64,000 nucleotides of DNA from Actinophytocola oryzae (GTDB lineage Bacteria > Actinomycetota > Actinomycetes > Mycobacteriales > Pseudonocardiaceae). Of this stretch, positions 1-64,000 are shown one piece after another; positions within the stretch are counted from its first letter, which is position 1, and every line of letters starts with the position of its first letter. The DNA is taken from assembly GCF_004364325.1 (NCBI RefSeq), contig NZ_SOCP01000001.1, positions 682,001 through 746,000 of the forward strand, written 5' to 3'. The notes below the pieces were generated by a model. The model ran no database searches. It saw only the letters and a list, made by a program, of their open reading frames with translations, and had not been told where the DNA came from. The position numbers and the translations under genes were made by a program.

Positions 1-1333
1 TGCCCGCGGACGTGGTGGTGAGGATCCTGCGGTAGATCGTCATCCAGTCCGGGCCGGAGTTCATGCCGGTGGAGAAGATGTCGTACTGGTGGTCGGTGTA
101 GAAGCTCTTCGTCGCGTCGGGCAGTGCCTTCGCCTCGAAGGTGACCTTGATGCCGATCTGCGCGAGCTGCTGGGACACGATCACACCGGCGTCCTGGAAG
201 TTCTTGCCGTCCAGGGAAAGTCCGCGCAGCGTGAGCCCGTTCGGGTAACCGGCCTCGGTCAGCAGCTGCTTGGCCTTCTTCACGTCGTAGGAGTACGCAC
301 TGTCCATGTCGTCGAAGTGGTACGGGTGGCCCGGCGGGTAGGGCTGCACCGCGCCCACGTCGGTCAGACCTCCCGACCCGGTCTCGGCGAGCGCCTTGCG
401 GTCGATCGCGTAGCTGATGGCCTGGCGGACCTTCTCGTTCTGCAGGGGCCCCTGGCTGCGGTCGACGTTCAGGTCGGCGATCGACACACCGATGTCAGTG
501 CTGACCTTCAGGTTCGGCTGGTCCTTCACCGACTGCACGACCGTCGGGTCGAGCCGCCAGCCGTAGTCGGCCTGCCCGCCGGTGAGCGCGGCGACCTGCG
601 CGGACGGGTCGAGGATGATCGAGACGTTGATCGCGGCGGCCTTGCCCTTCGGCATGCCCGCCTCCTTGTAGCCGTCCCAACGGGTCAGCTTCACCGAGCT
701 GCCCGGCACGAAGTCGGTCAGCTGGTAGGGGCCCGCGCCGACGGGCTTCGAGCCGAACGCGGTGCCCTCCTTCTCCCGTGCGACAGGGGAGGCGAGCAGG
801 CCGAGGCGGCTGCCTAGCAGGTCGACGAGCCCGGAGAGCGGGCTCTCGAGGGTGAACACGAGTGTGTCGTCCCCCTGCGCGGCCACGCCCTTGAGGCCCG
901 GCACGGTCTGGTTGCCCAGCTTCATGCACTGGTCGAGGCTCGTCTTGGCCGTCTCGGCGTTGAGTGGCGACCCGTCCTGGAACTTCAGTCCCTTCTGGAG
1001 GGTGAGCGTCAGCGTGAGGCCGTCGGACGAGGTCTCCCACTTGGTCGCGATGCCGGGGGAGAGCTTGCCCGTCGCCGGGTCCGAACGCAGCAGCGGCGCG
1101 TAGATCGCGGTCATGTAGGCGAGCTCCGAGCCGTTGAGCGTGCCGCACGGGTCGAACTGGTTGGGCGTCGAGCCGTGGACGACGTTGACCGTGCCGGACG
1201 GATCCGCCGCGGCGGAGCCACCACTTCCGGTGTCGTCACCGGTGCCCTGGCCGGAGCACGCCGCCAGGGTCAGTGCGGCGATGGCACCCGCGGCGAGACG
1301 GATACCGCGCCGTCGGGTGAGGTGTGCGAACAT
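1..1333 (-). CDS. Peptide/nickel-type ABC transporter substrate-binding lipoprotein (SBP family 5), C-terminus cut by window edge
   Basis: Reading runs from ATG at 1333 down to base 1 with no stop, so about 444 residues of a normally 520-560 residue family 5 solute-binding protein are present. The N-terminus has an arginine-rich n-region, a hydrophobic stretch and a lipobox LAAC with the lipidated Cys at residue 26, followed by a Gly/Ser/Asp linker, so the mature protein is tethered outside the membrane. Family features include TPNQFDPCGTLN near the mature start, QAISYAIDRKAL and the PVGAGPYQL core. It lies 65 bp downstream of two ATPase genes in the same direction; the permease genes are presumably beyond the window edge. 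Ligand class (oligopeptide, nickel, opine) cannot be told from sequence. Confidence 0.9.
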   Translation of the reverse strand, partial: MFAHLTRRRGIRLAAGAIAALTLAACSGQGTGDDTGSGGSAAADPSGTVNVVHGSTPNQFDPCGTLNGSELAYMTAIYAPLLRSDPATGKLSPGIATKWETSSDGLTLTLTLQKGLKFQDGSPLNAETAKTSLDQCMKLGNQTVPGLKGVAAQGDDTLVFTLESPLSGLVDLLGSRLGLLASPVAREKEGTAFGSKPVGAGPYQLTDFVPGSSVKLTRWDGYKEAGMPKGKAAAINVSIILDPSAQVAALTGGQADYGWRLDPTVVQSVKDQPNLKVSTDIGVSIADLNVDRSQGPLQNEKVRQAISYAIDRKALAETGSGGLTDVGAVQPYPPGHPYHFDDMDSAYSYDVKKAKQLLTEAGYPNGLTLRGLSLDGKNFQDAGVIVSQQLAQIGIKVTFEAKALPDATKSFYTDHQYDIFSTGMNSGPDWMTIYRRILTTTSAG

Positions 1334-1398
1334 ACGTGCACTCCTTTGTGCTGGAGGTTGAGCGGGCCCGTGGCGGGGCCGTTGTACGTGGCCGTCAC

Positions 1399-2406
1399 TC
1401 AAGGTGTGGCGGCATCCTTGATCTCGGGCCAGAAGTGGCAGGCGACCTGATGTGCCTCTCCTGGGCCGAAAGTCGGTTCCTCGACCGCGCACCGGTCCTG
1501 TGCGAACCGGCAGCGGGTGCGGAACCGGCACCCCGACGGTGGCCGCCGCGCGTCCGGGATCTCCCCGGGCAGCAGCGTCCTGTTCCTGGCGCGTGCCTGG
1601 AGCGACACGGTTGGCACGGCGCTGATGAGCGCCTGGGTGTAGGGATGACGGGGCTCGCGGAGCACGGCCCGCGTCGGGCCCAGCTCCACGAGCTTGCCGA
1701 GGTACATGACCCCGACCTGGTCGGCGATCCGCGCGATCGACGTCATGTCGTGGGAGACGAAGACGTAGGTCAGGTCGCGGGTGCGGCGCATCTCGTCGAG
1801 CAGCCGGAGAACGCCCGCCTGCAGGGAGATGTCGAGTGCGGCGACCGGTTCGTCGCACATGATCAGCGGCGCCTGCGCGGCCACCGCACGGGCGATGGTG
1901 ACCCGCTGGCGCTGCCCGCCGGAGAGCTGCGCGGGCCGCCGGTCGGCAAGCTCGGGGCCGATCCCGACCTGGCCGAGCAACTCCACGGCGGTCGCCCTGA
2001 ACCTGGCGGGCACGCGGAGGTTCCCGGGTGCCAACGGTTCCGCGACGCTGCGCCAGATCGGCAGGCTCGGCGACAGTGCCAGCATCGGGTCCTGGAAGAT
2101 CACCTGGACCTGTCCGCCCCGACCGACCGACCTGGCCGCCGGGGCGAGATCGCCGTCGCGTGGCGCGATGTCGACCGTGCCGCTCGTGGTGGGCAGCAGG
2201 CCCGCGATGGCCATCACGAGCGTCGACTTCCCCGAGCCCGACTCGCCGATCACGCCGAGCGCCTGGCCTCGGGGCACAGCCAGCGTCACCCCGTCGACCG
2301 CGCGGAGCGGGTCGCGGCGGTTGCCGTAGGTGACCACCAGATCCTTGACCGACAGCGCGTCGCCGACCCGCGCCGCGGCCACGGTCTCCTCCACCCCGGC
2401 GGTCAT
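1399..2406 (-). CDS. Peptide-type ABC transporter ATP-binding protein (DppF/OppF-like)
   Basis: 335-residue cytoplasmic ATPase powering the importer whose binding lipoprotein is the next gene. Walker A is GESGSGKST, the signature is LSGGQRQRVTIARA, Walker B is LIMCDEPVAALD, and the C-terminus has the oligopeptide-transporter Cys-rich extension (SGCRFRTRCRFAQDRC) typical of DppD/OppD-type subunits. I chose ATG at 2406 because it overlaps the upstream ATPase stop as ATGA and the ABC domain begins directly after it (SVKDLVVTYG); longer readings add shadow sequence from the overlapping gene. Confidence 0.92.
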   Translation of the reverse strand: MTAGVEETVAAARVGDALSVKDLVVTYGNRRDPLRAVDGVTLAVPRGQALGVIGESGSGKSTLVMAIAGLLPTTSGTVDIAPRDGDLAPAARSVGRGGQVQVIFQDPMLALSPSLPIWRSVAEPLAPGNLRVPARFRATAVELLGQVGIGPELADRRPAQLSGGQRQRVTIARAVAAQAPLIMCDEPVAALDISLQAGVLRLLDEMRRTRDLTYVFVSHDMTSIARIADQVGVMYLGKLVELGPTRAVLREPRHPYTQALISAVPTVSLQARARNRTLLPGEIPDARRPPSGCRFRTRCRFAQDRCAVEEPTFGPGEAHQVACHFWPEIKDAATP

Positions 2407-3383
2407 GCCGACACCCCGCTCAACGTCAGCTCCTCGTGCCGCAGGCACCGGGTGAGCCCGCCGCCCTCGGCGGCGACCAGGTCGGGACTCGTGCTCTCGC
2501 ACGTCTCGGTCCGGTGTGGACAGCGCGGGTGGAACCGGCAGCCGACCGGCGGGCGGGCCGGGTTGGCCGGCGTGCCGGCGATGCCGGTCCACTCGTGTTC
2601 CCGCTCGGTGTCGAGGTCCACGGCCGAGGCCTGGAGCAACGCCCACGGGTAGGGGTGCTGGGGGTGGCGCAGCAGGTGGTCGGTTCGGTCGACGGTGACG
2701 ACCTGGCCGCAGTACATGGTGATCACGCGGGAGCACAGGTCGCTGACCACGCCGAGGTTGTGGCTGATGAGCAGCACCGTGAGCCCGCGTTCCTCGGCGA
2801 GGCCCCGCAGCAGCTCGATGATCTGCGCCTGGATGGTGACGTCCAGCGCGGTCGTCGGCTCGTCGGCGAGCAGCAGCCTGGGCTCGCACACCAGCGCCAT
2901 CGCGATCATGATGCGCTGGCACATGCCGCCGGACAGCTCGTGGGTGTAGGCGGAGAGCGTCCGCCTGGGGTTGGGCAGGCCGACCTGGGCGAGCAGGTCG
3001 CACGCGCGGTCCTGGGCGACGGCCTTCGACACCTGCTCGTGCGCGCGGACCACGTCGACGATCTGCTTGCCGACCGGGCGCGCGGGGTGCAGCGACGCCC
3101 TCGGCTCCTGGAAGATCATGCTCAGCTCGCTGCCCCGCAGCCGCCGCAGCTCCTCGGGACCCGCGGTCAGCAGGTCGTTGCCCTGGAACTCGACGGTGCC
3201 GGTCGCCTCCGCGGTGGGTGGCAGCAGGCCCATCACGGTCAGTCCGGTGAGCGTTTTGCCCGATCCGGACTCGCCGACGAGCCCGACGACCTCGCCCTCG
3301 GAGAGGGTGAACGAGACGTCGGACAGCAGCCGCGTGCCGCCGATGGACAGGCCGAGGTCGGCCACTCTGAGCAGGTCAGCCAT
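2403..3383 (-). CDS. Peptide-type ABC transporter ATP-binding protein (DppD/OppD-like)
   Basis: 326-residue partner ATPase. Walker A is [11 protein letters not shown], the signature is [15 protein letters not shown], Walker B is [12 protein letters not shown], and the C-terminal OppD-type motif is [17 protein letters not shown] at 3383 has a GGAGGG Shine-Dalgarno seven bases upstream, which decides it over a GTG at 3413. First gene of the importer operon, divergent from the acyl-CoA synthetase across a 132-bp region with two copies of an operator-like motif; the GTG at 3413 would lie inside the proximal copy. In this gene order the two ATPases precede the SBP, an order seen in actinomycete family 5 importers. 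Confidence 0.92.
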
Positions 3384-3408
3384 GCCGCACCCTCCCGCCG
3401 AGACTATC

Positions 3409-3425
3409 TGCACTCCTGGTGCAAA
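3409..3425. promoter_or_regulatory. Operator-like motif, copy 1 (TTTGCAC-N3-GAGTGCA)
   Basis: On the minus strand reads TTTGCAC CAG GAGTGCA. The outer 14 bases are identical to the second copy at 3472-3488, and only the three central bases differ. It sits 26 bp upstream of the ATPase start codon, where a bound repressor would block the importer promoter. Confidence 0.55.
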
Positions 3426-3471
3426 TAGTAAGTGGCGTCACACGCGTGTCAATAGTTGGTCCTGATTAAGA

Positions 3472-3488
3472 TGCACTCGGAGTGCAAA
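3472..3488. promoter_or_regulatory. Operator-like motif, copy 2 (TTTGCAC-N3-GAGTGCA)
   Basis: Minus strand TTTGCAC TCC GAGTGCA. The core TGCACTC-G-GAGTGCA is a perfect palindrome with 7-base arms. It lies exactly 63 bp (about six helical turns) from copy 1 in the same orientation and 28 bp upstream of the acyl-CoA synthetase start. The cognate regulator is not obvious in the window. Confidence 0.6.
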
Positions 3489-3515
3489 TTGTTGCTCTGT
3501 CGTCAGGGAGGACGC

Positions 3516-4946
3516 ATGGGCCGGGAACTCTCCATCGGTCGCCTCTTCGGCCACTTCGCCAGTACCCGACCGGACGCCGTGGCCCTCGTCGAGGACGGTT
3601 CGGACGACGTGATGACGTGGACCGAGCTCGACCGCGCCACCAACAGGCTGGCCCGCGTCTACGCGGCGGCGGGTGTCGGCAAGGACTCCGTCGTCGCCGT
3701 CGTGTTGCCCAACTCGGCGGCACTGGTCCGTGCGTGTGTCGCGACGTGGAAGCTCGGCGCGACCACACTGCCGCTGTCGGTGAAGCTGCCCCCGGCCGAG
3801 CGGGAGCGGATCCTCGCGCTCGCGCCGCCCGCGCTGGTCGTCGAGTCCGAAGTGGACGCGAGCGGTCTTTCCGAGGCCGAGTTGCCGGACGTCTCGCCGA
3901 AGTACTGGAAGGCGCTGACCTCCGGGGGCAGCACCGGCAAGCCGAAGCTCATCTTCAGTCACGACCGTCCGCAGTGGGATCCCAACGTGTCGGTGGTCGA
4001 GTACATGCACCCCGACGGCGTCCATCTGGTGGTCGGCCCGCTCTACCACAACGCCGCGTTCATCTACTCGATGCGCGGTCTGTTCAGCGGCAACCGGCTC
4101 GTGGTCATGCGCCGCTTCGACGCGGCCCGCGTGCTGCGCCTCGTCGAGGAGCACGCCGTGACGTGGATGCAGCTCGTGCCGACCATGATGAACCGCATCT
4201 GGAAGCTGCCCCCGGAGGTCCGGGCCGCCGCGGACCTGTCGTCGCTGCGGACGCTGCTGCACGTCGGCGGTCCGTGCGCGCCGTGGCTGAAGGAGGCGTG
4301 GATCGACTGGCTCGGCCCGGACCGCGTGATGGAGGTGTACGCGGGCACCGAGAGCCAGGGCATCACGCTGATCAACGGCCGGGAGTGGTTGTCCCACCGG
4401 GGTTCCGTCGGGAGGGCCATCCGTGGGTCGCGGTTCGAGGTGCAGGACGAACAGGGCCGGGTCGTGCCGCCGGGTGTGGTCGGCGAGGTGTTCCTGATGC
4501 CCGCGGACGGTCCCGGCTCGACCTACCACTACGTCGGCGCGGCACCACGCAGCCGCGACGGCTGGGAGTCGCTCGGCGACCTCGGCCACTACGACGAGGA
4601 CGGTTTCCTGTACCTCGACGACCGCTCGACGGACTGCGTCGTGAGCGGCGGCGCGAACGTGTACCCGGCGGAGGTCGAGGGCGCGCTCGACTCCTGTCCC
4701 GGCGTGCGGGCGAGCGCGGTGATCGGCCTGCCGGACGAGGACCTCGGGCAGCGGGTGGTCGCGATCGTCGAGGCGGACCCGGACGTGACCGCCGAGGCGC
4801 TCGACGCGCACCTGACTTCCTTGTTGGCGCCGTACAAGCGGCCGAGGGCCTACGAGCTGACGCAGTCGCCGCTGCGTGACGAGGCGGGCAAGGTGCGCCG
4901 GTCCGCGTTGCGCGCACAGCGCCTGCCGACGGGGACGGCGTCATGA
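3516..4946 (+). CDS. AMP-dependent acyl-CoA synthetase/ligase
   Basis: 476-residue adenylate-forming enzyme that activates a carboxylic acid with ATP and CoA. P-loop-like motif TSGGSTGKPK (about residue 130), A5 motif YAGTESQG, A8 hinge with YLDDRSTDCVVSGGANVYP followed by AEVE, and the catalytic A10 lysine in DEAGKVRR near the C-terminus are all present. It is somewhat short for the class (usually 500-550), missing length in the N-terminal domain. ATG 3516 is chosen for its GGGAGGA ribosome site; an upstream in-frame GTG at 3456 would run through the operator. The 3' end overlaps the thioesterase start (ATGA). Substrate unknown. Confidence 0.9.
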   Translation: MGRELSIGRLFGHFASTRPDAVALVEDGSDDVMTWTELDRATNRLARVYAAAGVGKDSVVAVVLPNSAALVRACVATWKLGATTLPLSVKLPPAERERILALAPPALVVESEVDASGLSEAELPDVSPKYWKALTSGGSTGKPKLIFSHDRPQWDPNVSVVEYMHPDGVHLVVGPLYHNAAFIYSMRGLFSGNRLVVMRRFDAARVLRLVEEHAVTWMQLVPTMMNRIWKLPPEVRAAADLSSLRTLLHVGGPCAPWLKEAWIDWLGPDRVMEVYAGTESQGITLINGREWLSHRGSVGRAIRGSRFEVQDEQGRVVPPGVVGEVFLMPADGPGSTYHYVGAAPRSRDGWESLGDLGHYDEDGFLYLDDRSTDCVVSGGANVYPAEVEGALDSCPGVRASAVIGLPDEDLGQRVVAIVEADPDVTAEALDAHLTSLLAPYKRPRAYELTQSPLRDEAGKVRRSALRAQRLPTGTAS

Positions 4947-5800
4947 CCGTGGACAGCTGGCGTGCGCACCGGTCCGGTGTGTCCTCCGTGGACGAGCTGG
5001 TGTCGGTGCTCGCGGTGGAACGGCTCTCGGCGACGACGTTCACCGGCCGCAGCACGAGTGTGCCGTCCCACCGGGTGTTCGGCGGCCAGATCCTCGCCCA
5101 GTGCGCGGTGGCCGCGGCGCGGACGGTCGCCCCACCCGCGGTCCTGCACTCGGTGCACGCGTACTTCGTGCGTGCGGCGCGGCCGTCGGTGAAGTTCCAC
5201 TTCGAGGTGACGACCCTGCGCGACGGCCGCTCGTTCGCCGTGCGCCGGATCGACGTGTCGCAGGACGACGAGATCGTGACGTCGATGACCGCGTCGTACC
5301 AGGTGCCGGAGGAGGGCATGGCGCACCAGGACGTGATGCCCGCCCGGCCGGCGGCCGAGGAGCTTGCCGGGAGGACGCCCTTCTACGTGGCGGCGGACGG
5401 GCCGGCCCGGGCGGGTGCGGTCGAGCTGCGTTCGTGCCCGCCCGGGTCGCCGGGTGAGCCCGCTTCCTCGATCTGGATGCGGATCACGGCGCCGCTGCCG
5501 GACGATCCGCTGCTGCACCAGGCGATGCTGATCTACCTGTCGGACTTCGGGATCATGCACGGCGCGTTCCAGCACCACGACGTGGACCGGACGCAGGTCC
5601 GCTCCGCGAGCCTCGACCACAGCATGTGGCTGCACCGCGCGGGCCGCGCGGACGACTGGCTCCTCTACGAGAGCAGGAGCCCGTCGGCCGCGGCAGCGAG
5701 AGCAATGGGACAGGCGAACCTCTTCACGGCAAACGGAACATTGCTGGCAACGGCGAGCCAGGAAATGCTCGTCCGCCGCATCACGGCCCCACTGCACTGA
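4943..5800 (+). CDS. Acyl-CoA thioesterase II (TesB family, double hotdog)
   Basis: 285 residues, the normal length for the TesB double-hotdog fold, which hydrolyses acyl-CoA to free acid and CoA. Conserved stretches include HRVFGGQILAQ, VHAYFVRA, the second-hotdog LDHSMWLHR (Asp of the Asp-Thr-Gln triad) and the C-terminal QEMLVRRI that carries the Gln. It is translationally coupled to the synthetase, so the two genes make and break CoA thioesters of presumably the same acid; this may buffer CoA or set a specific acid pool. The stop codon at 5800 lies inside a copy of the GAAGGCGTCCTTC repeat. Confidence 0.93.
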   Translation: MTVDSWRAHRSGVSSVDELVSVLAVERLSATTFTGRSTSVPSHRVFGGQILAQCAVAAARTVAPPAVLHSVHAYFVRAARPSVKFHFEVTTLRDGRSFAVRRIDVSQDDEIVTSMTASYQVPEEGMAHQDVMPARPAAEELAGRTPFYVAADGPARAGAVELRSCPPGSPGEPASSIWMRITAPLPDDPLLHQAMLIYLSDFGIMHGAFQHHDVDRTQVRSASLDHSMWLHRAGRADDWLLYESRSPSAAAARAMGQANLFTANGTLLATASQEMLVRRITAPLH

Positions 5801-5820
5801 AGGCGTCCTTCGTAACACCC
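5795..5820. repeat. Half copy of the GAAGG/CCTTC intergenic repeat
   Basis: CTGAAGGCGTCCTTCGTAAC begins at the TesB stop codon and repeats the arm sequence of the palindrome at 5889-5945. The TesB stop TGA is part of the repeat. Confidence 0.7.
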
Positions 5821-5888
5821 AGGCCGGACCCACCGCGGGGGCGTCGGCGACGGCACGCCCTGTGTTCCGGCCAGTGGACCCGGCCCCA

Positions 5889-5945
5889 CTGTACCGAAGG
5901 ACGCCTTCCTAACGCCCAGCGTTAGGAAGGCGTCCTTCAGTACAG
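5889..5945. terminator. 27-bp palindromic repeat, likely bidirectional terminator
   Basis: Left arm 5889-5915 and right arm 5919-5945 are complementary at 26 of 27 positions around a three-base CCA loop; the arms contain GAAGGACGCCTTCCTAACGC. It lies between convergent genes (TesB and the M15 peptidase), as expected for a terminator working both ways. The same sequence family recurs at 51276-51385 and 57713-57765. Confidence 0.75.
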
Positions 5946-5964
5946 GCGGGTCGGGCGGGCGGGG

Positions 5965-6711
5965 TCAGACGGTGCCGTTCTCCCACCACCACGAGCGGCC
6001 CAGATCGGCGCGGCTGTCGACGTGCTGGTGGTCGGTGTTGTAGGTCTCGAGGCCGGAGAAGCCGCAGGTTTCCGACTTCTGGTAGACGGTCTTGTTGGCG
6101 ACGCCGGGGACGTTGAGGTCGGCGGCGGTGCCGTAGAGGTGCATGCTGTCGCTCGCGCCGCCGATGTCGGCGTTGTGCTGGATGCTGCGGAAGCCCGAGT
6201 TGACCGTGATGGGCTTGTTGCCGAGCTTGAGGCGCAGTGCCTCGAGCTTGTACATGCAGCGGCGGACGTTCTCCTTCGTGCTCGCCGCGCTCAGCTTGCC
6301 GCCGTTGAAGGTGCCGCTCACCCGGTCGGTGAACTCGCTGAAGTTGAAGTGCACCGTCGAGCCGTCGGACTGTTCGAGCGCGTTGAGCTTGGTCTGGGTG
6401 GCGGGGCCCGCGACGCCGTCGGCGCTGAGGCCGTACGCGGCCTGGAAACGGCGGACGGCCGCCGCCGTGCCCGGGCCGAACTCGCCGTCGATGGACACGC
6501 GGGTCTGGCTGGCACTGTCGGCCGCGTAGCCGGCGACGCGGATCTGCAGCTCGGTGATGTCCGCGCCGGTCATGCCTTGCTGCATGGTGCGGGTCCAGCT
6601 GTAGGCGTTCGCGACGCCGGGGAGAAGGACGGGGGCGAGGACGGCACCGGCGCCTGCGACGAGCGAGCCGCGAAGCATGGTGCGTCGGTTGATGAACGCA
6701 GGGCGAGGCAT
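5965..6711 (-). CDS. Tat-exported peptidoglycan-binding M15 zinc peptidase (D,D-carboxypeptidase-like)
   Basis: 248 residues. A twin-arginine signal (NRRTMLRGSLVAGAGAVL) ends near AXA at ANA-Y, so the protein is exported folded. Residues about 45-110 are a PG_binding_1 domain (ITELQIRVAGY, DGEFGPGTAAAVRRFQ, DGVAGPATQTKLN). Residues about 120-240 are a Peptidase M15_3-type catalytic domain with zinc ligands in MHLYGTAADL (His and Asp) and DHQHVD. This is the arrangement of the Streptomyces albus G D-Ala-D-Ala carboxypeptidase family, so it probably trims cell-wall stem peptides. ATG 6711 has GGAAGGA upstream. Convergent with TesB, divergent from the lipoprotein gene. Confidence 0.92.
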   Translation of the reverse strand: MPRPAFINRRTMLRGSLVAGAGAVLAPVLLPGVANAYSWTRTMQQGMTGADITELQIRVAGYAADSASQTRVSIDGEFGPGTAAAVRRFQAAYGLSADGVAGPATQTKLNALEQSDGSTVHFNFSEFTDRVSGTFNGGKLSAASTKENVRRCMYKLEALRLKLGNKPITVNSGFRSIQHNADIGGASDSMHLYGTAADLNVPGVANKTVYQKSETCGFSGLETYNTDHQHVDSRADLGRSWWWENGTV

Positions 6712-6909
6712 CTTGTTCCTTCCTGACTATGAACAAGCACTCCGCGTTGGAAGGTTACTAGAGCGGGTGAACTTTTCCAGACCTGTTGCAAACTAAGTTG
6801 AGATTTTTCTGTGGTCGGGCCCGTCACCACCGGTGGGCGCCGGTTCGCCCACTGTGCACAGATCACCGAACGCCCCATCCGGCGAGCGCGGCCGTGTGAT
6901 GATGCGACC

Positions 6910-7440
6910 ATGAGGCGGTGGTTGGCGGCGGCGTTGGTACTGGTGGTGGCCGGGTGTTCCGCTCCGGTCGTCGGCGACCCGGTGAGCGGCGGGAACCCTC
7001 CCGCGACGGCCGGGTCCACGCGGTCCGCCGGGCCCACCGAGTCCACTGAGGACACCGAGGACACCGAGGACACCGAGGACACCGAGGACACCACGACCGA
7101 CCGTCCCACCACGACCGAGGACGAGCCGTCGCTCGCCGCCCCGCCCACCTCGATCGACCCGAACGCGCCCGCCCAGTACTGCGACGGCACGATCACGGGT
7201 GCCCTCGGCAAGGCGATGCAGGTGGTCGTCATCGAGACACCCGCCGGGCGGGTGAACTGCGACCAGGCGGGCGCGGTGCTCGTCGACTACTACGCCGAAC
7301 GCCCGAACCCGGACCCGGCCTCCGACCCGATCGAGGTGGCGGGCTTCGCGTGCGACCAGGTGCCGGAGCCGGACATGCCGCAGGTCATCTGTGCGGACGG
7401 CGCGTCGCTGTTCTACTCGATGTGGGTCCAGGGCGGCTGA
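6910..7440 (+). CDS. Secreted lipoprotein with Thr-Glu-Asp repeat linker, unknown function
   Basis: 176 residues. Signal peptide MRRWLAAALVLVVAGC has a lipobox (VAGC, Cys 16). A low-complexity linker follows with five perfect repeats of the 9-base unit GAGGACACC (7048-7092), translated as Glu-Asp-Thr, then a compact domain from about residue 75 with two pairs of cysteines (YCDGTITG, VNCDQAG, FACDQ, VICADG) likely forming disulfides. The acidic linker probably spans the cell wall. I recognise no enzymatic family. ATG 6910 is chosen because the signal peptide begins there. Confidence 0.8.
   Translation: MRRWLAAALVLVVAGCSAPVVGDPVSGGNPPATAGSTRSAGPTESTEDTEDTEDTEDTEDTTTDRPTTTEDEPSLAAPPTSIDPNAPAQYCDGTITGALGKAMQVVVIETPAGRVNCDQAGAVLVDYYAERPNPDPASDPIEVAGFACDQVPEPDMPQVICADGASLFYSMWVQGG
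7048..7092 (+). repeat. Five tandem 9-bp repeats (GAGGACACC) in lipoprotein linker
   Basis: Five identical in-frame copies of GAGGACACC. Perfect identity suggests recent slippage expansion and possible length variation between strains; each step changes the linker by three residues without shifting frame. Confidence 0.9.
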
Positions 7441-7522
7441 CCTGCGGCGGCTGCGGGGACGCGAGTGGACGCCCTCCCCGAGGTGGTCCTAGAGTCAGCG
7501 GCGAACCCAGGAGGAGCACACG

Positions 7523-7600
7523 ATGTCGAAGCGCACCAGCAAACGAGCCACTCGCCGCAAGAAGGGCGCGAACCACGGCAAGCGCCCGAACGGGTCGTAG
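7523..7600 (+). CDS. Ribosomal protein bL37 (actinobacterial 25-residue micro-protein)
   Basis: 25-codon gene starting ATG 7523, preceded by AGGAGGAG. The product begins MSKRTSKRATRRKK and ends ANHGKRPNGS; the very basic N-terminus and the ANHGKRPN tail match the small actinobacterial large-subunit protein named bL37 in mycobacterial ribosome structures. It binds 23S rRNA. It is too short for routine ORF calling. It stands alone between the lipoprotein gene and lpxA, followed by a strong hairpin at 7636-7670. Confidence 0.85.
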   Translation: MSKRTSKRATRRKKGANHGKRPNGS

Positions 7601-7635
7601 CCGCACCGAGCGAACCCCGGGAACACGCCCCGGCA

Positions 7636-7670
7636 CCCCCTGGCCGCATGACAGGATAGCGGCCAGGGGG
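7636..7670 (+). promoter_or_regulatory. 12-bp perfect hairpin covering the lpxA ribosome-binding site
   Basis: CCCCCTGGCCGC (7636-7647) pairs perfectly with GCGGCCAGGGGG (7659-7670) around an 11-base loop. The right arm ends in AGGGGG, seven bases before the GTG of lpxA, so the stem hides the only visible Shine-Dalgarno sequence. It may terminate bL37 transcription, attenuate lpxA translation, or both. No U-tract follows, which weakens the plain-terminator reading. Confidence 0.6.
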
Positions 7671-7677
7671 TATTGCT

Positions 7678-8391
7678 GTGTCTCGCATTCATCCGACCGC
7701 TGTCGTGGCATGCGACGCGGTCGTCGCCGATGACGTCGTGATCGGGCCGTACGCGGTGGTTCACCCGTACGTGCGACTGGCGGCAGGCGTCCGGGTCGAC
7801 GCACACGCCGTGCTGGGCGGAGATCCGCAGGACCTGTCGTTCGCGGGCGGCGTGACGTGGCTCGAGGTCGGCAGGGACACCGTGATCAGGGAGGCGGCGA
7901 TCGTGCACCGGGCGACCAGCCCGGACGTGCCGACCAGGATCGGCGCGTCGTGCCTGATCATGGGGCAGGTGCACGTCAGCCACGACTGCCACCTCGGCGA
8001 CCGCGTCGTGGTGTCGCAGCGCACCGCGCTCGCCGGGCACGTCACGGTCGAGACCGACGCGGTGCTCGGCGGGATGACCGCGGTGCACCAGCACGTCAGG
8101 ATCGGCAGGCGGGCCATGGTCGGCGCGCTGGCCAAGGTGACCCGGGACGTCCTGCCGTTCTGCGCGGTCGACGGCAACCCGGCGACGCACCGCGCGCTGA
8201 ACGTCGTGGGGCTGCGGCGGGCCGGGGCGTCGGCCGAGGACCTCAGGGTGCTGCGCCAGGCGTACAACCGGGTGCGCGCGGGACTGTCCCCCGACGACCG
8301 CGCCGGCCTGGCCGGTCAGCTCGCCGAGTTCCTGGACGTGCCGTCGCCGCGGGGGATCGCCGCGTTCGGCCGGGTTCGCGGGGTGGCCTGA
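7678..8391 (+). CDS. lpxA: UDP-N-acetylglucosamine acyltransferase LpxA homologue
   Basis: 237-residue left-handed beta-helix acyltransferase, close to E. coli LpxA in length (262). LpxA would move a 3-hydroxyacyl (or acyl) group from ACP to the 3-OH of UDP-GlcNAc in the cytoplasm. Beyond generic hexapeptide repeats it has LpxA-specific blocks: HPTAVV at the start, DPQDLSFAGG (NQDLKYAG in E. coli), VHVSHDCHLGD with His102 at the catalytic His125 position, LAGHV, GGMTAVHQ and GNPATHRALNVVGLRRAG. The start is GTG 7678, fixed by alignment of RIHPTAVV. It overlaps lpxD by one base (TGATG). Lipid A genes are unexpected in an actinomycete, so the final product is unknown. Confidence 0.9.
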   Translation: MSRIHPTAVVACDAVVADDVVIGPYAVVHPYVRLAAGVRVDAHAVLGGDPQDLSFAGGVTWLEVGRDTVIREAAIVHRATSPDVPTRIGASCLIMGQVHVSHDCHLGDRVVVSQRTALAGHVTVETDAVLGGMTAVHQHVRIGRRAMVGALAKVTRDVLPFCAVDGNPATHRALNVVGLRRAGASAEDLRVLRQAYNRVRAGLSPDDRAGLAGQLAEFLDVPSPRGIAAFGRVRGVA

Positions 8392-9389
8392 TGTGGACCC
8401 TCGCCGAGTTGGCACCACTGCTCGGGGCCTCCGTCGGCAGGTCACCCGACTTCGCCGTGGCACGGCCGGTCCCGTACGACTCCGACGACCCACACGGCCT
8501 GGCCTACTGTGCGAGCGCCCGGTACGCACGGGAGGCGGCACGGCACGCGGTGGGCGCGTTGGTCCTGCCACCCGACCTCGAACCCGATCGCCCCTGCCTG
8601 TACGCCGAGAACCCCGGGGCCGCGTTCGCGCGTTTCCTCGCGCTGTACCGGCGTCCGCTGCCACTGGCGTCCGGGGTGCACCCGACGGCGGTGGTCGACC
8701 CGGCGGCCGAGGTGGCGCCGGGGGCGTCGGTGGGGCCGTACGCGGTTGTCGAGCGTGGCGCCCGGATCGGGGCCGGGGCACGGGTTTTCCCGTTCTGCTA
8801 CGTGGGTGAGGACTGCGTGGTCGGGGAGGAGACCGTGCTGTACCCCCATGTCGTGCTGTACCAGGACGTGCGGGTCGGGGCGCGGTGTGTGGTGCACGCA
8901 CACGCGGTGCTCGGCGCGGACGGCTTCGGCTTCGCGTGGGACGGCACCCGTCAGGTCAGGATCGAGCAGGTCGGCGGGGTCCGGATCGGCGACGACGTCG
9001 AGATCGGCGCGGGTTCCGCCGTCGACCGCGCGACCAGCGGCACGACGGGGATCGGTGCCGGGACCAAGCTGGACAACCTGGTGCAGATAGGACACAACGC
9101 CGACGTGGGTCCGGACACGCTGATCTGCGGCCAGGCCGGGGTGGCGGGCAGTGCCGTCGTCGGGCGGCGGGTGACCATGGCGGGCCAGAGCGGTGTGGCC
9201 GACCACGTCACGGTCGGCGACGGGGTGACACTGGCCGGACGGGCGGTTGCGAGCCGGGACATCGACGAACCCGTTGTGCACCACGGGTTCCCGGCCCGCC
9301 CGGACGGGTTGCGGATAGCGGCCGCGCTGGCCGAGCTACCCGGCCTGCGCGACCGCGTCAGGCAGCTGGAACGCCTGCTGGCGGAATGA
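8391..9389 (+). CDS. lpxD: UDP-3-O-acylglucosamine N-acyltransferase LpxD homologue
   Basis: 332 residues (E. coli LpxD 341). Residues 1-95 form the LpxD-type N-terminal uridine-binding domain. From about 97 a left-handed beta-helix contains the hallmark VLGADGFGFA, VEIGAGSAVDRAT and LDNLVQIGHN, where His235 sits at the position of catalytic His239. The reaction expected is N-acylation of UDP-3-O-acyl-glucosamine, the step after LpxC. Translationally coupled on both sides: start overlaps the lpxA stop, end overlaps the lpxC start. The C-terminal helix is short (RQLERLLAE). Confidence in family is high; acyl donor and chain length cannot be read from sequence. Confidence 0.9.
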   Translation: MWTLAELAPLLGASVGRSPDFAVARPVPYDSDDPHGLAYCASARYAREAARHAVGALVLPPDLEPDRPCLYAENPGAAFARFLALYRRPLPLASGVHPTAVVDPAAEVAPGASVGPYAVVERGARIGAGARVFPFCYVGEDCVVGEETVLYPHVVLYQDVRVGARCVVHAHAVLGADGFGFAWDGTRQVRIEQVGGVRIGDDVEIGAGSAVDRATSGTTGIGAGTKLDNLVQIGHNADVGPDTLICGQAGVAGSAVVGRRVTMAGQSGVADHVTVGDGVTLAGRAVASRDIDEPVVHHGFPARPDGLRIAAALAELPGLRDRVRQLERLLAE

Positions 9390-10162
9390 TCCACCGCCGT
9401 GCGACCGTGCGGGCACCGGTGACCATGACCGGCCGCGGCCTCCACTCCGGGCGCCCGGTGACGGTGACGATCCACCCCGGCGACGACGGCATCGCCTTCC
9501 GCTGCGGCGGTGCTCGCGTGGCCGCCACCCCGGCCGAGGTCACGGACACCCGCCTGCGCACGGCGCTGGGCCACGTCGCCACGGTCGAGCACCTGATGAG
9601 CGCGTTCGCGGGCGCCGGCGTGACCGACGCCGAGGTCGAGCTGACCTACCCGGAACTGCCCGCCCTCGACGGCAGCGCCGCCGCCTTCCTGGCCGTGCTG
9701 CACCCGAGTCCCCTCACCGACACCGAGATCGCGCTGCCACGCGACGAGGTCGTGGTCGAGACACCGGAGGCGTCGATCAGGGTCCGGCGGGGGAGCGGGG
9801 TGTGGAGCTACACCTTCGAGCACGGCCCCGCCGTCGCGACGTTCACCTGCCGACTGCCCCGCGACTACCGCGACGGGGTGGCACCCGCACGGACGTTCGC
9901 CGCCGCGGAGCAGGTGCCGGCCATGGCCGCGGCGGGGCTGGGTCAGGGGCTCGACACGTCGTCCGTGCTGCTCCTGACCCCGGACGGCTACGCGAACCCG
10001 CCACGCTTCCCGGACGAGCCGGCCAGGCACAAGCTGCTCGACCTGGTCGGCGACCTCTACCTGACCGGTATCCCGCCGGGTCTGCTCGACGTGACGGCCT
10101 CGTTCGGCGGTCACACCGCCAACGTCCGGATGGCCGCACTCCTGGGTGACAGCGTGAAGTAG
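9386..10162 (+). CDS. lpxC: UDP-3-O-acyl-N-acetylglucosamine deacetylase LpxC homologue
   Basis: 258 residues, shorter than E. coli LpxC (305) but with the full active site. Zinc ligands His69 (VEHLMSA), His215 and Asp219 (ARHKLLDLVGDLYL), the general base Glu68 next to His69, and His243 (FGGHTANVRM) are all present, as is Lys216. This is the committed zinc-dependent deacetylation of lipid A synthesis. The ATG overlaps the lpxD stop (ATGA). No lpxH, lpxB, lpxK or Kdo genes are visible here, so the operon would stop at UDP-2,3-diacylglucosamine unless later enzymes are elsewhere. Conservation of every catalytic residue argues for activity. Confidence 0.92.
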   Translation: MIHRRATVRAPVTMTGRGLHSGRPVTVTIHPGDDGIAFRCGGARVAATPAEVTDTRLRTALGHVATVEHLMSAFAGAGVTDAEVELTYPELPALDGSAAAFLAVLHPSPLTDTEIALPRDEVVVETPEASIRVRRGSGVWSYTFEHGPAVATFTCRLPRDYRDGVAPARTFAAAEQVPAMAAAGLGQGLDTSSVLLLTPDGYANPPRFPDEPARHKLLDLVGDLYLTGIPPGLLDVTASFGGHTANVRMAALLGDSVK

Positions 10163-10173
10163 CGGCCCGAGAG

Positions 10174-10436
10174 GTGCTCAGCGGCCGTCCGCCGGGGTCC
10201 GAAACTCACGCCGCCCTCGATGTCGCGAGCCTGGACGACGCGGCCGGACACCGGTGCCCGAGATGTTGTTCGCGACGCCGCCGGACTCCGCTCGCTGCCG
10301 GGGCATGTGCACCTCCCACGTCACGTGGAGCCGTCTCCGGCCTGCCGTGGAACTTCCGCTTGACGAGGTCGTACAACGCGCTGACGCAGGTGCGGGCCAA
10401 CGCCGCCGCGATCGACATCATGATCGGCTCCGGCAT
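10174..10436 (-). pseudogene. Remnants of actinomycete N-terminal modules (SIAAALA / NISGTV-VVQA types)
   Basis: On the minus strand ATG 10436 begins MPEPIMMSIAAALA and continues to YDLVKRKF, resembling the start of a common actinomycete small protein, then degenerates. Immediately downstream another reading from 10306 gives GVANNISGT, and after a one-base shift VSGRVVQARDIEGGVSF. That phrase is the usual N-terminal NISG-V-VVQA-I-GGV-F motif of NB-ARC/TPR and related regulators. The one-base break and the absence of any following domain indicate decayed gene starts rather than a working gene. Confidence 0.4.
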
Positions 10437-10909
10437 GTCTTCGCCCTCGCTGAGACGTTCGCGGTAATGACCTCGGCCGGTCGGGCGTGGGAAATCGCGC
10501 GGTGGCGGAGTTCCGAGGTCCCGCGTGCCAAGCGACCCCCCATCCCGCATCGTGAACGGCAGTATTCCCCACCATCTTGATAGCCCGCCATTCCGGCCGA
10601 GGCAACCGTTCGTGCTTCTTCCCCTCGTGCAGAGCAGTCGGTTTTCTTCCGACACGTTTGTGGTCGCTTTGCCTTGTCGGCGCATGATCTTGTCGTTTGG
10701 GTGCATCCCGTCCATCGGCGTGAGGGGCCTGTCGGGCGATGGTCGTCCCCTCGATGGAGGGATTTATTCCTGGCCGAACGCCGCTTTCCCGCCCGCAGGC
10801 GCTGTCTGGGGATGTGAAGGGCCAATTGGAGGTGCCCAGCGGGGTCCGTCGTTCCTACGTTGGAGTTACCCGGGTCGAGGGCCCCGGGCCAATAGAGGGA
10901 GACGGTTTC
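10437..10909. other. Non-coding stretch between the remnants and the serine protease gene
   Basis: No open reading frame with a plausible ribosome site, codon bias or recognisable product was found on either strand. GC content is visibly lower than in the flanking genes. It must hold the protease promoter; the only clear signal is the protease Shine-Dalgarno GAGGGAGA just before 10910. Confidence 0.6.
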
Positions 10910-11668
10910 ATGAGAGCACGATCCCTGCTCGTGACCATGGTCGCCGTCGCCGCTACCGCGGTGGCCGGTCTCGTCATGCCGGCCACCGCGGGAGCGGAGA
11001 CGCCCGGCGAGGCGACCCCGTTCATCGTGGGTGGCGGGAACGCGACCGAGACCTACTCGTTCATGGTGTCACTGCAGAGCAGCAGCGGCGGCCACTCGTG
11101 CGGTGGCTCGCTGATCAAGGCGAACTGGGTGGTCACGGCCGCCCACTGCGGCACGCCCTACCAGGTGCGCGTCGGCAGCAACAACAGGACCAGCGGCGGC
11201 ACCGTCGCGCGGGTGTCGCGGCGGGTCGGCCACCCGTCGGGTGACATCGCGTTGCTGCAGCTGGCGACGTCGGTGAGCCAGGCGCCGGTCGTGATCGCGG
11301 CCAGCTCCGGTGCGGTCGGCACCCAGAGCCGGATCATCGGATGGGGTCAGACCTGCCCGACGAGCGGTTGCGGTGGCGCGCCGGTCACCCTGCAACAGCT
11401 GGACACGGCGATCGTCAGCGACGGTGAGTGTTCCGGTGGCGGCATCAGCGCCGCCAGCGAGATCTGCACCGACAACCCGAACAACAACGCGGGTGCCTGC
11501 TACGGCGACTCCGGCGGCCCGGAGATCAAGCGGGTCAGCGGTGTGTGGCAGCTGATCGGCGCCACGAGCCGCTCCGGCGGCAGCGCGACGTGCGCGCGTG
11601 AACCGTCGATCTACGTTGACGTGCCGTACTTCCGCAGCTGGATCACCCAGTACACCGGTGCGCTGTAG
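10910..11668 (+). CDS. Secreted chymotrypsin-family (S1) serine protease with non-trypsin S1 pocket
   Basis: 252 residues. Sec signal peptide (MRARSLLVTMVAVAATAVAGLVMPATAGA), a short propeptide and an activation-type junction PFIVGGGNAT. The triad is complete: His in VVTAAHC, Asp in SGDIALLQL, Ser in ACYGDSGGP. Disulfide cysteines are conserved. Residues before the nucleophile read GACYGDSGGP, giving Gly at the chymotrypsin-189 position instead of the Asp of trypsins, so cleavage after Lys/Arg is not predicted. ATG 10910 follows GAGGGAGA. Extracellular nutrient or defence protease. Confidence 0.92.
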   Translation: MRARSLLVTMVAVAATAVAGLVMPATAGAETPGEATPFIVGGGNATETYSFMVSLQSSSGGHSCGGSLIKANWVVTAAHCGTPYQVRVGSNNRTSGGTVARVSRRVGHPSGDIALLQLATSVSQAPVVIAASSGAVGTQSRIIGWGQTCPTSGCGGAPVTLQQLDTAIVSDGECSGGGISAASEICTDNPNNNAGACYGDSGGPEIKRVSGVWQLIGATSRSGGSATCAREPSIYVDVPYFRSWITQYTGAL

Positions 11669-11682
11669 GAACTCCGTGAGAG

Positions 11683-11716
11683 GCGGTCCGTCCCCGCGCG
11701 GGTGGGGGCGGACCGC
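11683..11716 (+). terminator. Terminator-type hairpin after the S1 protease
   Basis: GCGGTCCGTCCCC (11683-11695) pairs with GGGGGCGGACCGC (11704-11716) at 12 of 13 positions, 15 bases after the protease stop and before cutA. Confidence 0.7.
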
Positions 11717-11741
11717 GAAAATCGTGACTAGTATCACAGGC

Positions 11742-12038
11742 ATGGACTACGCACACGTCGTCGTGACGTTCACCACCGACAGCAAGAAGCTCGCCGACAC
11801 CATGGCCGCCGAGGTCGCGGGCACCGAGCAGACCTGCTGCGCGCACATCGAGGGCCCGATCCGGCGAGTCCACCGCTGGCACGGCCACAAGCACGCGACC
11901 GAGCAGTGGCGGGTGGAGATCGAGGCCACCGCCGACGGGTCCGACGCGCTGGTGGAGCACATCACCTCCCATCACGGCGACGAGGTGCACGACCTCGTGG
12001 TGACCGACAACGTGCACCACCTGGTCGGCGAGGGGTAG
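11742..12038 (+). CDS. cutA: Divalent-cation tolerance protein CutA
   Basis: 98 residues, close to the usual 105-110 of the trimeric CutA1 ferredoxin-like fold. Matches include DYAHVVVTFTTDSKKLAD at the start, TCCAHIEGPIRRVHRWHG (ACVNI-PITSVYRWEG type) and WRVEIEATADG. The C-terminal segment is His-rich (HITSHHGDEVHD). The cellular role of CutA is uncertain in general; it has been linked to metal tolerance and a PII-like trimer fold. ATG 11742 is the first start giving the CutA N-terminal strand. Confidence 0.82.
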   Translation: MDYAHVVVTFTTDSKKLADTMAAEVAGTEQTCCAHIEGPIRRVHRWHGHKHATEQWRVEIEATADGSDALVEHITSHHGDEVHDLVVTDNVHHLVGEG

Positions 12039-12051
12039 CACCGGTTCCCCG

Positions 12052-13242
12052 CTACATGAAGTTCCTGGTGTGCAGCGCGGACAGCGCCGCCGCCTCGTCG
12101 GCGTGGAAGCCGAGCCGCACGAGCCTGCGCTGCCTGCCCTGATCCATGACGTGCTGCAGCTCCTGCACCCGCCGGTGTCCCGCGGCGATGTCGTCCGGCG
12201 CCCAGCTCCCGGCCGCCAGGACCACCAGCGCGTCGAACACGTCGGCGTTGAGCCCCGCGGTGTCCATGAGCGCGTCGTGGCGGTGGTGGATCGCCGCGCG
12301 GAGCCGGTCCTTCAGCCCTGGGTCCACAGTGGACTGGTGGGCGAGGTGGGCCATGCCGAACACCACGTGCCGCCGCTCGTCGCGGCCTGCGAGCCGGCAG
12401 ATCCGGCGGGTCACCGGGTCCGGCGCGGTGTGTTCGAGGAACGCCAGCAGGTCCACGAACGTCCCCTCGCCGAGCACCGACAGCAGGAACGACGCCAGTG
12501 CGAAGTCCGACTCGGTGACGAGCGTGAACAACGACGAGCGCCCGCCTGCCGACGACGTGCCCATCTCGGTGCCACGCAACAACGCCCGCCGCGCGAACAC
12601 CGACATGTGCCGTGCCTCGTCGGCCATCTGCACGGCCAGGAGCTGCACCACCTCGCGGAAGTGCGGGTGGATCCGCCCGACGAACCTCGCGGGCACGATC
12701 AACGCGGCCTGCTCGTTCTCCACCAGGTAGGTCATGACCTGCACGACCGCGGCCTCGACGTCCGGCGGCAGGGTGAACTCCGCCGACCACGGCACCGCCT
12801 GCTCCGGGTCCCACTGGCGCGCCGCGGCCTGCGCGTAGAGCTTCGGCGCGATGTCGGCCCAGACCAGGTCCTTGTCGTCCAGGTCGAACATCGGTTCCGG
12901 GCCGCCCTTCTCCAGCAGCGCACCCCGCACGCCGAGACCCCAGCTCGCGGGTGGCCTGCCACGCAGGTCCTCCGGCTCGGCGAGCCCGGCCCGTTCCGCA
13001 CCCCGCCAGCGCGCGTCGTCGGCGTCACCACGCACGACCACGGCCACGCCGTCGTCCGTCGACTCGACCCGGTGCCCGCGCCCGCGTGCCCACGCGGGCA
13101 GGTGCACCCGCAGGGCCGGGTCGCGGCCGTGCACCGTGACCCGCCCGCCCGGCGGCAACCCGTCGAGTGCCCGCTGGACGAGCAGGTGGGCGCCCTCGGT
13201 GAACCCCAGGCCGGCCAGGTCGACCGAGGCCTCGGGTGTCAC
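12052..13242 (-). CDS. TusA-like domain fused to ferritin-like diiron protein
   Basis: 396 residues. Residues 7-72 read like a TusA/SirA sulfur-carrier fold (VDLAGLGFTEGAHLLVQRAL, then LPPGGRVTVHGRDPA), but the catalytic CPxP is replaced by FTEG, so no Cys is available for persulfide transfer. Residues about 165-300 form a four-helix diiron bundle with candidate ligands Glu175/177, Glu209-x2-His212 (DEARH), Glu259 and Glu289-x2-His292 (DERRH). The start is GTG 13242, overlapping the upstream stop (GTGA). It is the last gene of a coupled trio with an acyl-CoA dehydrogenase-like enzyme and a PhnD-like protein. The diiron centre suggests an oxygen-dependent oxidation; substrate unknown. Confidence 0.7.
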   Translation of the reverse strand: MTPEASVDLAGLGFTEGAHLLVQRALDGLPPGGRVTVHGRDPALRVHLPAWARGRGHRVESTDDGVAVVVRGDADDARWRGAERAGLAEPEDLRGRPPASWGLGVRGALLEKGGPEPMFDLDDKDLVWADIAPKLYAQAAARQWDPEQAVPWSAEFTLPPDVEAAVVQVMTYLVENEQAALIVPARFVGRIHPHFREVVQLLAVQMADEARHMSVFARRALLRGTEMGTSSAGGRSSLFTLVTESDFALASFLLSVLGEGTFVDLLAFLEHTAPDPVTRRICRLAGRDERRHVVFGMAHLAHQSTVDPGLKDRLRAAIHHRHDALMDTAGLNADVFDALVVLAAGSWAPDDIAAGHRRVQELQHVMDQGRQRRLVRLGFHADEAAALSALHTRNFM

Positions 13243-14084
13243 GGCCGGTACTCCGCCGCCGTGACCCGGCCGTCGTCGGAGTAGAAGCCGGTCGCGGTCA
13301 CCTCGGCGTCGAGCGCGGCGTACCCGGTGGTGCGGCCGGGAAGCCACGCGGTGAGGCCCTCCAGGTCGAGCAGCCTGCGTACTTCCACGTCGCCGTAGGA
13401 CATCGACGACAGCAGCGAGCCGAACAGCTCGACCGCCTCGCCCGCACGGCCCTCGACGACCGTCATGTTGCAGTGGTCGAACGGCACGGTCTGGGTGAGG
13501 ATCCTGGTGCCCTCCGGTGGCAGCGTGCCCTCCTTCGTGAACGCCAGGTGGTTCGCGTCGACCATGCACGCCGCGTCGACCTGCCCGGCCAGCATCGCCC
13601 GCGCCGCGTCCCGCTCGCCGCCGACGTGGTCGCCGTGCAACCCGACACCGACCTCGAACCGGCGGACCGTCGGCTCGATCCCCTGTGCCCGCAGGTGTCC
13701 CAGCGGTATCAGTGTCGCCTGTGGACTGTCCACGGCGCCGGTGCCGACCGTGCGCCCGGCCAGGTCCCCGACCGTGCGCACCGGCGAGTCGGCCCGCACC
13801 ACCACGACCGAGCTGAGGTCGCGGTCGGTGTCGCGCATCGTCAGCGCCTGGACCTCCAGGCCCTCCGCCCGCGCGAGGCGTTGCGCGCGCAGCCACGCGA
13901 GCGGCGAGTTCCACGCCGCGTCGACGTGGCCCGCGACGAGGTCCTCGACCTGCCGCTCGTAGTGGGAGTACAGGACGAAGTCGAAGTCGAGCCCGTGGTC
14001 GGTGAGCCAGGCGCGGAAACCCTCCCAGATCGTCACCACCTTGGGGTCGTAGGCGACCGCGCCCATCAGCAGCGCCGGGGTCAC
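13239..14084 (-). CDS. PhnD-like periplasmic-binding-fold protein without signal peptide
   Basis: 281 residues of the PhnD/phosphonate-binding superfamily: LLMGAVAYDPKVVTIWEGF, WNSPLAWLRA, SSVVVVRADSPV, DLAGRTVGTGAVDSPQA and DAACMVDANHLAF. The N-terminus begins directly with the first beta strand (VTPALLMGAVAYD) and no signal peptide or lipobox is present, and no permease or ATPase is adjacent. The protein is therefore probably cytoplasmic and acts as an enzyme or ligand carrier, as binding-protein folds do in MqnA/MqnD or THI5 proteins. GTG 14084 overlaps the acyl-CoA dehydrogenase stop. Confidence 0.75.
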   Translation of the reverse strand: MTPALLMGAVAYDPKVVTIWEGFRAWLTDHGLDFDFVLYSHYERQVEDLVAGHVDAAWNSPLAWLRAQRLARAEGLEVQALTMRDTDRDLSSVVVVRADSPVRTVGDLAGRTVGTGAVDSPQATLIPLGHLRAQGIEPTVRRFEVGVGLHGDHVGGERDAARAMLAGQVDAACMVDANHLAFTKEGTLPPEGTRILTQTVPFDHCNMTVVEGRAGEAVELFGSLLSSMSYGDVEVRRLLDLEGLTAWLPGRTTGYAALDAEVTATGFYSDDGRVTAAEYRP

Positions 14085-15220
14085 CGGTTCGCCTCGTCCA
14101 GCAGCGGCAGGCCGGTGGTGACGCGGCCGACGAAGTCGTGCAGCGCGTCGGTGGTCGGCGCCATCACCCGCGCCGCGCGCGAGTCGCGGAACCGCCGCTC
14201 CAGCCCCAGTTCCTTGCGGAACGCGCTGCCGCCGCACAGCCGCATGGCGCCGTCGGTGACGTCGGCCGCGGTTTCCCCGGCGAGTGCCTTGACCTCCAGC
14301 ACCCGCAGGGTCGCGTCCTCCCGGCCGGTCTCGAGCGCGGTGAGCGTGTCGCCGAGGAACGCGCGCAACGAGTCGGTGCGGATGCGAAGGACGGCGAGGT
14401 CCCGGCGGGCCACGGGTGCGTCACGCAGTGCGGCGCCGGTGTGTTGGAGCGTCGTGGCGGTCAGGTGCCTGCTCGCCTCCGCGACCGCGCTCTCGGCGAG
14501 ACCGAGGCAGAAGGCCGCGTTGAGGACGAGGAACCACGGCAGCGCCACGGTGAGCGCGACGTCGAGCCCGGCGCCGTCGGCGCCGAGGAGCACGTCCGGG
14601 GACACGGTCACGCCGTCGGCGGTCATCGGGCGGGATCCGTTGCCGCGCAGGCCGAGCCCGTCGAACCCGCCGGAGACCTCGAGTCCCGGGAGACCGCTCG
14701 GCACGAGCCACAGCGACATGCCCTCGGCACCGGACAACGGCAGGCTCGACCAGACGTAGCTGTCCGCGTGTGCCGCGGAGGTGACCCAGCTCTTCCTGGC
14801 GTCGAGCCGCACACGGTCGCCGTCGGCGGTCGCGGTGCCCAACGGGGCCCAGAAATGGCTGCGTGAGCCGAACTCCGAGAACGCGAGCGTGGTCAGGTGG
14901 TTCCCGGCGGCGATCGCGCGCCTGACGTCGGCGGGACCGTGTGCCTCGATGACGGCGGTGCCCGCGTAGTGCATCAGCAGGACCATCGCGGTGGAGCCGC
15001 ATTCGGCGGCCAGCCGTTCGATCACCTCGGCAGCCGCACGCATGCCCTGCCCGCCGCCCACGTCCGCCGCGCTGGTGAGCCCGAGGAACCCGGCGCGGCC
15101 CAGTGCCGCGATGTTCTCCTCGGGGAACTCGCCCGCCGAGTCGACCTGTCCCGCGTTGCGCGCGACCGTGTCGGTGATCAGAGCGTCGAGTTCCGAGGCC
15201 TGTGGGAGAGTGGCTGTCAT
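14081..15220 (-). CDS. Acyl-CoA dehydrogenase-family flavoenzyme
   Basis: 379 residues with the three ACAD domains: helical N-terminus (DALITDTVARNAG), central beta domain (TLAFSEFGSRSHFWAP, KSWVTSAAHAD) and C-terminal helical domain ending MRLCGGSAFRKELGLERRFRDSRA. The usual catalytic Glu of straight-chain dehydrogenases is not evident near the C-terminus; the CGGSAFRKE segment is more like the DszC/HpaA-type flavin monooxygenase branch. It may therefore be an FADH2- or FMNH2-dependent oxygenase. ATG 15220 with AAAGGA upstream. First gene of the trio, divergent from an IclR regulator. Confidence 0.82.
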   Translation of the reverse strand: MTATLPQASELDALITDTVARNAGQVDSAGEFPEENIAALGRAGFLGLTSAADVGGGQGMRAAAEVIERLAAECGSTAMVLLMHYAGTAVIEAHGPADVRRAIAAGNHLTTLAFSEFGSRSHFWAPLGTATADGDRVRLDARKSWVTSAAHADSYVWSSLPLSGAEGMSLWLVPSGLPGLEVSGGFDGLGLRGNGSRPMTADGVTVSPDVLLGADGAGLDVALTVALPWFLVLNAAFCLGLAESAVAEASRHLTATTLQHTGAALRDAPVARRDLAVLRIRTDSLRAFLGDTLTALETGREDATLRVLEVKALAGETAADVTDGAMRLCGGSAFRKELGLERRFRDSRAARVMAPTTDALHDFVGRVTTGLPLLDEANR

Positions 15221-15300
15221 GATCCAGGTCCTTTCGCGATAACCGTGTGCTTCGTTGCGGTTCGGCGGTGGTTCTGGTGGGGGTGAGTAGCATCGGCCGC

Positions 15301-16038
15301 ATGAGCCAGGCGGCGTTGAAGGCACTCGGGTTGATCGAGGCGGCGGCGCGGTCCGCGGAGACGGGCCTCGGCGCGATGGACGCCGCCGAGATGGTCGGGC
15401 TCGACAAGTCCACCGCCTCCCGCCTGTTGAAGACCCTCACCGACGCCGGCTGGCTGATGCGCGATCCCGTGTCGCGCCGGTACTTCCCCGGCCGCGTGCT
15501 GATGGGTGTCGCGCACGCCACGGGTGTCTCGCCCCGCCTGCGTGCCGTGCTCGACGCGACGATCGCCCCGCTGCGGGACGCGATCGGCGAGACTGTCGTG
15601 CTGCACCAGCGTTCCGGCGCGTCCCGGGTCAGCGTCGCGGGCTACGAGAGCCGCGAGGAGATCCGGACCGGCTTCGTGCTGGGGGAGGCCCGCCCCCTCA
15701 CCAGAGGTCCGTCGGGGAAGGTGATCCTCGCGCTGTGTGATGAGCCCGCACCGGAGGATCTGGCTCCACAGCTGGACTTCATCCGCGCGCACGGCTACCT
15801 GTCGACCGATTCCGACAGTCTGCCCGGCGTTTCGGCGGTGTCGGTGCCGGTGTTCGACCCCGCCGGGGTCTACGGGGCGCTCACCGCCGCCGGGCCCGAG
15901 GCGCGGTTCGACGCCCGGCGGCGGGCCGGGCACGTGGCGGAGCTGTTCGCGGTGGCCCGTCAGGTCACCCAGATCCTCGGTGGCACGACGGAACACTATG
16001 CGCGGTGGGCCACTGTGGACGGTCAGTCCGTCGGGTAG
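15301..16038 (+). CDS. IclR-family transcriptional regulator
   Basis: 245 residues. N-terminal winged helix (LKALGLIEAAARS, then AAEMVGLDKSTASRLLKTL with wing RRYFPGRVLMG) and a C-terminal IclR effector domain (GETVVLHQRSG, GPSGKVILA, VSAVSVPVFDPAGVYGALTAAGP). It is divergent from the acyl-CoA dehydrogenase gene across 80 bp and is the best candidate regulator of that trio. Its 3' end overlaps the convergent 79-residue gene by 16 bp. Confidence 0.9.
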   Translation: MSQAALKALGLIEAAARSAETGLGAMDAAEMVGLDKSTASRLLKTLTDAGWLMRDPVSRRYFPGRVLMGVAHATGVSPRLRAVLDATIAPLRDAIGETVVLHQRSGASRVSVAGYESREEIRTGFVLGEARPLTRGPSGKVILALCDEPAPEDLAPQLDFIRAHGYLSTDSDSLPGVSAVSVPVFDPAGVYGALTAAGPEARFDARRRAGHVAELFAVARQVTQILGGTTEHYARWATVDGQSVG

Positions 16039-16262
16039 CGCAGGGCCACCTGTCGCACGCCGAGATCCGCAGGCAGGGAGTCCATGATCACCGACGCCAT
16101 CAGGTCCTTGGGGACCAGGCACTCGTCGCACGCCTCGGGTGTGGCGACCACGCGCAGTTCCAGCACCTCGTCCCTGCGGTCCTCGACCACGAGGTCGTAG
16201 CCGTCGGACTGCAGACCCTCCCGCAGGCCCGCCAAGGCGGTCATCGTCTCCGTGTCACTCAT
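16023..16262 (-). CDS. Small CxxC protein, NifU C-terminal-like
   Basis: 79 residues: DGYDLVVEDRRDEVLELRVV followed by ATPEACDECLVPKDLMASVI. The alpha-beta layout with a single CxxC resembles the NifU/HesB-type C-terminal domain that holds or passes an Fe-S cluster or sulfur, but it is short and the match is by pattern only. It is the last gene of the 20-kb minus-strand array, 83 bp after the UGSC-associated gene, which suggests a redox or Fe-S helper role for that pair. Its 3' end overlaps the convergent IclR gene. Confidence 0.65.
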   Translation of the reverse strand: MSDTETMTALAGLREGLQSDGYDLVVEDRRDEVLELRVVATPEACDECLVPKDLMASVIMDSLPADLGVRQVALRYPTD

Positions 16263-16273
16263 GTGTATCCCAT

Positions 16274-16288
16274 TCTCATCTGATGAGA
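16274..16288. promoter_or_regulatory. Perfect 15-bp palindrome upstream of the small CxxC gene
   Basis: TCTCATC-T-GATGAGA (7-base arms, one-base spacer), 12 bp upstream of the ATG at 16262. Could be an operator or a weak hairpin in the 83-bp gap between two cotranscribed genes. Confidence 0.4.
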
Positions 16289-16345
16289 GTCAGTATCACT
16301 AGGTGCAACACGAGTATCTGCCGTGGCGCGACCCGAGTCAATGGG

Positions 16346-17401
16346 TCAGCGCAGGTCGCGCGGGTCGATTTCCCTGGTCACGGTCTTGGCGGAGCTGCTG
16401 GAGAAGCACACGACCGAGTGCTTGCCCTCGCCGCCCGCCACCACGACGTTGAGGGCCTCCGGCGTGTCCAGGCCGCGGACCATGCCGTCCCGGAAGACCT
16501 CGGGGAACCGGCCGCGCCTGCGCCGCACGACCTCCAGCAGGCGGGGCGTGAAAGCGGTCTCCGGGGCCCAGGACCGCTCGTACAGCTCCCGCTGCACGTC
16601 AGCACGCGACAGGCCCTCCTTCGCGATCAGGCCGGCGTGCTCGGGGCCGAGCAGCACCGTGACGTGGCCGCCGTTCTGGAAGGTGTTCGTGCCGGACACG
16701 GTCAGCGAGCCGGCCAGGTTGGTGAGCACCTCGTCACCGGAGGTCGACACGCTGTCATAGTGGTTGAGCAGGGAGGCCACCCCGGTGACGGTCAGTGCCG
16801 ACGCCGCGTCGACGCCCCGGCTCGCGGCGAGGGTCTCCCATGGACTGTCGGCCTCGTTCTCGGCGAGCACCATGCCGAACTTCGCCTGCTGGCCGTGGGT
16901 GGCCCGGTCGACGGCGCCGGGCAGCGCGCCGCCGATGTTGATCAGCGCGAGCCGTAGTGCGCGGCCGGTGGTGATGTTGCCCCGGTGCCCTGGACCGAGG
17001 TAGCCGCGTCCGCTGGTGAGCCCGGCGCGGGCGGCGGCGGGGCCGCTCACGATCACGGCCGGGGTCACCGGGTTCGTGGTGACCTGCACGGCCGTCAGGT
17101 TGAACACGGGCTCGACCAGCGCCTGCACGGCCGCGATCACGACGGCCAGCGACTCCGGCCGGGCTCCGGCCATGATCGCGTTGATGGCCAGCGCACGCAC
17201 GGTCGCCTGGCCCCAGCTCGGCGTGATCGCGCCGATCACCTCGTCGGGGTCGCGGTCGGTCGAGCGGAGGAACTCCGCCAGGCGCGCCCTGGTCGGCGGG
17301 ATGACCGGCAGGCCGTCGCCGATCTCCTCACGCTCGGTGAACCGCAGCCACTCCTCCGGGTCGTCGGGCAGCTCCCACATCTTCTCGCGGAAGGCCATCA
17401 C
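16346..17401 (-). CDS. UGSC-associated conserved protein of unknown function
   Basis: 351 residues (GTG 17401, overlapping the selenoprotein stop as GTGA; ATG 17398 is the alternative). The opening GDGLPVIPPTRARLAEFL, the middle GYLGPGHRGNITTGRALRL and ATHGQQAKFGMVLAENEADS, then LLGPEHAGLIAKEGLS and GGEGKHSVVCFSSS are the blocks of a protein that I recall as commonly paired with UGSC-family genes. No known catalytic motif is recognised. No signal peptide or membrane segment, so probably cytoplasmic. The strict pairing suggests both work on one substrate or form one complex. Confidence 0.75.
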   Translation of the reverse strand: MMAFREKMWELPDDPEEWLRFTEREEIGDGLPVIPPTRARLAEFLRSTDRDPDEVIGAITPSWGQATVRALAINAIMAGARPESLAVVIAAVQALVEPVFNLTAVQVTTNPVTPAVIVSGPAAARAGLTSGRGYLGPGHRGNITTGRALRLALINIGGALPGAVDRATHGQQAKFGMVLAENEADSPWETLAASRGVDAASALTVTGVASLLNHYDSVSTSGDEVLTNLAGSLTVSGTNTFQNGGHVTVLLGPEHAGLIAKEGLSRADVQRELYERSWAPETAFTPRLLEVVRRRRGRFPEVFRDGMVRGLDTPEALNVVVAGGEGKHSVVCFSSSSAKTVTREIDPRDLR

Positions 17402-17928
17402 GGCGTCCCGAGGAGGGCGAGGACGTCGGCCAGCACCTGGTCGGGCACCTCACGCTGTAGCAGCTCGTCCCGGGGCACCGACCCGAACGGGTGCGGCACG
17501 ACGACCATCCGGACGTCGGGCAGCCCGAGCGAACCGGCCACCTTGCCCGCGAGCGAGGCGAAGGGTCTGCTGCACATGACCACGCCCGGCACCCCCAGGG
17601 TTTCCAGCTCCACGATGTCGCGGCAACTCCGCGTCGCGCAGGAGCCTCAATCGCCCATCGCGGTCAGCACGAGGTCACACTGGCTGGTGAGCTCCTCGAG
17701 CTGGGCGGGGGTGAGCGGGTCGGACGGGACGCGCTTGCGGATCGGGACCAGGTGGACGCCGTGGCTCGCGGACAGCCGCTCCCCGAGCCAGTCGAGCAGG
17801 AACCAGGCGTTGGCCTTGCTGTTGTCGACGAGGCCGATGGTGATGCCCTCGAGCGAGCGCGGCGGGGGCGTCAGCGTGACCGCCGCGGGAGCCGCGGGGG
17901 AGCGTGGGTCGAGGAACTCGACGGTCAT
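17398..17928 (-). CDS. UGSC-family selenoprotein (in-frame UGA read as selenocysteine)
   Basis: 176-residue reading from ATG 17928 (AAAGGTGG upstream) with an in-frame TGA at 17649-17647. On either side the frame encodes VLTAMGD-U-GSCATRSCRDIVELETLGVP, which is the diagnostic U-G-S-C motif of the UGSC (seleno)protein family, so TGA encodes Sec94. Downstream sequence keeps full coding quality (VVMCSRPFASLAGKVAG, VVVPHPFGS) to the stop at 17398. A SECIS-like hairpin begins 13 nt after the UGA. N-terminal GITIGLVDNSKANA looks like a nucleotide- or redox-fold strand. Function unproven, probably a thiol/selenol redox step. Standard ORF callers would split it in two. Confidence 0.85.
17619..17649 (-). 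promoter_or_regulatory. UGA codon plus bacterial SECIS-like hairpin
   Basis: After the UGA (17649-17647) and 13 bases, CGCGG (17633-17629) pairs with CCGCG (17623-17619) around the five-base loop AGUUG, which carries the GU found in the apical loop of bacterial SECIS elements. Spacing from the UGA to the upper stem is close to the 11 nt known for E. coli fdhF. Confidence 0.65.
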
Positions 17929-17950
17929 GAGAAGCCACCTTTGCCGCCAT

Positions 17951-17980
17951 GTCAATGTACGCAACATTGATCAACGTATA
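17951..17980. promoter_or_regulatory. Operator-like site A (ATCAAYGTWK family), ahead of the UGSC gene
   Basis: Plus strand carries CAACATTGATCAACGTAT, in which ATCAACGTAT (plus) and ATCAATGTTG (minus) overlap head to head on TTGATCAA. A further TCAATG at 17952-17957 forms an inverted pair with CATTGA at 17965-17970. It lies in the 89-bp gap before the UGSC gene. Shared half-sites recur at 19257-19282, 28062-28087 and 36792-36822. Confidence 0.6.
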
Positions 17981-18017
17981 CGAATCATAGGTCCGGTGGC
18001 CCGACCGTGCAAGGCGT

Positions 18018-19238
18018 TCAGTCTCCGATGTGGACGTTCACGGAGTAGATCCGTTCCATGGGGCCGCTTCGGTACGCCTCGATCGCGTGCGCGACCCAGC
18101 CCGCCGCCCGCGAGAGGACGAAGATCGTCTCGCCGGAACCCGGTGCCATGCCGAGGACGTAGGTCATCGCGGCGAGCGCGAAGCCGGCGTTGGGGGCGGG
18201 AAGTCCGCGCCACTCCTGGGTCTTGATGACGTTCTCGACGGTGGCGAGCCGGTCGGACTGCGGCGAGCACCGGCGCAGGCGGGCCAGCAGGTAGGCCGCG
18301 CGGACATCGCCGGTCGGGTAGACCTGGTGGCCGAAGCCGGGAATCGCCGCACCCTGGCGCAGCCGCATGCCGAGTGACTCCTCCACGGTCGCGGCCGACT
18401 TCATGTTGTGCAGCAACGACTCGATGGCGAGTGACGCGGAGCCCTTGACGGGGCCGCTGCCGACGTCGATGCCCAGCCTCAGCAGCCCGCTCGGCTCGAC
18501 ACCGGCCCGGGCTGCCGTGCGGACCACGTGGGTGGCGGCGGCGAGGTCGTGGTCGGCGAGCATGACCATGGCCGCGTTCAACAGCTTCAGCTCGGCCTCG
18601 TTGGGCGCCCGGTCGCACAGTCGTGACCACAGCAGTGCGGCCATCGGCGACGCGGGTGCGTCGAACGTGGTCGTGTCGACCGGCTCGGACTTCGCGGGGA
18701 GCGCGGTGAGCATCGTCGCGAGCGTGCGCTGGGCGGTGGTGGCGACGACGTCGGGGCTCACGTCCCAGGTGGGCGGTTCGACGGCGGCGATGCACGCGGC
18801 GATCACCTTCACCTGGTCGACCGGCAGCGCGCTCGCGGGCAGCGTCTTGATGACCTTGCGGCAGAAGCGTTCGGTGGCGGGCGAGGACAGCCACGGCGTC
18901 CCGGCGGTGTCGAAACCCCACAGCAGCCTGGCGACCTCCTCGAAGGTCGCGCTCTCCGCGAGATCGGTCGCCTTGCGGCTGCGGTAGAACAGGGCCTCGG
19001 GCGTGATCAGCGTGATCTCGGACTCGACGCCGTCGGGCGGGACATTCTCCTTGCCGCGGCGAACCTTCGCGGACAGCCGGTCGATGTCGGCCAGGCGGAA
19101 CAGGCTGCCCCGGCCACCCGCGGCCTTGCGGCTGGTGAGGCGCCCCCGGCTCACGTACGCGTAGACCGTCTCCTTCTTCACGTTGAGCCGGTCGGCCGCC
19201 TCGTCCGCGGTCAGCCAGACACCCGTGTCCTCAGTCAT
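18018..19238 (-). CDS. HTH-citrate synthase fusion with degenerate active site, probable ligand-sensing regulator
   Basis: 406 residues. Residues 8-58 are an excisionase/MerR-type HTH (LTADEAADRLNVKKETVYAY, then RLTSRK and FRLADIDRL). From about 75 to the end is a citrate-synthase fold: MVMLADHDLAAATH, GSGPVKGSASLAIESLL, GFGHQVYPTGDVRA, PNAGFALAAM, RAAGWVAHAIEAY. Of the catalytic triad only His304 (GFGH) remains; the HGGA histidine is Lys265 (VKGSA) and the Asp of PNVDF is Gly352. Catalysis is unlikely, while a CoA or carboxylate pocket could remain for sensing. ATG 19238, AAGGG upstream; 35 bp after the MFS gene with operator-like site B in the gap. Confidence 0.85.
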   Translation of the reverse strand: MTEDTGVWLTADEAADRLNVKKETVYAYVSRGRLTSRKAAGGRGSLFRLADIDRLSAKVRRGKENVPPDGVESEITLITPEALFYRSRKATDLAESATFEEVARLLWGFDTAGTPWLSSPATERFCRKVIKTLPASALPVDQVKVIAACIAAVEPPTWDVSPDVVATTAQRTLATMLTALPAKSEPVDTTTFDAPASPMAALLWSRLCDRAPNEAELKLLNAAMVMLADHDLAAATHVVRTAARAGVEPSGLLRLGIDVGSGPVKGSASLAIESLLHNMKSAATVEESLGMRLRQGAAIPGFGHQVYPTGDVRAAYLLARLRRCSPQSDRLATVENVIKTQEWRGLPAPNAGFALAAMTYVLGMAPGSGETIFVLSRAAGWVAHAIEAYRSGPMERIYSVNVHIGD

Positions 19239-19256
19239 GTCGCGGCCCTTGTCTGC

Positions 19257-19282
19257 ATACGTTGATTGATGGATCAACCTAC
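19257..19282. promoter_or_regulatory. Operator-like site B (ATCAAYGTWK family), ahead of the HTH-citrate synthase gene
   Basis: Plus strand ATACGTTGAT-TGATGG-ATCAACCTAC: GTTGAT and ATCAAC arms with a six-base spacer. The left half is the exact complement of ATCAACGTAT in site A. It overlaps the 3' end of the MFS gene and lies 19 bp from the start of the fusion protein, fitting autoregulation. Confidence 0.55.
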
Positions 19283-20464
19283 CACGTTGTCACCCTTTCG
19301 CGTCCTTCTCTCGCGCCACGCCGAGGGCACCAACAACGACGTGCCCCCGACGGCCAGGATCGCGCCCAGCACGAAGCTCGCCCCCACCCCGGCGACCGAG
19401 GCGGCGGCGCCGAACGCGATGGGCGTGAGGAAGTCCGCGAGCCGGTTGCCGGTCAGCCGCAGGCCGACGGCCATGCCGAGCTGGTGCGGCGGTGCCGAGC
19501 CCGCGATGACCGCCATCGACAACGGCCTGCCGGTGCCGAACGCGAGCCCGAGCGTCGCGGTGAGCAACGCCAGTACCACCACCGACGAGGACAGCGGCAT
19601 GGCGAGCAGCGCGCACACCACGACCAGGCCGACGACCGTCATCAGCGTGTGCCTGCCCCATTTGCGCACGAGTGTCGGCATCACGAGCCTGGCGGCGAGA
19701 CCCGCGCCGGAGAACAGGCTGAGCACCCAGCTCAGCTGCTGCACCGACAGGCCGGCCTCGTCCTGGAGGTAGATGGGCAGGAACGAGATCCGCAGCATCT
19801 CCGGCACCGACATCAGGCAGCTGATGAGGATCGCGATGCGCATGGACCGTGTCCGCAGCAGGGTCAGCGCCTGGCTGCGACCGCTGACGCGTTCCGGTGC
19901 GGCCACCGGCTTCCCGGCGATCGAGGGCACGGTCAGCGTCACCCCGCAGGACAGCACACCGAGCGCCGCCGCGCACAGGAACAGGGTGTGGTAGCCGGAC
20001 ACCGCGATGAGGATGCCTGCCACGATCGGGCCGAGGATCTGTCCTGCCGACGCGACCAGGGTGTACACGCTGAAGTGCTTCTCGGCCGTGCCCTTCTCGG
20101 CGAGTCCGGCCACCCTGGCCTGACCGCCGAGCATGATCATGAGCTGGCCGGTGCCCGCGAGGACCTGGGCAGCCAGGACGACCGTCAGGTTCGGCCACAG
20201 CCACAGTGCGACATAGGCGAGAACGGACAGCAGGGAGCCGAAGAAGAACACCGCGCGGATCCCGTGCCGGTCGGAGATCAGCCCGATCGGCACGGCCAGC
20301 ACCATCGGGGTCAGCGCGGTCGCGGCGGTGATCACCCCGATGTCGGCGAGGCTCGCGCCGAGGCTCCCGGCGTACAGCGGCACGAACGCCTTCACCATGT
20401 GGTTCTGCAGGTAGTGGATGAACGAGAACGCCATCACCGGGCTGAGGCGAGCGAGTGTGCTCAT
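19274..20464 (-). CDS. MFS transporter
   Basis: 396 residues with about 12 hydrophobic segments and the MFS loop motif A-like sequence GLISDRHGIRAVFF between TM2 and TM3, repeated in weaker form after TM8 (PTLVRKWGRHTLM). Helical stretches such as LIMVLGG, LGPIVAGILIAVSG and VVVLALLTATLGLAFG fit a drug/metabolite-type exporter or carboxylate carrier. ATG 20464 overlaps the MmgE/PrpD stop. A second transporter in a locus that already has TctABC may export a product or import a related acid. Confidence 0.88.
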   Translation of the reverse strand: MSTLARLSPVMAFSFIHYLQNHMVKAFVPLYAGSLGASLADIGVITAATALTPMVLAVPIGLISDRHGIRAVFFFGSLLSVLAYVALWLWPNLTVVLAAQVLAGTGQLMIMLGGQARVAGLAEKGTAEKHFSVYTLVASAGQILGPIVAGILIAVSGYHTLFLCAAALGVLSCGVTLTVPSIAGKPVAAPERVSGRSQALTLLRTRSMRIAILISCLMSVPEMLRISFLPIYLQDEAGLSVQQLSWVLSLFSGAGLAARLVMPTLVRKWGRHTLMTVVGLVVVCALLAMPLSSSVVVLALLTATLGLAFGTGRPLSMAVIAGSAPPHQLGMAVGLRLTGNRLADFLTPIAFGAAASVAGVGASFVLGAILAVGGTSLLVPSAWRERRTRKGDNVVG

Positions 20465-21801
20465 CCCAGCAGAGCCGTCAGCTCGGTGAGGTCCTCGACC
20501 TCCTCCAGCCGCTCGACGACGTCGACCAGCCGCGTCACGCGGTCCTCGGCGCCGACCGAGGCCAGACAGTCGGCCACCTTGAGGATCCGGGCGTCCCGGT
20601 CCATCGGCCGCGCGACGGAGCCCGGGAAGCTGTGGCAGGTCTCCCGCAGCTCCCGCCCGTCGTGGGTGTGGACGGTGACCCTGGCCCAGGTGTCGAGCTT
20701 GTCCTTCGGGATGTCCGGGTTCTCCCGCAGCACGACCTTCGGCAGCGTCTGCTCGACGGCGGGCGAGAACCGGACAGCGTCGGCGAACGTGCCGATACCG
20801 ACCCGGTCCTGGACCAGCGCCGCGGTCACGCAGTACTCGTAGCTGAACTTGCCGTCCAGGCCGGTGGCGGGCGCGGGCCTGGACAGGTCCGCGCGGTACA
20901 GCGGCGGCTCCACCACGACCGCCGCGATGTCCTCGGCGGACAGCCGGTGGCGGGCACGCAGCGTCGCGGCGGCGTCGATCGGCCACTGCATGTAGATCTC
21001 CGCCGGGTAGGGCTTGATCGAGAAACCGGGATCGACGAGGTGGAACCGCTTGCCGATCCCGTCGGTGACCGCGTCCCAGTCGGCCTCGCCTGCGAACAGC
21101 GCGTCGGCGAACCCCCGGTGCGCGTCGAGGATCTCGGTGTTGCTGGTGACCCCGAGCGCGGCGAGGTCCGCGCACTCGACGCCCGCGCGTGCGGCGCCCC
21201 CGGGGTGCAGGGCCTTGGCCATCGTCCCGTTGTTGGCGAACAGGCCACCCGCGCGGGACGCGGCGAGCCCGAACGCGGTGGCCGCGGCCACCGCGTCGAG
21301 GCCCAGCACCGACGCCGCGGCGGCCACCGCCCCGAGTGGTCCGACCACGCCGGGCGGGTGGAACGACCGCGACGCGGTGCGCTCACCCGCCGTCCGCAGC
21401 CGCTGCTGGACGTCCCAGCCGACCGCGTACGCGGTCACCAGCGCCGCCCCGGACGCGCCGGTGCGCTCGGCGAGCGCCAGCGCGGCGGGCAGGATCGAGG
21501 AGGTGCCGTGCGCGGACGGGTAACCCTGGACCTCGTAGTCGAGGCAGTGCCCGGCCACCCCGTTGACGAACGCGGCCAGGGCGGACGGCAGCTGTCGCCC
21601 ACCGACCACTGTGGACTCCGTAGTGCCGCCCTGCGCGGTCGCCCAGCAGGCAACCCGTTGCGCCACCGGCTGGCCCGCGCCCGCGACGATGTTCGCGAGC
21701 CCGTCGAGGATCGCCACCTTCGCCGCGGCGACCACCTCCGCCGGCAGCTCGCCAGGGCTCGTCTCCGCGACGAACCCCGCGAGCCGCCCGGTCGGTGTCA
21801 T
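20461..21801 (-). CDS. MmgE/PrpD family protein 1 (2-methylcitrate dehydratase fold)
   Basis: 446 residues, full length for the family, whose members dehydrate 2-methylcitrate, decarboxylate cis-aconitate or epimerise iminodisuccinate. The helical domain starts at LAGFVAETSPGELP; the lid domain is near SIKPYPAEIYMQWP. Active-site positions known from ACOD1 are mostly kept: HCLDYEVQGYPSAHG (usual DFDD is DYEV here), SFHPPG and GTMAKALHPGG with the Lys. The DFDD to DYEV change may shift substrate preference. Coupled to the flavoprotein upstream and MFS downstream by ATGA overlaps. Confidence 0.9.
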   Translation of the reverse strand: MTPTGRLAGFVAETSPGELPAEVVAAAKVAILDGLANIVAGAGQPVAQRVACWATAQGGTTESTVVGGRQLPSALAAFVNGVAGHCLDYEVQGYPSAHGTSSILPAALALAERTGASGAALVTAYAVGWDVQQRLRTAGERTASRSFHPPGVVGPLGAVAAAASVLGLDAVAAATAFGLAASRAGGLFANNGTMAKALHPGGAARAGVECADLAALGVTSNTEILDAHRGFADALFAGEADWDAVTDGIGKRFHLVDPGFSIKPYPAEIYMQWPIDAAATLRARHRLSAEDIAAVVVEPPLYRADLSRPAPATGLDGKFSYEYCVTAALVQDRVGIGTFADAVRFSPAVEQTLPKVVLRENPDIPKDKLDTWARVTVHTHDGRELRETCHSFPGSVARPMDRDARILKVADCLASVGAEDRVTRLVDVVERLEEVEDLTELTALLG

Positions 21802-23285
21802 GCCGGCGCCGCCGCCGAGCGGGCCGCGTGCTCGCCGGCGATCCGCCCGAACACCGCGCCTGCCATCATGCCCGAGCCGGAGGGGTAGTTGCCGTGCCAG
21901 AGGCCGCCGAGCATCTCGCCCGCGGTGTAGAGGCCGGGGATCGGCCGGCCCGCGGTGTGCTGCACCTGCGCGGTCTTCGCGTCGACCCGCAGGCCGCCGA
22001 AGGTGAACGTGATCGCGCAGCACACGCCGTAGGCCTCGAACGGGCCCTCCTCGATGCTGATCGAGTAGTTGCTCTTGTCGATCGCGAGCCCCGAGGTGTG
22101 CTTGCCGTCCAGGGTGAACGGGCTCGGGTCCAGCTTGCCCGGCTGGATCGCCGCGTTGTACTGCGTGACCGTGGCGCGCAGCTTCTCCGCGGGCACGCCG
22201 ATCTTCGTCGCCAGTTCGTCCAGTGTGGCCGCCGTGACACCGGTGGCGTTGTTGCGGTCGTAGTCCTCGAGCAGGCCGAGTCCGCGTGCCTTCGAGTCGA
22301 AGAGCTGGTAGGCGACGCCGCCGGTCTGCGCGCGCACCGACCAACCCATCTTCGCGTAGGTGCGACCACGCACGTCGCTGCCCTCGTCGACGAACCGCTC
22401 GCCCTCGAGGTTCACCATGATGCTGTACGGGTAGGCGTAGCGGCTGGTCCGCATGCCGCCGTTCGGCACCGACGACGGCAGCGTGTACGCGGGGCGGTCG
22501 ATGTCCTGCGGCGACGCGTGGCAGGACGTGAAGCTGCCGTAGGGCATCGCGCCGATGGCGAGTGCCGCGTTGATGCCGTCACCGGTGTTGTAGGGCACGC
22601 CGCGGTTCTTGACCGTGTCCCAGCCCGCGCCGAGGTACTTGGCCCGCATCTCCGGGTTCGCCTCGAAACCGCCGCACGCCAGGATCACCGCCTTGGCGCG
22701 GAAGGTCGTGAAGCCCTCCGGGGTGAACGCCCGCACCCCATCGACCTCGCCGCGCCTGTTCACGATGATGTCGGTCATCGAGGCCTCGTAGTGGATCTGG
22801 CCGCCCGACTTCTCCACGTTGCCGAAGTGCCGTTCCTGCAGCCGGTACCCGCGGCCTGCCATCTGGGTGGTGTTGCCCGCGGTGGCGGCGATGTTCGGCA
22901 CCCACGCGTGCCCCTTGCCGCGCAACCACTTGATGGTCGGGTAGGCGTTCTCCACGTGCGTGGTGAGCAGGTCCTTGTCGGCCTTGCCCGCGGTGGTGCG
23001 GATGACCTCGTCCCACAGGTCCTCCTTGCCACGCCGGGGAAGGCGGTCGTGGATCACGGCGAGGTCGTCGGGGTTCGGGTCGTCGATGAGCACGGCGAGC
23101 TCGTCGACGTTCTCGTACGGGAACCGCATGTGGCCGGTGAGCGCGCTGTTGCCGCCGCGCTCGTCGCGCGGCGCCTTCTCCAGGACCGCCACGGACGCGC
23201 CGAGGTCCAGCGCGGCCTGCGCGGCGCAGAGCCCCGCGTTGCCGCCGCCGACCACGACCACGTCGTAGTAGTACTCGTCTTCCAT
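21798..23285 (-). CDS. FAD-dependent dehydrogenase of the fumarate reductase/TcuA type
   Basis: 495 residues. N-terminal dinucleotide motif VVVVGGGNAGLCAAQAALD, then LEKAPRDERGGNS, a GGN-GLCAA / RGGNS pattern characteristic of tricarballylate dehydrogenase TcuA and relatives. The C-terminal FAD block is GLYTAGEMLGGLWHGNYPSG. The capping domain includes MAGRGYRLQERH and SCHASPQD. TcuA oxidises tricarballylate to cis-aconitate; here a related 2,3-dehydrogenation (or reduction of an enoate) of a tricarboxylate is a fair inference given TctABC in the same array. No TcuB-like electron partner is visible. ATG 23285 chosen for GAGAGGGA. Confidence 0.85.
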   Translation of the reverse strand: MEDEYYYDVVVVGGGNAGLCAAQAALDLGASVAVLEKAPRDERGGNSALTGHMRFPYENVDELAVLIDDPNPDDLAVIHDRLPRRGKEDLWDEVIRTTAGKADKDLLTTHVENAYPTIKWLRGKGHAWVPNIAATAGNTTQMAGRGYRLQERHFGNVEKSGGQIHYEASMTDIIVNRRGEVDGVRAFTPEGFTTFRAKAVILACGGFEANPEMRAKYLGAGWDTVKNRGVPYNTGDGINAALAIGAMPYGSFTSCHASPQDIDRPAYTLPSSVPNGGMRTSRYAYPYSIMVNLEGERFVDEGSDVRGRTYAKMGWSVRAQTGGVAYQLFDSKARGLGLLEDYDRNNATGVTAATLDELATKIGVPAEKLRATVTQYNAAIQPGKLDPSPFTLDGKHTSGLAIDKSNYSISIEEGPFEAYGVCCAITFTFGGLRVDAKTAQVQHTAGRPIPGLYTAGEMLGGLWHGNYPSGSGMMAGAVFGRIAGEHAARSAAAPA

Positions 23286-23318
23286 CGTCGATCCCTCTCT
23301 CAACTGGGTCGTGGCGGG

Positions 23319-24527
23319 TCAGGTCAGGACGTCCGACTCGGCCAGCTCGGTGATCTCGTTGTCCGACAGGCCCAGCAGTTCGGTGAGCACCTCGCGGGTG
23401 TGCTCGCCGAGCAGGGGAGCGGGCCGGTGCAGCCCGCCGGGGGTCACGGAAAGCCGGAACGGCGGTGCGCCGTACAGGGTGGTGCCCATCTCGCGATGGC
23501 GCAGGTACTGCCAGTGCTCGCGGTGTGCCAGCTGCGGGTCGTGGCGCACGAGGGCCTCGGTGTCCCGCACGACACCCGCCGGGATGCCGCGTCCCTGCAG
23601 CACGGCCATCGCGTCCTCGGCGCGCCAGGTGGCGAGGCGTTTCTGTACGGCGGCGTCGACCTCGGCCGCCGCCGCCCGCCGACCCGCCTCGTCCGTCCAC
23701 TGTGGCGGGGCGCCCAGCGCCAGCTCCTCGGCCAGCGCGCGCCACTCCGCGTCCGTGCGTACGGCGACGGCGAGCCACTCGTCCTCGCCCGCGCACCGGT
23801 AGATGCCGTGCGGACACCACGTGGGGTCGGTGTTGCCGCGTGCCGGCGGGTCGACGCCGTTGACGGTCCACTCCATGATGGACGGTGCGATCGCCGCGAT
23901 CGTCGGTTCGGTCTGGGCGATGTCGATGAGCTGGCCCTCGCCGGTGCGCCGCACGTGGCGCAGTGCCGCGAGCACGGCGAACGCCGCATGGCACGGGTTG
24001 GGCACGTGGTCGGGGTAGTTGGTGCCGGTGCCGACGGGGTAGCGGTCGGGCAGGCCCGTGAGGTGGGTGAGGCCGATCAGCGCGGTGATCGTGAGGCCGT
24101 AGCCGAGGTTGTCCTTCTCGGGGCCGGTGGCGCCCTGCATGGACATCGACAGGTAGACCACCCTGGGGTTGACCGCGCGCACCTGCTCGTAGCCGAGGCC
24201 GAAGCGGTCCATCACCCCCGGCCGGAAGTTGTTGGCCACGACGTCCGCGGTGGCCGTGAGCCGCCGCGCCAACTCTTGGCCTCGGTAGTCCTTGAGGTTG
24301 AGGGTGATGCCGCGCTTGCTGGTGTTGCGCTCGGCGAAGTAGCCGCTGCGGTCGACACCGCGGACCCCGCCCGCGAACGGCGCGCCGACGCGGAGGCTGT
24401 CGAGGTGTTTCGCGCTCTCCACCTTGATGACGTCCGCGCCGTGGTCGGCGAGGAGCTTCGTGGTGAACGAGCCCGCGCCGACCCACGTGAAGTCGAGCAC
24501 CCGCACTCCCGCCAGCGGCCCGGTCAC
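23319..24527 (-). CDS. CaiB/BaiF family CoA-transferase 1
   Basis: 402 residues, normal length for class III CoA-transferases, which move CoA between carboxylic acids through an enzyme-bound Asp anhydride. Motifs: GVRVLDFTWVGAGSF, ADVIKVES, SKRGITLNLKDYRG, MSMQGATGPEKD and YPDHVPNPCHAAFAVLAAL, where the Asp is the expected catalytic residue. GTG 24527 overlaps the second CoA-transferase (GTGA), so the two are probably made in equal amounts and may form a heteromer. Provides the CoA thioester needed by the hydratase and thiolase-fold enzymes. Confidence 0.92.
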   Translation of the reverse strand: MTGPLAGVRVLDFTWVGAGSFTTKLLADHGADVIKVESAKHLDSLRVGAPFAGGVRGVDRSGYFAERNTSKRGITLNLKDYRGQELARRLTATADVVANNFRPGVMDRFGLGYEQVRAVNPRVVYLSMSMQGATGPEKDNLGYGLTITALIGLTHLTGLPDRYPVGTGTNYPDHVPNPCHAAFAVLAALRHVRRTGEGQLIDIAQTEPTIAAIAPSIMEWTVNGVDPPARGNTDPTWCPHGIYRCAGEDEWLAVAVRTDAEWRALAEELALGAPPQWTDEAGRRAAAAEVDAAVQKRLATWRAEDAMAVLQGRGIPAGVVRDTEALVRHDPQLAHREHWQYLRHREMGTTLYGAPPFRLSVTPGGLHRPAPLLGEHTREVLTELLGLSDNEITELAESDVLT

Positions 24528-25690
24528 GCCGCACCGCCGACCGTCAGCTCCGCGCGGACCTTCGCCGTGTGCTCACCGGGTGCGGGCACGCCGCCCCGGC
24601 TGTGCCACGGCGTCGCGCCGAGCACGTAGGGCGGTCCAGGTGCGAGCATCTCCAGCCCCGACGCCGTGACGGTCGTGCGCAGGAAGTCCCGGTGGCGCAG
24701 CTGTTCACTCGCGGCCACGTCCGCGGCCGTGTTCACCGGGCACAGCGGGATGCCGAGACCCTGCGCGTCCCGGTACAGCCCGATCCGGTCGCGGGACGCG
24801 GCGAACGCGCCGAACACGGTGCCGAACGTCTCCTTGGCCTCGGACGTCTCCAGGTAGGCGCGGTCGGTCCACTGTGGAGCGGCGAGGTCCGCCGCGCCAG
24901 GCACGCCTTCGGCGGAGAGCCATTCGACGAGCCGGTCCCAGAACCGGCCGGACGCGATGCCGCCGACGTAGAGGTAGACGTAGCCGTCGGTGCACGGGTA
25001 CAGGCCGGTGCCTGCGTGGCGTTGCATCCCGTCCGGCCTGCCACGCACGATGCCTTCCAGGTCGAGGTACTGGGGCGCGTTCTCCAGCGCCATCGACACG
25101 CACTCCTGGATCGCGACGTCGACGTGCTGGCCGGTGCCGGTGCTCTCGGCGTGCAGCACGGCCATCATCGAGGCGACGGCGGCGAACAGGTTCGCCATCA
25201 CGAGCGCCTGGTTCGCGGGCGGCCGTACCGGCGGCCCGTCGGCGTACCCGCCGAGCGACAGCAGCCCGCCCAGCGCCAGGCACACGAGGTCGGTGCCCGC
25301 GAACCCCGCGAACGGGCCGGTGCGGCCGAACGGCGTGATGCTGGTGACGACCAGGCCGGGGTTCGCGTGACACAGCTCGGCAGGCCCGAGTCCTGCGGCC
25401 TCGAGTTCGCCCGGGGTGGTGCTCTCCACGAACAGGTCCGCCGTGGCGAGCAGTCCTCGAAGGAAGTCCCGACCGCCGGTGACGCTGTACTTGCCCGCGT
25501 TCTCGTAGGCGAAACGCAGGCTCTCACCCGTGGCGTCCGCGAGCGGTGGCTCCGTGCGGCCCGGCGCGCCACCCGGCGGCTCCACGAGGAACACGTCGGC
25601 GCCGAGGTCGGCGAACAGCCTGCCGCAGTAGCCACCCACGGGACCGGCCAGCTCGACGACCCGCAGACCGGCCAGCGCGGCGGCGGTCAC
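24524..25690 (-). CDS. CaiB/BaiF family CoA-transferase 2
   Basis: 388 residues with the class III fold (GLRVVELAGPVGGYCGRLF, ADVFLVEPP, GKYSVTGGRDFLRG, ITPFGRTGPFAGF, TGTGQHVDVAIQE). The region that normally holds the catalytic Asp reads RPPANQALVMANLFAAVASM, with no obvious Asp at the usual place, so it may be a non-catalytic partner of CoA-transferase 1. The N-terminus lacks the usual loop-length of stand-alone enzymes. GTG 25690 overlaps the DUF35 stop. Confidence 0.88.
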   Translation of the reverse strand: MTAAALAGLRVVELAGPVGGYCGRLFADLGADVFLVEPPGGAPGRTEPPLADATGESLRFAYENAGKYSVTGGRDFLRGLLATADLFVESTTPGELEAAGLGPAELCHANPGLVVTSITPFGRTGPFAGFAGTDLVCLALGGLLSLGGYADGPPVRPPANQALVMANLFAAVASMMAVLHAESTGTGQHVDVAIQECVSMALENAPQYLDLEGIVRGRPDGMQRHAGTGLYPCTDGYVYLYVGGIASGRFWDRLVEWLSAEGVPGAADLAAPQWTDRAYLETSEAKETFGTVFGAFAASRDRIGLYRDAQGLGIPLCPVNTAADVAASEQLRHRDFLRTTVTASGLEMLAPGPPYVLGATPWHSRGGVPAPGEHTAKVRAELTVGGAA

Positions 25691-26103
25691 GACGGATCCT
25701 CGTGGCGGAACTGGTGGATGGTCACGCCCGGCGCTACCTCGGTGAAGGTCACCTGGACCGCGTCGCCGACCCGGACCTCGCCAGGCGGCACACCGACCAC
25801 ATTGGACAGCAGGTGCGGTCCCTCGGCCAGCTCGACGATCGAGACGTTGTACGGGACCTCGGTCGCGAAGGCCTTGTTGTAGACCTGGTGGAAGACGACC
25901 GTCGAGAACACGGTCCCGCGCCCCGACAACGCCTCCCACTCGTAGTCCGACGACAGGCACTGCGGGCAGACGGTCGCGATCGGGTTGCGCAGGTGCCCGC
26001 ACGCGGTGCACCGCTGGAGCCGGAGCGCGCCGTCGGCGAGGCCGTCCCAGAACGGGCGGCTGAGGTCGGTCGGGGTGGGCAGTGGCCTGGTCATCCCGGT
26101 CAC
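25687..26103 (-). CDS. Zn-ribbon OB-fold protein (DUF35) partner of the thiolase-like protein
   Basis: 138 residues from GTG 26103 (GTGA overlap with the thiolase-like gene); ATG 26094 is an alternative. A rubredoxin-like zinc ribbon (CTACGHLRNPIATVCPQC) precedes an OB fold (GTVFSTVVFHQVYN, VGDAVQVTFTEVAPG). DUF35 proteins act as obligate partners of thiolase-fold enzymes, for example in the Ltp2-type retro-aldolase of steroid side-chain degradation and in archaeal HMG-CoA synthesis, where they bind the acyl-CoA. The adjacent gene supplies the matching thiolase-fold subunit. Confidence 0.9.
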   Translation of the reverse strand: MTGMTRPLPTPTDLSRPFWDGLADGALRLQRCTACGHLRNPIATVCPQCLSSDYEWEALSGRGTVFSTVVFHQVYNKAFATEVPYNVSIVELAEGPHLLSNVVGVPPGEVRVGDAVQVTFTEVAPGVTIHQFRHEDPS

Positions 26104-27239
26104 CGCCCCGGGGTGAGGACGAGGGCGTTGGCGTTGTTGAGCGCCATGCCGCGACCGGTCACCAGGCACACCTCGGCGTTCTCGACCTGCCGCGGCCCGC
26201 ACTCGCCTCGGATCTGGCGCACGCCTTCGACGATGTGCAGCCAACCCTCCATGTAGGACTCCGACAGGTTGCCGCCCGCCGTGTTGACCGGCAGCTCGCC
26301 GCCGAGCTGGATGCGCCCGCCCTCGACGAACGACCCGCTCTCACCCGGCTTGCAGAAACCGCCGTGTTCCAGCCACAGCAGGACACTCATCGTGAAGTTG
26401 TCGTAGAGCTGGGCCACGTCCACGTCCTCCGGGCCGATGCCGGCCATGGCGTAGGCGTTGTGCACCGCCGTGCGCTGGTGCGGCAGCGTGAGCCAGTCCG
26501 GGTTGCCGATGGTCTGGTTGGTGTGCGCCTGCCCCATGCCCGCGATCCGCACCGGAGGCCGGCGCAGGTCCTTCGCCTTGTCCGCGGCCGTCACGATGAC
26601 GCACACGCCGCCGTCGGAGATCAGGCAGCAGTCGAGCAGGTGGAACGGCTCGACGATCCAGCGTGAGGCCTGGTGGCCGGCGACCGTGATGGGTTCGCGC
26701 ATCACCGCGTTCGGGTTGAGCGAGGCGTGGTAGCGGCAGGCGACGGCCACCTCGCCGAGCTGTTCGCTGGTCGTGCCGTAGACGGCCATGTGCCGGCTCG
26801 CGGTGAGCGCGCTGTTCGCCGCCGCGGCGAACATGCCCCAGATGCCCCACGAGTCACCCCAGCCGGACGCGCGGTCGAACCGGCTGCCGCCCGTGCGTGC
26901 CGCGTCGCCGAAGACACACGCGACAGTCGTGGCGAGGCCCGCCTTGATCTGCGCCGCGGCCATCTGCACCAGGCCGCCCGCGGTGGCGCCCCCCATGGTC
27001 ATACTGCCGGTGACGAGTGGGTTGACGCCCAGCTCCTCCCCGAGCCGCAGGAAGTTCAGCGCGCCCTCGGGTGCGGTGGTGCCGGGGAAGGTCAGCAGGC
27101 CGTCCAGGTCCGATTTGGACAGTCCGGCGTCGTCGAGCGCGGCCTTCACCGCGTCGACGGCGAGTGACAGCGACGTCGAGCCGGGGAGCTTGCCCTGCGG
27201 CGTGGCGCCGACCCCGACGATCGCGACGTCCGTGGTCAT
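26100..27239 (-). CDS. Thiolase-fold protein, SCP-x/Ltp2 type, probable acyl-CoA retro-aldolase
   Basis: 379 residues. Thiolase fold with AIVGVGATPQGKLPG, DGLLTFPG, GDAARTGG and NTAGGNLSESYMEG. The position of the thiolase nucleophile is MTMGGATAGG with no Cys, so Claisen chemistry through an acyl-enzyme is excluded. Tyr279 (QLYDNF) and Tyr329 (SESYMEG), 50 residues apart, sit where Ltp2-type aldol-lyases carry their catalytic tyrosines. With DUF35 next door, retro-aldol cleavage of a beta-hydroxyacyl-CoA made by the enoyl-CoA hydratase upstream is the best inference. ATG 27239 has GGGAGA. Confidence 0.87.
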   Translation of the reverse strand: MTTDVAIVGVGATPQGKLPGSTSLSLAVDAVKAALDDAGLSKSDLDGLLTFPGTTAPEGALNFLRLGEELGVNPLVTGSMTMGGATAGGLVQMAAAQIKAGLATTVACVFGDAARTGGSRFDRASGWGDSWGIWGMFAAAANSALTASRHMAVYGTTSEQLGEVAVACRYHASLNPNAVMREPITVAGHQASRWIVEPFHLLDCCLISDGGVCVIVTAADKAKDLRRPPVRIAGMGQAHTNQTIGNPDWLTLPHQRTAVHNAYAMAGIGPEDVDVAQLYDNFTMSVLLWLEHGGFCKPGESGSFVEGGRIQLGGELPVNTAGGNLSESYMEGWLHIVEGVRQIRGECGPRQVENAEVCLVTGRGMALNNANALVLTPGR

Positions 27240-27249
27240 GTTTCTCCCT

Positions 27250-28029
27250 TCAGCGTCCGGTGAAGCGGGCGGGCCTGCCCTCGGTGAACGCGGCGCGGCC
27301 CTCCGCGCGGTCGTCCGTCTCGCGGATGAGCCCGAAGGCCGCGTGCTCCAGTCGCATGGCGACCTCCAGCGGAGCGTCCAGTCCTCTGTGGACCAGTTGC
27401 TTGATCGCACGCACGGACAGCGGCGCGTTGGCCGCGATGCGTGTGGCGATCGCAAGCGCCCGTGGCAGCAGCTCCTTGCCGGGCAGCACCTCGCTGACGA
27501 GGCCGGCCCGCAGTGCGTGGTCCGCGCCGATCCGGTCGCCGGTGAGCAGCATCTGCATCGCGAGGGACTGGCCGACGGCGCGGGGGAGGCGTTGGGTGCC
27601 GCCCGCGCCGGGGATGCTGCCGACCCGGACCTCGGACAGCCCGAACGAGGCGTTGCCCGACGCGAGCCGGATGTCGCAGGCGAGCGCGATCTCCATGCCG
27701 CCGCCGATGGCGTAGCCGTTGACGGCTGCGATGAGCGGGATGCCCGCCTCGTCGAGACCGGCGAGCAGGTGGTCGGATCCGTTGCCGCCGAACAGGTCCG
27801 CGGCGAACGCGTGGTCCGGCTTCGGGGTGGCGGTGAGGTCGGAGCCCGTGCAGAAGGCCCTCGTGCCCGCCCCGGTGATCACCGCGACCCTGATGTCCCG
27901 GTCGGTGGCGAGCCTTTCCCACGCCCGCTTCAGCTCCGCACGCATCGGCCGGTCGATCGAGTTGTGCTTCTCCGGCCGGTTGAGGGTGAGTACGGCGACC
28001 CCTTCGTCAACCTCCATGTCGACCGGCAT
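27250..28029 (-). CDS. Enoyl-CoA hydratase/isomerase (crotonase family)
   Basis: 259 residues, the standard length. Oxyanion-hole segments FCTGSDL and NGYAIGGGMEIAL, and both catalytic glutamates of hydratases: GGGMEIALACD and FGLSEVRVGSIPGAGGTQRLPR. So it can add water across an enoyl-CoA double bond. The product, a beta-hydroxyacyl-CoA, is a logical substrate for the thiolase-fold/DUF35 aldol lyase encoded 10 bp downstream. Operator-like site C lies about 33 bp upstream, inside the end of the preceding gene, so this may begin a sub-operon. Confidence 0.92.
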   Translation of the reverse strand: MPVDMEVDEGVAVLTLNRPEKHNSIDRPMRAELKRAWERLATDRDIRVAVITGAGTRAFCTGSDLTATPKPDHAFAADLFGGNGSDHLLAGLDEAGIPLIAAVNGYAIGGGMEIALACDIRLASGNASFGLSEVRVGSIPGAGGTQRLPRAVGQSLAMQMLLTGDRIGADHALRAGLVSEVLPGKELLPRALAIATRIAANAPLSVRAIKQLVHRGLDAPLEVAMRLEHAAFGLIRETDDRAEGRAAFTEGRPARFTGR

Positions 28030-28044
28030 CGCTCACCACCCCTT

Positions 28045-29286
28045 TCACAACTTGACTGTACTGCATTGATCCATGCGATCAATGTATGTGTCGAGTGTGC
28101 CGTCGGCCACGAACTCCCTTGCGGAGCGCCATTTCCCGGCGACCTCGACGGCGCTCGCGGTCACCGGCAGCTCCGCGATGTCGACCCCGCGAGTGGTGCC
28201 GTCCGCGTACTCGGCGAGCACGGTGCGTGCCTCCGCGTCCTCCGGCCGCCACCTGGGTGAGAGGTCGACACGCACGTGGTCCATCGCCTTGCGCACCAAC
28301 GGGTCCGCGACGCGCTCCTCGGTGAGGTCGCCGAGTGCGGGGCCACCGTCGCGCAGCACGCACGCGAGTGCGTACCTCAGGCTCAGCAACGCCTCGTCCA
28401 CCGTCGCGGGCACGTCGAACCGGCTGCCCTCCGACGCGGCCGGGACACCGACCACGGTGAACCGACGCACCACTCCGTGTCGTGCCAGCTCGTGCGCGGC
28501 GCGGACCACCCTCTGCTGGTCGACGTGGCCGGGGACGAGCTTGGTGCGGACTGCCGAGCCGAGTCGGATGGGTTGGTGCAGCAGGGTTTCCAGGTCGTCG
28601 AACCCGGCGCGGGACAGACCGGCGAACGCCTCGCCGAAGCCCTGCCGTGACTCGAGCACGTCGGTGGCGCCGTGGTAGCCACCCTCGGCGAGGCGCGCGG
28701 CGACGAGGCCGTCGCGTGCCGCGTTGCCCGCGTGCGTCAGGGCCGCCGTGGTGCCGTGGTTCGCGATCAGCCCACCGGCCGACGACGCCGCCACGGCGAG
28801 TGTCGCGGTGACCCGGGCCTGGTCGTGTCCGAACAGTACGGCGCACGCGACGGCGGCCGCGACCGTGCCGAACACCGACGTGCCCGCGAAGCCGCGCTCC
28901 GCCTCCCGGTACCGGGAGGCACGCCACAGCGCGGACGCGGCGTGGACCCCGATCGCGAACGCGTCGAGCCCGGCGGTCCCCGGCTCGTCCGTGCCCGCCG
29001 CCGCGCACAGCGCACCCCACACCGGCGCCCCGGCCGCGCCGAACGCCGCGGTGTCGTCCATGCCGGACGCGCCCGCGAGTGCCGAGGTGCGCCAGGCGAG
29101 CCACGGCCCGTGGGCAGTGCCCAGCTCGTCCGCGAACGCCCCGATCGTGGCGCCGGACGGGGTGTGGGTGCCTGCCGCCGCCGCGCACAGCGTGTCAAGG
29201 CGGGACAGCTCGGCGACCGCACGGGACTCGTCCGGCACCGGCCCTGCCGCCGCGACGAAGTCGCTCAGGATGCCTGTCGCCGCCAC
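28045..29286 (-). CDS. MmgE/PrpD family protein 2, catalytic residues lost
   Basis: 413 residues, the shortest of the five paralogues. Fold markers remain (SDFVAAAGPVPDE, GLIANHGTTAALTHAGNAA, LRYALACVLRDGG), but active-site motifs are gone: the HALDFDD...HP region reads SGMDDTAAFGAAGAPVWG, the RGWHSTGT histidine is RGFAGTSVFG, and the GTMxK lysine is GTTAAL. It is therefore probably a pseudoenzyme or structural partner of an active paralogue; the neighbouring paralogue 3 overlaps its start by 22 bp. GTG 29286 follows GAAGGGAG. The last codons contain operator-like site C. Confidence 0.85.
   Translation of the reverse strand: MAATGILSDFVAAAGPVPDESRAVAELSRLDTLCAAAAGTHTPSGATIGAFADELGTAHGPWLAWRTSALAGASGMDDTAAFGAAGAPVWGALCAAAGTDEPGTAGLDAFAIGVHAASALWRASRYREAERGFAGTSVFGTVAAAVACAVLFGHDQARVTATLAVAASSAGGLIANHGTTAALTHAGNAARDGLVAARLAEGGYHGATDVLESRQGFGEAFAGLSRAGFDDLETLLHQPIRLGSAVRTKLVPGHVDQQRVVRAAHELARHGVVRRFTVVGVPAASEGSRFDVPATVDEALLSLRYALACVLRDGGPALGDLTEERVADPLVRKAMDHVRVDLSPRWRPEDAEARTVLAEYADGTTRGVDIAELPVTASAVEVAGKWRSAREFVADGTLDTYIDRMDQCSTVKL
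28062..28087. promoter_or_regulatory. Operator-like site C (ATCAAYGTWK family), ahead of the enoyl-CoA hydratase gene
   Basis: Plus strand TGCATTGATC-CATGC-GATCAATGTAT: perfect 8-base arms CATTGATC/GATCAATG with a 5-base spacer. ATCAATGTAT differs from the site A/B half ATCAACGTAT at one base. It sits inside the last codons of MmgE/PrpD 2, 33 bp before the hydratase start. Confidence 0.6.
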
Positions 29287-30647
29287 GTGCCGCTCCCTTC
29301 CACGGTCGCGATGGCCGTCCGCACGTCCGGTGTGGACTCGACCGCACGCCACGCCTTCTCCGCAGCCGCGACGGACTCGGCGGGCAGTGAACGGCGCGCG
29401 TTGTCCCGGAACTTGCCGAGCAGCTGGTCCTCGGGGAGCGGCGCCTTGGGGCCACCGACGAGATCGGACCTCGGGACCGACGCGGTCAGCTCCCGGCCGT
29501 CGCGAAGGCGCACGGTGATCGGGTTGCCGCGTCGCTTGTGGGCGCCGCTCGTGGTCCAGCGGGACACCACCTCGCCCCGCACCTTCTCCATCGCCGCCAC
29601 GACCGGCGGGTCGGCCCACCGCTCGTCGCGGAAGTCGTCGACGCCGAGCCCGCCGCGGACCAGCACGGCGGCGAGCGCGTAGCGGATGCTGAACTTGGCC
29701 TCACACCCGTCGGCGGGCGACGGATAACGCAGCACCGGCGAGGTCTCGGTCATTCCGTGCACGACCACCTCGTCGACGTCGTCGGCGCCGATGCCGTGCG
29801 TGCGGACGAGGTCCAGCAACGCCGACACGGCACTGTGGTTGGACCCGCAGCACGGGAACCGCTTGACGAACAAAGTCCGCGCGGCACGGAACGGGGCGCC
29901 GAGCCTCGCGACGAGCGCGTCCGCGTCCAGTGCCCGGTGCCCGACGAAGCTCTCGAGGAAACCGCCCCGGGCCTCGAACACCGCCGGTGAGCCGGTCGCG
30001 CCCTGCCGGGCCAGGAGCCCCGCCACCACGGCGTTGCGTGCGGCCTGACCGGCGTGCAGCGGCTTCACCATCGTCCCGGTGGCCCTGCCCAGTCCGGCGG
30101 CCTCCGTGGCCGCGATGGCCAGCGCCGCCACGGTCTGCTCGACGGACAGCCCGAGCAGCCTGGCGACCCCGCAGGTCGCGCCGAGCACACCGAACACCGG
30201 CGTCGAGTGGAAGCAGCGGTCATACTGGTCGTAGCCGCCGCACAGGGCGGCGGCGACCTCGAACCCGAGGCAGTGCGCGACGCAGAGGTCCCGCCCGGAC
30301 GCTGCCGTCCCGAGGTGCTCGGCGACCGCCAGCAGGGCGGGCACCAGCGGCGCACTCGGGTGCCCGTAGCCACCCATGTCGTCGAAGTCGTCGCTGTGCG
30401 CGAACGTCCCGTTGGCGTACGCCGCGCTCGCCGCGTCCGTCCGGTACCCGGCCCCCAGGACGGTGCACCGCGCCGGACCCGCCGTCGCACGCACGTGCTC
30501 GCCGACGATCCGGCCCTGCGGTGACGTCGCGCCCGCGAGTGCCGCGCCGACCGTGTCGAACACCGACCGCGCCACGACGTCGAGGTCCTCGGCAGGCACG
30601 TCCCGGGTGGACACCACGAACTCGGCGATGCCGGCCGCGAGCGTCAT
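29265..30647 (-). CDS. MmgE/PrpD family protein 3
   Basis: 460 residues with an intact active-site set: AHSDDFDDMGGYGHPSAP, CFHSTPVFGVLG and GTMVKPLHAGQAARN with the Lys. The lid region carries FVKRFPCCGSNHS, a cysteine-containing variant of the usual KPYPCCGxxH. A dehydratase or decarboxylase acting on a citrate-like acid. ATG 30647 overlaps the stop of paralogue 4 (ATGA) and its 3' end overlaps paralogue 2, so the three are probably made together. Confidence 0.9.
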   Translation of the reverse strand: MTLAAGIAEFVVSTRDVPAEDLDVVARSVFDTVGAALAGATSPQGRIVGEHVRATAGPARCTVLGAGYRTDAASAAYANGTFAHSDDFDDMGGYGHPSAPLVPALLAVAEHLGTAASGRDLCVAHCLGFEVAAALCGGYDQYDRCFHSTPVFGVLGATCGVARLLGLSVEQTVAALAIAATEAAGLGRATGTMVKPLHAGQAARNAVVAGLLARQGATGSPAVFEARGGFLESFVGHRALDADALVARLGAPFRAARTLFVKRFPCCGSNHSAVSALLDLVRTHGIGADDVDEVVVHGMTETSPVLRYPSPADGCEAKFSIRYALAAVLVRGGLGVDDFRDERWADPPVVAAMEKVRGEVVSRWTTSGAHKRRGNPITVRLRDGRELTASVPRSDLVGGPKAPLPEDQLLGKFRDNARRSLPAESVAAAEKAWRAVESTPDVRTAIATVEGSGTWRRQAS

Positions 30648-32086
30648 GCCGGCACCTCCGCGGTGCCGAACAGCCCGTCCTCCAGCCAGGTCCGCGCCCG
30701 GCCGCGCACGAGCAGCGAGAGCAGCACGCGGACATCGTCGACCTCGTCGAGCCCCTCGACCAGCTCGGCGGCGGCCAGCCGGTCGTGCCTCGGCATCCCG
30801 GCGTGGTCCCAGCAGGTGTCGAACTTCTCGCGCAGCTCGTGGTCGTGCAGCGGGCGGCTCGGCGACCCCGGCGCGTTGTCCACGCGGTGGCGCGCGGTCC
30901 GTCCGTCGGCCAGCTCGACCCGGACCTCGACGAACCCCCGGCTGCCCGCACTGCCCCTGCGGCCCTCCGGGTCGCCTGGCGCGCACTCCGGGTCCTCCAC
31001 CGCCGACACCGAGTCCAGCAGCGCCTGCACGGCCGGGCGGCGGACGGCCTCGTCGGTGAACGCGCCGAGCCCGTAGTCGCCGTCGTGGATGCCGACCGCG
31101 AGGACATACTCCATGCTGAACTTGCCCTCCAGCCCGGTCGTCGGCCGGTGGCAGGGGAGCGGGCGCATCGAGCCGGGCGGCACGTGCGCGGACACCGACA
31201 CGACGTCGGAGCCACCCAGGACGCCCTCGGCACGCAGGTGCGTCACCGCGTCGATCGCCCGGTGCAGTGCGTAGCAGCACGAGTACCGCTTGAACGTCAC
31301 GCCGGGGGAGAGGAGCGTGTACGGGTCGCCGAGCGAGGTGAGCAACTCGTCGGGGTCGGAGACCTCCGTGCCGTACACGCCGAAGAACCCGCCGGGCCCG
31401 GTCAGCGCGTGGTCGGCGCCGGTGAGGCCGCGTTCGGCCAGTAGCGCCGCCGTCAGGCCCGCCGCGGCGGCCCAGCCGCTGTGCAGTGACTTGGTCATGG
31501 TGCCGAACCCGACCCGCAGCCCGCTCGACATCGACGTCGAGACGGCCAGCGCGTGCCGTGCCCGCGCACTGTCCAGCCCGAGCAGGTTCGACACCGCGGC
31601 GGCGGCCCCGAACACGCCGATCGTGCCCGTCGAGTGCCAGCCGCGGTTGTAGTGGTCCTGGCCGATGGCCTTGCCCATCTTCGTGGCGACCTCGTGGCCG
31701 ACCACGTAGGCACGCAGCAGGTCGATGCCGCGGCGCGGCACCTGGCCCGCCGTGGCGAGGAGCGCCGGGAGGATGACCGAGCTGGGGTGCCCCGGCATGA
31801 GCGAGACGGTGTCGTCGAAGTCCAGGGCGTGCGCGAGCGTGCCGTTGGCGATGGCCGCCCGCTCCGGGCCGGTCAGCAGGTCGGTGCCGATCACCACCTG
31901 GCTGCCGGGCCCCGGGTCGCGCATGGCGGACAGCACCGGCCCGGCGAGGTCGCTGTGCCCCGCGGCGAACATCGCGGCGAGCGTGTCGAGCACGGCGCGT
32001 TTGGCCTGCGCGAGCACACCGTCCGGGAACGAGTCGGCCGTCGTGTCGGCGACGAACGCCGCCAGCCGTTCCTCAACATCGGTCAT
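30644..32086 (-). CDS. MmgE/PrpD family protein 4
   Basis: 480 residues, the longest paralogue. Active-site blocks are intact: AHALDFDDTVSLMPGHPSS, RGWHSTGTIGVFG, GTMTKSLHSGWAA and the lid FKRYSCCYALHRA. An insertion of about 25 residues rich in Gly/Arg (CAPGDPEGRRGSAGSRG) near residue 390 is not in the other copies. Overlaps the tctB stop by ATGA, placing a dehydratase-fold enzyme under direct translational coupling to the transporter. Confidence 0.9.
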   Translation of the reverse strand: MTDVEERLAAFVADTTADSFPDGVLAQAKRAVLDTLAAMFAAGHSDLAGPVLSAMRDPGPGSQVVIGTDLLTGPERAAIANGTLAHALDFDDTVSLMPGHPSSVILPALLATAGQVPRRGIDLLRAYVVGHEVATKMGKAIGQDHYNRGWHSTGTIGVFGAAAAVSNLLGLDSARARHALAVSTSMSSGLRVGFGTMTKSLHSGWAAAAGLTAALLAERGLTGADHALTGPGGFFGVYGTEVSDPDELLTSLGDPYTLLSPGVTFKRYSCCYALHRAIDAVTHLRAEGVLGGSDVVSVSAHVPPGSMRPLPCHRPTTGLEGKFSMEYVLAVGIHDGDYGLGAFTDEAVRRPAVQALLDSVSAVEDPECAPGDPEGRRGSAGSRGFVEVRVELADGRTARHRVDNAPGSPSRPLHDHELREKFDTCWDHAGMPRHDRLAAAELVEGLDEVDDVRVLLSLLVRGRARTWLEDGLFGTAEVPA

Positions 32087-32625
32087 GCGAAGATCCCCTG
32101 TGGTACGTAGAAGTCGAGCGCGTTGGTGATGACGAAGAGGACCACCGCGGCCGCGAACGCCCCGATGACCGAGAACAGCCAGGACTGGCGGCTCGCGAGG
32201 CGCAGGAAGCACAGCAGCCACACGGTCATCCCGATGAACCCGCCGATGACCATCACCAGCACACCGAGCCCGACCATCCAGCCGAGCCAGTAGGCCACCT
32301 GCCGCAGGACGGCCCCGTCGACCCGCTCGTCGTCGTCGACCGGCTCGGCAGCGGCGGAGGGCACGTCGTCGGCAGGCGGCGCCGAGGTGGGTTCGCCGAC
32401 CTCGGCGGGTACCGACGCGGGCGCCGCGACCGGGCGCCTGCGCACCAGCGTGACGACGTCCTTGACGATCACCGAGAGCGCGCAGACCGCGCCGACGATC
32501 GCGACGAACGCGGGGAACCACATCGACGCCTCGCTGAACGTGAGCGCGTCGAGCCCCGCGTACACCATGATCACGAGCGTGAGGGACGCGACCGCGAGGC
32601 TCGTCCACACGGTGCCCCGGTTCAC
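32083..32625 (-). CDS. tctB: Tripartite tricarboxylate transporter small membrane subunit TctB
   Basis: 180 residues with four hydrophobic segments (SLAVASLTLVIMVYAG, WFPAFVAIVGAVCALSVIV, LGWMVGLGVLVMVIGG, WLFSVIGAFAAAVVLFVI) split by an acidic Ala/Pro loop about 50 residues long. This is the layout of TctB, the four-helix partner of TctA. GTG 32625 overlaps the tctA stop. Confidence 0.9.
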   Translation of the reverse strand: MNRGTVWTSLAVASLTLVIMVYAGLDALTFSEASMWFPAFVAIVGAVCALSVIVKDVVTLVRRRPVAAPASVPAEVGEPTSAPPADDVPSAAAEPVDDDERVDGAVLRQVAYWLGWMVGLGVLVMVIGGFIGMTVWLLCFLRLASRQSWLFSVIGAFAAAVVLFVITNALDFYVPQGIFA

Positions 32626-34148
32626 TTCGCGCTCCCGGTCGTCTCGAGCGTGCTCTCCGTCGGCGCGGGCGCCGGCGCGGCAGGCTTGGGGCGACGCCGC
32701 AGCAGTCCTGCCGAGAGCACCGCGATGATCGCGATCCCGACGGCGACCACGCCTGGGCGGGTGAGCCAGTCGAAGTCGTAGCGGCCCATGGAGATCCACA
32801 GGTAGCGCTCCGCGGGCGGGCCGAGGACGAACCCGACCACGAACGCCGCACGCGACCAGCCCGCCTGCAGCGCGAACCAGCTGAACGCCCCGATGCCGAG
32901 CAGCATCGCGATGTCGCCCCAGTCGCGGCCGTTCTGGTACACGGCGAGGACGACGGCGGCGAACAGGAACGGCACCAGCCTGCGTGCCGGGATGAGGCAG
33001 AGCTTCGCGACGGTGTTGCGCAGCGAGAAGCACACGCCGGTGGCGAGGATGTTGGCCACGGCGAGGCTCCACACGATGGTCAGCACCACCGGCAGGTTCG
33101 CGTCGGACACCATCTCCGGACCGGGCTGCAGCCCCACGAGCACGAGCCCGCCGAGCAGTACCGCGGTCGTGCCGCTGCCGGGGATGCCGAACATGATCGC
33201 GGGGATGAGCTGGCCGCCCTCCATCGCGTTGTTCGCCGCCTCCGGCGCGATGACACCCCGGATGTCGCCCTTGCCGAACCTGTCGCGGACCCGCGCCATC
33301 CGCGCGGTCAGGCCGTAGACGATCCAGCTGACCGCGCTGCCGCCGACCCCGGGGATGGCGCCGAGCAGGGCACCCATCCCGGAGCTGCGCGCGATCAGTC
33401 CCGGTCGCTTCAGCGACTCCTTGGCGCCGTCGAACCGGCCGGTCGTCAGGTCGTCGGTGACCTGGCTGATCGGCTTGTTGCGGCGCAACAGGTCGATGAA
33501 CTCGGGCAGTGCGAAGACCGCCATCGCCACGAGTGCGATGTTGAGCCCGTCGGACAGGTACGGCCAGTCGAACGTGTAGCGGTAGTCGGCGGAGGCGGGC
33601 GCGCCGCCGACCGTGCTCAGCAGCAGCCCGAACGCGGCGGCGAGCAGGCCCTTGACCATCCGGCCCTTGGCGAGGATCGCCACCGTGCTGATGCCGAGCA
33701 GCGTGAGCATGAACAGCTCCGGCGACCCGAACGAGAGGATGAGCGGCCGGAACACCGGCAGCACCGCGAACAGCACGGCCGCGCCGATCAGTCCGCCGAG
33801 CATCGACGCGGTGAACGACGCGCCGAGCGCGACCGCCGCCTTCCCCTGTTTGGCCAGCGGGTAGCCGTCCATCACCGTGGCGCCGGCACCCGCCGAGCCG
33901 GGCACCCCGACCAGCACGGCCGGGAACGTGTCCGACGTGTGGTTCGCCGCCATGATCCCGATCATCAGCGCCATGGCCGAGCTCGGGTCCATGCCGTAGA
34001 CGAACGGCAGCAGCAGTGACATCCCGGCGACGCCGCCGAGACCGGGCACCAGCCCGACGATCAGGCCGACGAGCACGCCGAGAGCGAGGTAGCCCAGCCG
34101 TTCCAGGGTGAACAGGTCGGCCAGCGCCTGGAGAGCGATGTGGAGCAT
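32622..34148 (-). CDS. tctA: Tripartite tricarboxylate transporter large membrane subunit TctA
   Basis: 508 residues with about 12 membrane helices. The TctA signatures are present: GLVPGLGGVAGMSLLLPFVY, GIMAANHTSDTFPAVLVGVP, GMGALLGAIPGVGGSAVSW and IPAIMFGIPGSGTTAVLLGG. The two GxxPGxGG loops form the pseudo-symmetric substrate site. Moves the acid delivered by TctC, driven by the ion gradient. ATG 34148, AAGGA upstream. A strong hairpin separates it from tctC. Confidence 0.95.
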   Translation of the reverse strand: MLHIALQALADLFTLERLGYLALGVLVGLIVGLVPGLGGVAGMSLLLPFVYGMDPSSAMALMIGIMAANHTSDTFPAVLVGVPGSAGAGATVMDGYPLAKQGKAAVALGASFTASMLGGLIGAAVLFAVLPVFRPLILSFGSPELFMLTLLGISTVAILAKGRMVKGLLAAAFGLLLSTVGGAPASADYRYTFDWPYLSDGLNIALVAMAVFALPEFIDLLRRNKPISQVTDDLTTGRFDGAKESLKRPGLIARSSGMGALLGAIPGVGGSAVSWIVYGLTARMARVRDRFGKGDIRGVIAPEAANNAMEGGQLIPAIMFGIPGSGTTAVLLGGLVLVGLQPGPEMVSDANLPVVLTIVWSLAVANILATGVCFSLRNTVAKLCLIPARRLVPFLFAAVVLAVYQNGRDWGDIAMLLGIGAFSWFALQAGWSRAAFVVGFVLGPPAERYLWISMGRYDFDWLTRPGVVAVGIAIIAVLSAGLLRRRPKPAAPAPAPTESTLETTGSAK

Positions 34149-34175
34149 GGCGGTCCTTGTCCGTCAGTGAGCGGT

Positions 34176-34208
34176 CGGGCCGGCGGCGGAAGCCGCGCCG
34201 CCGGCCCG
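34176..34208 (-). promoter_or_regulatory. 13-bp perfect hairpin between tctC and tctA
   Basis: CGGGCCGGCGGCG (34176-34188) pairs perfectly with CGCCGCCGGCCCG (34196-34208), seven-base loop, no U-tract. It follows the binding-protein stop by 5 bp inside the operon. Such stems often stabilise the upstream binding-protein mRNA or partly terminate, giving excess of binding protein over membrane subunits. Confidence 0.65.
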
Positions 34209-34213
34209 AGGGC

Positions 34214-35350
34214 TCAGAACTTGTAGTCCCAGCGGTCGACCAGGTAGTCCTGCAGCCACTTGCGTGCGGCCTGGTCGGGCTTGGCCATCGCGTCGATCGC
34301 GGACGTCAGCTTGTCGCCGGTGAGCGGCTCGGCACCCTGCAGCTCGTCGTCGAGCTTCTTGCGGGCGCCCGGGTCGGCGAGGAACTTGTCGATGCCCTCC
34401 TTGACGGCCTTGACCGCCGCGTCGGGTGCGTCCTTGTGCAGCCACAGCGCCTTGGACAGCGAGTCGCTCGCGGAGACCAGCATGTTGTAGGCCTCCCAGC
34501 CGGGGCCCTCCGCCTTCTCGTCGTAGATCGACTCGTACAGCTCGGCCGGGGTCATCAGGTCGGGCAGCGTCTCCATCCGCTCGAGCTTCCCGTCCTGCAC
34601 GAGACCCGTGCTCATGATCGGCACGACCTCGCCGCCCTTGACCCGGGGCACGATGTCCTTGAGGTAGGGGAGCACGCCGATCAGCGCGACGTTGGCCTCG
34701 TTGCGGTCGAAGGCGATGTTGGCGTCCGCCGCGCCCTCGTAGCCGAACAGCGGCTTGTAGTCGACCTTCAGCAGGTCCATCGCGAGCAGCTTGCGCAGGT
34801 CGCCACCCGACGGTGCCTGTCCCGCGAACACCAGCGGCACCTTCGCGCCGCCGACGATGCCCTCCGGCTTGGTGATACCGGTGTCGGACCGGACGTAGAT
34901 CGCCGCACCGGCAGGCACGCCGAAGAGCGGGATCATGTCGGCGAACTCGAACTTCACCGCAGGGTCCTGCACGACGTAGGAGGAGTGGGTCGCGCCGGAG
35001 GAGACCAGGATCGTGGTGCCGTCGTGCGGCTCACGTTCGGCGAAGTAGTTGGCGCCGGTGATGCCGCCCGCGCCGCCCCGGTTCTCGACGTAGACACTGG
35101 GGTTGCCGGGGATGTACTGCTGCAGCAGGGGAGCGAGCAGGCGGGCGGTGGTGTCCGCGCCGCCGCCCGGGGCGAACGGCACGAGCAGCTTGATCTTCTT
35201 GCCGTCGTAGTAGGGGCCGTCCCCGGAGCTCTCGCCGCCGAAGTCCGCGCCACACGCGGTGAGGGTGAACGCCACGATCGTCGTGAGGGCGACCAGGCGT
35301 GCTCGCCGGGTGCGCCCACCGAGCCACCGAGCACCTTTGCCCTGTAACAC
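34214..35350 (-). CDS. tctC: Tripartite tricarboxylate transporter substrate-binding lipoprotein TctC (Bug family)
   Basis: 378 residues from GTG 35350 (AGGAG five bases upstream). Signal RLVALTTIVAFTLTAC with lipobox Cys33, so lipid-anchored. Bug-family fold: KIKLLVPFAPGGGADTTARL, VYVENRGGAGGITGANYFA, ATHSSYVVQD and YKPLFGYEGAADANIAF. Binds the carboxylate outside the membrane and passes it to TctAB. It lies 19 bp after MmgE/PrpD 5 in the operon. Confidence 0.93.
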   Translation of the reverse strand: MLQGKGARWLGGRTRRARLVALTTIVAFTLTACGADFGGESSGDGPYYDGKKIKLLVPFAPGGGADTTARLLAPLLQQYIPGNPSVYVENRGGAGGITGANYFAEREPHDGTTILVSSGATHSSYVVQDPAVKFEFADMIPLFGVPAGAAIYVRSDTGITKPEGIVGGAKVPLVFAGQAPSGGDLRKLLAMDLLKVDYKPLFGYEGAADANIAFDRNEANVALIGVLPYLKDIVPRVKGGEVVPIMSTGLVQDGKLERMETLPDLMTPAELYESIYDEKAEGPGWEAYNMLVSASDSLSKALWLHKDAPDAAVKAVKEGIDKFLADPGARKKLDDELQGAEPLTGDKLTSAIDAMAKPDQAARKWLQDYLVDRWDYKF

Positions 35351-35369
35351 GGTAACTCCTATCTTCTTG

Positions 35370-36746
35370 CTACTGGATGTGCCTGTCGCCGCGGAGGATC
35401 CCCGCGAGTTCGTCCACATCGGACAGTTCGGCGACGCCCGCGACCAGTCCGGCGAACCGGTCCCGGTCGGCGTCGCCCAGTACGTCCCTGGTGCACGAGG
35501 TGAACTTGCGCCGGATGTCGTCGTCGGTCAGTGCCGTCTCCTGGGTCCGGCCGCGCGGACGTTCCATCCGTACCTGCCGGGTGGCGCCGTCCGCGAGCGT
35601 GAGGTGTACTTCCGCGGCGAAGTGCTCCGGCCCGAGGCGGTCTTCCGGCAGCGGGTGGCCGCGCACCACCGACCGCGTCGCGACGACGTCGGCGTCGGTG
35701 ATGGCCGACGGCGTGAAGTCGTCGATGCGGACCTCGCCCCTGGTGAGCGCGAGCGCGACCGTGTGCTGGAGGCTGAACTTCGCGTCGAGCGGGTTGTCGG
35801 GGCCTGGCCGGTCGAGATGGGCGAAGCGTCGGGGGTGGATGTAGGCGTCGACGCGCGCGACGCGCTCGTCCCGGCCGAGGCCGTCGTGCAGCGTGATGGC
35901 CGCGTCGACGGCCGCGTGCGTGCCGCCGCAGCAGGGGTGGAGCTTGATCGCGATACCCGGGTCGTCGAGGTCCCACGGCGCGCCGAGGTGCCCGGTGGTC
36001 TCGGCGAGGTCGAAGTTGCCCACCCCGTTGAACACGGTCGCGAAGCCCTGGGCCTCCTCGAACGCGGACGGCTTCGCGGTGGCGCCCGCGGCGACCAGGT
36101 TCGCGCACTGGACGCCGCTCTGGGCGGCACGGCCGACCTGGAGGGGCTTGGCCATCGTGCCGAAGCTGGACTTGAGCCCCGACGACATCGCCGTGGCCAT
36201 GCCCAGCGCGGTCGCGCACTGCTCCGCGTCCATGCCGACGAGCTTGGCGACCGCCGCGGCGGCGCCGAAGACCCCGAGCGTCGCGGTGGGGTGCCAGCCC
36301 TTGTCGTAGTGGACGAAGTTGACGCCCCTGGCGATCTTGGTGGTGATCTCGACACCGACGCAGAACGCGAGGAGCAGGTCCTTCCCGGTGGCCCCGTGGG
36401 CCTCGGCCGCCGCGAACGCGGCGGGCAGGACCGCGACGGTGGGGTGGCCGCCCTGGGTGTGGCTGACGTCGTCGAAGTCGAGTGCGTGCCCGACGGAGGC
36501 GTTGACGAACGCCGCGGTCTCCGGCGTGGCGCGCCTGCCGAGGCCGACGAGGCTGGCCGTGCCGGTGCTGTCCTTGCCCGCGTAGGCGTCCACCACCGAC
36601 GTGATGGGCTGTCCGAGCGCGGCGAGGGTGACGCCCCAGCAGTCGAGCATGCTCCTGGTCGCCGTCGCGATCGCGGCGGGCGGTAGGTCGTCGAACGTCG
36701 CGGCCGAAACCCACCGGCCGAGAACCTGGGACACGGTCTCCGTCAC
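35370..36746 (-). CDS. MmgE/PrpD family protein 5, first gene of the array
   Basis: 458 residues with intact blocks: GHALDFDDVSHTQGGHPT, KGWHPTATLGVFG, GTMAKPLQVGRAAQSG and the lid KLHPCCGGTHAA. GTG 36746 has AGGAG upstream. It heads the 20-kb minus-strand array and lies just downstream of operator-like site D, so it should be the first gene induced. Family options are 2-methylcitrate dehydratase, cis-aconitate decarboxylase or a related lyase; the sequence does not decide. Confidence 0.9.
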   Translation of the reverse strand: MTETVSQVLGRWVSAATFDDLPPAAIATATRSMLDCWGVTLAALGQPITSVVDAYAGKDSTGTASLVGLGRRATPETAAFVNASVGHALDFDDVSHTQGGHPTVAVLPAAFAAAEAHGATGKDLLLAFCVGVEITTKIARGVNFVHYDKGWHPTATLGVFGAAAAVAKLVGMDAEQCATALGMATAMSSGLKSSFGTMAKPLQVGRAAQSGVQCANLVAAGATAKPSAFEEAQGFATVFNGVGNFDLAETTGHLGAPWDLDDPGIAIKLHPCCGGTHAAVDAAITLHDGLGRDERVARVDAYIHPRRFAHLDRPGPDNPLDAKFSLQHTVALALTRGEVRIDDFTPSAITDADVVATRSVVRGHPLPEDRLGPEHFAAEVHLTLADGATRQVRMERPRGRTQETALTDDDIRRKFTSCTRDVLGDADRDRFAGLVAGVAELSDVDELAGILRGDRHIQ

Positions 36747-36791
36747 GAGCGCTCCTAGCGAGGAGTCGGCGGTCCCCCGATGTGCCGCTAT

Positions 36792-36822
36792 CTACATTGA
36801 CAACATTGATTGACTACATTGA
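36792..36822. promoter_or_regulatory. Operator-like site D (CATTGA repeats), promoter region of the array
   Basis: Three CATTGA copies at 36795, 36804 and 36817; CTACATTGA is repeated exactly 22 bp apart (36792 and 36814). On the minus strand the middle copy reads ATCAATGTTG, identical to a half-site in site A, and the third ATCAATGTAG. It lies 46-76 bp upstream of MmgE/PrpD 5. Confidence 0.6.
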
Positions 36823-36961
36823 TTCCGTCGATGCACTTAATCATGCTGCGTTCCCGCGCGTCAAGACACGAGTTCCTCAATGGACGAAGGTGGCGCAGGG
36901 TGCCGGACCGGCTACGACCAGGCGGATCGGACAAACGACGACGGACCCGGCACACACGCGA

Positions 36962-36995
36962 GACGGGCACCTCCCCTCGCGGCAAGGTGCCCGTC
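36962..36995 (-). terminator. Terminator-type hairpin after the PLP decarboxylase
   Basis: GACGGGCACCT (36962-36972) pairs perfectly with AGGTGCCCGTC (36985-36995). Located 24 bp beyond the decarboxylase stop, it separates that operon from the MmgE/PrpD array on the same strand. Confidence 0.7.
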
Positions 36996-37018
36996 ACTGT
37001 CCCGAGTGGACTACGGAG

Positions 37019-38380
37019 TCATGGTCGCGCGGCGTCGTGGATGATCTCCAGCACCTCGTCCACATGCGACTTGTGCGTGCGGAAGCTCAGCACGCACAGG
37101 CGGATCGTGTGCCTGCCGTCCAGGCGGGTGCTCGACAGGTACGCGCGGCGGGTGTCGTTGACGCGGGAGAGCAGCCGCGCGGTGGCGGCGTCGCCGTCGG
37201 GAGAGCGGAAGACGGACACGGTCAGGTCCGGGGCGAGCGGCACCTCGAGGTTCGGGTCGGCCGACAGCGCCTCGTGGACGTGGGCGGACAGGTCGAGCTT
37301 CTCGTCCAGCTCACGCCGGAAGGCGTCCACGCCGTGCAGGTGCAGCGGCAGCCACAGCCGCAGGCCGCGGTAGCCGCGGGTCAGCTCCGGGCCGAGGTCG
37401 GCGGCGTCGGGCCACGTGTCACGGTCGAGGTCCTGCAGGTACTCGCCCGTGGCGGTGTGCGCGGCGCGTAGACGGGCCTGGTCGCGGACCAGCAGCACGC
37501 CGGTGCCGAACGGCAGGAACAGGCCCTTGTGCGGGTCGAGTGCGATCGAGTCGGCGCCCGTGATGCCTGCGAGCACCTCCCGGCCGCGCGTGGTCAGCTG
37601 GAACGCGCCGCCGTACGCGCCGTCGACGTGGAACCACAGGTCCTCGCGGCGGGCGAGGTCACCGGCCGCCGCGAGCGGGTCGACGGTGCCGGTGCTCGTC
37701 GTGCCCGCCGTGGCGACCAGCAGGAACGGCCGCCTGCCCCCGGCGCGGTCACGCTCGATCATCTCGGCCGCCGCGGGCACGTCGAGGCGTAGGTCGGCGT
37801 CCACGGGGACGATCCGGACCTGGTCGGCGGTCATGCCCGCGATGCGTGCGGCCTTGGCCACGCAGTAGTGCGCCTGCGCCGTGACGTACAGCGTGCCGCG
37901 CGGGTCGGGGCCGCCCAGCCGGTCCTCGCGTGCGGCGTGCAGCGCGGCGAGCGTGGCGATCGACGCGCCGGAGGTGAACACGCCGCCCGCGGGGGCGGGC
38001 AGGTCGAACACGTCGCACAGCCAGCGGATCACGCTCTGCTCGATCGCCGCGAGCGCCGGTGCGGGTCCCGCGATGCCCGTGTACCTGTTGACCGTCTGGG
38101 ACAGGAACTCGGCGAGCGCGGAGCTGTACAGGCCACCCGCGGGGAAGTACGCGAAGTAACGCGGACCGGCGGTCTCGATCGCCCGGCTCGCGGCATCGCC
38201 GAACCTGGCCAGCAGGTCGGCGAGGTCCCCGGGCCCCTCGGGTGGCGGCGCGAGGAGGTCGGCTGGCACGGGTGCGTCGTGCGCACTGGCCGGCGCGTCC
38301 TCGAGGCCGCTCACGAAGTCGTCGACGAACGCGGTCGCTGCCGCGGTCCAGGCCTGCCTGGTCTGCCGGTCGGGTTCCAT
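37019..38380 (-). CDS. PLP-dependent group II decarboxylase (aromatic amino acid decarboxylase-like)
   Basis: 453 residues. PLP fold type I motifs: TSGASIATLAALHAARE, TAQAHYCVAKAARI, ATAGTTSTGTVDPL, WFHVDGAYGG (Asp to the pyridine N) and SIALDPHKGLFLPFG with the Schiff-base Lys. N-terminal YFAYFPAGGLYSSALAEFL fits DDC/tyrosine/tryptophan decarboxylases. Removes CO2 from an L-amino acid to give an amine. Nine bp after an AraC-family gene in the same direction, so it is probably that regulator's target. Confidence 0.92.
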   Translation of the reverse strand: MEPDRQTRQAWTAAATAFVDDFVSGLEDAPASAHDAPVPADLLAPPPEGPGDLADLLARFGDAASRAIETAGPRYFAYFPAGGLYSSALAEFLSQTVNRYTGIAGPAPALAAIEQSVIRWLCDVFDLPAPAGGVFTSGASIATLAALHAAREDRLGGPDPRGTLYVTAQAHYCVAKAARIAGMTADQVRIVPVDADLRLDVPAAAEMIERDRAGGRRPFLLVATAGTTSTGTVDPLAAAGDLARREDLWFHVDGAYGGAFQLTTRGREVLAGITGADSIALDPHKGLFLPFGTGVLLVRDQARLRAAHTATGEYLQDLDRDTWPDAADLGPELTRGYRGLRLWLPLHLHGVDAFRRELDEKLDLSAHVHEALSADPNLEVPLAPDLTVSVFRSPDGDAATARLLSRVNDTRRAYLSSTRLDGRHTIRLCVLSFRTHKSHVDEVLEIIHDAARP

Positions 38381-38389
38381 GACGCGACG

Positions 38390-39214
38390 CTAGGGACCGG
38401 CGGGTCCCCGGGCTTGAACGTTATTGCGCTGGTAGCGGCCCGGCGTGAGCCCGACGAGCCTGCGGAAGTGACGCGAGAGGTGCGACTGGTCGGCGAACCC
38501 GACGGCGACCGCCACCTCTGCGGCGGGCACCCCGTCGTCCAGCAGCACCCGTGCCCTGCGGACGCGCAGCTGGTTGAGGTAGGCGTGCGGTGGCAGCCCG
38601 TAGCGGGCGCGGAAGGCCCGCAGCAGCGCGAACCGGCTCGTGCCGACCGTGGCCGCCAGCTCGCCGAGGCTCGGCGGGTCGACCAGCCTGGCCTGCAGGA
38701 GGTCGCGGACCGCTGCCACCTCACGGGTGCCGCCCGAGGGCTCCACCACGCGCCGCCCGCCGCCGTAGCCCTGCCACAGCAGGGAAAGCGCCGTCGTCAG
38801 CAGTGTCTCCGACGCGAGCCGGTCCGCCGACTCGGCCGCCAGGTGGGCCTGCCCGATGACCGCGGCGGCCTCGGGGTCGGCCACGATCGGCCGCGTGAAC
38901 CACGGGTCCGGGCACCCGGTCGCGGCGGCCACCACCTCGACGCTCGGGTAGAACACCCGGTACGCCCAGCCGACGTCGTCGACCGGACCGCCGGTGTGCA
39001 CCTCCTCCGGGTTGAGCAGTACGACCCCACCCGCCGAGACGAGGTGCCGCGCGCCGCCGACCCACAGGTCCTCGGTCCCGGCCCGCACGACCCCGAGCGC
39101 GAACGTCTCGTGCGTGTGCCGGGTGAACCCGTGCCGCACGAACCTGGCGCGCATGAGGTCGACCCCGGATACGGCGGGGTGCCTCCAGTAGTGCGCGACG
39201 TCCTCCCACTCCAC
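38390..39214 (-). CDS. AraC-family transcriptional regulator
   Basis: 274 residues: an N-terminal cupin sensor (HTHETFALGVVRAGTEDLWV, LLNPEEVHTG) and a C-terminal pair of HTH motifs (SLGELAATVGTSRFALLRAF and AEVAVAVGFADQSHLSRHFR), ending TPGRYQRNN. Placed immediately before the PLP decarboxylase and divergent from GH43. The start is GTG 39214; the first residues MEWEDVAHYWRHP are typical. Confidence 0.92.
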   Translation of the reverse strand: MEWEDVAHYWRHPAVSGVDLMRARFVRHGFTRHTHETFALGVVRAGTEDLWVGGARHLVSAGGVVLLNPEEVHTGGPVDDVGWAYRVFYPSVEVVAAATGCPDPWFTRPIVADPEAAAVIGQAHLAAESADRLASETLLTTALSLLWQGYGGGRRVVEPSGGTREVAAVRDLLQARLVDPPSLGELAATVGTSRFALLRAFRARYGLPPHAYLNQLRVRRARVLLDDGVPAAEVAVAVGFADQSHLSRHFRRLVGLTPGRYQRNNVQARGPAGP

Positions 39215-39305
39215 GCCGTCAGGCTAACCGCCGAATTCGTTCAGTGGCTTGACTTTCTCGCGGATCTGGACACCACCCGCCGGACCGTGGTGAGATCGGG
39301 CACAC

Positions 39306-39329
39306 GGCTTTTACAACGATGTAAAAGCC
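39306..39329. promoter_or_regulatory. 24-bp LacI-type operator upstream of GH43
   Basis: Perfect 10-base arms GGCTTTTACA and TGTAAAAGCC around ACGA. The inner TTTACAACGATGTAAA resembles LacI-family operators found upstream of actinomycete glycosidase genes. It ends 10-50 bp before the GH43 start. No LacI gene is present in the window. Confidence 0.65.
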
Positions 39330-39377
39330 GGTCCGGTCGTGTTCGTGCCCGCAGTGCGTTGCAGATTGGACGAGACG

Positions 39378-40868
39378 TTGAGAACCCACAGGCGTATCAG
39401 CGTGATCATGGCGGTGCTGGTCGGCCTCGTGGCCGCGGCCGCCCCGTCCGGGGCCGCGCCCCGACTGCCCGAGTACTCCACCGCCGAGGCGGGCAACCCG
39501 TTCGTGGACGGCTGGTACGCCGACCCCGACACCGCGATCTACGACAACCAGTACTGGGTGTTCCCGACCTCGTCGCGGGTGTACGAGGAACAGACCTACC
39601 TGGACGCCTTCTCCTCGCCGGACCTGGTGAACTGGACGAAACACCCGAACGTCCTCACGATCGCCAACGTGTCGTGGGCACGCAAGGCCGTCTGGGCACC
39701 CGCCCCGGTTGCCCGCAACGGGAAGTACTACCTGTACTTCGCCGCCAACGACATCCAGAGCGACAACGAGGTGGGCGGCATCGGTGTCGCGGTCGCAGAC
39801 CGGCCGGAGGGCCCGTACGTCGACGCGATCGGCAGGCCGCTCATCGGGCGGTTCGTCAACGGCGCCCAACCCATCGACCAGGACGTGTTCGTCGACTCGG
39901 ACGGCCGCGCGTACCTGTACTACGGCGGCTGGGGCCACGCGAACGTGGTGCGCCTGAACAACGACATGACGAGCCTCGGCACGTTCGACGACGGCACCAC
40001 GTACAAGGAGATCACGCCGCAGAACTACGTCGAGGGCCCGCAGATGTTCAAGCGCGGCGGCAAGTACTACCTCATGTGGTCCGAGGGCGGCTGGACCGGC
40101 CCGAACTACGCGGTGTCCTACGGCATGTCCGACTCGCCGACCGGCCCGTTCACGCGGATCGCGAAGGTGCTGAGCCAGGATGCCGCCGTGGCAAGGGGTT
40201 CCGGCCACAACTCGGTGATCAACGTGCCGGGCACGGACATCTGGTACATCGTCTACCACCGCCGCCCGCTCAACCTGACCGACGCCAACCAGCGCCAGGT
40301 GAGCTACGACCGGATGTACTTCAACCCCGACGGCACGATCAAGCCGGTCACCATGCTGGTGAAGGACAACTTCGCCGACCGCAACGCGATCGGCTGGAAG
40401 ACCTGGGGCGGTTCGTGGTCAGCGGCGGGCGGAACCTACACGGCCTCGTCGTCCGCGGGCGGGAAGGCGTTGCTGGAGACCAACTTCGGCGACCTCGTCT
40501 ACGACGCGAACGTGACGCTCCGGTCCGGGAGCGGCGACGGCGGCGTCGTGTTCCGGGTGACCCAGCCGGCCACCGGGGTGGACAGCTACCGGGGCTACTA
40601 CGCGGGCATCAGCGCCGCGGGCCGGGTCGTGCTCGGCAGGGCGAACAACGGCTGGACACCACTGGCGTCGGCGCCGATGACCGTCCGCCTCGGCACCGCG
40701 TACCACCTCCGCGTCGAGGCGGTCGGCTCGTCGATCCGCGTGTACGTGGACGATCTGGCGACCCCGAAGGTGGCGGTGACCGACACCGCCTACACCTCCG
40801 GCGCGAACGGGGTGCGGGTGTTCAACGTCAGCGCGGACTTCGACGACGTCGCCATCGCCCACCGCTAG
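39378..40868 (+). CDS. Secreted glycoside hydrolase family 43 with C-terminal LamG/DUF1080-like domain
   Basis: About 496 residues from TTG 39378, which gives a clean signal peptide (HRRISVIMAVLVGLVAAAAPSGAA); GTG 39339 is an alternative. Five-bladed propeller motifs: WYADPDTAIYDNQYW (catalytic base Asp), DQDVFVDSDGRAYLYYG (pKa-modulating Asp) and VEGPQMFKRGGKYYL (acid Glu). Residues from about 340 form a jelly-roll (DNFADRNAIGWKTWGG to FDDVAIAHR) that may bind polysaccharide. Likely arabinofuranosidase/xylosidase or galactanase. The LacI-type site upstream indicates sugar-responsive repression. Confidence 0.9.
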   Translation: MRTHRRISVIMAVLVGLVAAAAPSGAAPRLPEYSTAEAGNPFVDGWYADPDTAIYDNQYWVFPTSSRVYEEQTYLDAFSSPDLVNWTKHPNVLTIANVSWARKAVWAPAPVARNGKYYLYFAANDIQSDNEVGGIGVAVADRPEGPYVDAIGRPLIGRFVNGAQPIDQDVFVDSDGRAYLYYGGWGHANVVRLNNDMTSLGTFDDGTTYKEITPQNYVEGPQMFKRGGKYYLMWSEGGWTGPNYAVSYGMSDSPTGPFTRIAKVLSQDAAVARGSGHNSVINVPGTDIWYIVYHRRPLNLTDANQRQVSYDRMYFNPDGTIKPVTMLVKDNFADRNAIGWKTWGGSWSAAGGTYTASSSAGGKALLETNFGDLVYDANVTLRSGSGDGGVVFRVTQPATGVDSYRGYYAGISAAGRVVLGRANNGWTPLASAPMTVRLGTAYHLRVEAVGSSIRVYVDDLATPKVAVTDTAYTSGANGVRVFNVSADFDDVAIAHR

Positions 40869-41899
40869 TCGGCGAGGAGCCGCCACGTCGTGATGGCGAG
40901 CCTGGCCCGCAGCAGGCCCGTGGGGTCGGTGAGGTCGATGCCGATGGCCTTGCCGATCTGCTCGACGCGGCGGGAGACGCTGCTGTGGTGGAGGTGGAGC
41001 AGTTCGGCGGCCCGGCGGAGCGACCCGGTGGTGCAGTAGACGTCGAGGGTCTCCAGGTCGTCGGGACAGGCCGCCAGCCCGGCGATGGCCGCCACGTCGT
41101 CGTTGGCGCGTGCGGTCTCGCCGGGGATGCCCGCCAGCAGTGCCAGCGAGCCGAGGTCGCCGAAGTGGACGACCGGCTGGCGGGCGGTGGCGAAACGCAG
41201 GGCGGTGCGGGCCTCCCGCCAGGACTGGTCGGGGCGGGTCGCGGCGCCGATGCCCGCGCACACGCCCGCCGGGAACCGGGCCGGGTCCAGGGTCGTGGCC
41301 AGGATGACGCCCACGCCCGCGAGGGGCGCCGCCTTCACCGCGCGGTCGGGACAGACCAGGCCGCCGAGCCGGTCCAGCGGGACCGTCGACCGCACGGCGG
41401 CGACACGCAGCGGCAGGTCGGCGGCGAAACCCAGCAGCCGCAGCGCCCTGGTCCGCGCCGCGTCGTCGCCGTCGGCGCTGATCACCAGCTCCACGAGGGC
41501 GGGGTCGGCCATGGTGGTGCTGGCCGGGCCGTACTTCTCGACGACAGCCGCGGCGGCGATGGCGAGCCGGTCGAGCAGCACGTCGTCGAGCGGACGGGGT
41601 GCGCCGGGGTGCTCCAGCCACACCGTGCCGATCTCCTCCTCGTCCAGGGTGATCGGCATCGTGGAGGACGCGGGTGGCGGCGGGTTCGGCGCCTCCCTGC
41701 CGTCCGGCGACATCCGGATCACCCGGCCCGTGCCGTGCAACCGGATCCCGGCCACGCACTCGGCAAGGCCCGCCGACGCCCTGGCGAGCGCGGGGAGCTC
41801 CACCCGCCGCCGCATCAGGGTGTCGTAGAACATCACGACCCGGAGCGCGCCCGCGGCCTGCGAGTCCAGCTGCGAGAGCCGTTCGACCAGGACCTCCAT
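40865..41899 (-). CDS. PucR/CdaR-type transcriptional regulator
   Basis: 344 residues: an N-terminal GAF-like region and a C-terminal PucR-type HTH (LETLDVYCTTGSLRRAAELL then HLHHSSVSRRVEQIGKAIG) at the end of the protein. The middle part (VVHFGDLGSLALLAGIPGE) matches the GGDEF-like CdaR domain. Its 3' end overlaps the end of GH43 by four bp, convergent. Divergent from the esterase-exporter operon, which it may control. ATG 41899 lacks a good Shine-Dalgarno and may be leaderless. Confidence 0.85.
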   Translation of the reverse strand: MEVLVERLSQLDSQAAGALRVVMFYDTLMRRRVELPALARASAGLAECVAGIRLHGTGRVIRMSPDGREAPNPPPPASSTMPITLDEEEIGTVWLEHPGAPRPLDDVLLDRLAIAAAAVVEKYGPASTTMADPALVELVISADGDDAARTRALRLLGFAADLPLRVAAVRSTVPLDRLGGLVCPDRAVKAAPLAGVGVILATTLDPARFPAGVCAGIGAATRPDQSWREARTALRFATARQPVVHFGDLGSLALLAGIPGETARANDDVAAIAGLAACPDDLETLDVYCTTGSLRRAAELLHLHHSSVSRRVEQIGKAIGIDLTDPTGLLRARLAITTWRLLAD

Positions 41900-41995
41900 G
41901 CCAGGAGGATAGGCGACGACCGTCGCGTCAGGCAGGTCCTTCGCGCGACGGTTGGCGGATGACCCCGACGGGTGGCGGCCGTGAGGATGGTCGGC

Positions 41996-42886
41996 ATGGA
42001 TCCCGAGCTCGAGGCCTTCGTGCCGTTGTTCCCCAGGTCCGACCTGACCGATCCGGTCACCGCGCGCGAGGGCTTCGCGGCGCTCGCCGCGTCCGCACCC
42101 GCGCCCGACACCACGGACCTGGTGATCGAGGACCGGGTGGTGCCGGGTGACGTGCCGGTGCGGATCTACCGCCCGCTCCAGGCTCACGGCGCCATCGTCT
42201 GGCTGCACGGCGGCGGGTGGGTGATGGGCAACGTGGACACCGAGCACCCGTGGGCCGCGCGGCTGGCCTCCGGCTCGGGTGCGGTGGTGATCTCCGTGGG
42301 GTACCGCCTTGCGCCGGAGAACCCGTTCCCCGCCGCCCTCGACGACGGCTACGGGGTGTTGACCTGGGCGGCCGAGCACGCGGCGGAGCTGGGGATCGAC
42401 CGGGACCGGATCGCGGTCGGCGGCCACAGCGCCGGTGGCGGCATCGCGGCCGGGATGGCGTTGCGCGCACGGGACGAGCAGGGCCCGAGGATCTGTTTCC
42501 AGCTGCTCAACCAGCCGGGGCTGGACGACCGGCAGGAGACGTGGTCGGCGCGGAACTTCACCGACACGCCGTGGTGGACCAGCGACAGGCTCGCCGCGTC
42601 CTGGGGGTTCTACCTCGGTGGCAGGCCCGCCACGCCCTACGCCGCGCCGGCACGGGCCGCCGACCTGTCCGGTCTGCCACCCGCGCACGTCACCTCCGCC
42701 GAGTTCTGCCCGAACCGCGACGAGGACATCACCTACGCGTTGCGCCTGCTCCAGGCGGGTGTGTCCGTGGAGCTGCACCAGTGGGCGGGCACCTTCCACG
42801 GGTCGCAGGCGATCGTGTCCGCGGACGTGTCGCAGCGCCAGCTCGCGGAGCTGGGTGCGGTCCTGCGCCGGGGGCTGGCGCAGTGA
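41996..42886 (+). CDS. Alpha/beta hydrolase of the hormone-sensitive-lipase family
   Basis: 296 residues. Oxyanion motif WLHGGGWVMGN, nucleophile GGHSAGGG (GxSxG, usually GDSAGG), SVGYRLAPENPFPAAL and the His in GTFHGSQ; the acid Asp lies in CPNRDEDITY. Cytoplasmic carboxylesterase/acyl-hydrolase. ATG 41996 follows GAGGA. Overlaps the first ABC exporter gene (GTGA), so it may process the exported or re-imported molecule, for example by ester hydrolysis of a siderophore; the link is inference. Confidence 0.88.
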   Translation: MDPELEAFVPLFPRSDLTDPVTAREGFAALAASAPAPDTTDLVIEDRVVPGDVPVRIYRPLQAHGAIVWLHGGGWVMGNVDTEHPWAARLASGSGAVVISVGYRLAPENPFPAALDDGYGVLTWAAEHAAELGIDRDRIAVGGHSAGGGIAAGMALRARDEQGPRICFQLLNQPGLDDRQETWSARNFTDTPWWTSDRLAASWGFYLGGRPATPYAAPARAADLSGLPPAHVTSAEFCPNRDEDITYALRLLQAGVSVELHQWAGTFHGSQAIVSADVSQRQLAELGAVLRRGLAQ

Positions 42887-44625
42887 CGGCAGGACACACC
42901 CTGGCCGGGCTGCTGCGCCCGTACCGGTCGAGCTTCGCCGCGGTCGTCGTACTGCAGGTCGTCGGCGTCATCGCGGGGTTGGCGCCGCTGCTCGCGGTCG
43001 TCGAGCTGGGCCGGGCGCTGCTGTCGCCCGGCCCGGTCGACCGAGGCCACGTCTGGCTCGTCGTGACCCTGGGGGCGGTCGGCCTGTTCGTCCGGCTGGT
43101 GTTCACGGCCGCGTCGTCGGGCATCGGGCACCTGCTCGACGGCCGGGTGGCGCTGTCGTTCCGCAGGCAGCTCGCCGCGCGGCTGGGTCGCGTGCCGATC
43201 GGCTGGTTCGCCACGCGGCGGACCGGCGAGCTGGCGAAGGTGGTGGGGGAGGACGTCGCCGCCGTGCACCCGGTGATCGCCCACGCGCCAGGCGAGCTGG
43301 TCTCCGCGTTCGTCGTGCCGCTGGTGACGTTGGTCTACCTGGTCACCGTCGACTGGCGGCTCACGCTGGTCACGCTGGCCCCGGTGGTGCTCGCGATCGC
43401 GCTGGTACCGCTGCTGATGACGCCCGCCAGGCAGCGCGCCCAGGAGGAGTTCGACGCGGCCATGGGACGGATCGCCGACGCCGTCGTCGAGTTCACGCAG
43501 GGCATCGCGGTGGTCAAGGCGTTCGGCGCGTCCGGCCGCGCGCACCGCCGGTTCCTGACGGCCGCCGACGAGTTCGTCGCCACCTTCTCCCGGTGGGTGC
43601 GTGGTGTCTCCGCGATCGCCGCGGGGATGCAGCTCGCGCTGTCGCCGCCGTTCGGGTTGCTGGTCGTACTGGTCGGCGGTGCCGCGCTGGTCACGACCGG
43701 CGACATGGCACCCGCCGACGTGCTGCCGTTCCTGCTGCTCGGCCTTGGCCTGACCGCGCCGGTCGCGGCACTGGGCCACGGCTTCGACGACCTCCAGGCC
43801 GCGGGGCGCGCGCTCGGCCGCATCCGGGACGTGCTCGACGTGCCGTCGCTGCCCGAGCCCGCGCGACCGCGTACGCCGACGGGCCACCGGGTGGAGCTCC
43901 GTGACGTCCGGTTCGGCTACGACGCCGGGCACGAGGTCCTGCGCGGGATCGACCTGGTGCTGGAGCCGGGCACCACCACCGCGGTCGTCGGGCCGTCGGG
44001 AGGCGGGAAGTCCACCCTGGTGCGGCTGCTGCCCCGGTTCTTCGACCCGACCGGCGGTTCGGTGGCCGTCGGCGGCGTGGACCTGCGTGACCTCGACAGC
44101 CGGGAGCTGTACCGGACGGTCTCGTTCGTGTTCCAGGACACCGTGCTGCTGCGTGCGTCGGTCGCCGACAACATCGCGCTCGCGGTACCGCACGCCGGCC
44201 GCGACGACGTGGTCCGCGCCGCCCGGCTCGCGGACGTCCACGACCGGATCCTCGAGCTGCCGGACGGCTACGACACCGTCCTCGGCGACGGCATCACCCT
44301 GTCGGGCGGTGAGGCGCAGCGGATCGCGATCGCACGCGCGCTGCTCGGACGGGCACCCGTGCTGGTGCTCGACGAGGCGACCGCCTTCGCCGACCCGAGG
44401 ACCGAGCAGGCGGTCCGCCGGGCGCTGGCGACCCTCGGCGAGGACCGGACGACCCTGGTCATCGCCCACCGCCTGGAGACGATCGCCGACGCGGACACCG
44501 TCGTGCTGCTGGAGAACGGGGTGGTCGCGGAGCGCGGCGAGCCCAAGGAGCTGTTGGCACGCAACGGGAAGTTCGCCGCGTTCTGGCGATCCCACGGCGG
44601 GGCCGGTGAAGGGGACGAGCGATGA
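42883..44625 (+). CDS. ABC exporter half-transporter 1 (IrtA/IrtB type)
   Basis: 580 residues: six-helix membrane domain (about 20-300) then an ATPase. Walker A GPSGGGKST, Q-loop SFVFQDTVLL, signature LSGGEAQRIAIARALL, Walker B VLVLDEATAFADP, H-loop IAHRLETIAD. The sequence GWFATRRTGELAKVVGEDV in the coupling-helix region is typical of the siderophore-related IrtAB/YbtPQ branch, whose members can work as importers despite an exporter fold. Forms a heterodimer with the next gene. Confidence 0.9.
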   Translation: MTAGHTLAGLLRPYRSSFAAVVVLQVVGVIAGLAPLLAVVELGRALLSPGPVDRGHVWLVVTLGAVGLFVRLVFTAASSGIGHLLDGRVALSFRRQLAARLGRVPIGWFATRRTGELAKVVGEDVAAVHPVIAHAPGELVSAFVVPLVTLVYLVTVDWRLTLVTLAPVVLAIALVPLLMTPARQRAQEEFDAAMGRIADAVVEFTQGIAVVKAFGASGRAHRRFLTAADEFVATFSRWVRGVSAIAAGMQLALSPPFGLLVVLVGGAALVTTGDMAPADVLPFLLLGLGLTAPVAALGHGFDDLQAAGRALGRIRDVLDVPSLPEPARPRTPTGHRVELRDVRFGYDAGHEVLRGIDLVLEPGTTTAVVGPSGGGKSTLVRLLPRFFDPTGGSVAVGGVDLRDLDSRELYRTVSFVFQDTVLLRASVADNIALAVPHAGRDDVVRAARLADVHDRILELPDGYDTVLGDGITLSGGEAQRIAIARALLGRAPVLVLDEATAFADPRTEQAVRRALATLGEDRTTLVIAHRLETIADADTVVLLENGVVAERGEPKELLARNGKFAAFWRSHGGAGEGDER

Positions 44626-46334
44626 TCCGAACGCTGTTGCGGGTGCTGGGAGACGAGTACGCGAAGCCGATGCGTGCCACGGTGGCCCTGATGACGACCA
44701 CCGCGGTCGTCGAGGGGCTGTCATACGCGCTGCTGGTGCCCGTGCTGCGGGCTCTGTTCGGGAGCACCCCGGCGGACGTCTGGCCCTGGCTGACCGCGTT
44801 CGGCGCGGCGGTCGCGGCCTACGCGGTGCTGCGCTACCGCAGCGACCTGTCCGGCTTCCGCGTCGGGACCTCGCTGTTGCGTGGCATGTACCACCGCCTC
44901 GGCGACCACCTCGCCAGGCTGCCCATCGGCTGGTACAGCGCCGCCAGGGTGGGGGAGGTGTCCGTGCTGGCGAGCCGCGGCCTGCTGGAGGCGATGGGGG
45001 TCGCCGCGCACCTGCTGGCGCCGTTCGTCTCCGCCTGCGTGACGCCACTGACGATCGTCGCCGTGATGCCGGCGTTCAACTGGCAGCTGGGGCTTGCCGC
45101 GCTGGCCGCGGTGCCGGTCGTGGCGGCGATCCAGCTCTGGACGAGCCGCTCGCTGGCCGCCACCGACGCCGACCGCGCCGAACGCGACCACGAGGCCACC
45201 GCACGGGTGATCGAGTACGTCCAGGCCCAGCCGGTGCTGCGGGCGGGCGGCCGGGCCGGGGAGCGCTTCGAGCTGCTCGACGGCTCACTGCGGGAGGTTC
45301 AGCGTGCGTCCCGCCGCACGACGCTGTCGGTGCTGCCCGGCGCGTTGGGCCTGACCCTCGCGGTGCAGGCGGTGTTCACGGCGCTGCTGTTCCTGGGCGC
45401 CTACCTCGCGCTGGGCGGGGACGTGGGCGCGGCCGAGGTCCTGACGATCCTCGTGCTGGCCGGCCGCTGCGCCGACCCGCTGCTGTCGCTGTCGGAGATC
45501 GGCGGCAAGCTGCGTGGCGCACGTGCCGGCCTGGCGAGGCTCGAGGCGGTCCTGCGCACCGAGCCGCTGCCCGAGCCGGGTGAACCGGTCCGGCCGGCAC
45601 GCCACGACCTGGCGTTCGACGCCGTGACCTTCCGGCACGGCACCCGCACGGTGCTCGACGGCGTGACGTTGACCGTCCGGGAAGGACAGCGGCTGGCCGT
45701 CGTCGGGCCGTCGGGTGCGGGCAAGAGCACGCTGCTGGCCCTGCTGGCGCGGTTCCACGACGTGGACGCGGGCGCGGTGCGCGTTGGCGGCGTCGACGTG
45801 CGTGCGATCGACACCGAGAGCCTGATGGCGCGGACTGCCATCGTGTTCCAGCACGTGTACCTCTTCGACGGCACGATCGAGGAGAACGTGCGCCTCGGCC
45901 GTCCCGACGCCACCGACGCCGAGGTCCGCGCGGCGGCGACCGCGGCACAGCTCGACGACGTGATCGCGCGCCTGCCGGAGGGCTGGTCGACGAACGTCGG
46001 CGAGGGCGGCGCACGGCTGTCGGGTGGCGAGCGGCAGCGGGTGTCGATCGCGCGGGCACTGCTGAAGGACGCTCCCGTGGTGCTGCTGGACGAGGTGACC
46101 TCCGCGCTGGACCCGCTGAACGAGGCGGCCGTCCACGAGGCCGTCGAACGACTGCTGACCGGCCGGACGGTGGTGATGGTGGCGCACCGGCTGCGCACGG
46201 TCCGACGCGCCGACAGGGTGGTGTTCCTGGCGGGGGGCCGCGTCGCCGAGGAGGGCACTCACGAGGAGCTTCTGCACCGAGGTGGCCGCTACGCCGAGTT
46301 CTGGGAGATCTCGATGGCGCCTGTCGGCGAATGA
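44622..46334 (+). CDS. ABC exporter half-transporter 2 (IrtA/IrtB type)
   Basis: 570 residues with the same layout: GWYSAARVGEVSVLASRG in the membrane domain, Walker A GPSGAGKST, signature LSGGERQRVSIARALL, Walker B VVLLDEVTSALDP, H-loop VAHRLRTVRR. Both ATP sites of the pair look catalytically complete. ATG 44622 overlaps the first half-transporter stop. No siderophore synthetase gene is adjacent. Confidence 0.9.
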   Translation: MIRTLLRVLGDEYAKPMRATVALMTTTAVVEGLSYALLVPVLRALFGSTPADVWPWLTAFGAAVAAYAVLRYRSDLSGFRVGTSLLRGMYHRLGDHLARLPIGWYSAARVGEVSVLASRGLLEAMGVAAHLLAPFVSACVTPLTIVAVMPAFNWQLGLAALAAVPVVAAIQLWTSRSLAATDADRAERDHEATARVIEYVQAQPVLRAGGRAGERFELLDGSLREVQRASRRTTLSVLPGALGLTLAVQAVFTALLFLGAYLALGGDVGAAEVLTILVLAGRCADPLLSLSEIGGKLRGARAGLARLEAVLRTEPLPEPGEPVRPARHDLAFDAVTFRHGTRTVLDGVTLTVREGQRLAVVGPSGAGKSTLLALLARFHDVDAGAVRVGGVDVRAIDTESLMARTAIVFQHVYLFDGTIEENVRLGRPDATDAEVRAAATAAQLDDVIARLPEGWSTNVGEGGARLSGGERQRVSIARALLKDAPVVLLDEVTSALDPLNEAAVHEAVERLLTGRTVVMVAHRLRTVRRADRVVFLAGGRVAEEGTHEELLHRGGRYAEFWEISMAPVGE

Positions 46335-46356
46335 GCCGACACCGCCGGGAACGCGT

Positions 46357-46394
46357 CGGTCGGCGGTCGTTCGTCCACGAGCGACCGCCGACCG
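46357..46394. terminator. 13-bp perfect hairpin, bidirectional terminator
   Basis: CGGTCGGCGGTCG (46357-46369) pairs with CGACCGCCGACCG (46382-46394) around a 12-base loop, between the ABC exporter stop and the convergent histidine kinase stop. Confidence 0.75.
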
Positions 46395-46397
46395 CTC

Positions 46398-47576
46398 TCA
46401 CCCGGCCGAGGTGCCTCTGTCGTCTCCCGCCGGGATCAGTGCCCTGACACGGAACCCGCCGTCCGGTCGGCTCGCGGTCACCAGATCGCCGTCGAGCATC
46501 CGCACGCGTTCCCGCAGCCCGGCCAGCCCGCGCCCACCCGACGGCGTGACCGGCGGGGCGACGACAGGGCCTTCCGTGTTCACCTCGATCTCGATGTGCT
46601 CCTCGGCGTGCCGCACCAGGACGGTGGTCGGCCTGCCGGTCGCGTGCTTGATCGCGTTGGTGAGCGACTCCTGCACCACGCGGTACGCGGCCAGTTCCGC
46701 GTCGACCGACCGCGGCCGACCGGCGCCCTGCTCGCGCCACTCGACGGGCTGGCCCGACAGCCGGGCCTGCTCCACCAGGTCGCCGACGCGGCCCATGGTG
46801 GGTGTCCGCTCGGCGGTCGTCGCCTCGCCGAGCACGCCGAGCAGCGCCCGCAGCTCGGCCAGCGCCTGGCGCCCGGTGTCGCTGATGGCGGTCAGCCCGT
46901 CCCCGACGCGTTCCGGCGTGCTGTCGAGCAGGTACTGCGCCGCGTCGGCCTGGACGACCATCGCGGTCACGTGGTGGGTGACCACGTCGTGCAACTCGCG
47001 GGCGATCCGTGCCCGCTCCGCGGCGGTGGCCACCTCGGCCGCGAGCCGCGCACGCTCGGCCGACTCGGCACGCCACCTGCGCATCCCGGTGCCGCACAAC
47101 CAGATCACCACCATTATCAGGTAGAACGCGACGAAGTCCGGCAACCGTTGCGCGGAGCCGAGGTCCTGCAGCACGACCGCGAGCACCGCGTAGCCCGCGG
47201 TCATCACCGCACCCAGCACGTGACGGGACCTGGCCGCGTGCGCCCCCGCCGCGTACAGCGACAGCAGGAACCCCACCTTGGCGAACGTCTCCGGGTGGCC
47301 GAGGACCTGGTCGACCGCGAACGCGCCGCCGACGGTCAGCAGGCACACGGCGGGCCACCGGCTCCGCAGCGCCAGCGGCACGGACATCGCCAGTGTCAGC
47401 GCCAGCCCGACGCCCGCGCCGACCGGCTGGGCGGGCAGGTCACCGATCTCCGGCCCGACGTGGGTCAGCGTCGGCACGAAGGCCGACACCGTGACCACCG
47501 CCGCCAACACGCCGTCGAGGACCGGGGCGGACCACCTGCGGACGACCACGCGCGGGGATGCCGTGTCAGCGAGCAC
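46398..47576 (-). CDS. NarL-type sensor histidine kinase (HisKA_3), orphan
   Basis: 392 residues. About five hydrophobic helices at 20-165 make the sensor, then the HisKA_3 dimerisation box RARIARELHDVVTHHVTAMV with the phospho-acceptor His in ELHDVV, and an HATPase (VVQESLTNAIKHATG N-box, SGGRGLAGLRERVRML G-box). No LuxR-type response regulator is next to it. The start GTG 47576 has no Shine-Dalgarno and lies nine bases after a leader ORF that has a strong one. Confidence 0.9.
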   Translation of the reverse strand: MLADTASPRVVVRRWSAPVLDGVLAAVVTVSAFVPTLTHVGPEIGDLPAQPVGAGVGLALTLAMSVPLALRSRWPAVCLLTVGGAFAVDQVLGHPETFAKVGFLLSLYAAGAHAARSRHVLGAVMTAGYAVLAVVLQDLGSAQRLPDFVAFYLIMVVIWLCGTGMRRWRAESAERARLAAEVATAAERARIARELHDVVTHHVTAMVVQADAAQYLLDSTPERVGDGLTAISDTGRQALAELRALLGVLGEATTAERTPTMGRVGDLVEQARLSGQPVEWREQGAGRPRSVDAELAAYRVVQESLTNAIKHATGRPTTVLVRHAEEHIEIEVNTEGPVVAPPVTPSGGRGLAGLRERVRMLDGDLVTASRPDGGFRVRALIPAGDDRGTSAG

Positions 47577-47585
47577 GCGGGGAGC

Positions 47586-47639
47586 CTAGCGACGGGGCGG
47601 TGACACCAGGTTGGCGCGCCCGGGGGCGGTGACGGGCAT
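47586..47639 (-). CDS. 17-residue leader-peptide ORF before the histidine kinase
   Basis: ATG 47639 is preceded by GGAGGT at ideal spacing and encodes MPVTAPGRANLVSPPRR, ending TAG at 47586, nine bases before the kinase GTG. The kinase itself lacks a ribosome site, so translation may depend on termination-reinitiation from this ORF. The Pro- and Arg-rich end could stall ribosomes. It could be chance, but the Shine-Dalgarno match is notable. Confidence 0.5.
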   Translation of the reverse strand: MPVTAPGRANLVSPPRR

Positions 47640-47855
47640 GGGCGTACCTCCGGTTGTCCGTGGCCGCGCGGTTTTCGACGGCCACGGTGCAGGTTATGGG
47701 GGTCGCGGCGTCGCGGAATCCCCCGTGAGGACTACATCGGTTGTCCACGCAGAGGGGACCCGCCGCCCGGGGGTCTCTCACTAGGTTCGCCGTCGCTGTC
47801 GAAACGGTCGGGCACGCCGGTCGGGGCACGCCGAGAGATCTGGAGGGCACAGGCG

Positions 47856-49451
47856 ATGAGGACGCGCATGTCAAGGGGGACAGGGGTCTCCCGGAGGTTC
47901 GCCGGGGTGGCGGTGGCCGCGGGGCTCGCCGCAGCGGCGGTCGCGGGCTGCGACGCGGACGGGGGCGACGCGTGGGACGACGACGAGGACGCGCCGTCGA
48001 GCGTCGCCGAGGCGGCGGCCAGGCCGCACCTCAACTGGGGCGAGTGCCCCGCGCTCGCCGAGGGAGCCACCCGCGACCCCCGGCTGACCTGCGCGACGGT
48101 GCGGGTCCCGCTCGACTACCGGCACGCGGACGGCGAGAAGATCGAGATCGCGGTGTCGAAGCTGCCCGCGTCCGGCCACGGGAAACGCCGCGGTGTCCTG
48201 GTGCTGAACCCGGGCGGCCCGGCACTGCCGGGCCTGGACACGCCCGGTGTCATGGCGCCGACCCTGCCCGCGTCGGTGCTCGACGCCTACGACCTGGTCG
48301 GCTTCGACCCACGCGGGGTCGAGCACAGCGCACCGCTCAGCTGCGGTCTCGACGACCCGAGCGTGGCCGGTCTCTTCCCGTACCCGGCGGCGGACGGCTC
48401 GATCACCGCGAACGTCGACCACGCCAGGGCGGACGCGAGGAAGTGCGCGTCGGCAGAGGGCGAGAAGATCGGGTACTTCACCACGGCCAACACCGCGAGG
48501 GACCTCGACCGCGTCCGGGAGGCGTTGGGGGAGCAGAAGATCTCCTACTGGGGCCAGTCCTACGGCACCTACCTCGGCGCCGTGTACGAGTCGCTGTTCC
48601 CGAAGCGCGCCGACCGGGTGATCCTGGAGGGCAACGTGGACCCGACGAAGGTCTGGGCGGGTGCCGCGGAAAGCTGGGGCAAGGGCATGTCGGAGCGCTT
48701 CCCGGACGCGGCGGCCGTCGCCGCGGCCCAGGACGCCACGCTCGGGCTGGGTAGCACCGTGGACGAGGTCACCCAGGCCTACGTCGCGCTCGCGGACCGC
48801 CTGGACCGCACTCCCGCGCCCGTGCCGGGCACGCCGCAGTCGCTGAGCGGGTCGCTGTTCCGCAGCGTCACCTACAGCCTGCTGCTGCACAACGAGACGC
48901 TGCCGGTGCTCGCGCAGTTCTGGAAGGCCGTCGCCGACCTCGCGGACGGCGCGCCGACCGAGGCCGACGCCGCGGTGCTGGGACAGGTGTTCGCCGCGCC
49001 GCCCGCCACCCCCGGCGTGCCCTCGGACAACCAGGCCACGATGTTCCTCGCGCTGACCTGTGGTGACGCGCAGTGGTCCCACGACGTGGACGACTACACC
49101 GACCGGGTCGCCGCCGACCGGGAGAAGTGGCCGCTCACCGCGGGGATGCCCGTCAACATCTGGGCGTGCGCGTTCTGGCCGAAGCCGGTCGAGAAGCCGG
49201 TGACCGTGACCGACAAGGGCCCGCGCAACACGCTGATCCTGCAGAACCGCAGGGACAACGCCACGCCGTGGGACGACGGTGTCGGCCTGCACAGGGTGCT
49301 GGGCAACCGCGCGGCCTTCGTCGGCGCCGACAACGGCGGCCACTACGTCTACGGCGCGGGCTCCGCGTGCGTGGACGAGGCGACCGTGGCGTTCCTGACC
49401 GAGGGCACCCTGCCGCACGACGACGTGAACTGCGCGGACGTCAGGCGTTAG
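47856..49451 (+). CDS. Secreted tripeptidyl aminopeptidase-like alpha/beta hydrolase (lipoprotein)
   Basis: 531 residues. Signal with VAGC lipobox at Cys32. Alpha/beta hydrolase with VLNPGGPALPGLDT, DLVGFDPRGVEHS, nucleophile YWGQSYGTYLG, C-terminal TAP-like domain with LILQNRRDNATPW (Asp) and GADNGGHYVYG (His). This is the Streptomyces tripeptidyl-aminopeptidase/proline-iminopeptidase-like family, cleaving N-terminal tripeptides outside the cell. Usual NPGGPGxSG has PALPG here. ATG 47856, GGAGGG upstream. Confidence 0.92.
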   Translation: MRTRMSRGTGVSRRFAGVAVAAGLAAAAVAGCDADGGDAWDDDEDAPSSVAEAAARPHLNWGECPALAEGATRDPRLTCATVRVPLDYRHADGEKIEIAVSKLPASGHGKRRGVLVLNPGGPALPGLDTPGVMAPTLPASVLDAYDLVGFDPRGVEHSAPLSCGLDDPSVAGLFPYPAADGSITANVDHARADARKCASAEGEKIGYFTTANTARDLDRVREALGEQKISYWGQSYGTYLGAVYESLFPKRADRVILEGNVDPTKVWAGAAESWGKGMSERFPDAAAVAAAQDATLGLGSTVDEVTQAYVALADRLDRTPAPVPGTPQSLSGSLFRSVTYSLLLHNETLPVLAQFWKAVADLADGAPTEADAAVLGQVFAAPPATPGVPSDNQATMFLALTCGDAQWSHDVDDYTDRVAADREKWPLTAGMPVNIWACAFWPKPVEKPVTVTDKGPRNTLILQNRRDNATPWDDGVGLHRVLGNRAAFVGADNGGHYVYGAGSACVDEATVAFLTEGTLPHDDVNCADVRR

Positions 49452-49471
49452 TCGGTGACAGGATGCGGGAC

Positions 49472-50494
49472 ATGAGCCGTTACGGCGCCCAGTACGGGCC
49501 GGATGTCACCTTTCTCGGCGTCGACCGCTGCGACCTGGCCGACGGGGCCTCGTTCGCGGGCGCCGACGTGGTCGTCCTCGGTGCGCCGTTCGACGGCGGC
49601 ACGTCGCACCGGCCCGGCACCCGGTTCGGCCCGCAGGCGATCCGCACGACCGACTACCTGCCCCACGACGGCTCGCGCCCGAGCCTCGCCCTCCGCGTCG
49701 ACGGCCTGCGTGATCTGCGGGTCGTCGACGCGGGGGACGTGGAGATGTTCGGCGGCGACATCGAGCGGTCGCTCGGGGCGCTGGAGGCCGCCGTGGAGAC
49801 CGTGGCACGTGCGGGGGCGATCCCGGTCGTCCTCGGTGGTGACCACTCGATCGCGTTCCCCGACGCCAAGGGCGTCGCGAACGTCCTCGGCCACGGCCGC
49901 GTGTCCATGCTCCACTTCGACGCGCACGCCGACACCGGCGACATCGAGTTCGGCTCGCTGTGGGGGCACGGCCAGCCGATGCGCAGGCTCATCGAGTCCG
50001 GTGCCCTGCGTGGCGACCGGTTCCTGCAGATCGGGTTGCGCGGCTACTGGCCCCCGCCGGAGACGCTGGACTGGATGGCGGGTCAGCGGATGCGGTCCTA
50101 CGAGATGACCGAGATCGTGCACCGGGGTCTCGCGGAGTGCCTGACCGAGGCCTTCGCCATCGCGACCGACGAGTGCGACGGCGTGTTCCTGTCCGTGGAC
50201 ATCGACGTCTGCGACCCTGGGCACGCGCCGGGCACCGGCACCCCGGAGCCGGGTGGTCTCACGGCGCGCGAGCTGCTCGACGCGGTGCGCAGGATCTGCC
50301 TCGAGCTGCCGGTCGTCGGCGTGGACGTGGTGGAGGTCAGCCCGCCCTACGACCACGCCGACATCACCGCCGCGCTCGCCAACCGCGTGGTGCTGGAGGC
50401 GTTGTCCGCGATCGCCCGCCGAGGGCGCGACGCCCGCGACGGCACCCGGTGGGACCCGTCCCTGCCGCTGCTCACCGACCGCACGGACACCTGA
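49472..50494 (+). CDS. Ureohydrolase (agmatinase/guanidinobutyrase family)
   Basis: 340 residues with all binuclear manganese motifs of the arginase fold: VVLGGDHSIAF, LHFDAHADTGDI and SVDIDVCDPGHAPGTGTPEPGG. The substrate loop GAPFDGGTSHRPGTRFGP is that of agmatinases and guanidino-acid hydrolases rather than arginase. Releases urea from a guanidino compound. ATG 49472 preferred (ATG 49463 possible). It stands alone; specificity among agmatine, guanidinobutyrate and guanidinopropionate is not resolvable by eye. Confidence 0.9.
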   Translation: MSRYGAQYGPDVTFLGVDRCDLADGASFAGADVVVLGAPFDGGTSHRPGTRFGPQAIRTTDYLPHDGSRPSLALRVDGLRDLRVVDAGDVEMFGGDIERSLGALEAAVETVARAGAIPVVLGGDHSIAFPDAKGVANVLGHGRVSMLHFDAHADTGDIEFGSLWGHGQPMRRLIESGALRGDRFLQIGLRGYWPPPETLDWMAGQRMRSYEMTEIVHRGLAECLTEAFAIATDECDGVFLSVDIDVCDPGHAPGTGTPEPGGLTARELLDAVRRICLELPVVGVDVVEVSPPYDHADITAALANRVVLEALSAIARRGRDARDGTRWDPSLPLLTDRTDT

Positions 50495-50542
50495 TGCCCG
50501 GACGGACGAATGCGACGGCGTGGTTCGGGGTATGTGTATGGC

Positions 50543-51271
50543 GTGGCTGATCCCATCACCGACGAGCACATCGCGGGGGTGCTGCGCGCGTTCGTGCGTG
50601 GCTGTGACCCGATGCTGCCCCGCCTGCGCGAACCCGACGACGTCGAGGTGGCCGAGGACGACGTCGAGGTCGACCACGGGTTGTTGCACCGGGTGCGCGA
50701 CCGCATAGCCGAGGTCCGCTGGCCGGGCACGGCGAAGTGGACGCGGTTGTCGGCAGAGGAGCGCTCCGACTGGTGGGTGAGCCGGGTCGGGCGGCTGACG
50801 TCCCTCGCGGCGTCGGTCACGGGCCTGGCGGGTGCGCTGGGTGACCGGCTGCCGCTGCAGGACATCCTCGGTGCCGCCGGCCAGGGGCTGCTGCTGTGCG
50901 CGATCGCGGGTGAGCACGGTGTGGACGACCGCGCGACCCGGGTCCGGCTGCTGGCGTCGGTGCTGTTCGAGCGTGACATCGACCCGGCGGTGGCCGCGGG
51001 TGGGGGGACGGAGGCCGAGGTGACGCCCGCGCCGGAAACCGGGCGGAAGCTGGGGGTGAAACCGGCGGCCAAGTGGCTGTGGCGGCAGGGGAGGCTGCTG
51101 TTGGCCGTGCAGGACGAGCTGGGGAAACGCCCGCAGGGCCGCTTCTACCACCGAGCGCTCGGCATGCTGCCCGTCGTCGGCATGGCGGGGGACTACCTCG
51201 GCGAACGCTCGGCACTCAAACGCGCCGCCCGCGCGGGTGACCGCTGGCTGCACGCACAGGTGCCCGCCTGA
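50543..51271 (+). CDS. Conserved actinomycete protein of unknown function
   Basis: 242 residues from GTG 50543. Not recognised. Central segment LTSLAASVTGLAGALGDRLP then ILGAAGQGLLLCAIAGEHG is hydrophobic and Gly/Ala-rich, suggesting membrane association, flanked by charged N- and C-terminal parts (KWLWRQGRLLLAVQDELG and VVGMAGDYLGERSALKRAAR). The layout of glycine-rich helices and a terminal GDYLGER resembles EcsC-type proteins, but the match is weak. Weak Shine-Dalgarno. Followed by the tandem repeat array at 51276. Confidence 0.75.
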   Translation: MADPITDEHIAGVLRAFVRGCDPMLPRLREPDDVEVAEDDVEVDHGLLHRVRDRIAEVRWPGTAKWTRLSAEERSDWWVSRVGRLTSLAASVTGLAGALGDRLPLQDILGAAGQGLLLCAIAGEHGVDDRATRVRLLASVLFERDIDPAVAAGGGTEAEVTPAPETGRKLGVKPAAKWLWRQGRLLLAVQDELGKRPQGRFYHRALGMLPVVGMAGDYLGERSALKRAARAGDRWLHAQVPA

Positions 51272-51275
51272 CCCC

Positions 51276-51385
51276 GCCTTCGTAACGCCGGCCGTACCGA
51301 AGGGAGCCTTCGTAACGCTGGGGGTACTGAAGGGAGCCTTCGTAACGCTGGCCGTACTGAAGGCGTCCTTCAGTGCACGGGGTCG
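51276..51385. repeat. Tandem 30-bp copies of the GAAGG/CCTTC repeat
   Basis: Units of 30 bp beginning GTACYGAAGGGAGCCTTCGT occur at 51294-51323 and 51324-51353, flanked by a partial unit (51276-51293) and a variant ending GGCGTCCTTCAG. Each unit contains an internal GAAGGGAGCCTTC inverted repeat. The array lies between two plus-strand genes. Confidence 0.8.
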
Positions 51386-51437
51386 GGGCGACGGGTAGTT
51401 GAGGAATCAATCAGCGGGGTGGGGCGTTCGTGCGGGT

Positions 51438-52457
51438 GTGAAGAACATCGGCTTTCTCTCCTTCGGGCACTGGTCGGACAGTCCGCACTCGCAGACGAGG
51501 TCCGCGGCGGACGCGTTGCTGCAGGCGGTCGACCTGGCCGTGGCGGCCGAGGAGCTGGGTGCGGACGGCGCCCACTTCCGGGTGCACCACTTCGCCAGGC
51601 AGCTCGCCTCGCCGTTCCCGCTGCTGGCCGCGATTGGTGCGAAGACCGAGCGCATCGAGATCGGTACCGGCGTGATCGACATGCGGTACGAGAACCCGAT
51701 GTACATGGCCGAGGACGCGGGTGCCGCCGACCTCATCGCGGGTGGCAGGCTCCAGCTCGGCATCTCCCGCGGCTCACCCGAGCAGGTCATCGACGGCTGG
51801 CGGTACTTCGGCTACGAACCCCAGGAGGGCGAGACCGACGCCGAGATGGCCCGCACGCACGCCGAGGTCCTGCTCAGGGTCCTCGAAGGCAAGGGCTTCG
51901 CCCAGCCCAACCCTCGGCCGATGTTCGCCAACCCGCCGGGGCTGCTGCGGGTCGAACCGCACTCACCCGGCCTTCGGGAACGGATCTGGTGGGGCGCGGG
52001 CTCCAACGGCACCGCCGTGTGGGCCGCCGAGCACGGCATGAACCTGATGAGCTCCACCCTCAAGAACGACGAGGGCGGCGCACCCTTCCACGTCCAGCAG
52101 GCCGAACAAATCCGTGCCTTCCGCAAGGCCTGGGCCGACGCCGGCTGGCAGCGGACGGCACGCGTGTCCGTGTCGCGCAGCATCTTCGCGCTCACCTCCG
52201 ACCTCGACCACGCGTACTTCGGCGGCGGCGAGAGCACCGACCAGATCGGCCACATCGACGCAGAGACCAGGGCGATCTTCGGCCGCACCTACGCCGCCGA
52301 GCCGGACGTCCTCGTGTCCCAGCTTGCCGAGGACGAGGCCATCGCCGAGGCCGACACCCTGCTGCTCACCGTGCCAAACCAGCTCGGCGTCGACTACAAC
52401 GCGCACCTGATCGAGGACATCCTCACCCACGTCGCACCCGGGCTCGGCTGGCGCTGA
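51438..52457 (+). CDS. LLM-class flavin-dependent oxidoreductase
   Basis: 339 residues from GTG 51438. Luciferase-like TIM barrel: KNIGFLSFGHWSD, LAVAAEELGADGAHFRVHHF, IEIGTGVIDMRYENPMYMAE and GRLQLGISRGSPEQVIDG, with the C-terminal cofactor segment in ERIWWGAGSNGTAVWAAE. Uses FMN or F420 to oxidise or monooxygenate an unknown substrate; F420 use is common in actinomycetes. No nearby flavin reductase. Confidence 0.9.
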   Translation: MKNIGFLSFGHWSDSPHSQTRSAADALLQAVDLAVAAEELGADGAHFRVHHFARQLASPFPLLAAIGAKTERIEIGTGVIDMRYENPMYMAEDAGAADLIAGGRLQLGISRGSPEQVIDGWRYFGYEPQEGETDAEMARTHAEVLLRVLEGKGFAQPNPRPMFANPPGLLRVEPHSPGLRERIWWGAGSNGTAVWAAEHGMNLMSSTLKNDEGGAPFHVQQAEQIRAFRKAWADAGWQRTARVSVSRSIFALTSDLDHAYFGGGESTDQIGHIDAETRAIFGRTYAAEPDVLVSQLAEDEAIAEADTLLLTVPNQLGVDYNAHLIEDILTHVAPGLGWR

Positions 52458-52477
52458 CCCCGGCTACGATCCCGGTC

Positions 52478-53149
52478 ATGGCGAACCGGTCCTATCTCTA
52501 CAGTCTCGGCAACCGGCCGAGGTCCTACGCGGACCGGCCCGAGACGATCAGCGGTCTCTCGGAATGGGCCTACGCCGTCCCGTTCTCCTACCGCGTGCTC
52601 ATGTCCGGCGACCCGGCGCTGTGCGCGTCGCTCGTCTCCGACGGCTTCGAGGACGACCCGCCCGACCGTCCGACCCGCCTGCACGCGATCAGCGGCGAGT
52701 TCGACGCGGGCCACGCACGGCTGCGGAAGCTCCTCGCGGCCGTGCGGGCGGTCACCGGCTCGACCGCGCTGTCGGTGGCTCTCGACGAGACCGAGCGGTT
52801 CCTCGCCGAGCACCGGGACCGCTTCCTCCTGCTCGAGACGATCGAGCTGGACAGCATGACGGAGGAGTCCGGGGACGGCCTGCGTGCGAGCGTCGAACGG
52901 GAGATCGACCTGTGCGGGCGGGTGGGCGCGGCCGTCGACGCGCTTCCCGACGACGTCACCGAGGCCGGTGCGGCGCTGGCGAAGGCGGCCGCGAGCGAGC
53001 CCGAGTCGCCCTTCCACGGCCTCGTCCTCGACGACGACTTCGACAACGTGCGGGGCGACAGGACGACCAACCCGCTCGGCGTGAGCTGGTGGACCGACGT
53101 CCTCTACTTCGAGCTGTGGAACAAGGCCGAGTTCGAGGCCAACAGCTAG
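52478..53149 (+). CDS. Conserved protein starting MANRSYLYS, unknown function
   Basis: 223 residues. The start MANRSYLYSLGNRPRSYADR followed by PETISGLSEWAYAVPF is a recognisable conserved opening shared by a DUF-level family in many bacteria. Acidic overall, no signal or membrane segment. The C-terminus is VSWWTDVLYFELWNKAEFEA. ATG 52478 is clear from that N-terminus. Its stop overlaps the convergent TetR gene by four bp. Confidence 0.8.
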   Translation: MANRSYLYSLGNRPRSYADRPETISGLSEWAYAVPFSYRVLMSGDPALCASLVSDGFEDDPPDRPTRLHAISGEFDAGHARLRKLLAAVRAVTGSTALSVALDETERFLAEHRDRFLLLETIELDSMTEESGDGLRASVEREIDLCGRVGAAVDALPDDVTEAGAALAKAAASEPESPFHGLVLDDDFDNVRGDRTTNPLGVSWWTDVLYFELWNKAEFEANS

Positions 53150-53772
53150 TGCGCCGACAGCGGCAGCCGGACGGCGGGCGGCAGTGGTTCCGCGACCGGG
53201 TTCGCCCGGAACGACTGGATCATCAGGGCCGCGAACCGGCGTGACGCCGCCGCTCTCAGCTCGGATGACTCGGCGCGGATGCCCTCGTTCGCCATCAGTG
53301 CCATGACGAGGTCCTCCAGTACGAGGTCCGACCGCAGCTCACCCGTCTCCTTCGCGCGCCGGACCAGTTCGAGGATCAGGCGCAGCGAGCGGTCGCGGTC
53401 CTGGGTGAAGAAGTCGACCGCCTGGGGGAGCCGCGAGGTGAACGCGCGGGAGAAGCCCCGGTCGAGGGCGTGCACCGCCATCAGCTTCTCGATCACCAGG
53501 CAGAAACCGCGCCACGGGTCGGCCGCCGCCAGGCCCTCCTCGACGATCGTCGAACAGGTGGCCATCGCCTCGGCGAAGGCGGCGGCGAACAGTGCCTCCT
53601 TGGTCGGGAAGTGCCGGTAGACGGTCGCGACGCCGACCTGTGCGCGCCGCGCGATCTCCCGGATCGGCACGTCGAGGCCGTCGGCGGCGAAGGCCGCGCG
53701 GGCGACCGCGAGGATCCGCACCCGGTTGTCGCGGGCGTCCGAGCGCAGCTGGTGAGTCACTTCGGCCGTCAC
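53146..53772 (-). CDS. TetR-family repressor
   Basis: 208 residues from GTG 53772. HTH: RVRILAVARAAFAADGLDVP, then IREIARRAQVGVATVYRHFPTKEALF, followed by a helical ligand domain (AFTSRLPQAVDFFTQDRDR). Divergent from a quinone oxidoreductase with an inverted repeat (AACGGA...TCCGTT, 53790-53809) between, the common layout of a repressor controlling its neighbour. Confidence 0.9.
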   Translation of the reverse strand: MTAEVTHQLRSDARDNRVRILAVARAAFAADGLDVPIREIARRAQVGVATVYRHFPTKEALFAAAFAEAMATCSTIVEEGLAAADPWRGFCLVIEKLMAVHALDRGFSRAFTSRLPQAVDFFTQDRDRSLRLILELVRRAKETGELRSDLVLEDLVMALMANEGIRAESSELRAAASRRFAALMIQSFRANPVAEPLPPAVRLPLSAH

Positions 53773-53789
53773 CACTCTTACTTTAGCCA

Positions 53790-53809
53790 AACGGACGGGG
53801 TGCTCCGTT
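53790..53809. promoter_or_regulatory. Inverted repeat in the TetR/quinone reductase intergenic region
   Basis: AACGGA (53790-53795) and TCCGTT (53804-53809) with an 8-base spacer, 12 bp upstream of the oxidoreductase ATG. Candidate TetR operator. Confidence 0.45.
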
Positions 53810-53821
53810 ACGTTCCGAATC

Positions 53822-54769
53822 ATGAGAGCAGTCCAGTTCAGCGAGTACGGCCCACCGAGCGTCGTGCACGTCGCCGACATCGAGGAGCCACACGCCGGTC
53901 CCGGTCAGATCCGCGTCGCCGTGCGGGCGTCGGGGATCTCGGCGGGGGAGACCTACGTCCGTTCCGGGATGCTGCGTGACGTGCTGCCCACGACGTTCCC
54001 GTACCGGACCGGCTTCGACGCGGCGGGCGTGGTGGACGAGGTCGGCGACGGCGTGACGGATGTGGCCATCGGCGACGAGGTGTTCGGCATGGGCACCATG
54101 ACCGCTCGCGGCGCCAACGCCGAGTACGCGGTCCTGGCCGCGTGGGCACCCAAGCCGGCCGGGTGGAGCTGGGAGGAGGCCGGTGGCGCCGCGGGCAGTG
54201 CCGAGACGGCCGCCAGGGTCCTCGACCGGCTCGCGGTCGGCGCCGGGCAGACCGTGCTGGTGCACGGCGCGTCCGGCGGGGCGGGCTCGGTCGTCGTCCA
54301 GTTCGCGGTCGCGCGTGGCGCCGTCGTCATCGGCACGGCGGGCGAGCACAACCAGGCGTACCTGCGTTCCCTCGGCGCGACGCCGACGACGTACGGGCCT
54401 GGCCTCGTCGACCGGGTCCTGGTCATCGCAACGGACGGGGTGGACGCCGTCGTCGACTGCGCGGGCGGGGCGCTGCCCGACCTGATCACCATCGCCGGGT
54501 CCCCGGCACGCGTGGTGACGATCGCCGACTTCGCCGCGGCGGCCCACGGCGTGCACATGTCACACGGCGCGCCTGCGGAGGAGACGGGTGCCGCCGTCGG
54601 CGCCGCGGCGGACCCGCTCGCGGTGCACGGCCTCGACATCGCGGTCGGGCTCGCCGAGCAGGGCCGGCTGCGGGTGCGGGTGGGGGCGGTGTTCCCGCTG
54701 GCCGAGGCCGCGGCGGCACACGAGCTGAGCGAGACCCGCCACGCCGGCGGAAAGATCGTGCTGGTGTAA
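53822..54769 (+). CDS. Zinc-less alcohol dehydrogenase / NADPH:quinone oxidoreductase
   Basis: 315 residues of the MDR superfamily: MRAVQFSEYGPPSVVHVADI, AGETYVRSGMLRD, FPYRTGFDAAGVVDEVGDGV, and the NADPH motif HGASGGAGSVVVQFAVARG. Structural-zinc cysteines are absent, matching quinone reductase-type members. Probably reduces quinones or enones, repressed by the divergent TetR. Confidence 0.92.
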   Translation: MRAVQFSEYGPPSVVHVADIEEPHAGPGQIRVAVRASGISAGETYVRSGMLRDVLPTTFPYRTGFDAAGVVDEVGDGVTDVAIGDEVFGMGTMTARGANAEYAVLAAWAPKPAGWSWEEAGGAAGSAETAARVLDRLAVGAGQTVLVHGASGGAGSVVVQFAVARGAVVIGTAGEHNQAYLRSLGATPTTYGPGLVDRVLVIATDGVDAVVDCAGGALPDLITIAGSPARVVTIADFAAAAHGVHMSHGAPAEETGAAVGAAADPLAVHGLDIAVGLAEQGRLRVRVGAVFPLAEAAAAHELSETRHAGGKIVLV

Positions 54770-54795
54770 CCGGTGGAATGGGTCAGGATGTCCAC

Positions 54796-57747
54796 ATGGG
54801 AGCGGATCACCGCTGGTGGCGGGTGCTGGCATCGGTGGTCGTCCTGTGTGGACTCGGGGCCGTGGTGGCCTGGCAGGTCAACGGCGCTCTCGGGCTGAGC
54901 ATGCGGGTCGCGGACGTGCCGGTCGAGCACGCGAACCCGGCTCCCGCGACGGCGCTCGCGTCCCTCCCCGCGATCGGGTCGATCCTGGTGCCCGACGACC
55001 AGCGCCTGCGTCTGGCCGCCGATGCGGTCGCGGACGCGCTCGTGGCCCGGGGCGCACCCCGCCCACACGTCGGCCCAGGCCCAGGACCCGTGCTCACCAC
55101 CCGGGTCGACGCCACCCTGACCGGCGAGTCCTACCGCGTCGACGGGCTCACGGTCGCCGCGGGCACCCCGGCAGGCGCGGCCGCCGGGCTGTACGCGGTG
55201 GCCGACCGCATCCGGTCCGGTGCGGCCCTTCCTGCCGGGACGGTCACGCCCCGGCTCGGGCTGCGGCTCACCGACCTCGGCGCGGTCGGCCTGCCCGACG
55301 AGCCGGCCCGCTACGCCACCGGCACCGACTACTCGCTGAACTCCGACGTCGTCGGCTCGGCGATCCTCCCGGACGCCCCCTACGTCGACCGGGCCGCCGT
55401 CGACCGCATCGCGGGCCAGTACCGCGAGCTGGTCCGGCACGCGCTGGCGCAGGGCTACAACGCGGTCGTCGTCCCCGGCTTCCTCGAGTACGTCACCTTC
55501 CGGGGCGAAGGCGTCTACGCCGACGGCGACCCGCACCTCGCGCGTGCCGAGGCCATGGTCGACGCGTTCGCCCCCGTGTGGCGTTACGCCGCCGACCTCG
55601 GCATGAAGGTGTTCATGCAGACCGACATGCTCGCGTTGTCCCCACCGCTGCGTGACCACCTCGACCGGGTAGCCGGCATGGACACCGAGGACGACCGGCT
55701 CTGGCAGGTCTACCGGGCGGGACTGCGTGAGCTGTTCGACCGGATGCCGTTCGTGGCCGGGCTGATGGTCCGGATCGGCGAGGGCGGCGCCGCCTACCAG
55801 CTGCCCGGCTGGGACTACTCGTCCGAGATCGCGGTCACCACCCCGGCCGCCGTCCGCGCGATGCTGCGGTCGTTCCTGTCCGTCGCGGGACAGGCGGACA
55901 AGGACGTCATCTTCCGGACCTGGAGCGTCGGCATCGGCGCGGTCGGCGACCTGCACACCAGCACCGCGGCCTACGACGAGGTGCTCGGCGACCTGCACGA
56001 CGACCACCTCGTCGTGTCCACCAAGTACTCGGCAGGCGACTTCTACAGCCACCTGCCGCTCAACGAGACCCTCCTGCACGGCACCCAGCGCCGGATCGTG
56101 GAGTTCCAGTCCCGCAGGGAGTTCGAGGACTTCGGCGCCCTTCCGAACGACCTCGGCCCGCTGAACCAGCTGGCACTGCGGACGTTCCTCGCCGAGAACC
56201 CGAACGTGCAGGGCGTGTGGTCGTGGGCGCAGGGCGGCGGACCGCTACTGGCCGGCCCGCGGACCCTGTTGCTGCGTCAGGGCTTCTGGCAGCTCTACGA
56301 CCTCAACACCTACCTCACCGGGCGCCTCGCGTGGGACCCGGACACCGACCCGTCGACCGCGACCGCCGACTGGCTGCGGGCCACGTTCTCCTACGACCCG
56401 GACACGGTCGCGACCCTGGGCGCGACCATGGCCCTCTCACGTGAGGCCGTCACCAAGGGCCTCTACATCGGCCCGTACGCGGACCTGTCGGTGAAGGCAC
56501 TCGGCCTGGAGCCGCCACCGATGATGTGGATCTTCGAGTGGGACATCGTGACCGGCGACAGCGCCGTGTGGGACACGATCTACGTGGTGAGCCGCGACCA
56601 CCTGTCGACGGCGATCGACGAGGGCGCCGAGGCCGTGGCCGACACCCGCCGCATGCGTGACCTCGTCGCGTCGACGGACGCGGCGTCGTGGCGGGATCCC
56701 GCCCTGCGCAAGCACTTCCTGGACACCCTCGACTACCAGGTGAACCTGTTCGAGCTGCTTTCCGCGTACCGCACGACGATGCTGCGCCACGCCGAGTGGC
56801 TGGACACCGGGTCGGCCGAGGCGGCGCAGGCGTGGCACACCGCGGCTTCGGAGTACCAGCGGGCCCGTGCCGACCACCTGGCCCGCTACGGCGACGACCG
56901 CGACCTGCCCGCCTACAACCTCACGGCCGCCGACCTCGGCCTGTCCCGCGCGGAACGCGACGCGACGATGGCGTGGCTCGCCAGAGGGCTGCTCGTGCTC
57001 CTGTTGCTGGTGTTCGTGTTCCGGCGAAGGCTCTGGGCCCGCGCGCTGTGGACGGCGTCGACCCGTCCGTGGCGCCTGGCCGGGCTGCGGGACACCCCGA
57101 CGCGTGCCGACCGGCTGCTGGTGTGGGTGGTGCCCGGTGCGGCGGTGGTGCTGAGCCGTGCCATCCAGACGTCGTTCGCCGCGCCCGCGCACCTCGTGCT
57201 GGTGCTCGGTGCGTGGCTGCTGTTCTCGCTCGTGCTGCGGCTGCTGACCCGTGACCCGTTCCTCCTGGCGGCCGCGATCGGCGGCGTCGCGCTGGTCCGC
57301 ACGGCGCTCCTGCTGGCGGCACTCGTGCTGCGGGGTCCCGGACACTACTGGTACAGCTTCTGGACCGACCCCACGGCCCGGTCGGTGTACGTCACCGTCG
57401 CGTTCGCGTTGTTCCTGGCGGTGTTCGCGAGCACGTACGTGGTGCTGCGTACCGCCTACGGCCTGTCGCGTCGTCGCGTGATCGGGCGCCTGCTGCTCGC
57501 GGCGGGCGCGGCGGTCACGGTGCTGGGCGGGCTCGTCACGGTCATGGGTGCCGAACAGGCGCTGACCGTGTGGAACGACCAGCTGGCCCTGTTGCCGTGG
57601 GGCCTGCACCGCATCCTGGGCATCACGGTCTACCTGGGAATCCCCACGAACATCCCGGCCATCGCCACCGCCGCGGGCGCCGTCCTCGTGGTGGCGGGAG
57701 CCGCACTGGGACGTACTGAAGGGGCCCTTCGTAACGCTGGGCGTTAG
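54796..57747 (+). CDS. Polytopic membrane protein with extracytoplasmic glycosidase-like (GH67/GH20 N-domain type) region
   Basis: 983 residues. One N-terminal helix (RVLASVVVLCGLGAVVAW), then about 700 residues outside: a GH67/GH20-type non-catalytic alpha/beta domain (RLRLAADAVADALVARG, VAAGTPAGAAAGLYAVADRI) and a barrel-like part (NSDVVGSAILPDAPYVDR, GYNAVVVPGFLEYV, ADLGMKVFMQTDM, VAGLMVRIGEGG, VVSTKYSAGDFYS, QGVWSWAQGGGP). About six helices close the C-terminus (from residue 730). Possibly an alpha-glucuronidase-like enzyme fixed to the membrane; catalytic acids are not assigned. The last residues RTEGALRNAGR and stop come from an intergenic repeat. ATG 54796 preferred over 54778 on Shine-Dalgarno spacing. 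Confidence 0.65.
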   Translation: MGADHRWWRVLASVVVLCGLGAVVAWQVNGALGLSMRVADVPVEHANPAPATALASLPAIGSILVPDDQRLRLAADAVADALVARGAPRPHVGPGPGPVLTTRVDATLTGESYRVDGLTVAAGTPAGAAAGLYAVADRIRSGAALPAGTVTPRLGLRLTDLGAVGLPDEPARYATGTDYSLNSDVVGSAILPDAPYVDRAAVDRIAGQYRELVRHALAQGYNAVVVPGFLEYVTFRGEGVYADGDPHLARAEAMVDAFAPVWRYAADLGMKVFMQTDMLALSPPLRDHLDRVAGMDTEDDRLWQVYRAGLRELFDRMPFVAGLMVRIGEGGAAYQLPGWDYSSEIAVTTPAAVRAMLRSFLSVAGQADKDVIFRTWSVGIGAVGDLHTSTAAYDEVLGDLHDDHLVVSTKYSAGDFYSHLPLNETLLHGTQRRIVEFQSRREFEDFGALPNDLGPLNQLALRTFLAENPNVQGVWSWAQGGGPLLAGPRTLLLRQGFWQLYDLNTYLTGRLAWDPDTDPSTATADWLRATFSYDPDTVATLGATMALSREAVTKGLYIGPYADLSVKALGLEPPPMMWIFEWDIVTGDSAVWDTIYVVSRDHLSTAIDEGAEAVADTRRMRDLVASTDAASWRDPALRKHFLDTLDYQVNLFELLSAYRTTMLRHAEWLDTGSAEAAQAWHTAASEYQRARADHLARYGDDRDLPAYNLTAADLGLSRAERDATMAWLARGLLVLLLLVFVFRRRLWARALWTASTRPWRLAGLRDTPTRADRLLVWVVPGAAVVLSRAIQTSFAAPAHLVLVLGAWLLFSLVLRLLTRDPFLLAAAIGGVALVRTALLLAALVLRGPGHYWYSFWTDPTARSVYVTVAFALFLAVFASTYVVLRTAYGLSRRRVIGRLLLAAGAAVTVLGGLVTVMGAEQALTVWNDQLALLPWGLHRILGITVYLGIPTNIPAIATAAGAVLVVAGAALGRTEGALRNAGR

Positions 57748-57765
57748 GAAGGAGTCCTTCAGTGC
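57713..57765. repeat. GAAGG/CCTTC intergenic repeat, third locus
   Basis: GTACTGAAGGGGCCCTTCGT followed by AACGCTGGGCGTTAGGAAGG and AGTCCTTCAGTGCA. It overlaps the last codons and stop of the 983-residue gene. Arms CTGAAGG...CCTTCAG can pair across the unit. Confidence 0.75.
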
Positions 57766-57770
57766 AAGCA

Positions 57771-57826
57771 GGCGGGGGCGGGACGGGGGCGGGGCGGGGC
57801 GGGGGTGGGGGTGGGGGTGGGGTCGG
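57771..57826 (+). other. G-rich tract with G-quadruplex potential
   Basis: At least eight runs of four or five G separated by one to three bases (GCGGGGGCGGGACGGGGGCG and following GGGGCGGGGC GGGGGTGGGG repeats) on the plus strand, in the gap between two convergent genes. Fits the canonical G-quadruplex pattern many times over and may help transcription end. Confidence 0.6.
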
Positions 57827-57830
57827 CGGG

Positions 57831-58445
57831 TTAGTGGTGGTGGCGGGCCTCTTTGGGCTGGCGGCTGATCCACAGCAGCCGGTCGAAGTCCACGGCCACG
57901 CCACGCAGGAGCACGTCCACGAGCGTGCGGGCGTCCTGCGGGGCCGCGCCGAACAGGACCCGCTGGTAGACCGCCGACGCCAGCAGGTCGACCACCAGCG
58001 CCGGGCCGACGTCCTCCCGCAGCTCGCCCCGGCCGACCGCCCTGTCCACCGCGGTGCGGGCCGCGTCCCGGCTCGGCGCGATCAGCGTGTTCACGAGGTA
58101 CTCGCGCAGCTCGGTCTCGGTGCAGTCGGCCAGCAGCGCGGCGAGCACGCCGGGTGGCAGGCGGTCGTGGAGCAGCTCGGTCAGCAGGTCGACGCTCGCG
58201 ATCAGGTCGCAGCGGGTGCAGGCGTTGTCCGGCACCTCCGGGGTGTCGAGCAGTGTGGCGAGCGCGTCGACGGCGAGCCGCTGGCGTGACGGCCAGCGCC
58301 TGCGGATCGCCGCCTTCGTGGTGCCGGCCCTGGTCGCCACCGCCTCGACCGCGAACCCCGACCACCCGCGTTCGCGGAGCAGGTCGACGGTCGCGGCGAG
58401 CACGGCCCCGTCGATCGAGGCGTCCCTGGGCCGGCCTGGGCTCAC
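57831..58445 (-). CDS. TetR-family regulator
   Basis: 204 residues from GTG 58445, overlapping the VOC gene stop (GTGA). HTH: DGAVLAATVDLLRERGWSGF, then AVEAVATRAGTTKAAIRRRWPSRQRL, and a TetR_C-type helical domain with two Cys (NACTRCD). The array of a VOC enzyme and its repressor under one 22-bp palindrome suggests autoregulation. C-terminus ends HHH. Confidence 0.9.
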   Translation of the reverse strand: MSPGRPRDASIDGAVLAATVDLLRERGWSGFAVEAVATRAGTTKAAIRRRWPSRQRLAVDALATLLDTPEVPDNACTRCDLIASVDLLTELLHDRLPPGVLAALLADCTETELREYLVNTLIAPSRDAARTAVDRAVGRGELREDVGPALVVDLLASAVYQRVLFGAAPQDARTLVDVLLRGVAVDFDRLLWISRQPKEARHHH

Positions 58446-58828
58446 GCGGGCACGTCCTGCGGGTACCAGCGCAGCTCGACCGTGTTGCCGTCGGGGTCGC
58501 GCACGTAGACCGACGTCGCGTCACCGCGCGCGCCGTACCGGCCGACCGGGCCCTCCAGCACCGTGAACGTGCCCGCGTCGATCACTTCCTGCCAGTCCAG
58601 CGGCTCGACCACCAGGCAGATGTGGTCCACGTTCGACTCCGTCCTCGGCTTGCGCACCAGGTCGATGATCGTCCGCTCGGTGACCCGCACCGACGGGAAC
58701 GGCACCTTCCCCGCCCGCCACTCCTCGACGCGCTCCGGCTCCAGGCCGAGCGGCCCGGTGTAGAAGTCCAACGCCCGCTCCACATCCGCCACGTTCAGCA
58801 CCAGGTGATCGAACTCCACGACCTTCAC
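58442..58828 (-). CDS. VOC-family (glyoxalase/dioxygenase) protein
   Basis: 128 residues with paired beta-alpha-beta-beta-beta modules: VEFDHLVLNVADVERALDFY, GPLGLEPERVEEW, HICLVVEPLDW and VYVRDPDGNTVELRWYP. Metal ligands of the usual H/E set are plausible at His8 (EFDHL), His76-region (VDHICLV) and Glu near the C-terminus (TVELRW). Could be a detoxifying lyase, thiol transferase or antibiotic-binding protein. Leads the operon with the TetR gene. Confidence 0.88.
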   Translation of the reverse strand: MKVVEFDHLVLNVADVERALDFYTGPLGLEPERVEEWRAGKVPFPSVRVTERTIIDLVRKPRTESNVDHICLVVEPLDWQEVIDAGTFTVLEGPVGRYGARGDATSVYVRDPDGNTVELRWYPQDVPA

Positions 58829-58847
58829 GACTGTCCTCCTCCAGTTT

Positions 58848-58869
58848 CGATCCGAATCGATTCGGATCG
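58848..58869. promoter_or_regulatory. Perfect 22-bp palindrome, TetR operator candidate
   Basis: CGATCCGAATC (58848-58858) followed directly by its complement GATTCGGATCG (58859-58869), 20 bp upstream of the VOC start codon. Confidence 0.8.
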
Positions 58870-59080
58870 TAACCAGGTCCGAGAGCGACGGTCAACCGTG
58901 CGCCAGACGTCAGACCACGCCATCCTCGTGAACCGGTAATAGCGGTGTCCCGTGTAGATAGTGCGGTGATCGCATCGACGCACCGCTTATCACGAACGCA
59001 TTAAGCACGCTCACTCATCAGCGGCAGAGCAGGACATCTCATTTTGCCGCTGTCCCTCGAGAAGGAACAGGAGTGTCGCT

Positions 59081-59824
59081 GTGAGACCAGCTCATTCCCA
59101 CAAATCGAGACGGTGGTTGTACGGAGTTCTCGCGATCGCCGTCACCGGCGGGCTCGCCGCCGCGGCCATCGTCGGGTTGGACCTGGCGAGCGCGGCCCCC
59201 GCGCGTGGTGCCGGCTGCGCCGACGTGGACGTGATCACGGCCAGGGCCTCGACCGAACGCCCCGGCGAGGGCATCACCGGCGCCCTCGTGACGCAGATCG
59301 TGAACTCGTCCGACCAGAGCGTCAGCAGGGAGTCCGTCGACTACCCCGCGACGCTGCAGAACTACCAGCGCAGCTCGGCACAGGGCGTCACCGCGCTGAC
59401 CAAGCAGCTCACCGACCAGGTACAACAGTGCCCCGACCAGAAGATCGTGCTGGCCGGCTACTCCCAGGGCGCCCACGTGGTGCTCGACGTGCTCGGTGGC
59501 GGCGGTGGTGGCCTGCTCGGCGCGGCGACCCCGCCGATCGACCCGGCCATCGCGAGCCACGTGTCCGCGGTCGCCACCTTCGGCGACCCGCGCCACGTGG
59601 TGGACCAGGCGTTCGACGTCGGCACCTCCACCAAGAACGGCCGGTTCCCCCGCTCGGCCGCCCAGCTGCAGACCCTCGCCGGGTTCGCGGACCGCGTCCA
59701 GGCCTTCTGCGACGCCCGCGACACCTTCTGCGACAGCGGTGTGAGCACCACTGTGCACCTCACCTACATGAACCGCTACAAGGACGACGCCACCGATTTC
59801 GTGCTCGGCAAGATAGGCGGCTGA
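59081..59824 (+). CDS. Secreted cutinase-family serine esterase
   Basis: 247 residues from GTG 59081 (AGGAG upstream). Signal/anchor RRWLYGVLAIAVTGGLAAAA. Cutinase fold: GCADVDVITARASTERPGEG, nucleophile VLAGYSQGAHV, Asp within FCDARDTFCDSG (disulfide loop) and His in VHLTYMN. Actinomycete members hydrolyse cutin-like polyesters or acyl lipids. Usual size 200-230; the insertion GGGGGGLLGAATPP is a low-complexity loop. Confidence 0.93.
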   Translation: MRPAHSHKSRRWLYGVLAIAVTGGLAAAAIVGLDLASAAPARGAGCADVDVITARASTERPGEGITGALVTQIVNSSDQSVSRESVDYPATLQNYQRSSAQGVTALTKQLTDQVQQCPDQKIVLAGYSQGAHVVLDVLGGGGGGLLGAATPPIDPAIASHVSAVATFGDPRHVVDQAFDVGTSTKNGRFPRSAAQLQTLAGFADRVQAFCDARDTFCDSGVSTTVHLTYMNRYKDDATDFVLGKIGG

Positions 59825-59946
59825 ACAAGACCGAGGTGTTCAGACCAACGGAGAACGTCCCGGGGCACGATCTGCCGATCCCGCTTTCGGCTCAGATGCG
59901 GCGGTCGTTCCGGCGAGATCGGTGTACTGGTGTGCCGGGCGTGTCA

Positions 59947-59976
59947 CGGTGGCCCGGAGCCCCTTCCGGGCCACCG
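59947..59976. terminator. 12-bp perfect hairpin, bidirectional terminator
   Basis: CGGTGGCCCGGA (59947-59958) pairs with TCCGGGCCACCG (59965-59976), six-base loop, between the convergent cutinase and alpha-galactosidase genes. Confidence 0.8.
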
Positions 59977-59990
59977 CGGCGACTACGCCC

Positions 59991-62036
59991 TCAGGCCAGT
60001 CTGCTGAGCACGACCAGGGCGCTGGCGTAGTCGCCGGCCAGGACGGGCCGCAGGCCGTGGTGGGTCAGGAACGCGCCGGTGTAGGTGGTGTTCGTCGCGT
60101 CGTCCCGGTACCGAGCCCCGGGGTCGAGACCCCTCAGACGGATCGGCGGGTCGAGGTGGCTCTGGCGCACGGTGCGGGCGAAGACGAACACGGCGACCTG
60201 GCCGCCGTCCCGCGCGACGTGGCACACGGCGGTCCGGTCGGGGTCGGTGCGCAGGCGGTGTCGCCTGCCGAGCTGGACGGTCTCCCGGATCTGTTTGTAC
60301 CGCGCGACGTGCGCGCCTGCCTCCGCCAGCTCCGCCTCGGTCCAGTCGGCCAGCCTGCCGCCGATGCCCAGGGTGCCGGTCATCGCGACGTGGCACCGGA
60401 ACGCCAGCGGCACCGGCCGCTTGGACAGGTAGCCGGGGGAGTCCGTCACCCAGCACGACATCGTCTGTGGCGAGTGGACGAACGCGTACCCGTCCTGGAT
60501 CCCCAGGCGCTCGAACGCGTCGGTGTTGTCGCTCGGCCACGCGAACTCGAACCGGGACAGCGTCGCGAGGTCGGCCCGGCCGCCCCCGGAGGCACACGTC
60601 TCGAGCCACAGGTCGGGGTTCGCCGCACGCAGACGGTCCACGACCTCGCGGAACCCGGTCTCGTGGCGGTGGGACGCGGTCGCGGGGGCGTCGGTGAGCG
60701 ACCGGTTGAGGTCCCACTTGAGGTAGTCGACGTGACCGTCGCGCACCAGCGCGTGCAGTGTCTCGAACGCCCAGCCGCGCACAGCGGGGTTGCCGAAGTC
60801 CAGGCCGTGGCTGTGCCGGATCGCGGTCGGCTCCCGGTCGGGCCAGCGGTACACCCAGTCGGGGTGGTCGCGGTACAGGTCAGTACTGGGGTTGACCGAC
60901 TCCGGCTCCACCCACAGCCCGAACCGCATGCCCAGCGCGTGCACCTCGTCGGCCAGCGCGGCCACGCCGCCCGGCAGCTTGGCCGGGTCGGCCCGCCAGT
61001 CGCCGAGGCCGCCACGTTCGTCGTCGCGGTCGGTGAACCAGCCGTCGTCCACCACGAACAGCTCCACGCCCAGCTCACGGGCCTGCCGGGCGAGCGCGAC
61101 CTGCTCGTCGTGGTCGACGGCGAAGAACGTCGACTCCCACGAGTTGTAGAGGACCGGCCGGACCTCGTGGGGCCGGGCGAGGACGTGCCCGCGCTCGTAG
61201 TCGTGCCAGCGGTGCGTGAGCCCGGCCCGGCCTGCCGGGCTGTACACGCCGACGGTGTCGGGCAGCGTCAGCCGCTCGCCCGGTGCCAGGCGCAGGACCG
61301 CGTCGCCCGCGCCCGCGGTGACGTGCAGGTGCCCGTCGCCGGAGAGTTCGGCGGCGATCCGCCACGAGCCACCGTGGGCCACGGCGACACTCCACACGTC
61401 GCCGTGTTCCTCGCCCGCGTCGTCGTCGATCGCGAGCCACGGCTGGAACGCGTGCCCCGGGAGGCCGCGCCGCGACTCCAGGACCAGCTTGCCCGGCCCG
61501 AGCGGCACGCGGCGGAGCGTGGTCTCCGCCGCGTACCCGCCGCCCAGGGTCGTCGCGTGGTAGCCGACCTGCCAGGGGACCGGCCAGGTGGCCGAGGCCG
61601 CGCGGGTGACCGTGACCGGCTCGTCGCCCGCGTTGTGCAGCTCGAGCCCCCGGACCAGTGCCGGCCCGCGGACCTCGTACCGCAGCGTCACGGCCAGGGT
61701 GCCGTCGGCCAGCCGGATGGTCAGCCGGTCACCGTCCACCTCGGACCCGACGAGCCGGGGGTCGAACGGTGCCTCGGCGAGCGCGACCGCGTGGTCGTCG
61801 AACCGGGCGCCGCCTGCGGTCACCAGCTCCTCGGTGTGGGCCCGGGGTCGGGACCACGTGTTGGAGCCGACGCGGGCCGCACCCGCGTCGTCGAGCAGCC
61901 GTGCGAGGTCGGCCGGGTCGAGCGGCCCACCCCAGTGCAGGTGCCGGGGCGAGCCGTCCGGCCCGACGGCGAGTGCGTAACCGAACCCGTCGCCGGTGAG
62001 CAGATACGCCCCGGACGGTTCGTCCCGGTAGATCAC
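59991..62036 (-). CDS. Alpha-galactosidase, glycoside hydrolase family 36
   Basis: 681 residues, normal for GH36. N-terminal beta-sandwich (YLLTGDGFGYALAVG), barrel segments NSWESTFFAVDH, LFVVDDGWFTDRDDERGGLG, GMRFGLWVEPESVNP, the nucleophile Asp in YLKWDLNRSLTD, ETCASGGGRADL, and the acid/base region FAWPSDNTDAFERL. No signal peptide, so cytoplasmic hydrolysis of imported alpha-galactosides. GTG 62036 lies four bp after the upstream propeller gene stop. Confidence 0.93.
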   Translation of the reverse strand: MIYRDEPSGAYLLTGDGFGYALAVGPDGSPRHLHWGGPLDPADLARLLDDAGAARVGSNTWSRPRAHTEELVTAGGARFDDHAVALAEAPFDPRLVGSEVDGDRLTIRLADGTLAVTLRYEVRGPALVRGLELHNAGDEPVTVTRAASATWPVPWQVGYHATTLGGGYAAETTLRRVPLGPGKLVLESRRGLPGHAFQPWLAIDDDAGEEHGDVWSVAVAHGGSWRIAAELSGDGHLHVTAGAGDAVLRLAPGERLTLPDTVGVYSPAGRAGLTHRWHDYERGHVLARPHEVRPVLYNSWESTFFAVDHDEQVALARQARELGVELFVVDDGWFTDRDDERGGLGDWRADPAKLPGGVAALADEVHALGMRFGLWVEPESVNPSTDLYRDHPDWVYRWPDREPTAIRHSHGLDFGNPAVRGWAFETLHALVRDGHVDYLKWDLNRSLTDAPATASHRHETGFREVVDRLRAANPDLWLETCASGGGRADLATLSRFEFAWPSDNTDAFERLGIQDGYAFVHSPQTMSCWVTDSPGYLSKRPVPLAFRCHVAMTGTLGIGGRLADWTEAELAEAGAHVARYKQIRETVQLGRRHRLRTDPDRTAVCHVARDGGQVAVFVFARTVRQSHLDPPIRLRGLDPGARYRDDATNTTYTGAFLTHHGLRPVLAGDYASALVVLSRLA

Positions 62037-62040
62037 CGTG

Positions 62041-64000
62041 TCACCGCACCCAGTAGGAGTAGAGGTCCGCGCCCGCCAGGGAGAAGCGGAACTTGACCTG
62101 CTTGCCGGCCAGTGTGGACAGTCGCACGTGGCCGGTCCACTTGACCTCCGCGCCGTACTGGTCACCCGTGACCGGCTTCGACGTGAAGCCGGGGATCACC
62201 TGGTTGGTGGCCGCGTCGAGGACCTCGACCTTCACCGACCCGCCGTTGCGGACGACCGTGTTCACGTTCAGCGTGGATCCCGTGAACGTCACCGGCTTCG
62301 TGACGACGAACCCGGGGTCGCCGCTGTGCGGGCGGGACGCGTTGGTCATCGACACGAACCCGTCGCGGCGCCAGGTCGCCATGCCGCTCTGCCCGAGGTA
62401 GTCGACGTGGTTCGGGTCGGTGAGGTCCGGCCCGCCGTGGTCGGCGTTGAACGCGCCGTAGTACATCGTGACCGTGCGGTCGGTGACCAGTGCGTTGGAC
62501 GCCGTGTAGAGCGCGCCGTCGTCCCACGCGCCGGGCTGGCCGGGCGTCAGCACGGGGTCGCGCACCGGGCGGCTCCAGTTGACGAGGTCACGCGAGGACG
62601 CGACCTCCGGCAGGACCGGGCCGGCACCCGCGCCGGACTGCGAACCCACGGTGTAGTTGGTGATCAGGAAGACCCACGGCAGACCGATGTTCGTGCTCTC
62701 GTAGGGAAGCACTGGCATGCCGTAGATCTGACCCTCCAGGCCACCGAGTGCCTGTGCCGCACCGGTGTCGGCGTAGTCGCCGCTGACCGCGAGCACCGGG
62801 GTGGTCCAGTTCAGGAAGTCCTTGCTGGTGGACAGGAACGCGGACCGGTTGTAGATGCCCGGCGTGCCGGAGGTGAACATCCGCTTCTTGATCGTGGCGA
62901 CGTACTGCCTGGTGCGGGAGTCCCACGTCACGTTGGACACGTCGCCGTCGAGCAGCACCGGTCGTTCGCCGCCCGAGGTCCAGGTGTAGCCGTCCGGCGA
63001 GAAGTAGACGTAGTAGCCGAGCGTGTCGTTGACGACGCCGGACTTGAACTGCATCAACGCGAACCGGCGGTCCGGTGCGGCGGTGGGGTTGTAGGCGATC
63101 GTGCCGCCACCCGCGATGATCAGGTTCGTCTTCGACGCCGGGATGTCCTTGTAGCCGATGTTTCCGCGCCCGAGCGGCTTGTTCCAGTGGACGCCGTCAC
63201 GGCTCTCCGCGTAGCAGAGGTAGTAGCCGGGGGCGACGTCGTTGTTGCAGTCGTACCACATCCGGTACACGTCGCCGATCTTGAAGACCGAGCCGTAGAT
63301 GTAGGCGGAGGACTCCCACGGCTTGTCCGGCGAGATGATCGGGTCCGGCAGCTTCTTCGCCGGGTGCACGACGCGGCCGACGTCCTTCGTGGACTCGATG
63401 CGGTAGTCGTCGAGGAACAGCTCACGTGCCGTGCCCAGCGCCGGGTCGTAGGGTGCGGGTGCCTTCACCAGTGTGACCTGGTCCCAGTAGTACTGGCCCA
63501 CCTGGTCGGGGGTCGCGGCGATGCGCACGGACACGTTCGACGTGTTGGCGGGTGCGACGCCGGTGACCGTGACCGTCTGCCAGTCCAGGTTGGCCGTCGG
63601 GCTCACCGCCCGCGTGTCCAGCACGGTGTTCTCGAAGCTCGTGAACACCAGCGACAGCGTCGGCGGCACGCCGCTCCTGCCCTTGAGCCGCGCGGTCAGC
63701 GTGAAGTCGTTGCCGGGCGCGGCGACGATGCGCTGGCCGGTCACGCTCAGGCTCGCACCCGCCGTGTTGGTGGTCTGCAGCGAGCCGAGGCCCGCCGTGC
63801 GGTAGGCGGCGAGGTTGACGACCGTGGCGCCGGCGGAGTTGCCGTCCACGGCCCACGCGATCGGGTGACCCGACCGGTCGCCCATGTCGAAGCCGCCGTT
63901 GGGCAGGAGCCCGGTTGTGGTGTCCACGGTGTTCGGTGGGGTCTGGCCGGACGCCGACGCGGGCAGCACGGCGGCCGCGGTCACGATGATCAGCGTTGCC
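62041..64000 (-). CDS. Secreted beta-propeller glycoside hydrolase-like protein (GH43/GH32-like), 5' end cut by window edge
   Basis: At least 652 residues; the reading continues past base 64000 through a signal-peptide core (ATLIIVTAAAVLPASASG), so only the first few residues are missing. Residues about 25-170 form a CBM-like jelly-roll (LLPNGGFDMGDRSGHPIAW, DFTLTARLKGRSG). From about 185 is a five-bladed propeller (ARELFLDDYRIEST, PWESSAYIYGSVFKIGDVYR, MWYDCNNDVAPGYYLCYAES, YYVYFSPDGYTW), ending in a second beta-sandwich (FTGSTLNVNTVVRNGGSVKV). Its product may feed the alpha-galactosidase. Exact family unsettled. Confidence 0.8.
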   Translation of the reverse strand, partial: ATLIIVTAAAVLPASASGQTPPNTVDTTTGLLPNGGFDMGDRSGHPIAWAVDGNSAGATVVNLAAYRTAGLGSLQTTNTAGASLSVTGQRIVAAPGNDFTLTARLKGRSGVPPTLSLVFTSFENTVLDTRAVSPTANLDWQTVTVTGVAPANTSNVSVRIAATPDQVGQYYWDQVTLVKAPAPYDPALGTARELFLDDYRIESTKDVGRVVHPAKKLPDPIISPDKPWESSAYIYGSVFKIGDVYRMWYDCNNDVAPGYYLCYAESRDGVHWNKPLGRGNIGYKDIPASKTNLIIAGGGTIAYNPTAAPDRRFALMQFKSGVVNDTLGYYVYFSPDGYTWTSGGERPVLLDGDVSNVTWDSRTRQYVATIKKRMFTSGTPGIYNRSAFLSTSKDFLNWTTPVLAVSGDYADTGAAQALGGLEGQIYGMPVLPYESTNIGLPWVFLITNYTVGSQSGAGAGPVLPEVASSRDLVNWSRPVRDPVLTPGQPGAWDDGALYTASNALVTDRTVTMYYGAFNADHGGPDLTDPNHVDYLGQSGMATWRRDGFVSMTNASRPHSGDPGFVVTKPVTFTGSTLNVNTVVRNGGSVKVEVLDAATNQVIPGFTSKPVTGDQYGAEVKWTGHVRLSTLAGKQVKFRFSLAGADLYSYWVR

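What the first reader, a model, noticed from the sequence alone, without database searches (positions are those of the whole stretch)
7678..10162. Complete lpxA-lpxD-lpxC operon (early lipid A pathway) in an actinomycete
Three translationally coupled genes encode homologues of the first three enzymes of lipid A synthesis with family-specific motifs, not just generic hexapeptide repeats. LpxC keeps Glu68, His69, His215, Asp219 and His243; LpxA keeps the catalytic His (His102) and GGMTAVHQ; LpxD keeps QIGHN (His235). The setting is a monoderm-type high-GC actinomycete with no LPS genes in view. If active, the operon makes UDP-2,3-diacylglucosamine, a precursor with no known use in this group. 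Possible ends are an undescribed diacyl-glucosamine lipid of the envelope, a glycolipid antibiotic, or protein/lipid acylation.
Basis: partly seen in the sequence, partly recalled or inferred. Interest (0 to 1): 0.95.

Follow-up and report, generated by a model that had tools for sequence, protein, structure and literature searches.

The report
Lipid A starter operon in actinomycete
A high-GC actinomycete, from a group thought to lack lipopolysaccharide genes, carries open reading frames for homologues of the first three lipid A enzymes in one compact overlapping array, likely acquired from other phyla and predicted to make a doubly fatty-acylated sugar for an unknown glycolipid rather than lipopolysaccharide.

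Summary
lpxA (7678-8391), lpxD (8391-9389) and lpxC (9386-10162) overlap; their best solved relatives are LpxA, LpxD and LpxC, and the catalytic residues checked are kept. The contig is 946 kb of an assembly inferred to be Pseudonocardiaceae. The cassette is intact in five further actinomycete genomes and broken in a sixth; only one pair of the seven loci shares its flanks. It is rare: LpxC matches 6 of 297 family genomes and 0 of 5 congeners. LpxH, LpxI, LpxK and LptD profiles match 0 of 7 carriers, LpxB none above cut-off, so lipid A or LPS is unlikely to be the product. LpxC and LpxD resemble Armatimonadota (Fimbriimonadia) sequences; LpxA lies in a Meiothermus-type clade, and grouping it with Armatimonadota LpxA is rejected (AU p 0.001). 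In the LpxA clade 42 of 59 rows lack one 18-residue coil and only 3 of 59 keep Lys76. I read this as a horizontally assembled, truncated Raetz pathway that likely makes UDP-2,3-di(3-hydroxyacyl)glucosamine, which an unlinked glycosyltransferase would transfer to a non-LPS glycolipid. Activity and end product are untested. My searches of an open-licence library found no description.

The parts
7678..8391 (+). lpxA: acyl-ACP--UDP-N-acetylglucosamine O-acyltransferase homologue, 237 aa (alternative start 7705); catalytic His102 codon at 7981-7983
8391..9389 (+). lpxD: UDP-3-O-acylglucosamine N-acyltransferase homologue, 332 aa; catalytic His235 codon at 9093-9095; overlaps lpxA stop by 1 nt (TGATG)
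9386..10162 (+). lpxC: UDP-3-O-acyl-GlcNAc deacetylase homologue, 258 aa; Zn ligands His69 (9590-9592), His215 (10028-10030), Asp219 (10040-10042); overlaps lpxD by 4 nt (ATGA)
7665..7670 (+). AGGGGG, plausible ribosome-binding site of lpxA (inferred from sequence)
7750..7820 (+). N-terminal beta-helix region of LpxA in which one 18-residue coil present in E. coli and Meiothermus LpxA is missing (exact place ambiguous because of the repeats)

Best explanation
The window holds open, overlapping lpxA, lpxD and lpxC genes, likely assembled and spread by horizontal transfer, that are predicted to run the first three steps of the Raetz pathway in an actinomycete and so would make UDP-2,3-di(3-hydroxyacyl)glucosamine as donor for a glycolipid that is likely not lipid A. 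Steps: (1) LpxA would move an R-3-hydroxyacyl chain from ACP to O3 of UDP-GlcNAc (inferred; base His102-Asp103, oxyanion Gly120 and the 3-hydroxyl contacts Gln51, His77, His99 are kept). (2) LpxC would remove the N-acetyl group with Zn held by His69/His215/Asp219, base Glu68 and acid His243 (inferred from kept residues and predicted fold). (3) LpxD would add a second 3-hydroxyacyl chain to N2 (inferred; His235, Asp228, Gln232 kept). (4) The known next enzymes were not found by profile in seven carrier genomes, so an unlinked, unidentified glycosyltransferase would transfer the diacyl-glucosamine to an acceptor, giving an envelope or secreted glycolipid (inference, weakest step).
For: Family, fold and residues; residue roles from PMC6286764 passages. 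Co-inheritance: gene order A-D-C in all seven actinomycete loci, and every named actinomycete falls into one clade in the LpxC, LpxD and 45-row LpxA trees. Purifying selection: NG86 omega 0.25, 0.19, 0.19 between the two closest carriers. Not lipid A: LpxK, LpxI, LpxH and LptD each 0 of 7 (six genomes with the intact cassette, one with a broken one); LpxB 0 of 7 over cut-off. Horizontal history: 6 of 297 family genomes, 0 of 5 congeners; only one pair of the seven loci shares flanks; LpxC clade of 47 rows, SH-aLRT 98, nested among Armatimonadota-type rows; LpxA inside a Meiothermus-type group, AU p 0.0013 against joining Armatimonadota LpxA.
Against: No biochemistry. No glycosyltransferase or phosphatase was seen next to the cassette among the flanking proteins profiled, except a GT4 in A. 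arida. LpxC misses the TIGR00325 and LpxA the TIGR01852 cut-off. Lys76, which contacts the GlcNAc ring oxygen in the E. coli product complex (PMC6286764, passages), is Ser, and one coil is missing, so the acceptor sugar could differ. A Kutzneria genome keeps lpxA but has broken lpxD and lpxC, so the pathway is dispensable there. Omega for pairs with the window is higher, 0.24-0.54. The absence tests have limited reach: of 14 control genomes LpxC rang in 4, LpxK and LpxH in 3, LptD in 2, LpxI in 1. The own assembly has 5.06% contamination. Meiothermus LpxC and LpxD could not be examined, so a single donor is not excluded; the larger LpxA tree left the actinomycete rows unresolved at the base.
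Confidence: 0.6

Rival explanations
1. The cassette feeds a specialised metabolite: the acylated glucosamine is a building block of a secreted glycolipid or nucleoside antibiotic rather than of the envelope.
For: Scattered distribution among genera that include antibiotic producers (recalled) fits secondary metabolism; loss in one lineage shows it is dispensable there.
Against: Among 30 flanking proteins profiled at six loci (10 window, 5 L084, 5 L093, 4 L004, 3 L005, 3 L094; L092 not profiled) I saw no hallmark of a biosynthetic cluster; no cluster predictor was available.
Confidence: 0.2
2. The subfamily acts on another UDP-hexosamine (such as UDP-GalNAc) to supply N-acyl-hexosamine for polar glycolipids, like the GalNAcyl-containing glycolipids of Meiothermus.
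For: Actinomycete LpxA nests in a Meiothermus-type group. Lys76 is nearly lost in both: Lys in 3 of 59 actinomycete-clade and 0 of 60 Meiothermus-type rows against 6 of 6 outgroup rows. M. ruber glycolipids carry 2-hydroxy, 3-hydroxy or unsubstituted fatty acids amide-linked to galactosamine (PMC3035268, passages).
Against: I know of no LpxA shown to act on UDP-GalNAc (recalled); LpxC and LpxD resemble Armatimonadota, and their presence in Meiothermus was not testable; no such lipid was seen for these actinomycetes in what I read.
Confidence: 0.12
3. The genes are an acquired, idle remnant with no product in the cell.
For: Sporadic distribution and one decayed copy; omega of pairs with the window 0.24-0.54.
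Against: All three frames open with high GC3; catalytic residues kept across 59 LpxA and 43 LpxC rows; omega 0.19-0.25 in the closest pair; actinomycete clades in the LpxC, LpxD and 45-row LpxA trees.
Confidence: 0.08

Closest known systems
Raetz pathway, first three enzymes (E. coli LpxA, LpxC, LpxD)
   Same: Families, catalytic residues, folds (LpxA and LpxC modelled) and predicted chemistry
   Different: In an actinomycete; LpxH, LpxI and LpxK not found and LpxB not over cut-off in seven carriers; order A-D-C; LpxA lacks one 18-residue coil and Lys76
Armatimonadota (Fimbriimonadia) lpxD-lpxC pair
   Same: Named Fimbriimonadia rows are 47-52% (LpxC) and 50-55% (LpxD) identical; lpxD and lpxC adjacent in L006-L009
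   Different: Their LpxA is only 36-44% identical to the window LpxA, and in the two Fimbriimonadaceae genomes no LpxA lies inside the fetched locus
Meiothermus-type LpxA
   Same: Named Meiothermus and Allomeiothermus rows are 51-55% identical to the window LpxA; share near-complete loss of Lys76
   Different: Keep the full segment of 38 residues in 60 of 60 rows; 42 of 59 actinomycete-clade rows have 20
Plant lpx genes
   Same: Precedent for lpx genes in an organism without bacterial LPS; plant lipid A thought to differ (PMC3087551, passage); the Arabidopsis LpxA structure 3t57 is among the matches
   Different: Eukaryotic; that plants carry more of the pathway is recalled; no relation to this cassette shown

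Membership tests
LpxA (UDP-GlcNAc O-acyltransferase) | Left-handed beta-helix with C-terminal helical domain, best relatives LpxA | tested here: met
   best model pLDDT 92.9, the other four 67-77; top match 3hsq, TM 0.85
LpxA (UDP-GlcNAc O-acyltransferase) | Catalytic His125-Asp126, oxyanion Gly143, 3-hydroxyl contacts Gln73, His99, His122 | tested here: met
   each kept in 59 of 59 actinomycete-clade rows, window included
LpxA (UDP-GlcNAc O-acyltransferase) | Lys76 contact to the GlcNAc ring oxygen | tested here: not met
   Ser54 in the window; Lys in 3 of 59 actinomycete-clade rows, 6 of 6 outgroup rows
LpxA (UDP-GlcNAc O-acyltransferase) | NCBIfam equivalog cut-offs | tested here: inconclusive
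   NF003657 236.4 of 226 met; TIGR01852 213.6 of 231.05 not met
LpxC (UDP-3-O-acyl-GlcNAc deacetylase) | Zn ligands, base, acid, and equivalents of Thr191, Lys239, Asp246 | tested here: met
   His69, His215, Asp219, Glu68, His243, Thr170, Lys216, Asp223 invariant in 43 of 43 rows, chosen from 120 listed; the last three equivalences are by motif, no E. coli alignment was printed; model pLDDT 96.6, top match Aquifex LpxC
LpxC (UDP-3-O-acyl-GlcNAc deacetylase) | Family profile cut-off | tested here: inconclusive
   Pfam PF03331 178 of 27 met; TIGR00325 114 of 187 not met
LpxD (UDP-3-O-acyl-GlcN N-acyltransferase) | Profile cut-offs and catalytic His239, Asp232, Gln236, Gly257, His276 | tested here: met
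   NF002060 311 of 207, TIGR01853 291 of 242.5; residues 235, 228, 232, 253, 272; PF04613 N-domain 27.5 of 30.8, just under
Complete lipid A (Raetz) pathway | LpxH or LpxI, LpxB, LpxK present | tested here: not met
   LpxH, LpxI, LpxK 0 of 7 carrier genomes; LpxB 0 of 7 over cut-off, one 20-bit hit in G140
LPS outer membrane | LptD | tested here: not met
   0 of 7 carriers; the profile rang in 2 of 14 control genomes
Enzyme activity of all three | Conversion of UDP-GlcNAc to UDP-2,3-diacylglucosamine | not testable with these tools
   needs purified proteins

The most novel reading that the evidence does not exclude
Actinomycetes built a new, self-contained lipid A head module by placing a Meiothermus-type lpxA in front of an Armatimonadota-type lpxD-lpxC pair. 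They use it to make an undescribed class of 2,3-di(3-hydroxyacyl)hexosamine glycolipid, possibly on a sugar nucleotide other than UDP-GlcNAc, in cells with a single membrane.
Probability: 0.35. Interest if true: 0.88.

Novelty: new variant of a known kind. Interest (0 to 1): 0.74.

Why it matters
[quoted passage not shown] A recurrent lpxADC cassette there would show that the committed steps of lipid A synthesis can be uncoupled from LPS and outer membranes. It points to a testable unknown lipid in culturable strains, cautions against using lpx genes alone as markers of diderm cells, and raises the possibility that LpxC inhibitors act on some actinomycetes.

Tried and rejected
Contaminating contig: rejected. 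The contig is 946 kb, GC3 is high throughout, and records named Actinophytocola, Kibdelosporangium and others carry relatives of all three proteins. Complete lipid A pathway: rejected at profile level. Conserved neighbour that would name the pathway: none found (window 1-22000 against six loci, E 1e-8; Pfam of flanks). Weak shared hits: trypsin-like genes near three loci (37-43% identity, different places), a 29% acyl-CoA-ligase-like pair between the window and L093, and a 31% pair between L093 and L094; I treat these as chance. Empty-site comparison with congeners through the M15 peptidase: the gene is not syntenic in the three regions fetched, so no empty site was shown. Plasmid carriage: no actinomycete among the 15 rows listed of 48 LpxA and of 65 LpxC plasmid records; the other rows were not seen. 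Insertion repeats, promoters, tRNA, known RNA families: nothing convincing. I first took Glu200 and Arg205 changes in LpxA as diagnostic; the outgroup rows lack them too, so only Lys76 and the coil stand. Phylum hits G668 and G445 (79% and 85% complete) were set aside: the G668 LpxC falls outside the actinomycete clade; the G445 fragment was not examined. Rows dropped: six LpxD rows under 300 aa; LpxA rows under 200 aa; P0233 from the groups; L098 as the same gene as L009. The LpxC tree used 17 of the fetched loci; the 45-row LpxA tree used 38 of the listed LpxA rows. One search compared typed contig lengths of a hand-picked subset (27 LpxA, 27 LpxC, 19 LpxD rows): 11 contig lengths occur in all three lists.
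Full report
What is there. Three overlapping plus-strand genes at 7678-10162 encode homologues of LpxA (237 aa), LpxD (332 aa) and LpxC (258 aa). The junctions are TGATG and ATGA, so translational coupling is plausible. GC3 is 0.94, 0.88 and 0.93, and all three are picked by a codon-usage gene caller, which however prefers later starts for lpxA (7705) and lpxC (9419). The window lies in a 946 kb contig of a 10.7 Mb assembly (98.6% complete, 5.06% contamination).

Are they really Lpx enzymes? The best solved relatives are LpxA, LpxD and LpxC enzymes. LpxD passes its two NCBIfam cut-offs; LpxA passes one of two; LpxC passes Pfam PF03331 widely but not TIGR00325. AlphaFold models (LpxA pLDDT 92.9 with the other four models at 67-77; LpxC 96.6; LpxD not modelled) match Leptospira and other LpxA, and Aquifex, Pseudomonas and E. 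coli LpxC first. Using residue roles from a review (PMC6286764, passages), LpxC keeps the Zn ligands, base and acid, and by motif the Asp246, Thr191 and Lys239 equivalents, in 43 of 43 aligned rows chosen from the 120 listed. LpxD keeps the His239, Asp232, Gln236, Gly257 and His276 equivalents. LpxA keeps the His125-Asp126 dyad, Gly143 and the three residues that contact the 3-hydroxyl group of the acyl chain in 59 of 59 actinomycete-clade rows (named actinomycetes plus unnamed metagenome rows that group with them). A 3-hydroxyacyl donor is therefore the likely substrate. Ala at the Gly173 ruler position (47 of 59 rows) hints at a chain shorter than C14 in LpxA, while Val at the LpxD Met290 position hints at a deeper pocket there; both are inference.

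Two departures in LpxA. Forty-two of 59 actinomycete-clade rows, the window included, have a 20-residue segment where 60 of 60 Meiothermus-type and 6 of 6 outgroup rows have 38: one beta-helix coil's worth of residues is gone. Amycolatopsis arida, Micromonospora, Streptomyces and Actinomadura rows keep it, so the loss looks derived within actinomycetes. Lys76, which contacts the GlcNAc ring oxygen in the E. coli product complex, is Lys in 3 of 59 actinomycete-clade and 0 of 60 Meiothermus-type rows but in 6 of 6 outgroup rows. Changes at Glu200 and Arg205 are not diagnostic because the outgroup rows share them.

Who else has it. In the family sample 6 of 297 genomes have an LpxC match, one of them fragmented. 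None of five other genomes of the genus has one. In a phylum sample 3 of 396 match: the window genome and two incomplete genomes (79% and 85%) that I set aside. Flanks are shared only between K. phytohabitans and Actinosynnema sp. ALI-1.44, apart from weak hits. The Kutzneria locus keeps lpxA but has broken lpxD and lpxC. Protein searches add records named Actinophytocola, Micromonospora, Streptomyces and Actinomadura, and many unnamed metagenome proteins. The cassette is thus a self-contained unit that was repeatedly transferred or lost. Between the two syntenic carriers omega is 0.25, 0.19 and 0.19 for lpxA, lpxD and lpxC, against 0.08 and 0.15 for two flanking genes; pairs with the window give 0.24-0.54, with large dS (NG86). 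I read the close pair as purifying selection, weaker than on its neighbours.

Where it came from. LpxC: 47 rows including every named actinomycete form one clade (SH-aLRT 98) nested among Armatimonadota-type rows, with Pseudomonadota and other phyla outside (quick tree). LpxD: 30 rows including every named actinomycete form one clade (SH-aLRT 93); the other named rows are Fimbriimonadia, Armatimonadota loci and one Chlorobia-labelled MAG, and no outgroup phylum was put in this tree, so nesting is not shown. LpxA: in the 45-row tree the 22 actinomycete-clade rows form one clade (100/100) inside a Meiothermus-type group (97/93), and forcing them together with Armatimonadota LpxA is rejected (log-likelihood 46 lower, AU p 0.0013); the group was named after the first tree was seen, and the larger quick tree did not resolve the actinomycete rows as one clade. 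In Fimbriimonadaceae lpxD and lpxC are adjacent with no lpxA inside the fetched locus, and their LpxA is 38-39% identical to the window's. The simplest reading is that a Deinococcota-type lpxA was joined to an Armatimonadota-type lpxD-lpxC pair. An unsampled single donor is not excluded, since Meiothermus LpxC and LpxD could not be examined.

What it does. The later enzymes are not found in seven carriers: LpxK, LpxI, LpxH and LptD 0 of 7; LpxB 0 of 7 over cut-off with one 20-bit hit in G140. Among 14 control genomes LpxC rang in 4, LpxB in 6 (4 over cut-off), LpxK in 3, LpxH in 3 (1 over cut-off), LptD in 2 and LpxI in 1, so these tests have limited reach. The pathway therefore likely stops at UDP-2,3-diacylglucosamine. 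No flanking glycosyltransferase is conserved in the flanks profiled. I commit to the reading that this is a donor for a non-LPS glycolipid made by an unlinked glycosyltransferase. The enzymatic part is well supported by inference, the end product weakly. A lead is that Meiothermus ruber polar glycolipids carry 2-hydroxy, 3-hydroxy or unsubstituted fatty acids amide-linked to galactosamine (PMC3035268, passages), and its genus has the closest named LpxA outside actinomycetes, beside a MAG labelled Deinococcus-Thermus.

What is in print. An LPS survey lists Actinobacteria among phyla that appear to lack LPS coding capacity (PMC5007114, passages). An earlier survey found no Kdo2-lipid A genes in seven Gram-positive genomes (PMC3087551, passages). 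Seven searches of an open-licence PMC library listed no paper whose title or abstract start describes an actinomycete lpxADC operon; of the listed papers I read passages of four (PMC5007114, PMC5167688, PMC3087551, PMC12171682) and saw only the listing of the rest. Subscription literature was not searched. Several records already carry LpxA, LpxC or LpxD names, so the genes are annotated but, as far as I could see, undiscussed.

Noticed in passing
   Followed up: partly
window 18018-36746 (-): Four MmgE/PrpD-family proteins lie close together with a citrate synthase-like protein, two CoA-transferases III, a thiolase-like protein, an MFS and a TctA transporter; an unusual 2-methylcitrate-like or dicarboxylate cluster.
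   Followed up: no
window 54823-57747 (+) and 62041-63984 (-): Predicted proteins of 974 and 647 aa without a Pfam match at E 1e-10.
   Followed up: no
window 12055-13242 (-) and 16349-17401 (-): Two well-scoring genes of 396 and 351 aa without a Pfam match at E 1e-5.
   Followed up: no
window 3456-5800 (+): An acyl-CoA ligase and a TesB-type thioesterase lie about 2 kb upstream of lpxA; not conserved next to the cassette at other loci, so not taken as part of the system.
   Followed up: partly
L004:6781-7800 (-): A GT4-type glycosyltransferase gene is divergent to lpxA in Amycolatopsis arida; a possible candidate for the missing transfer step there.
   Followed up: no
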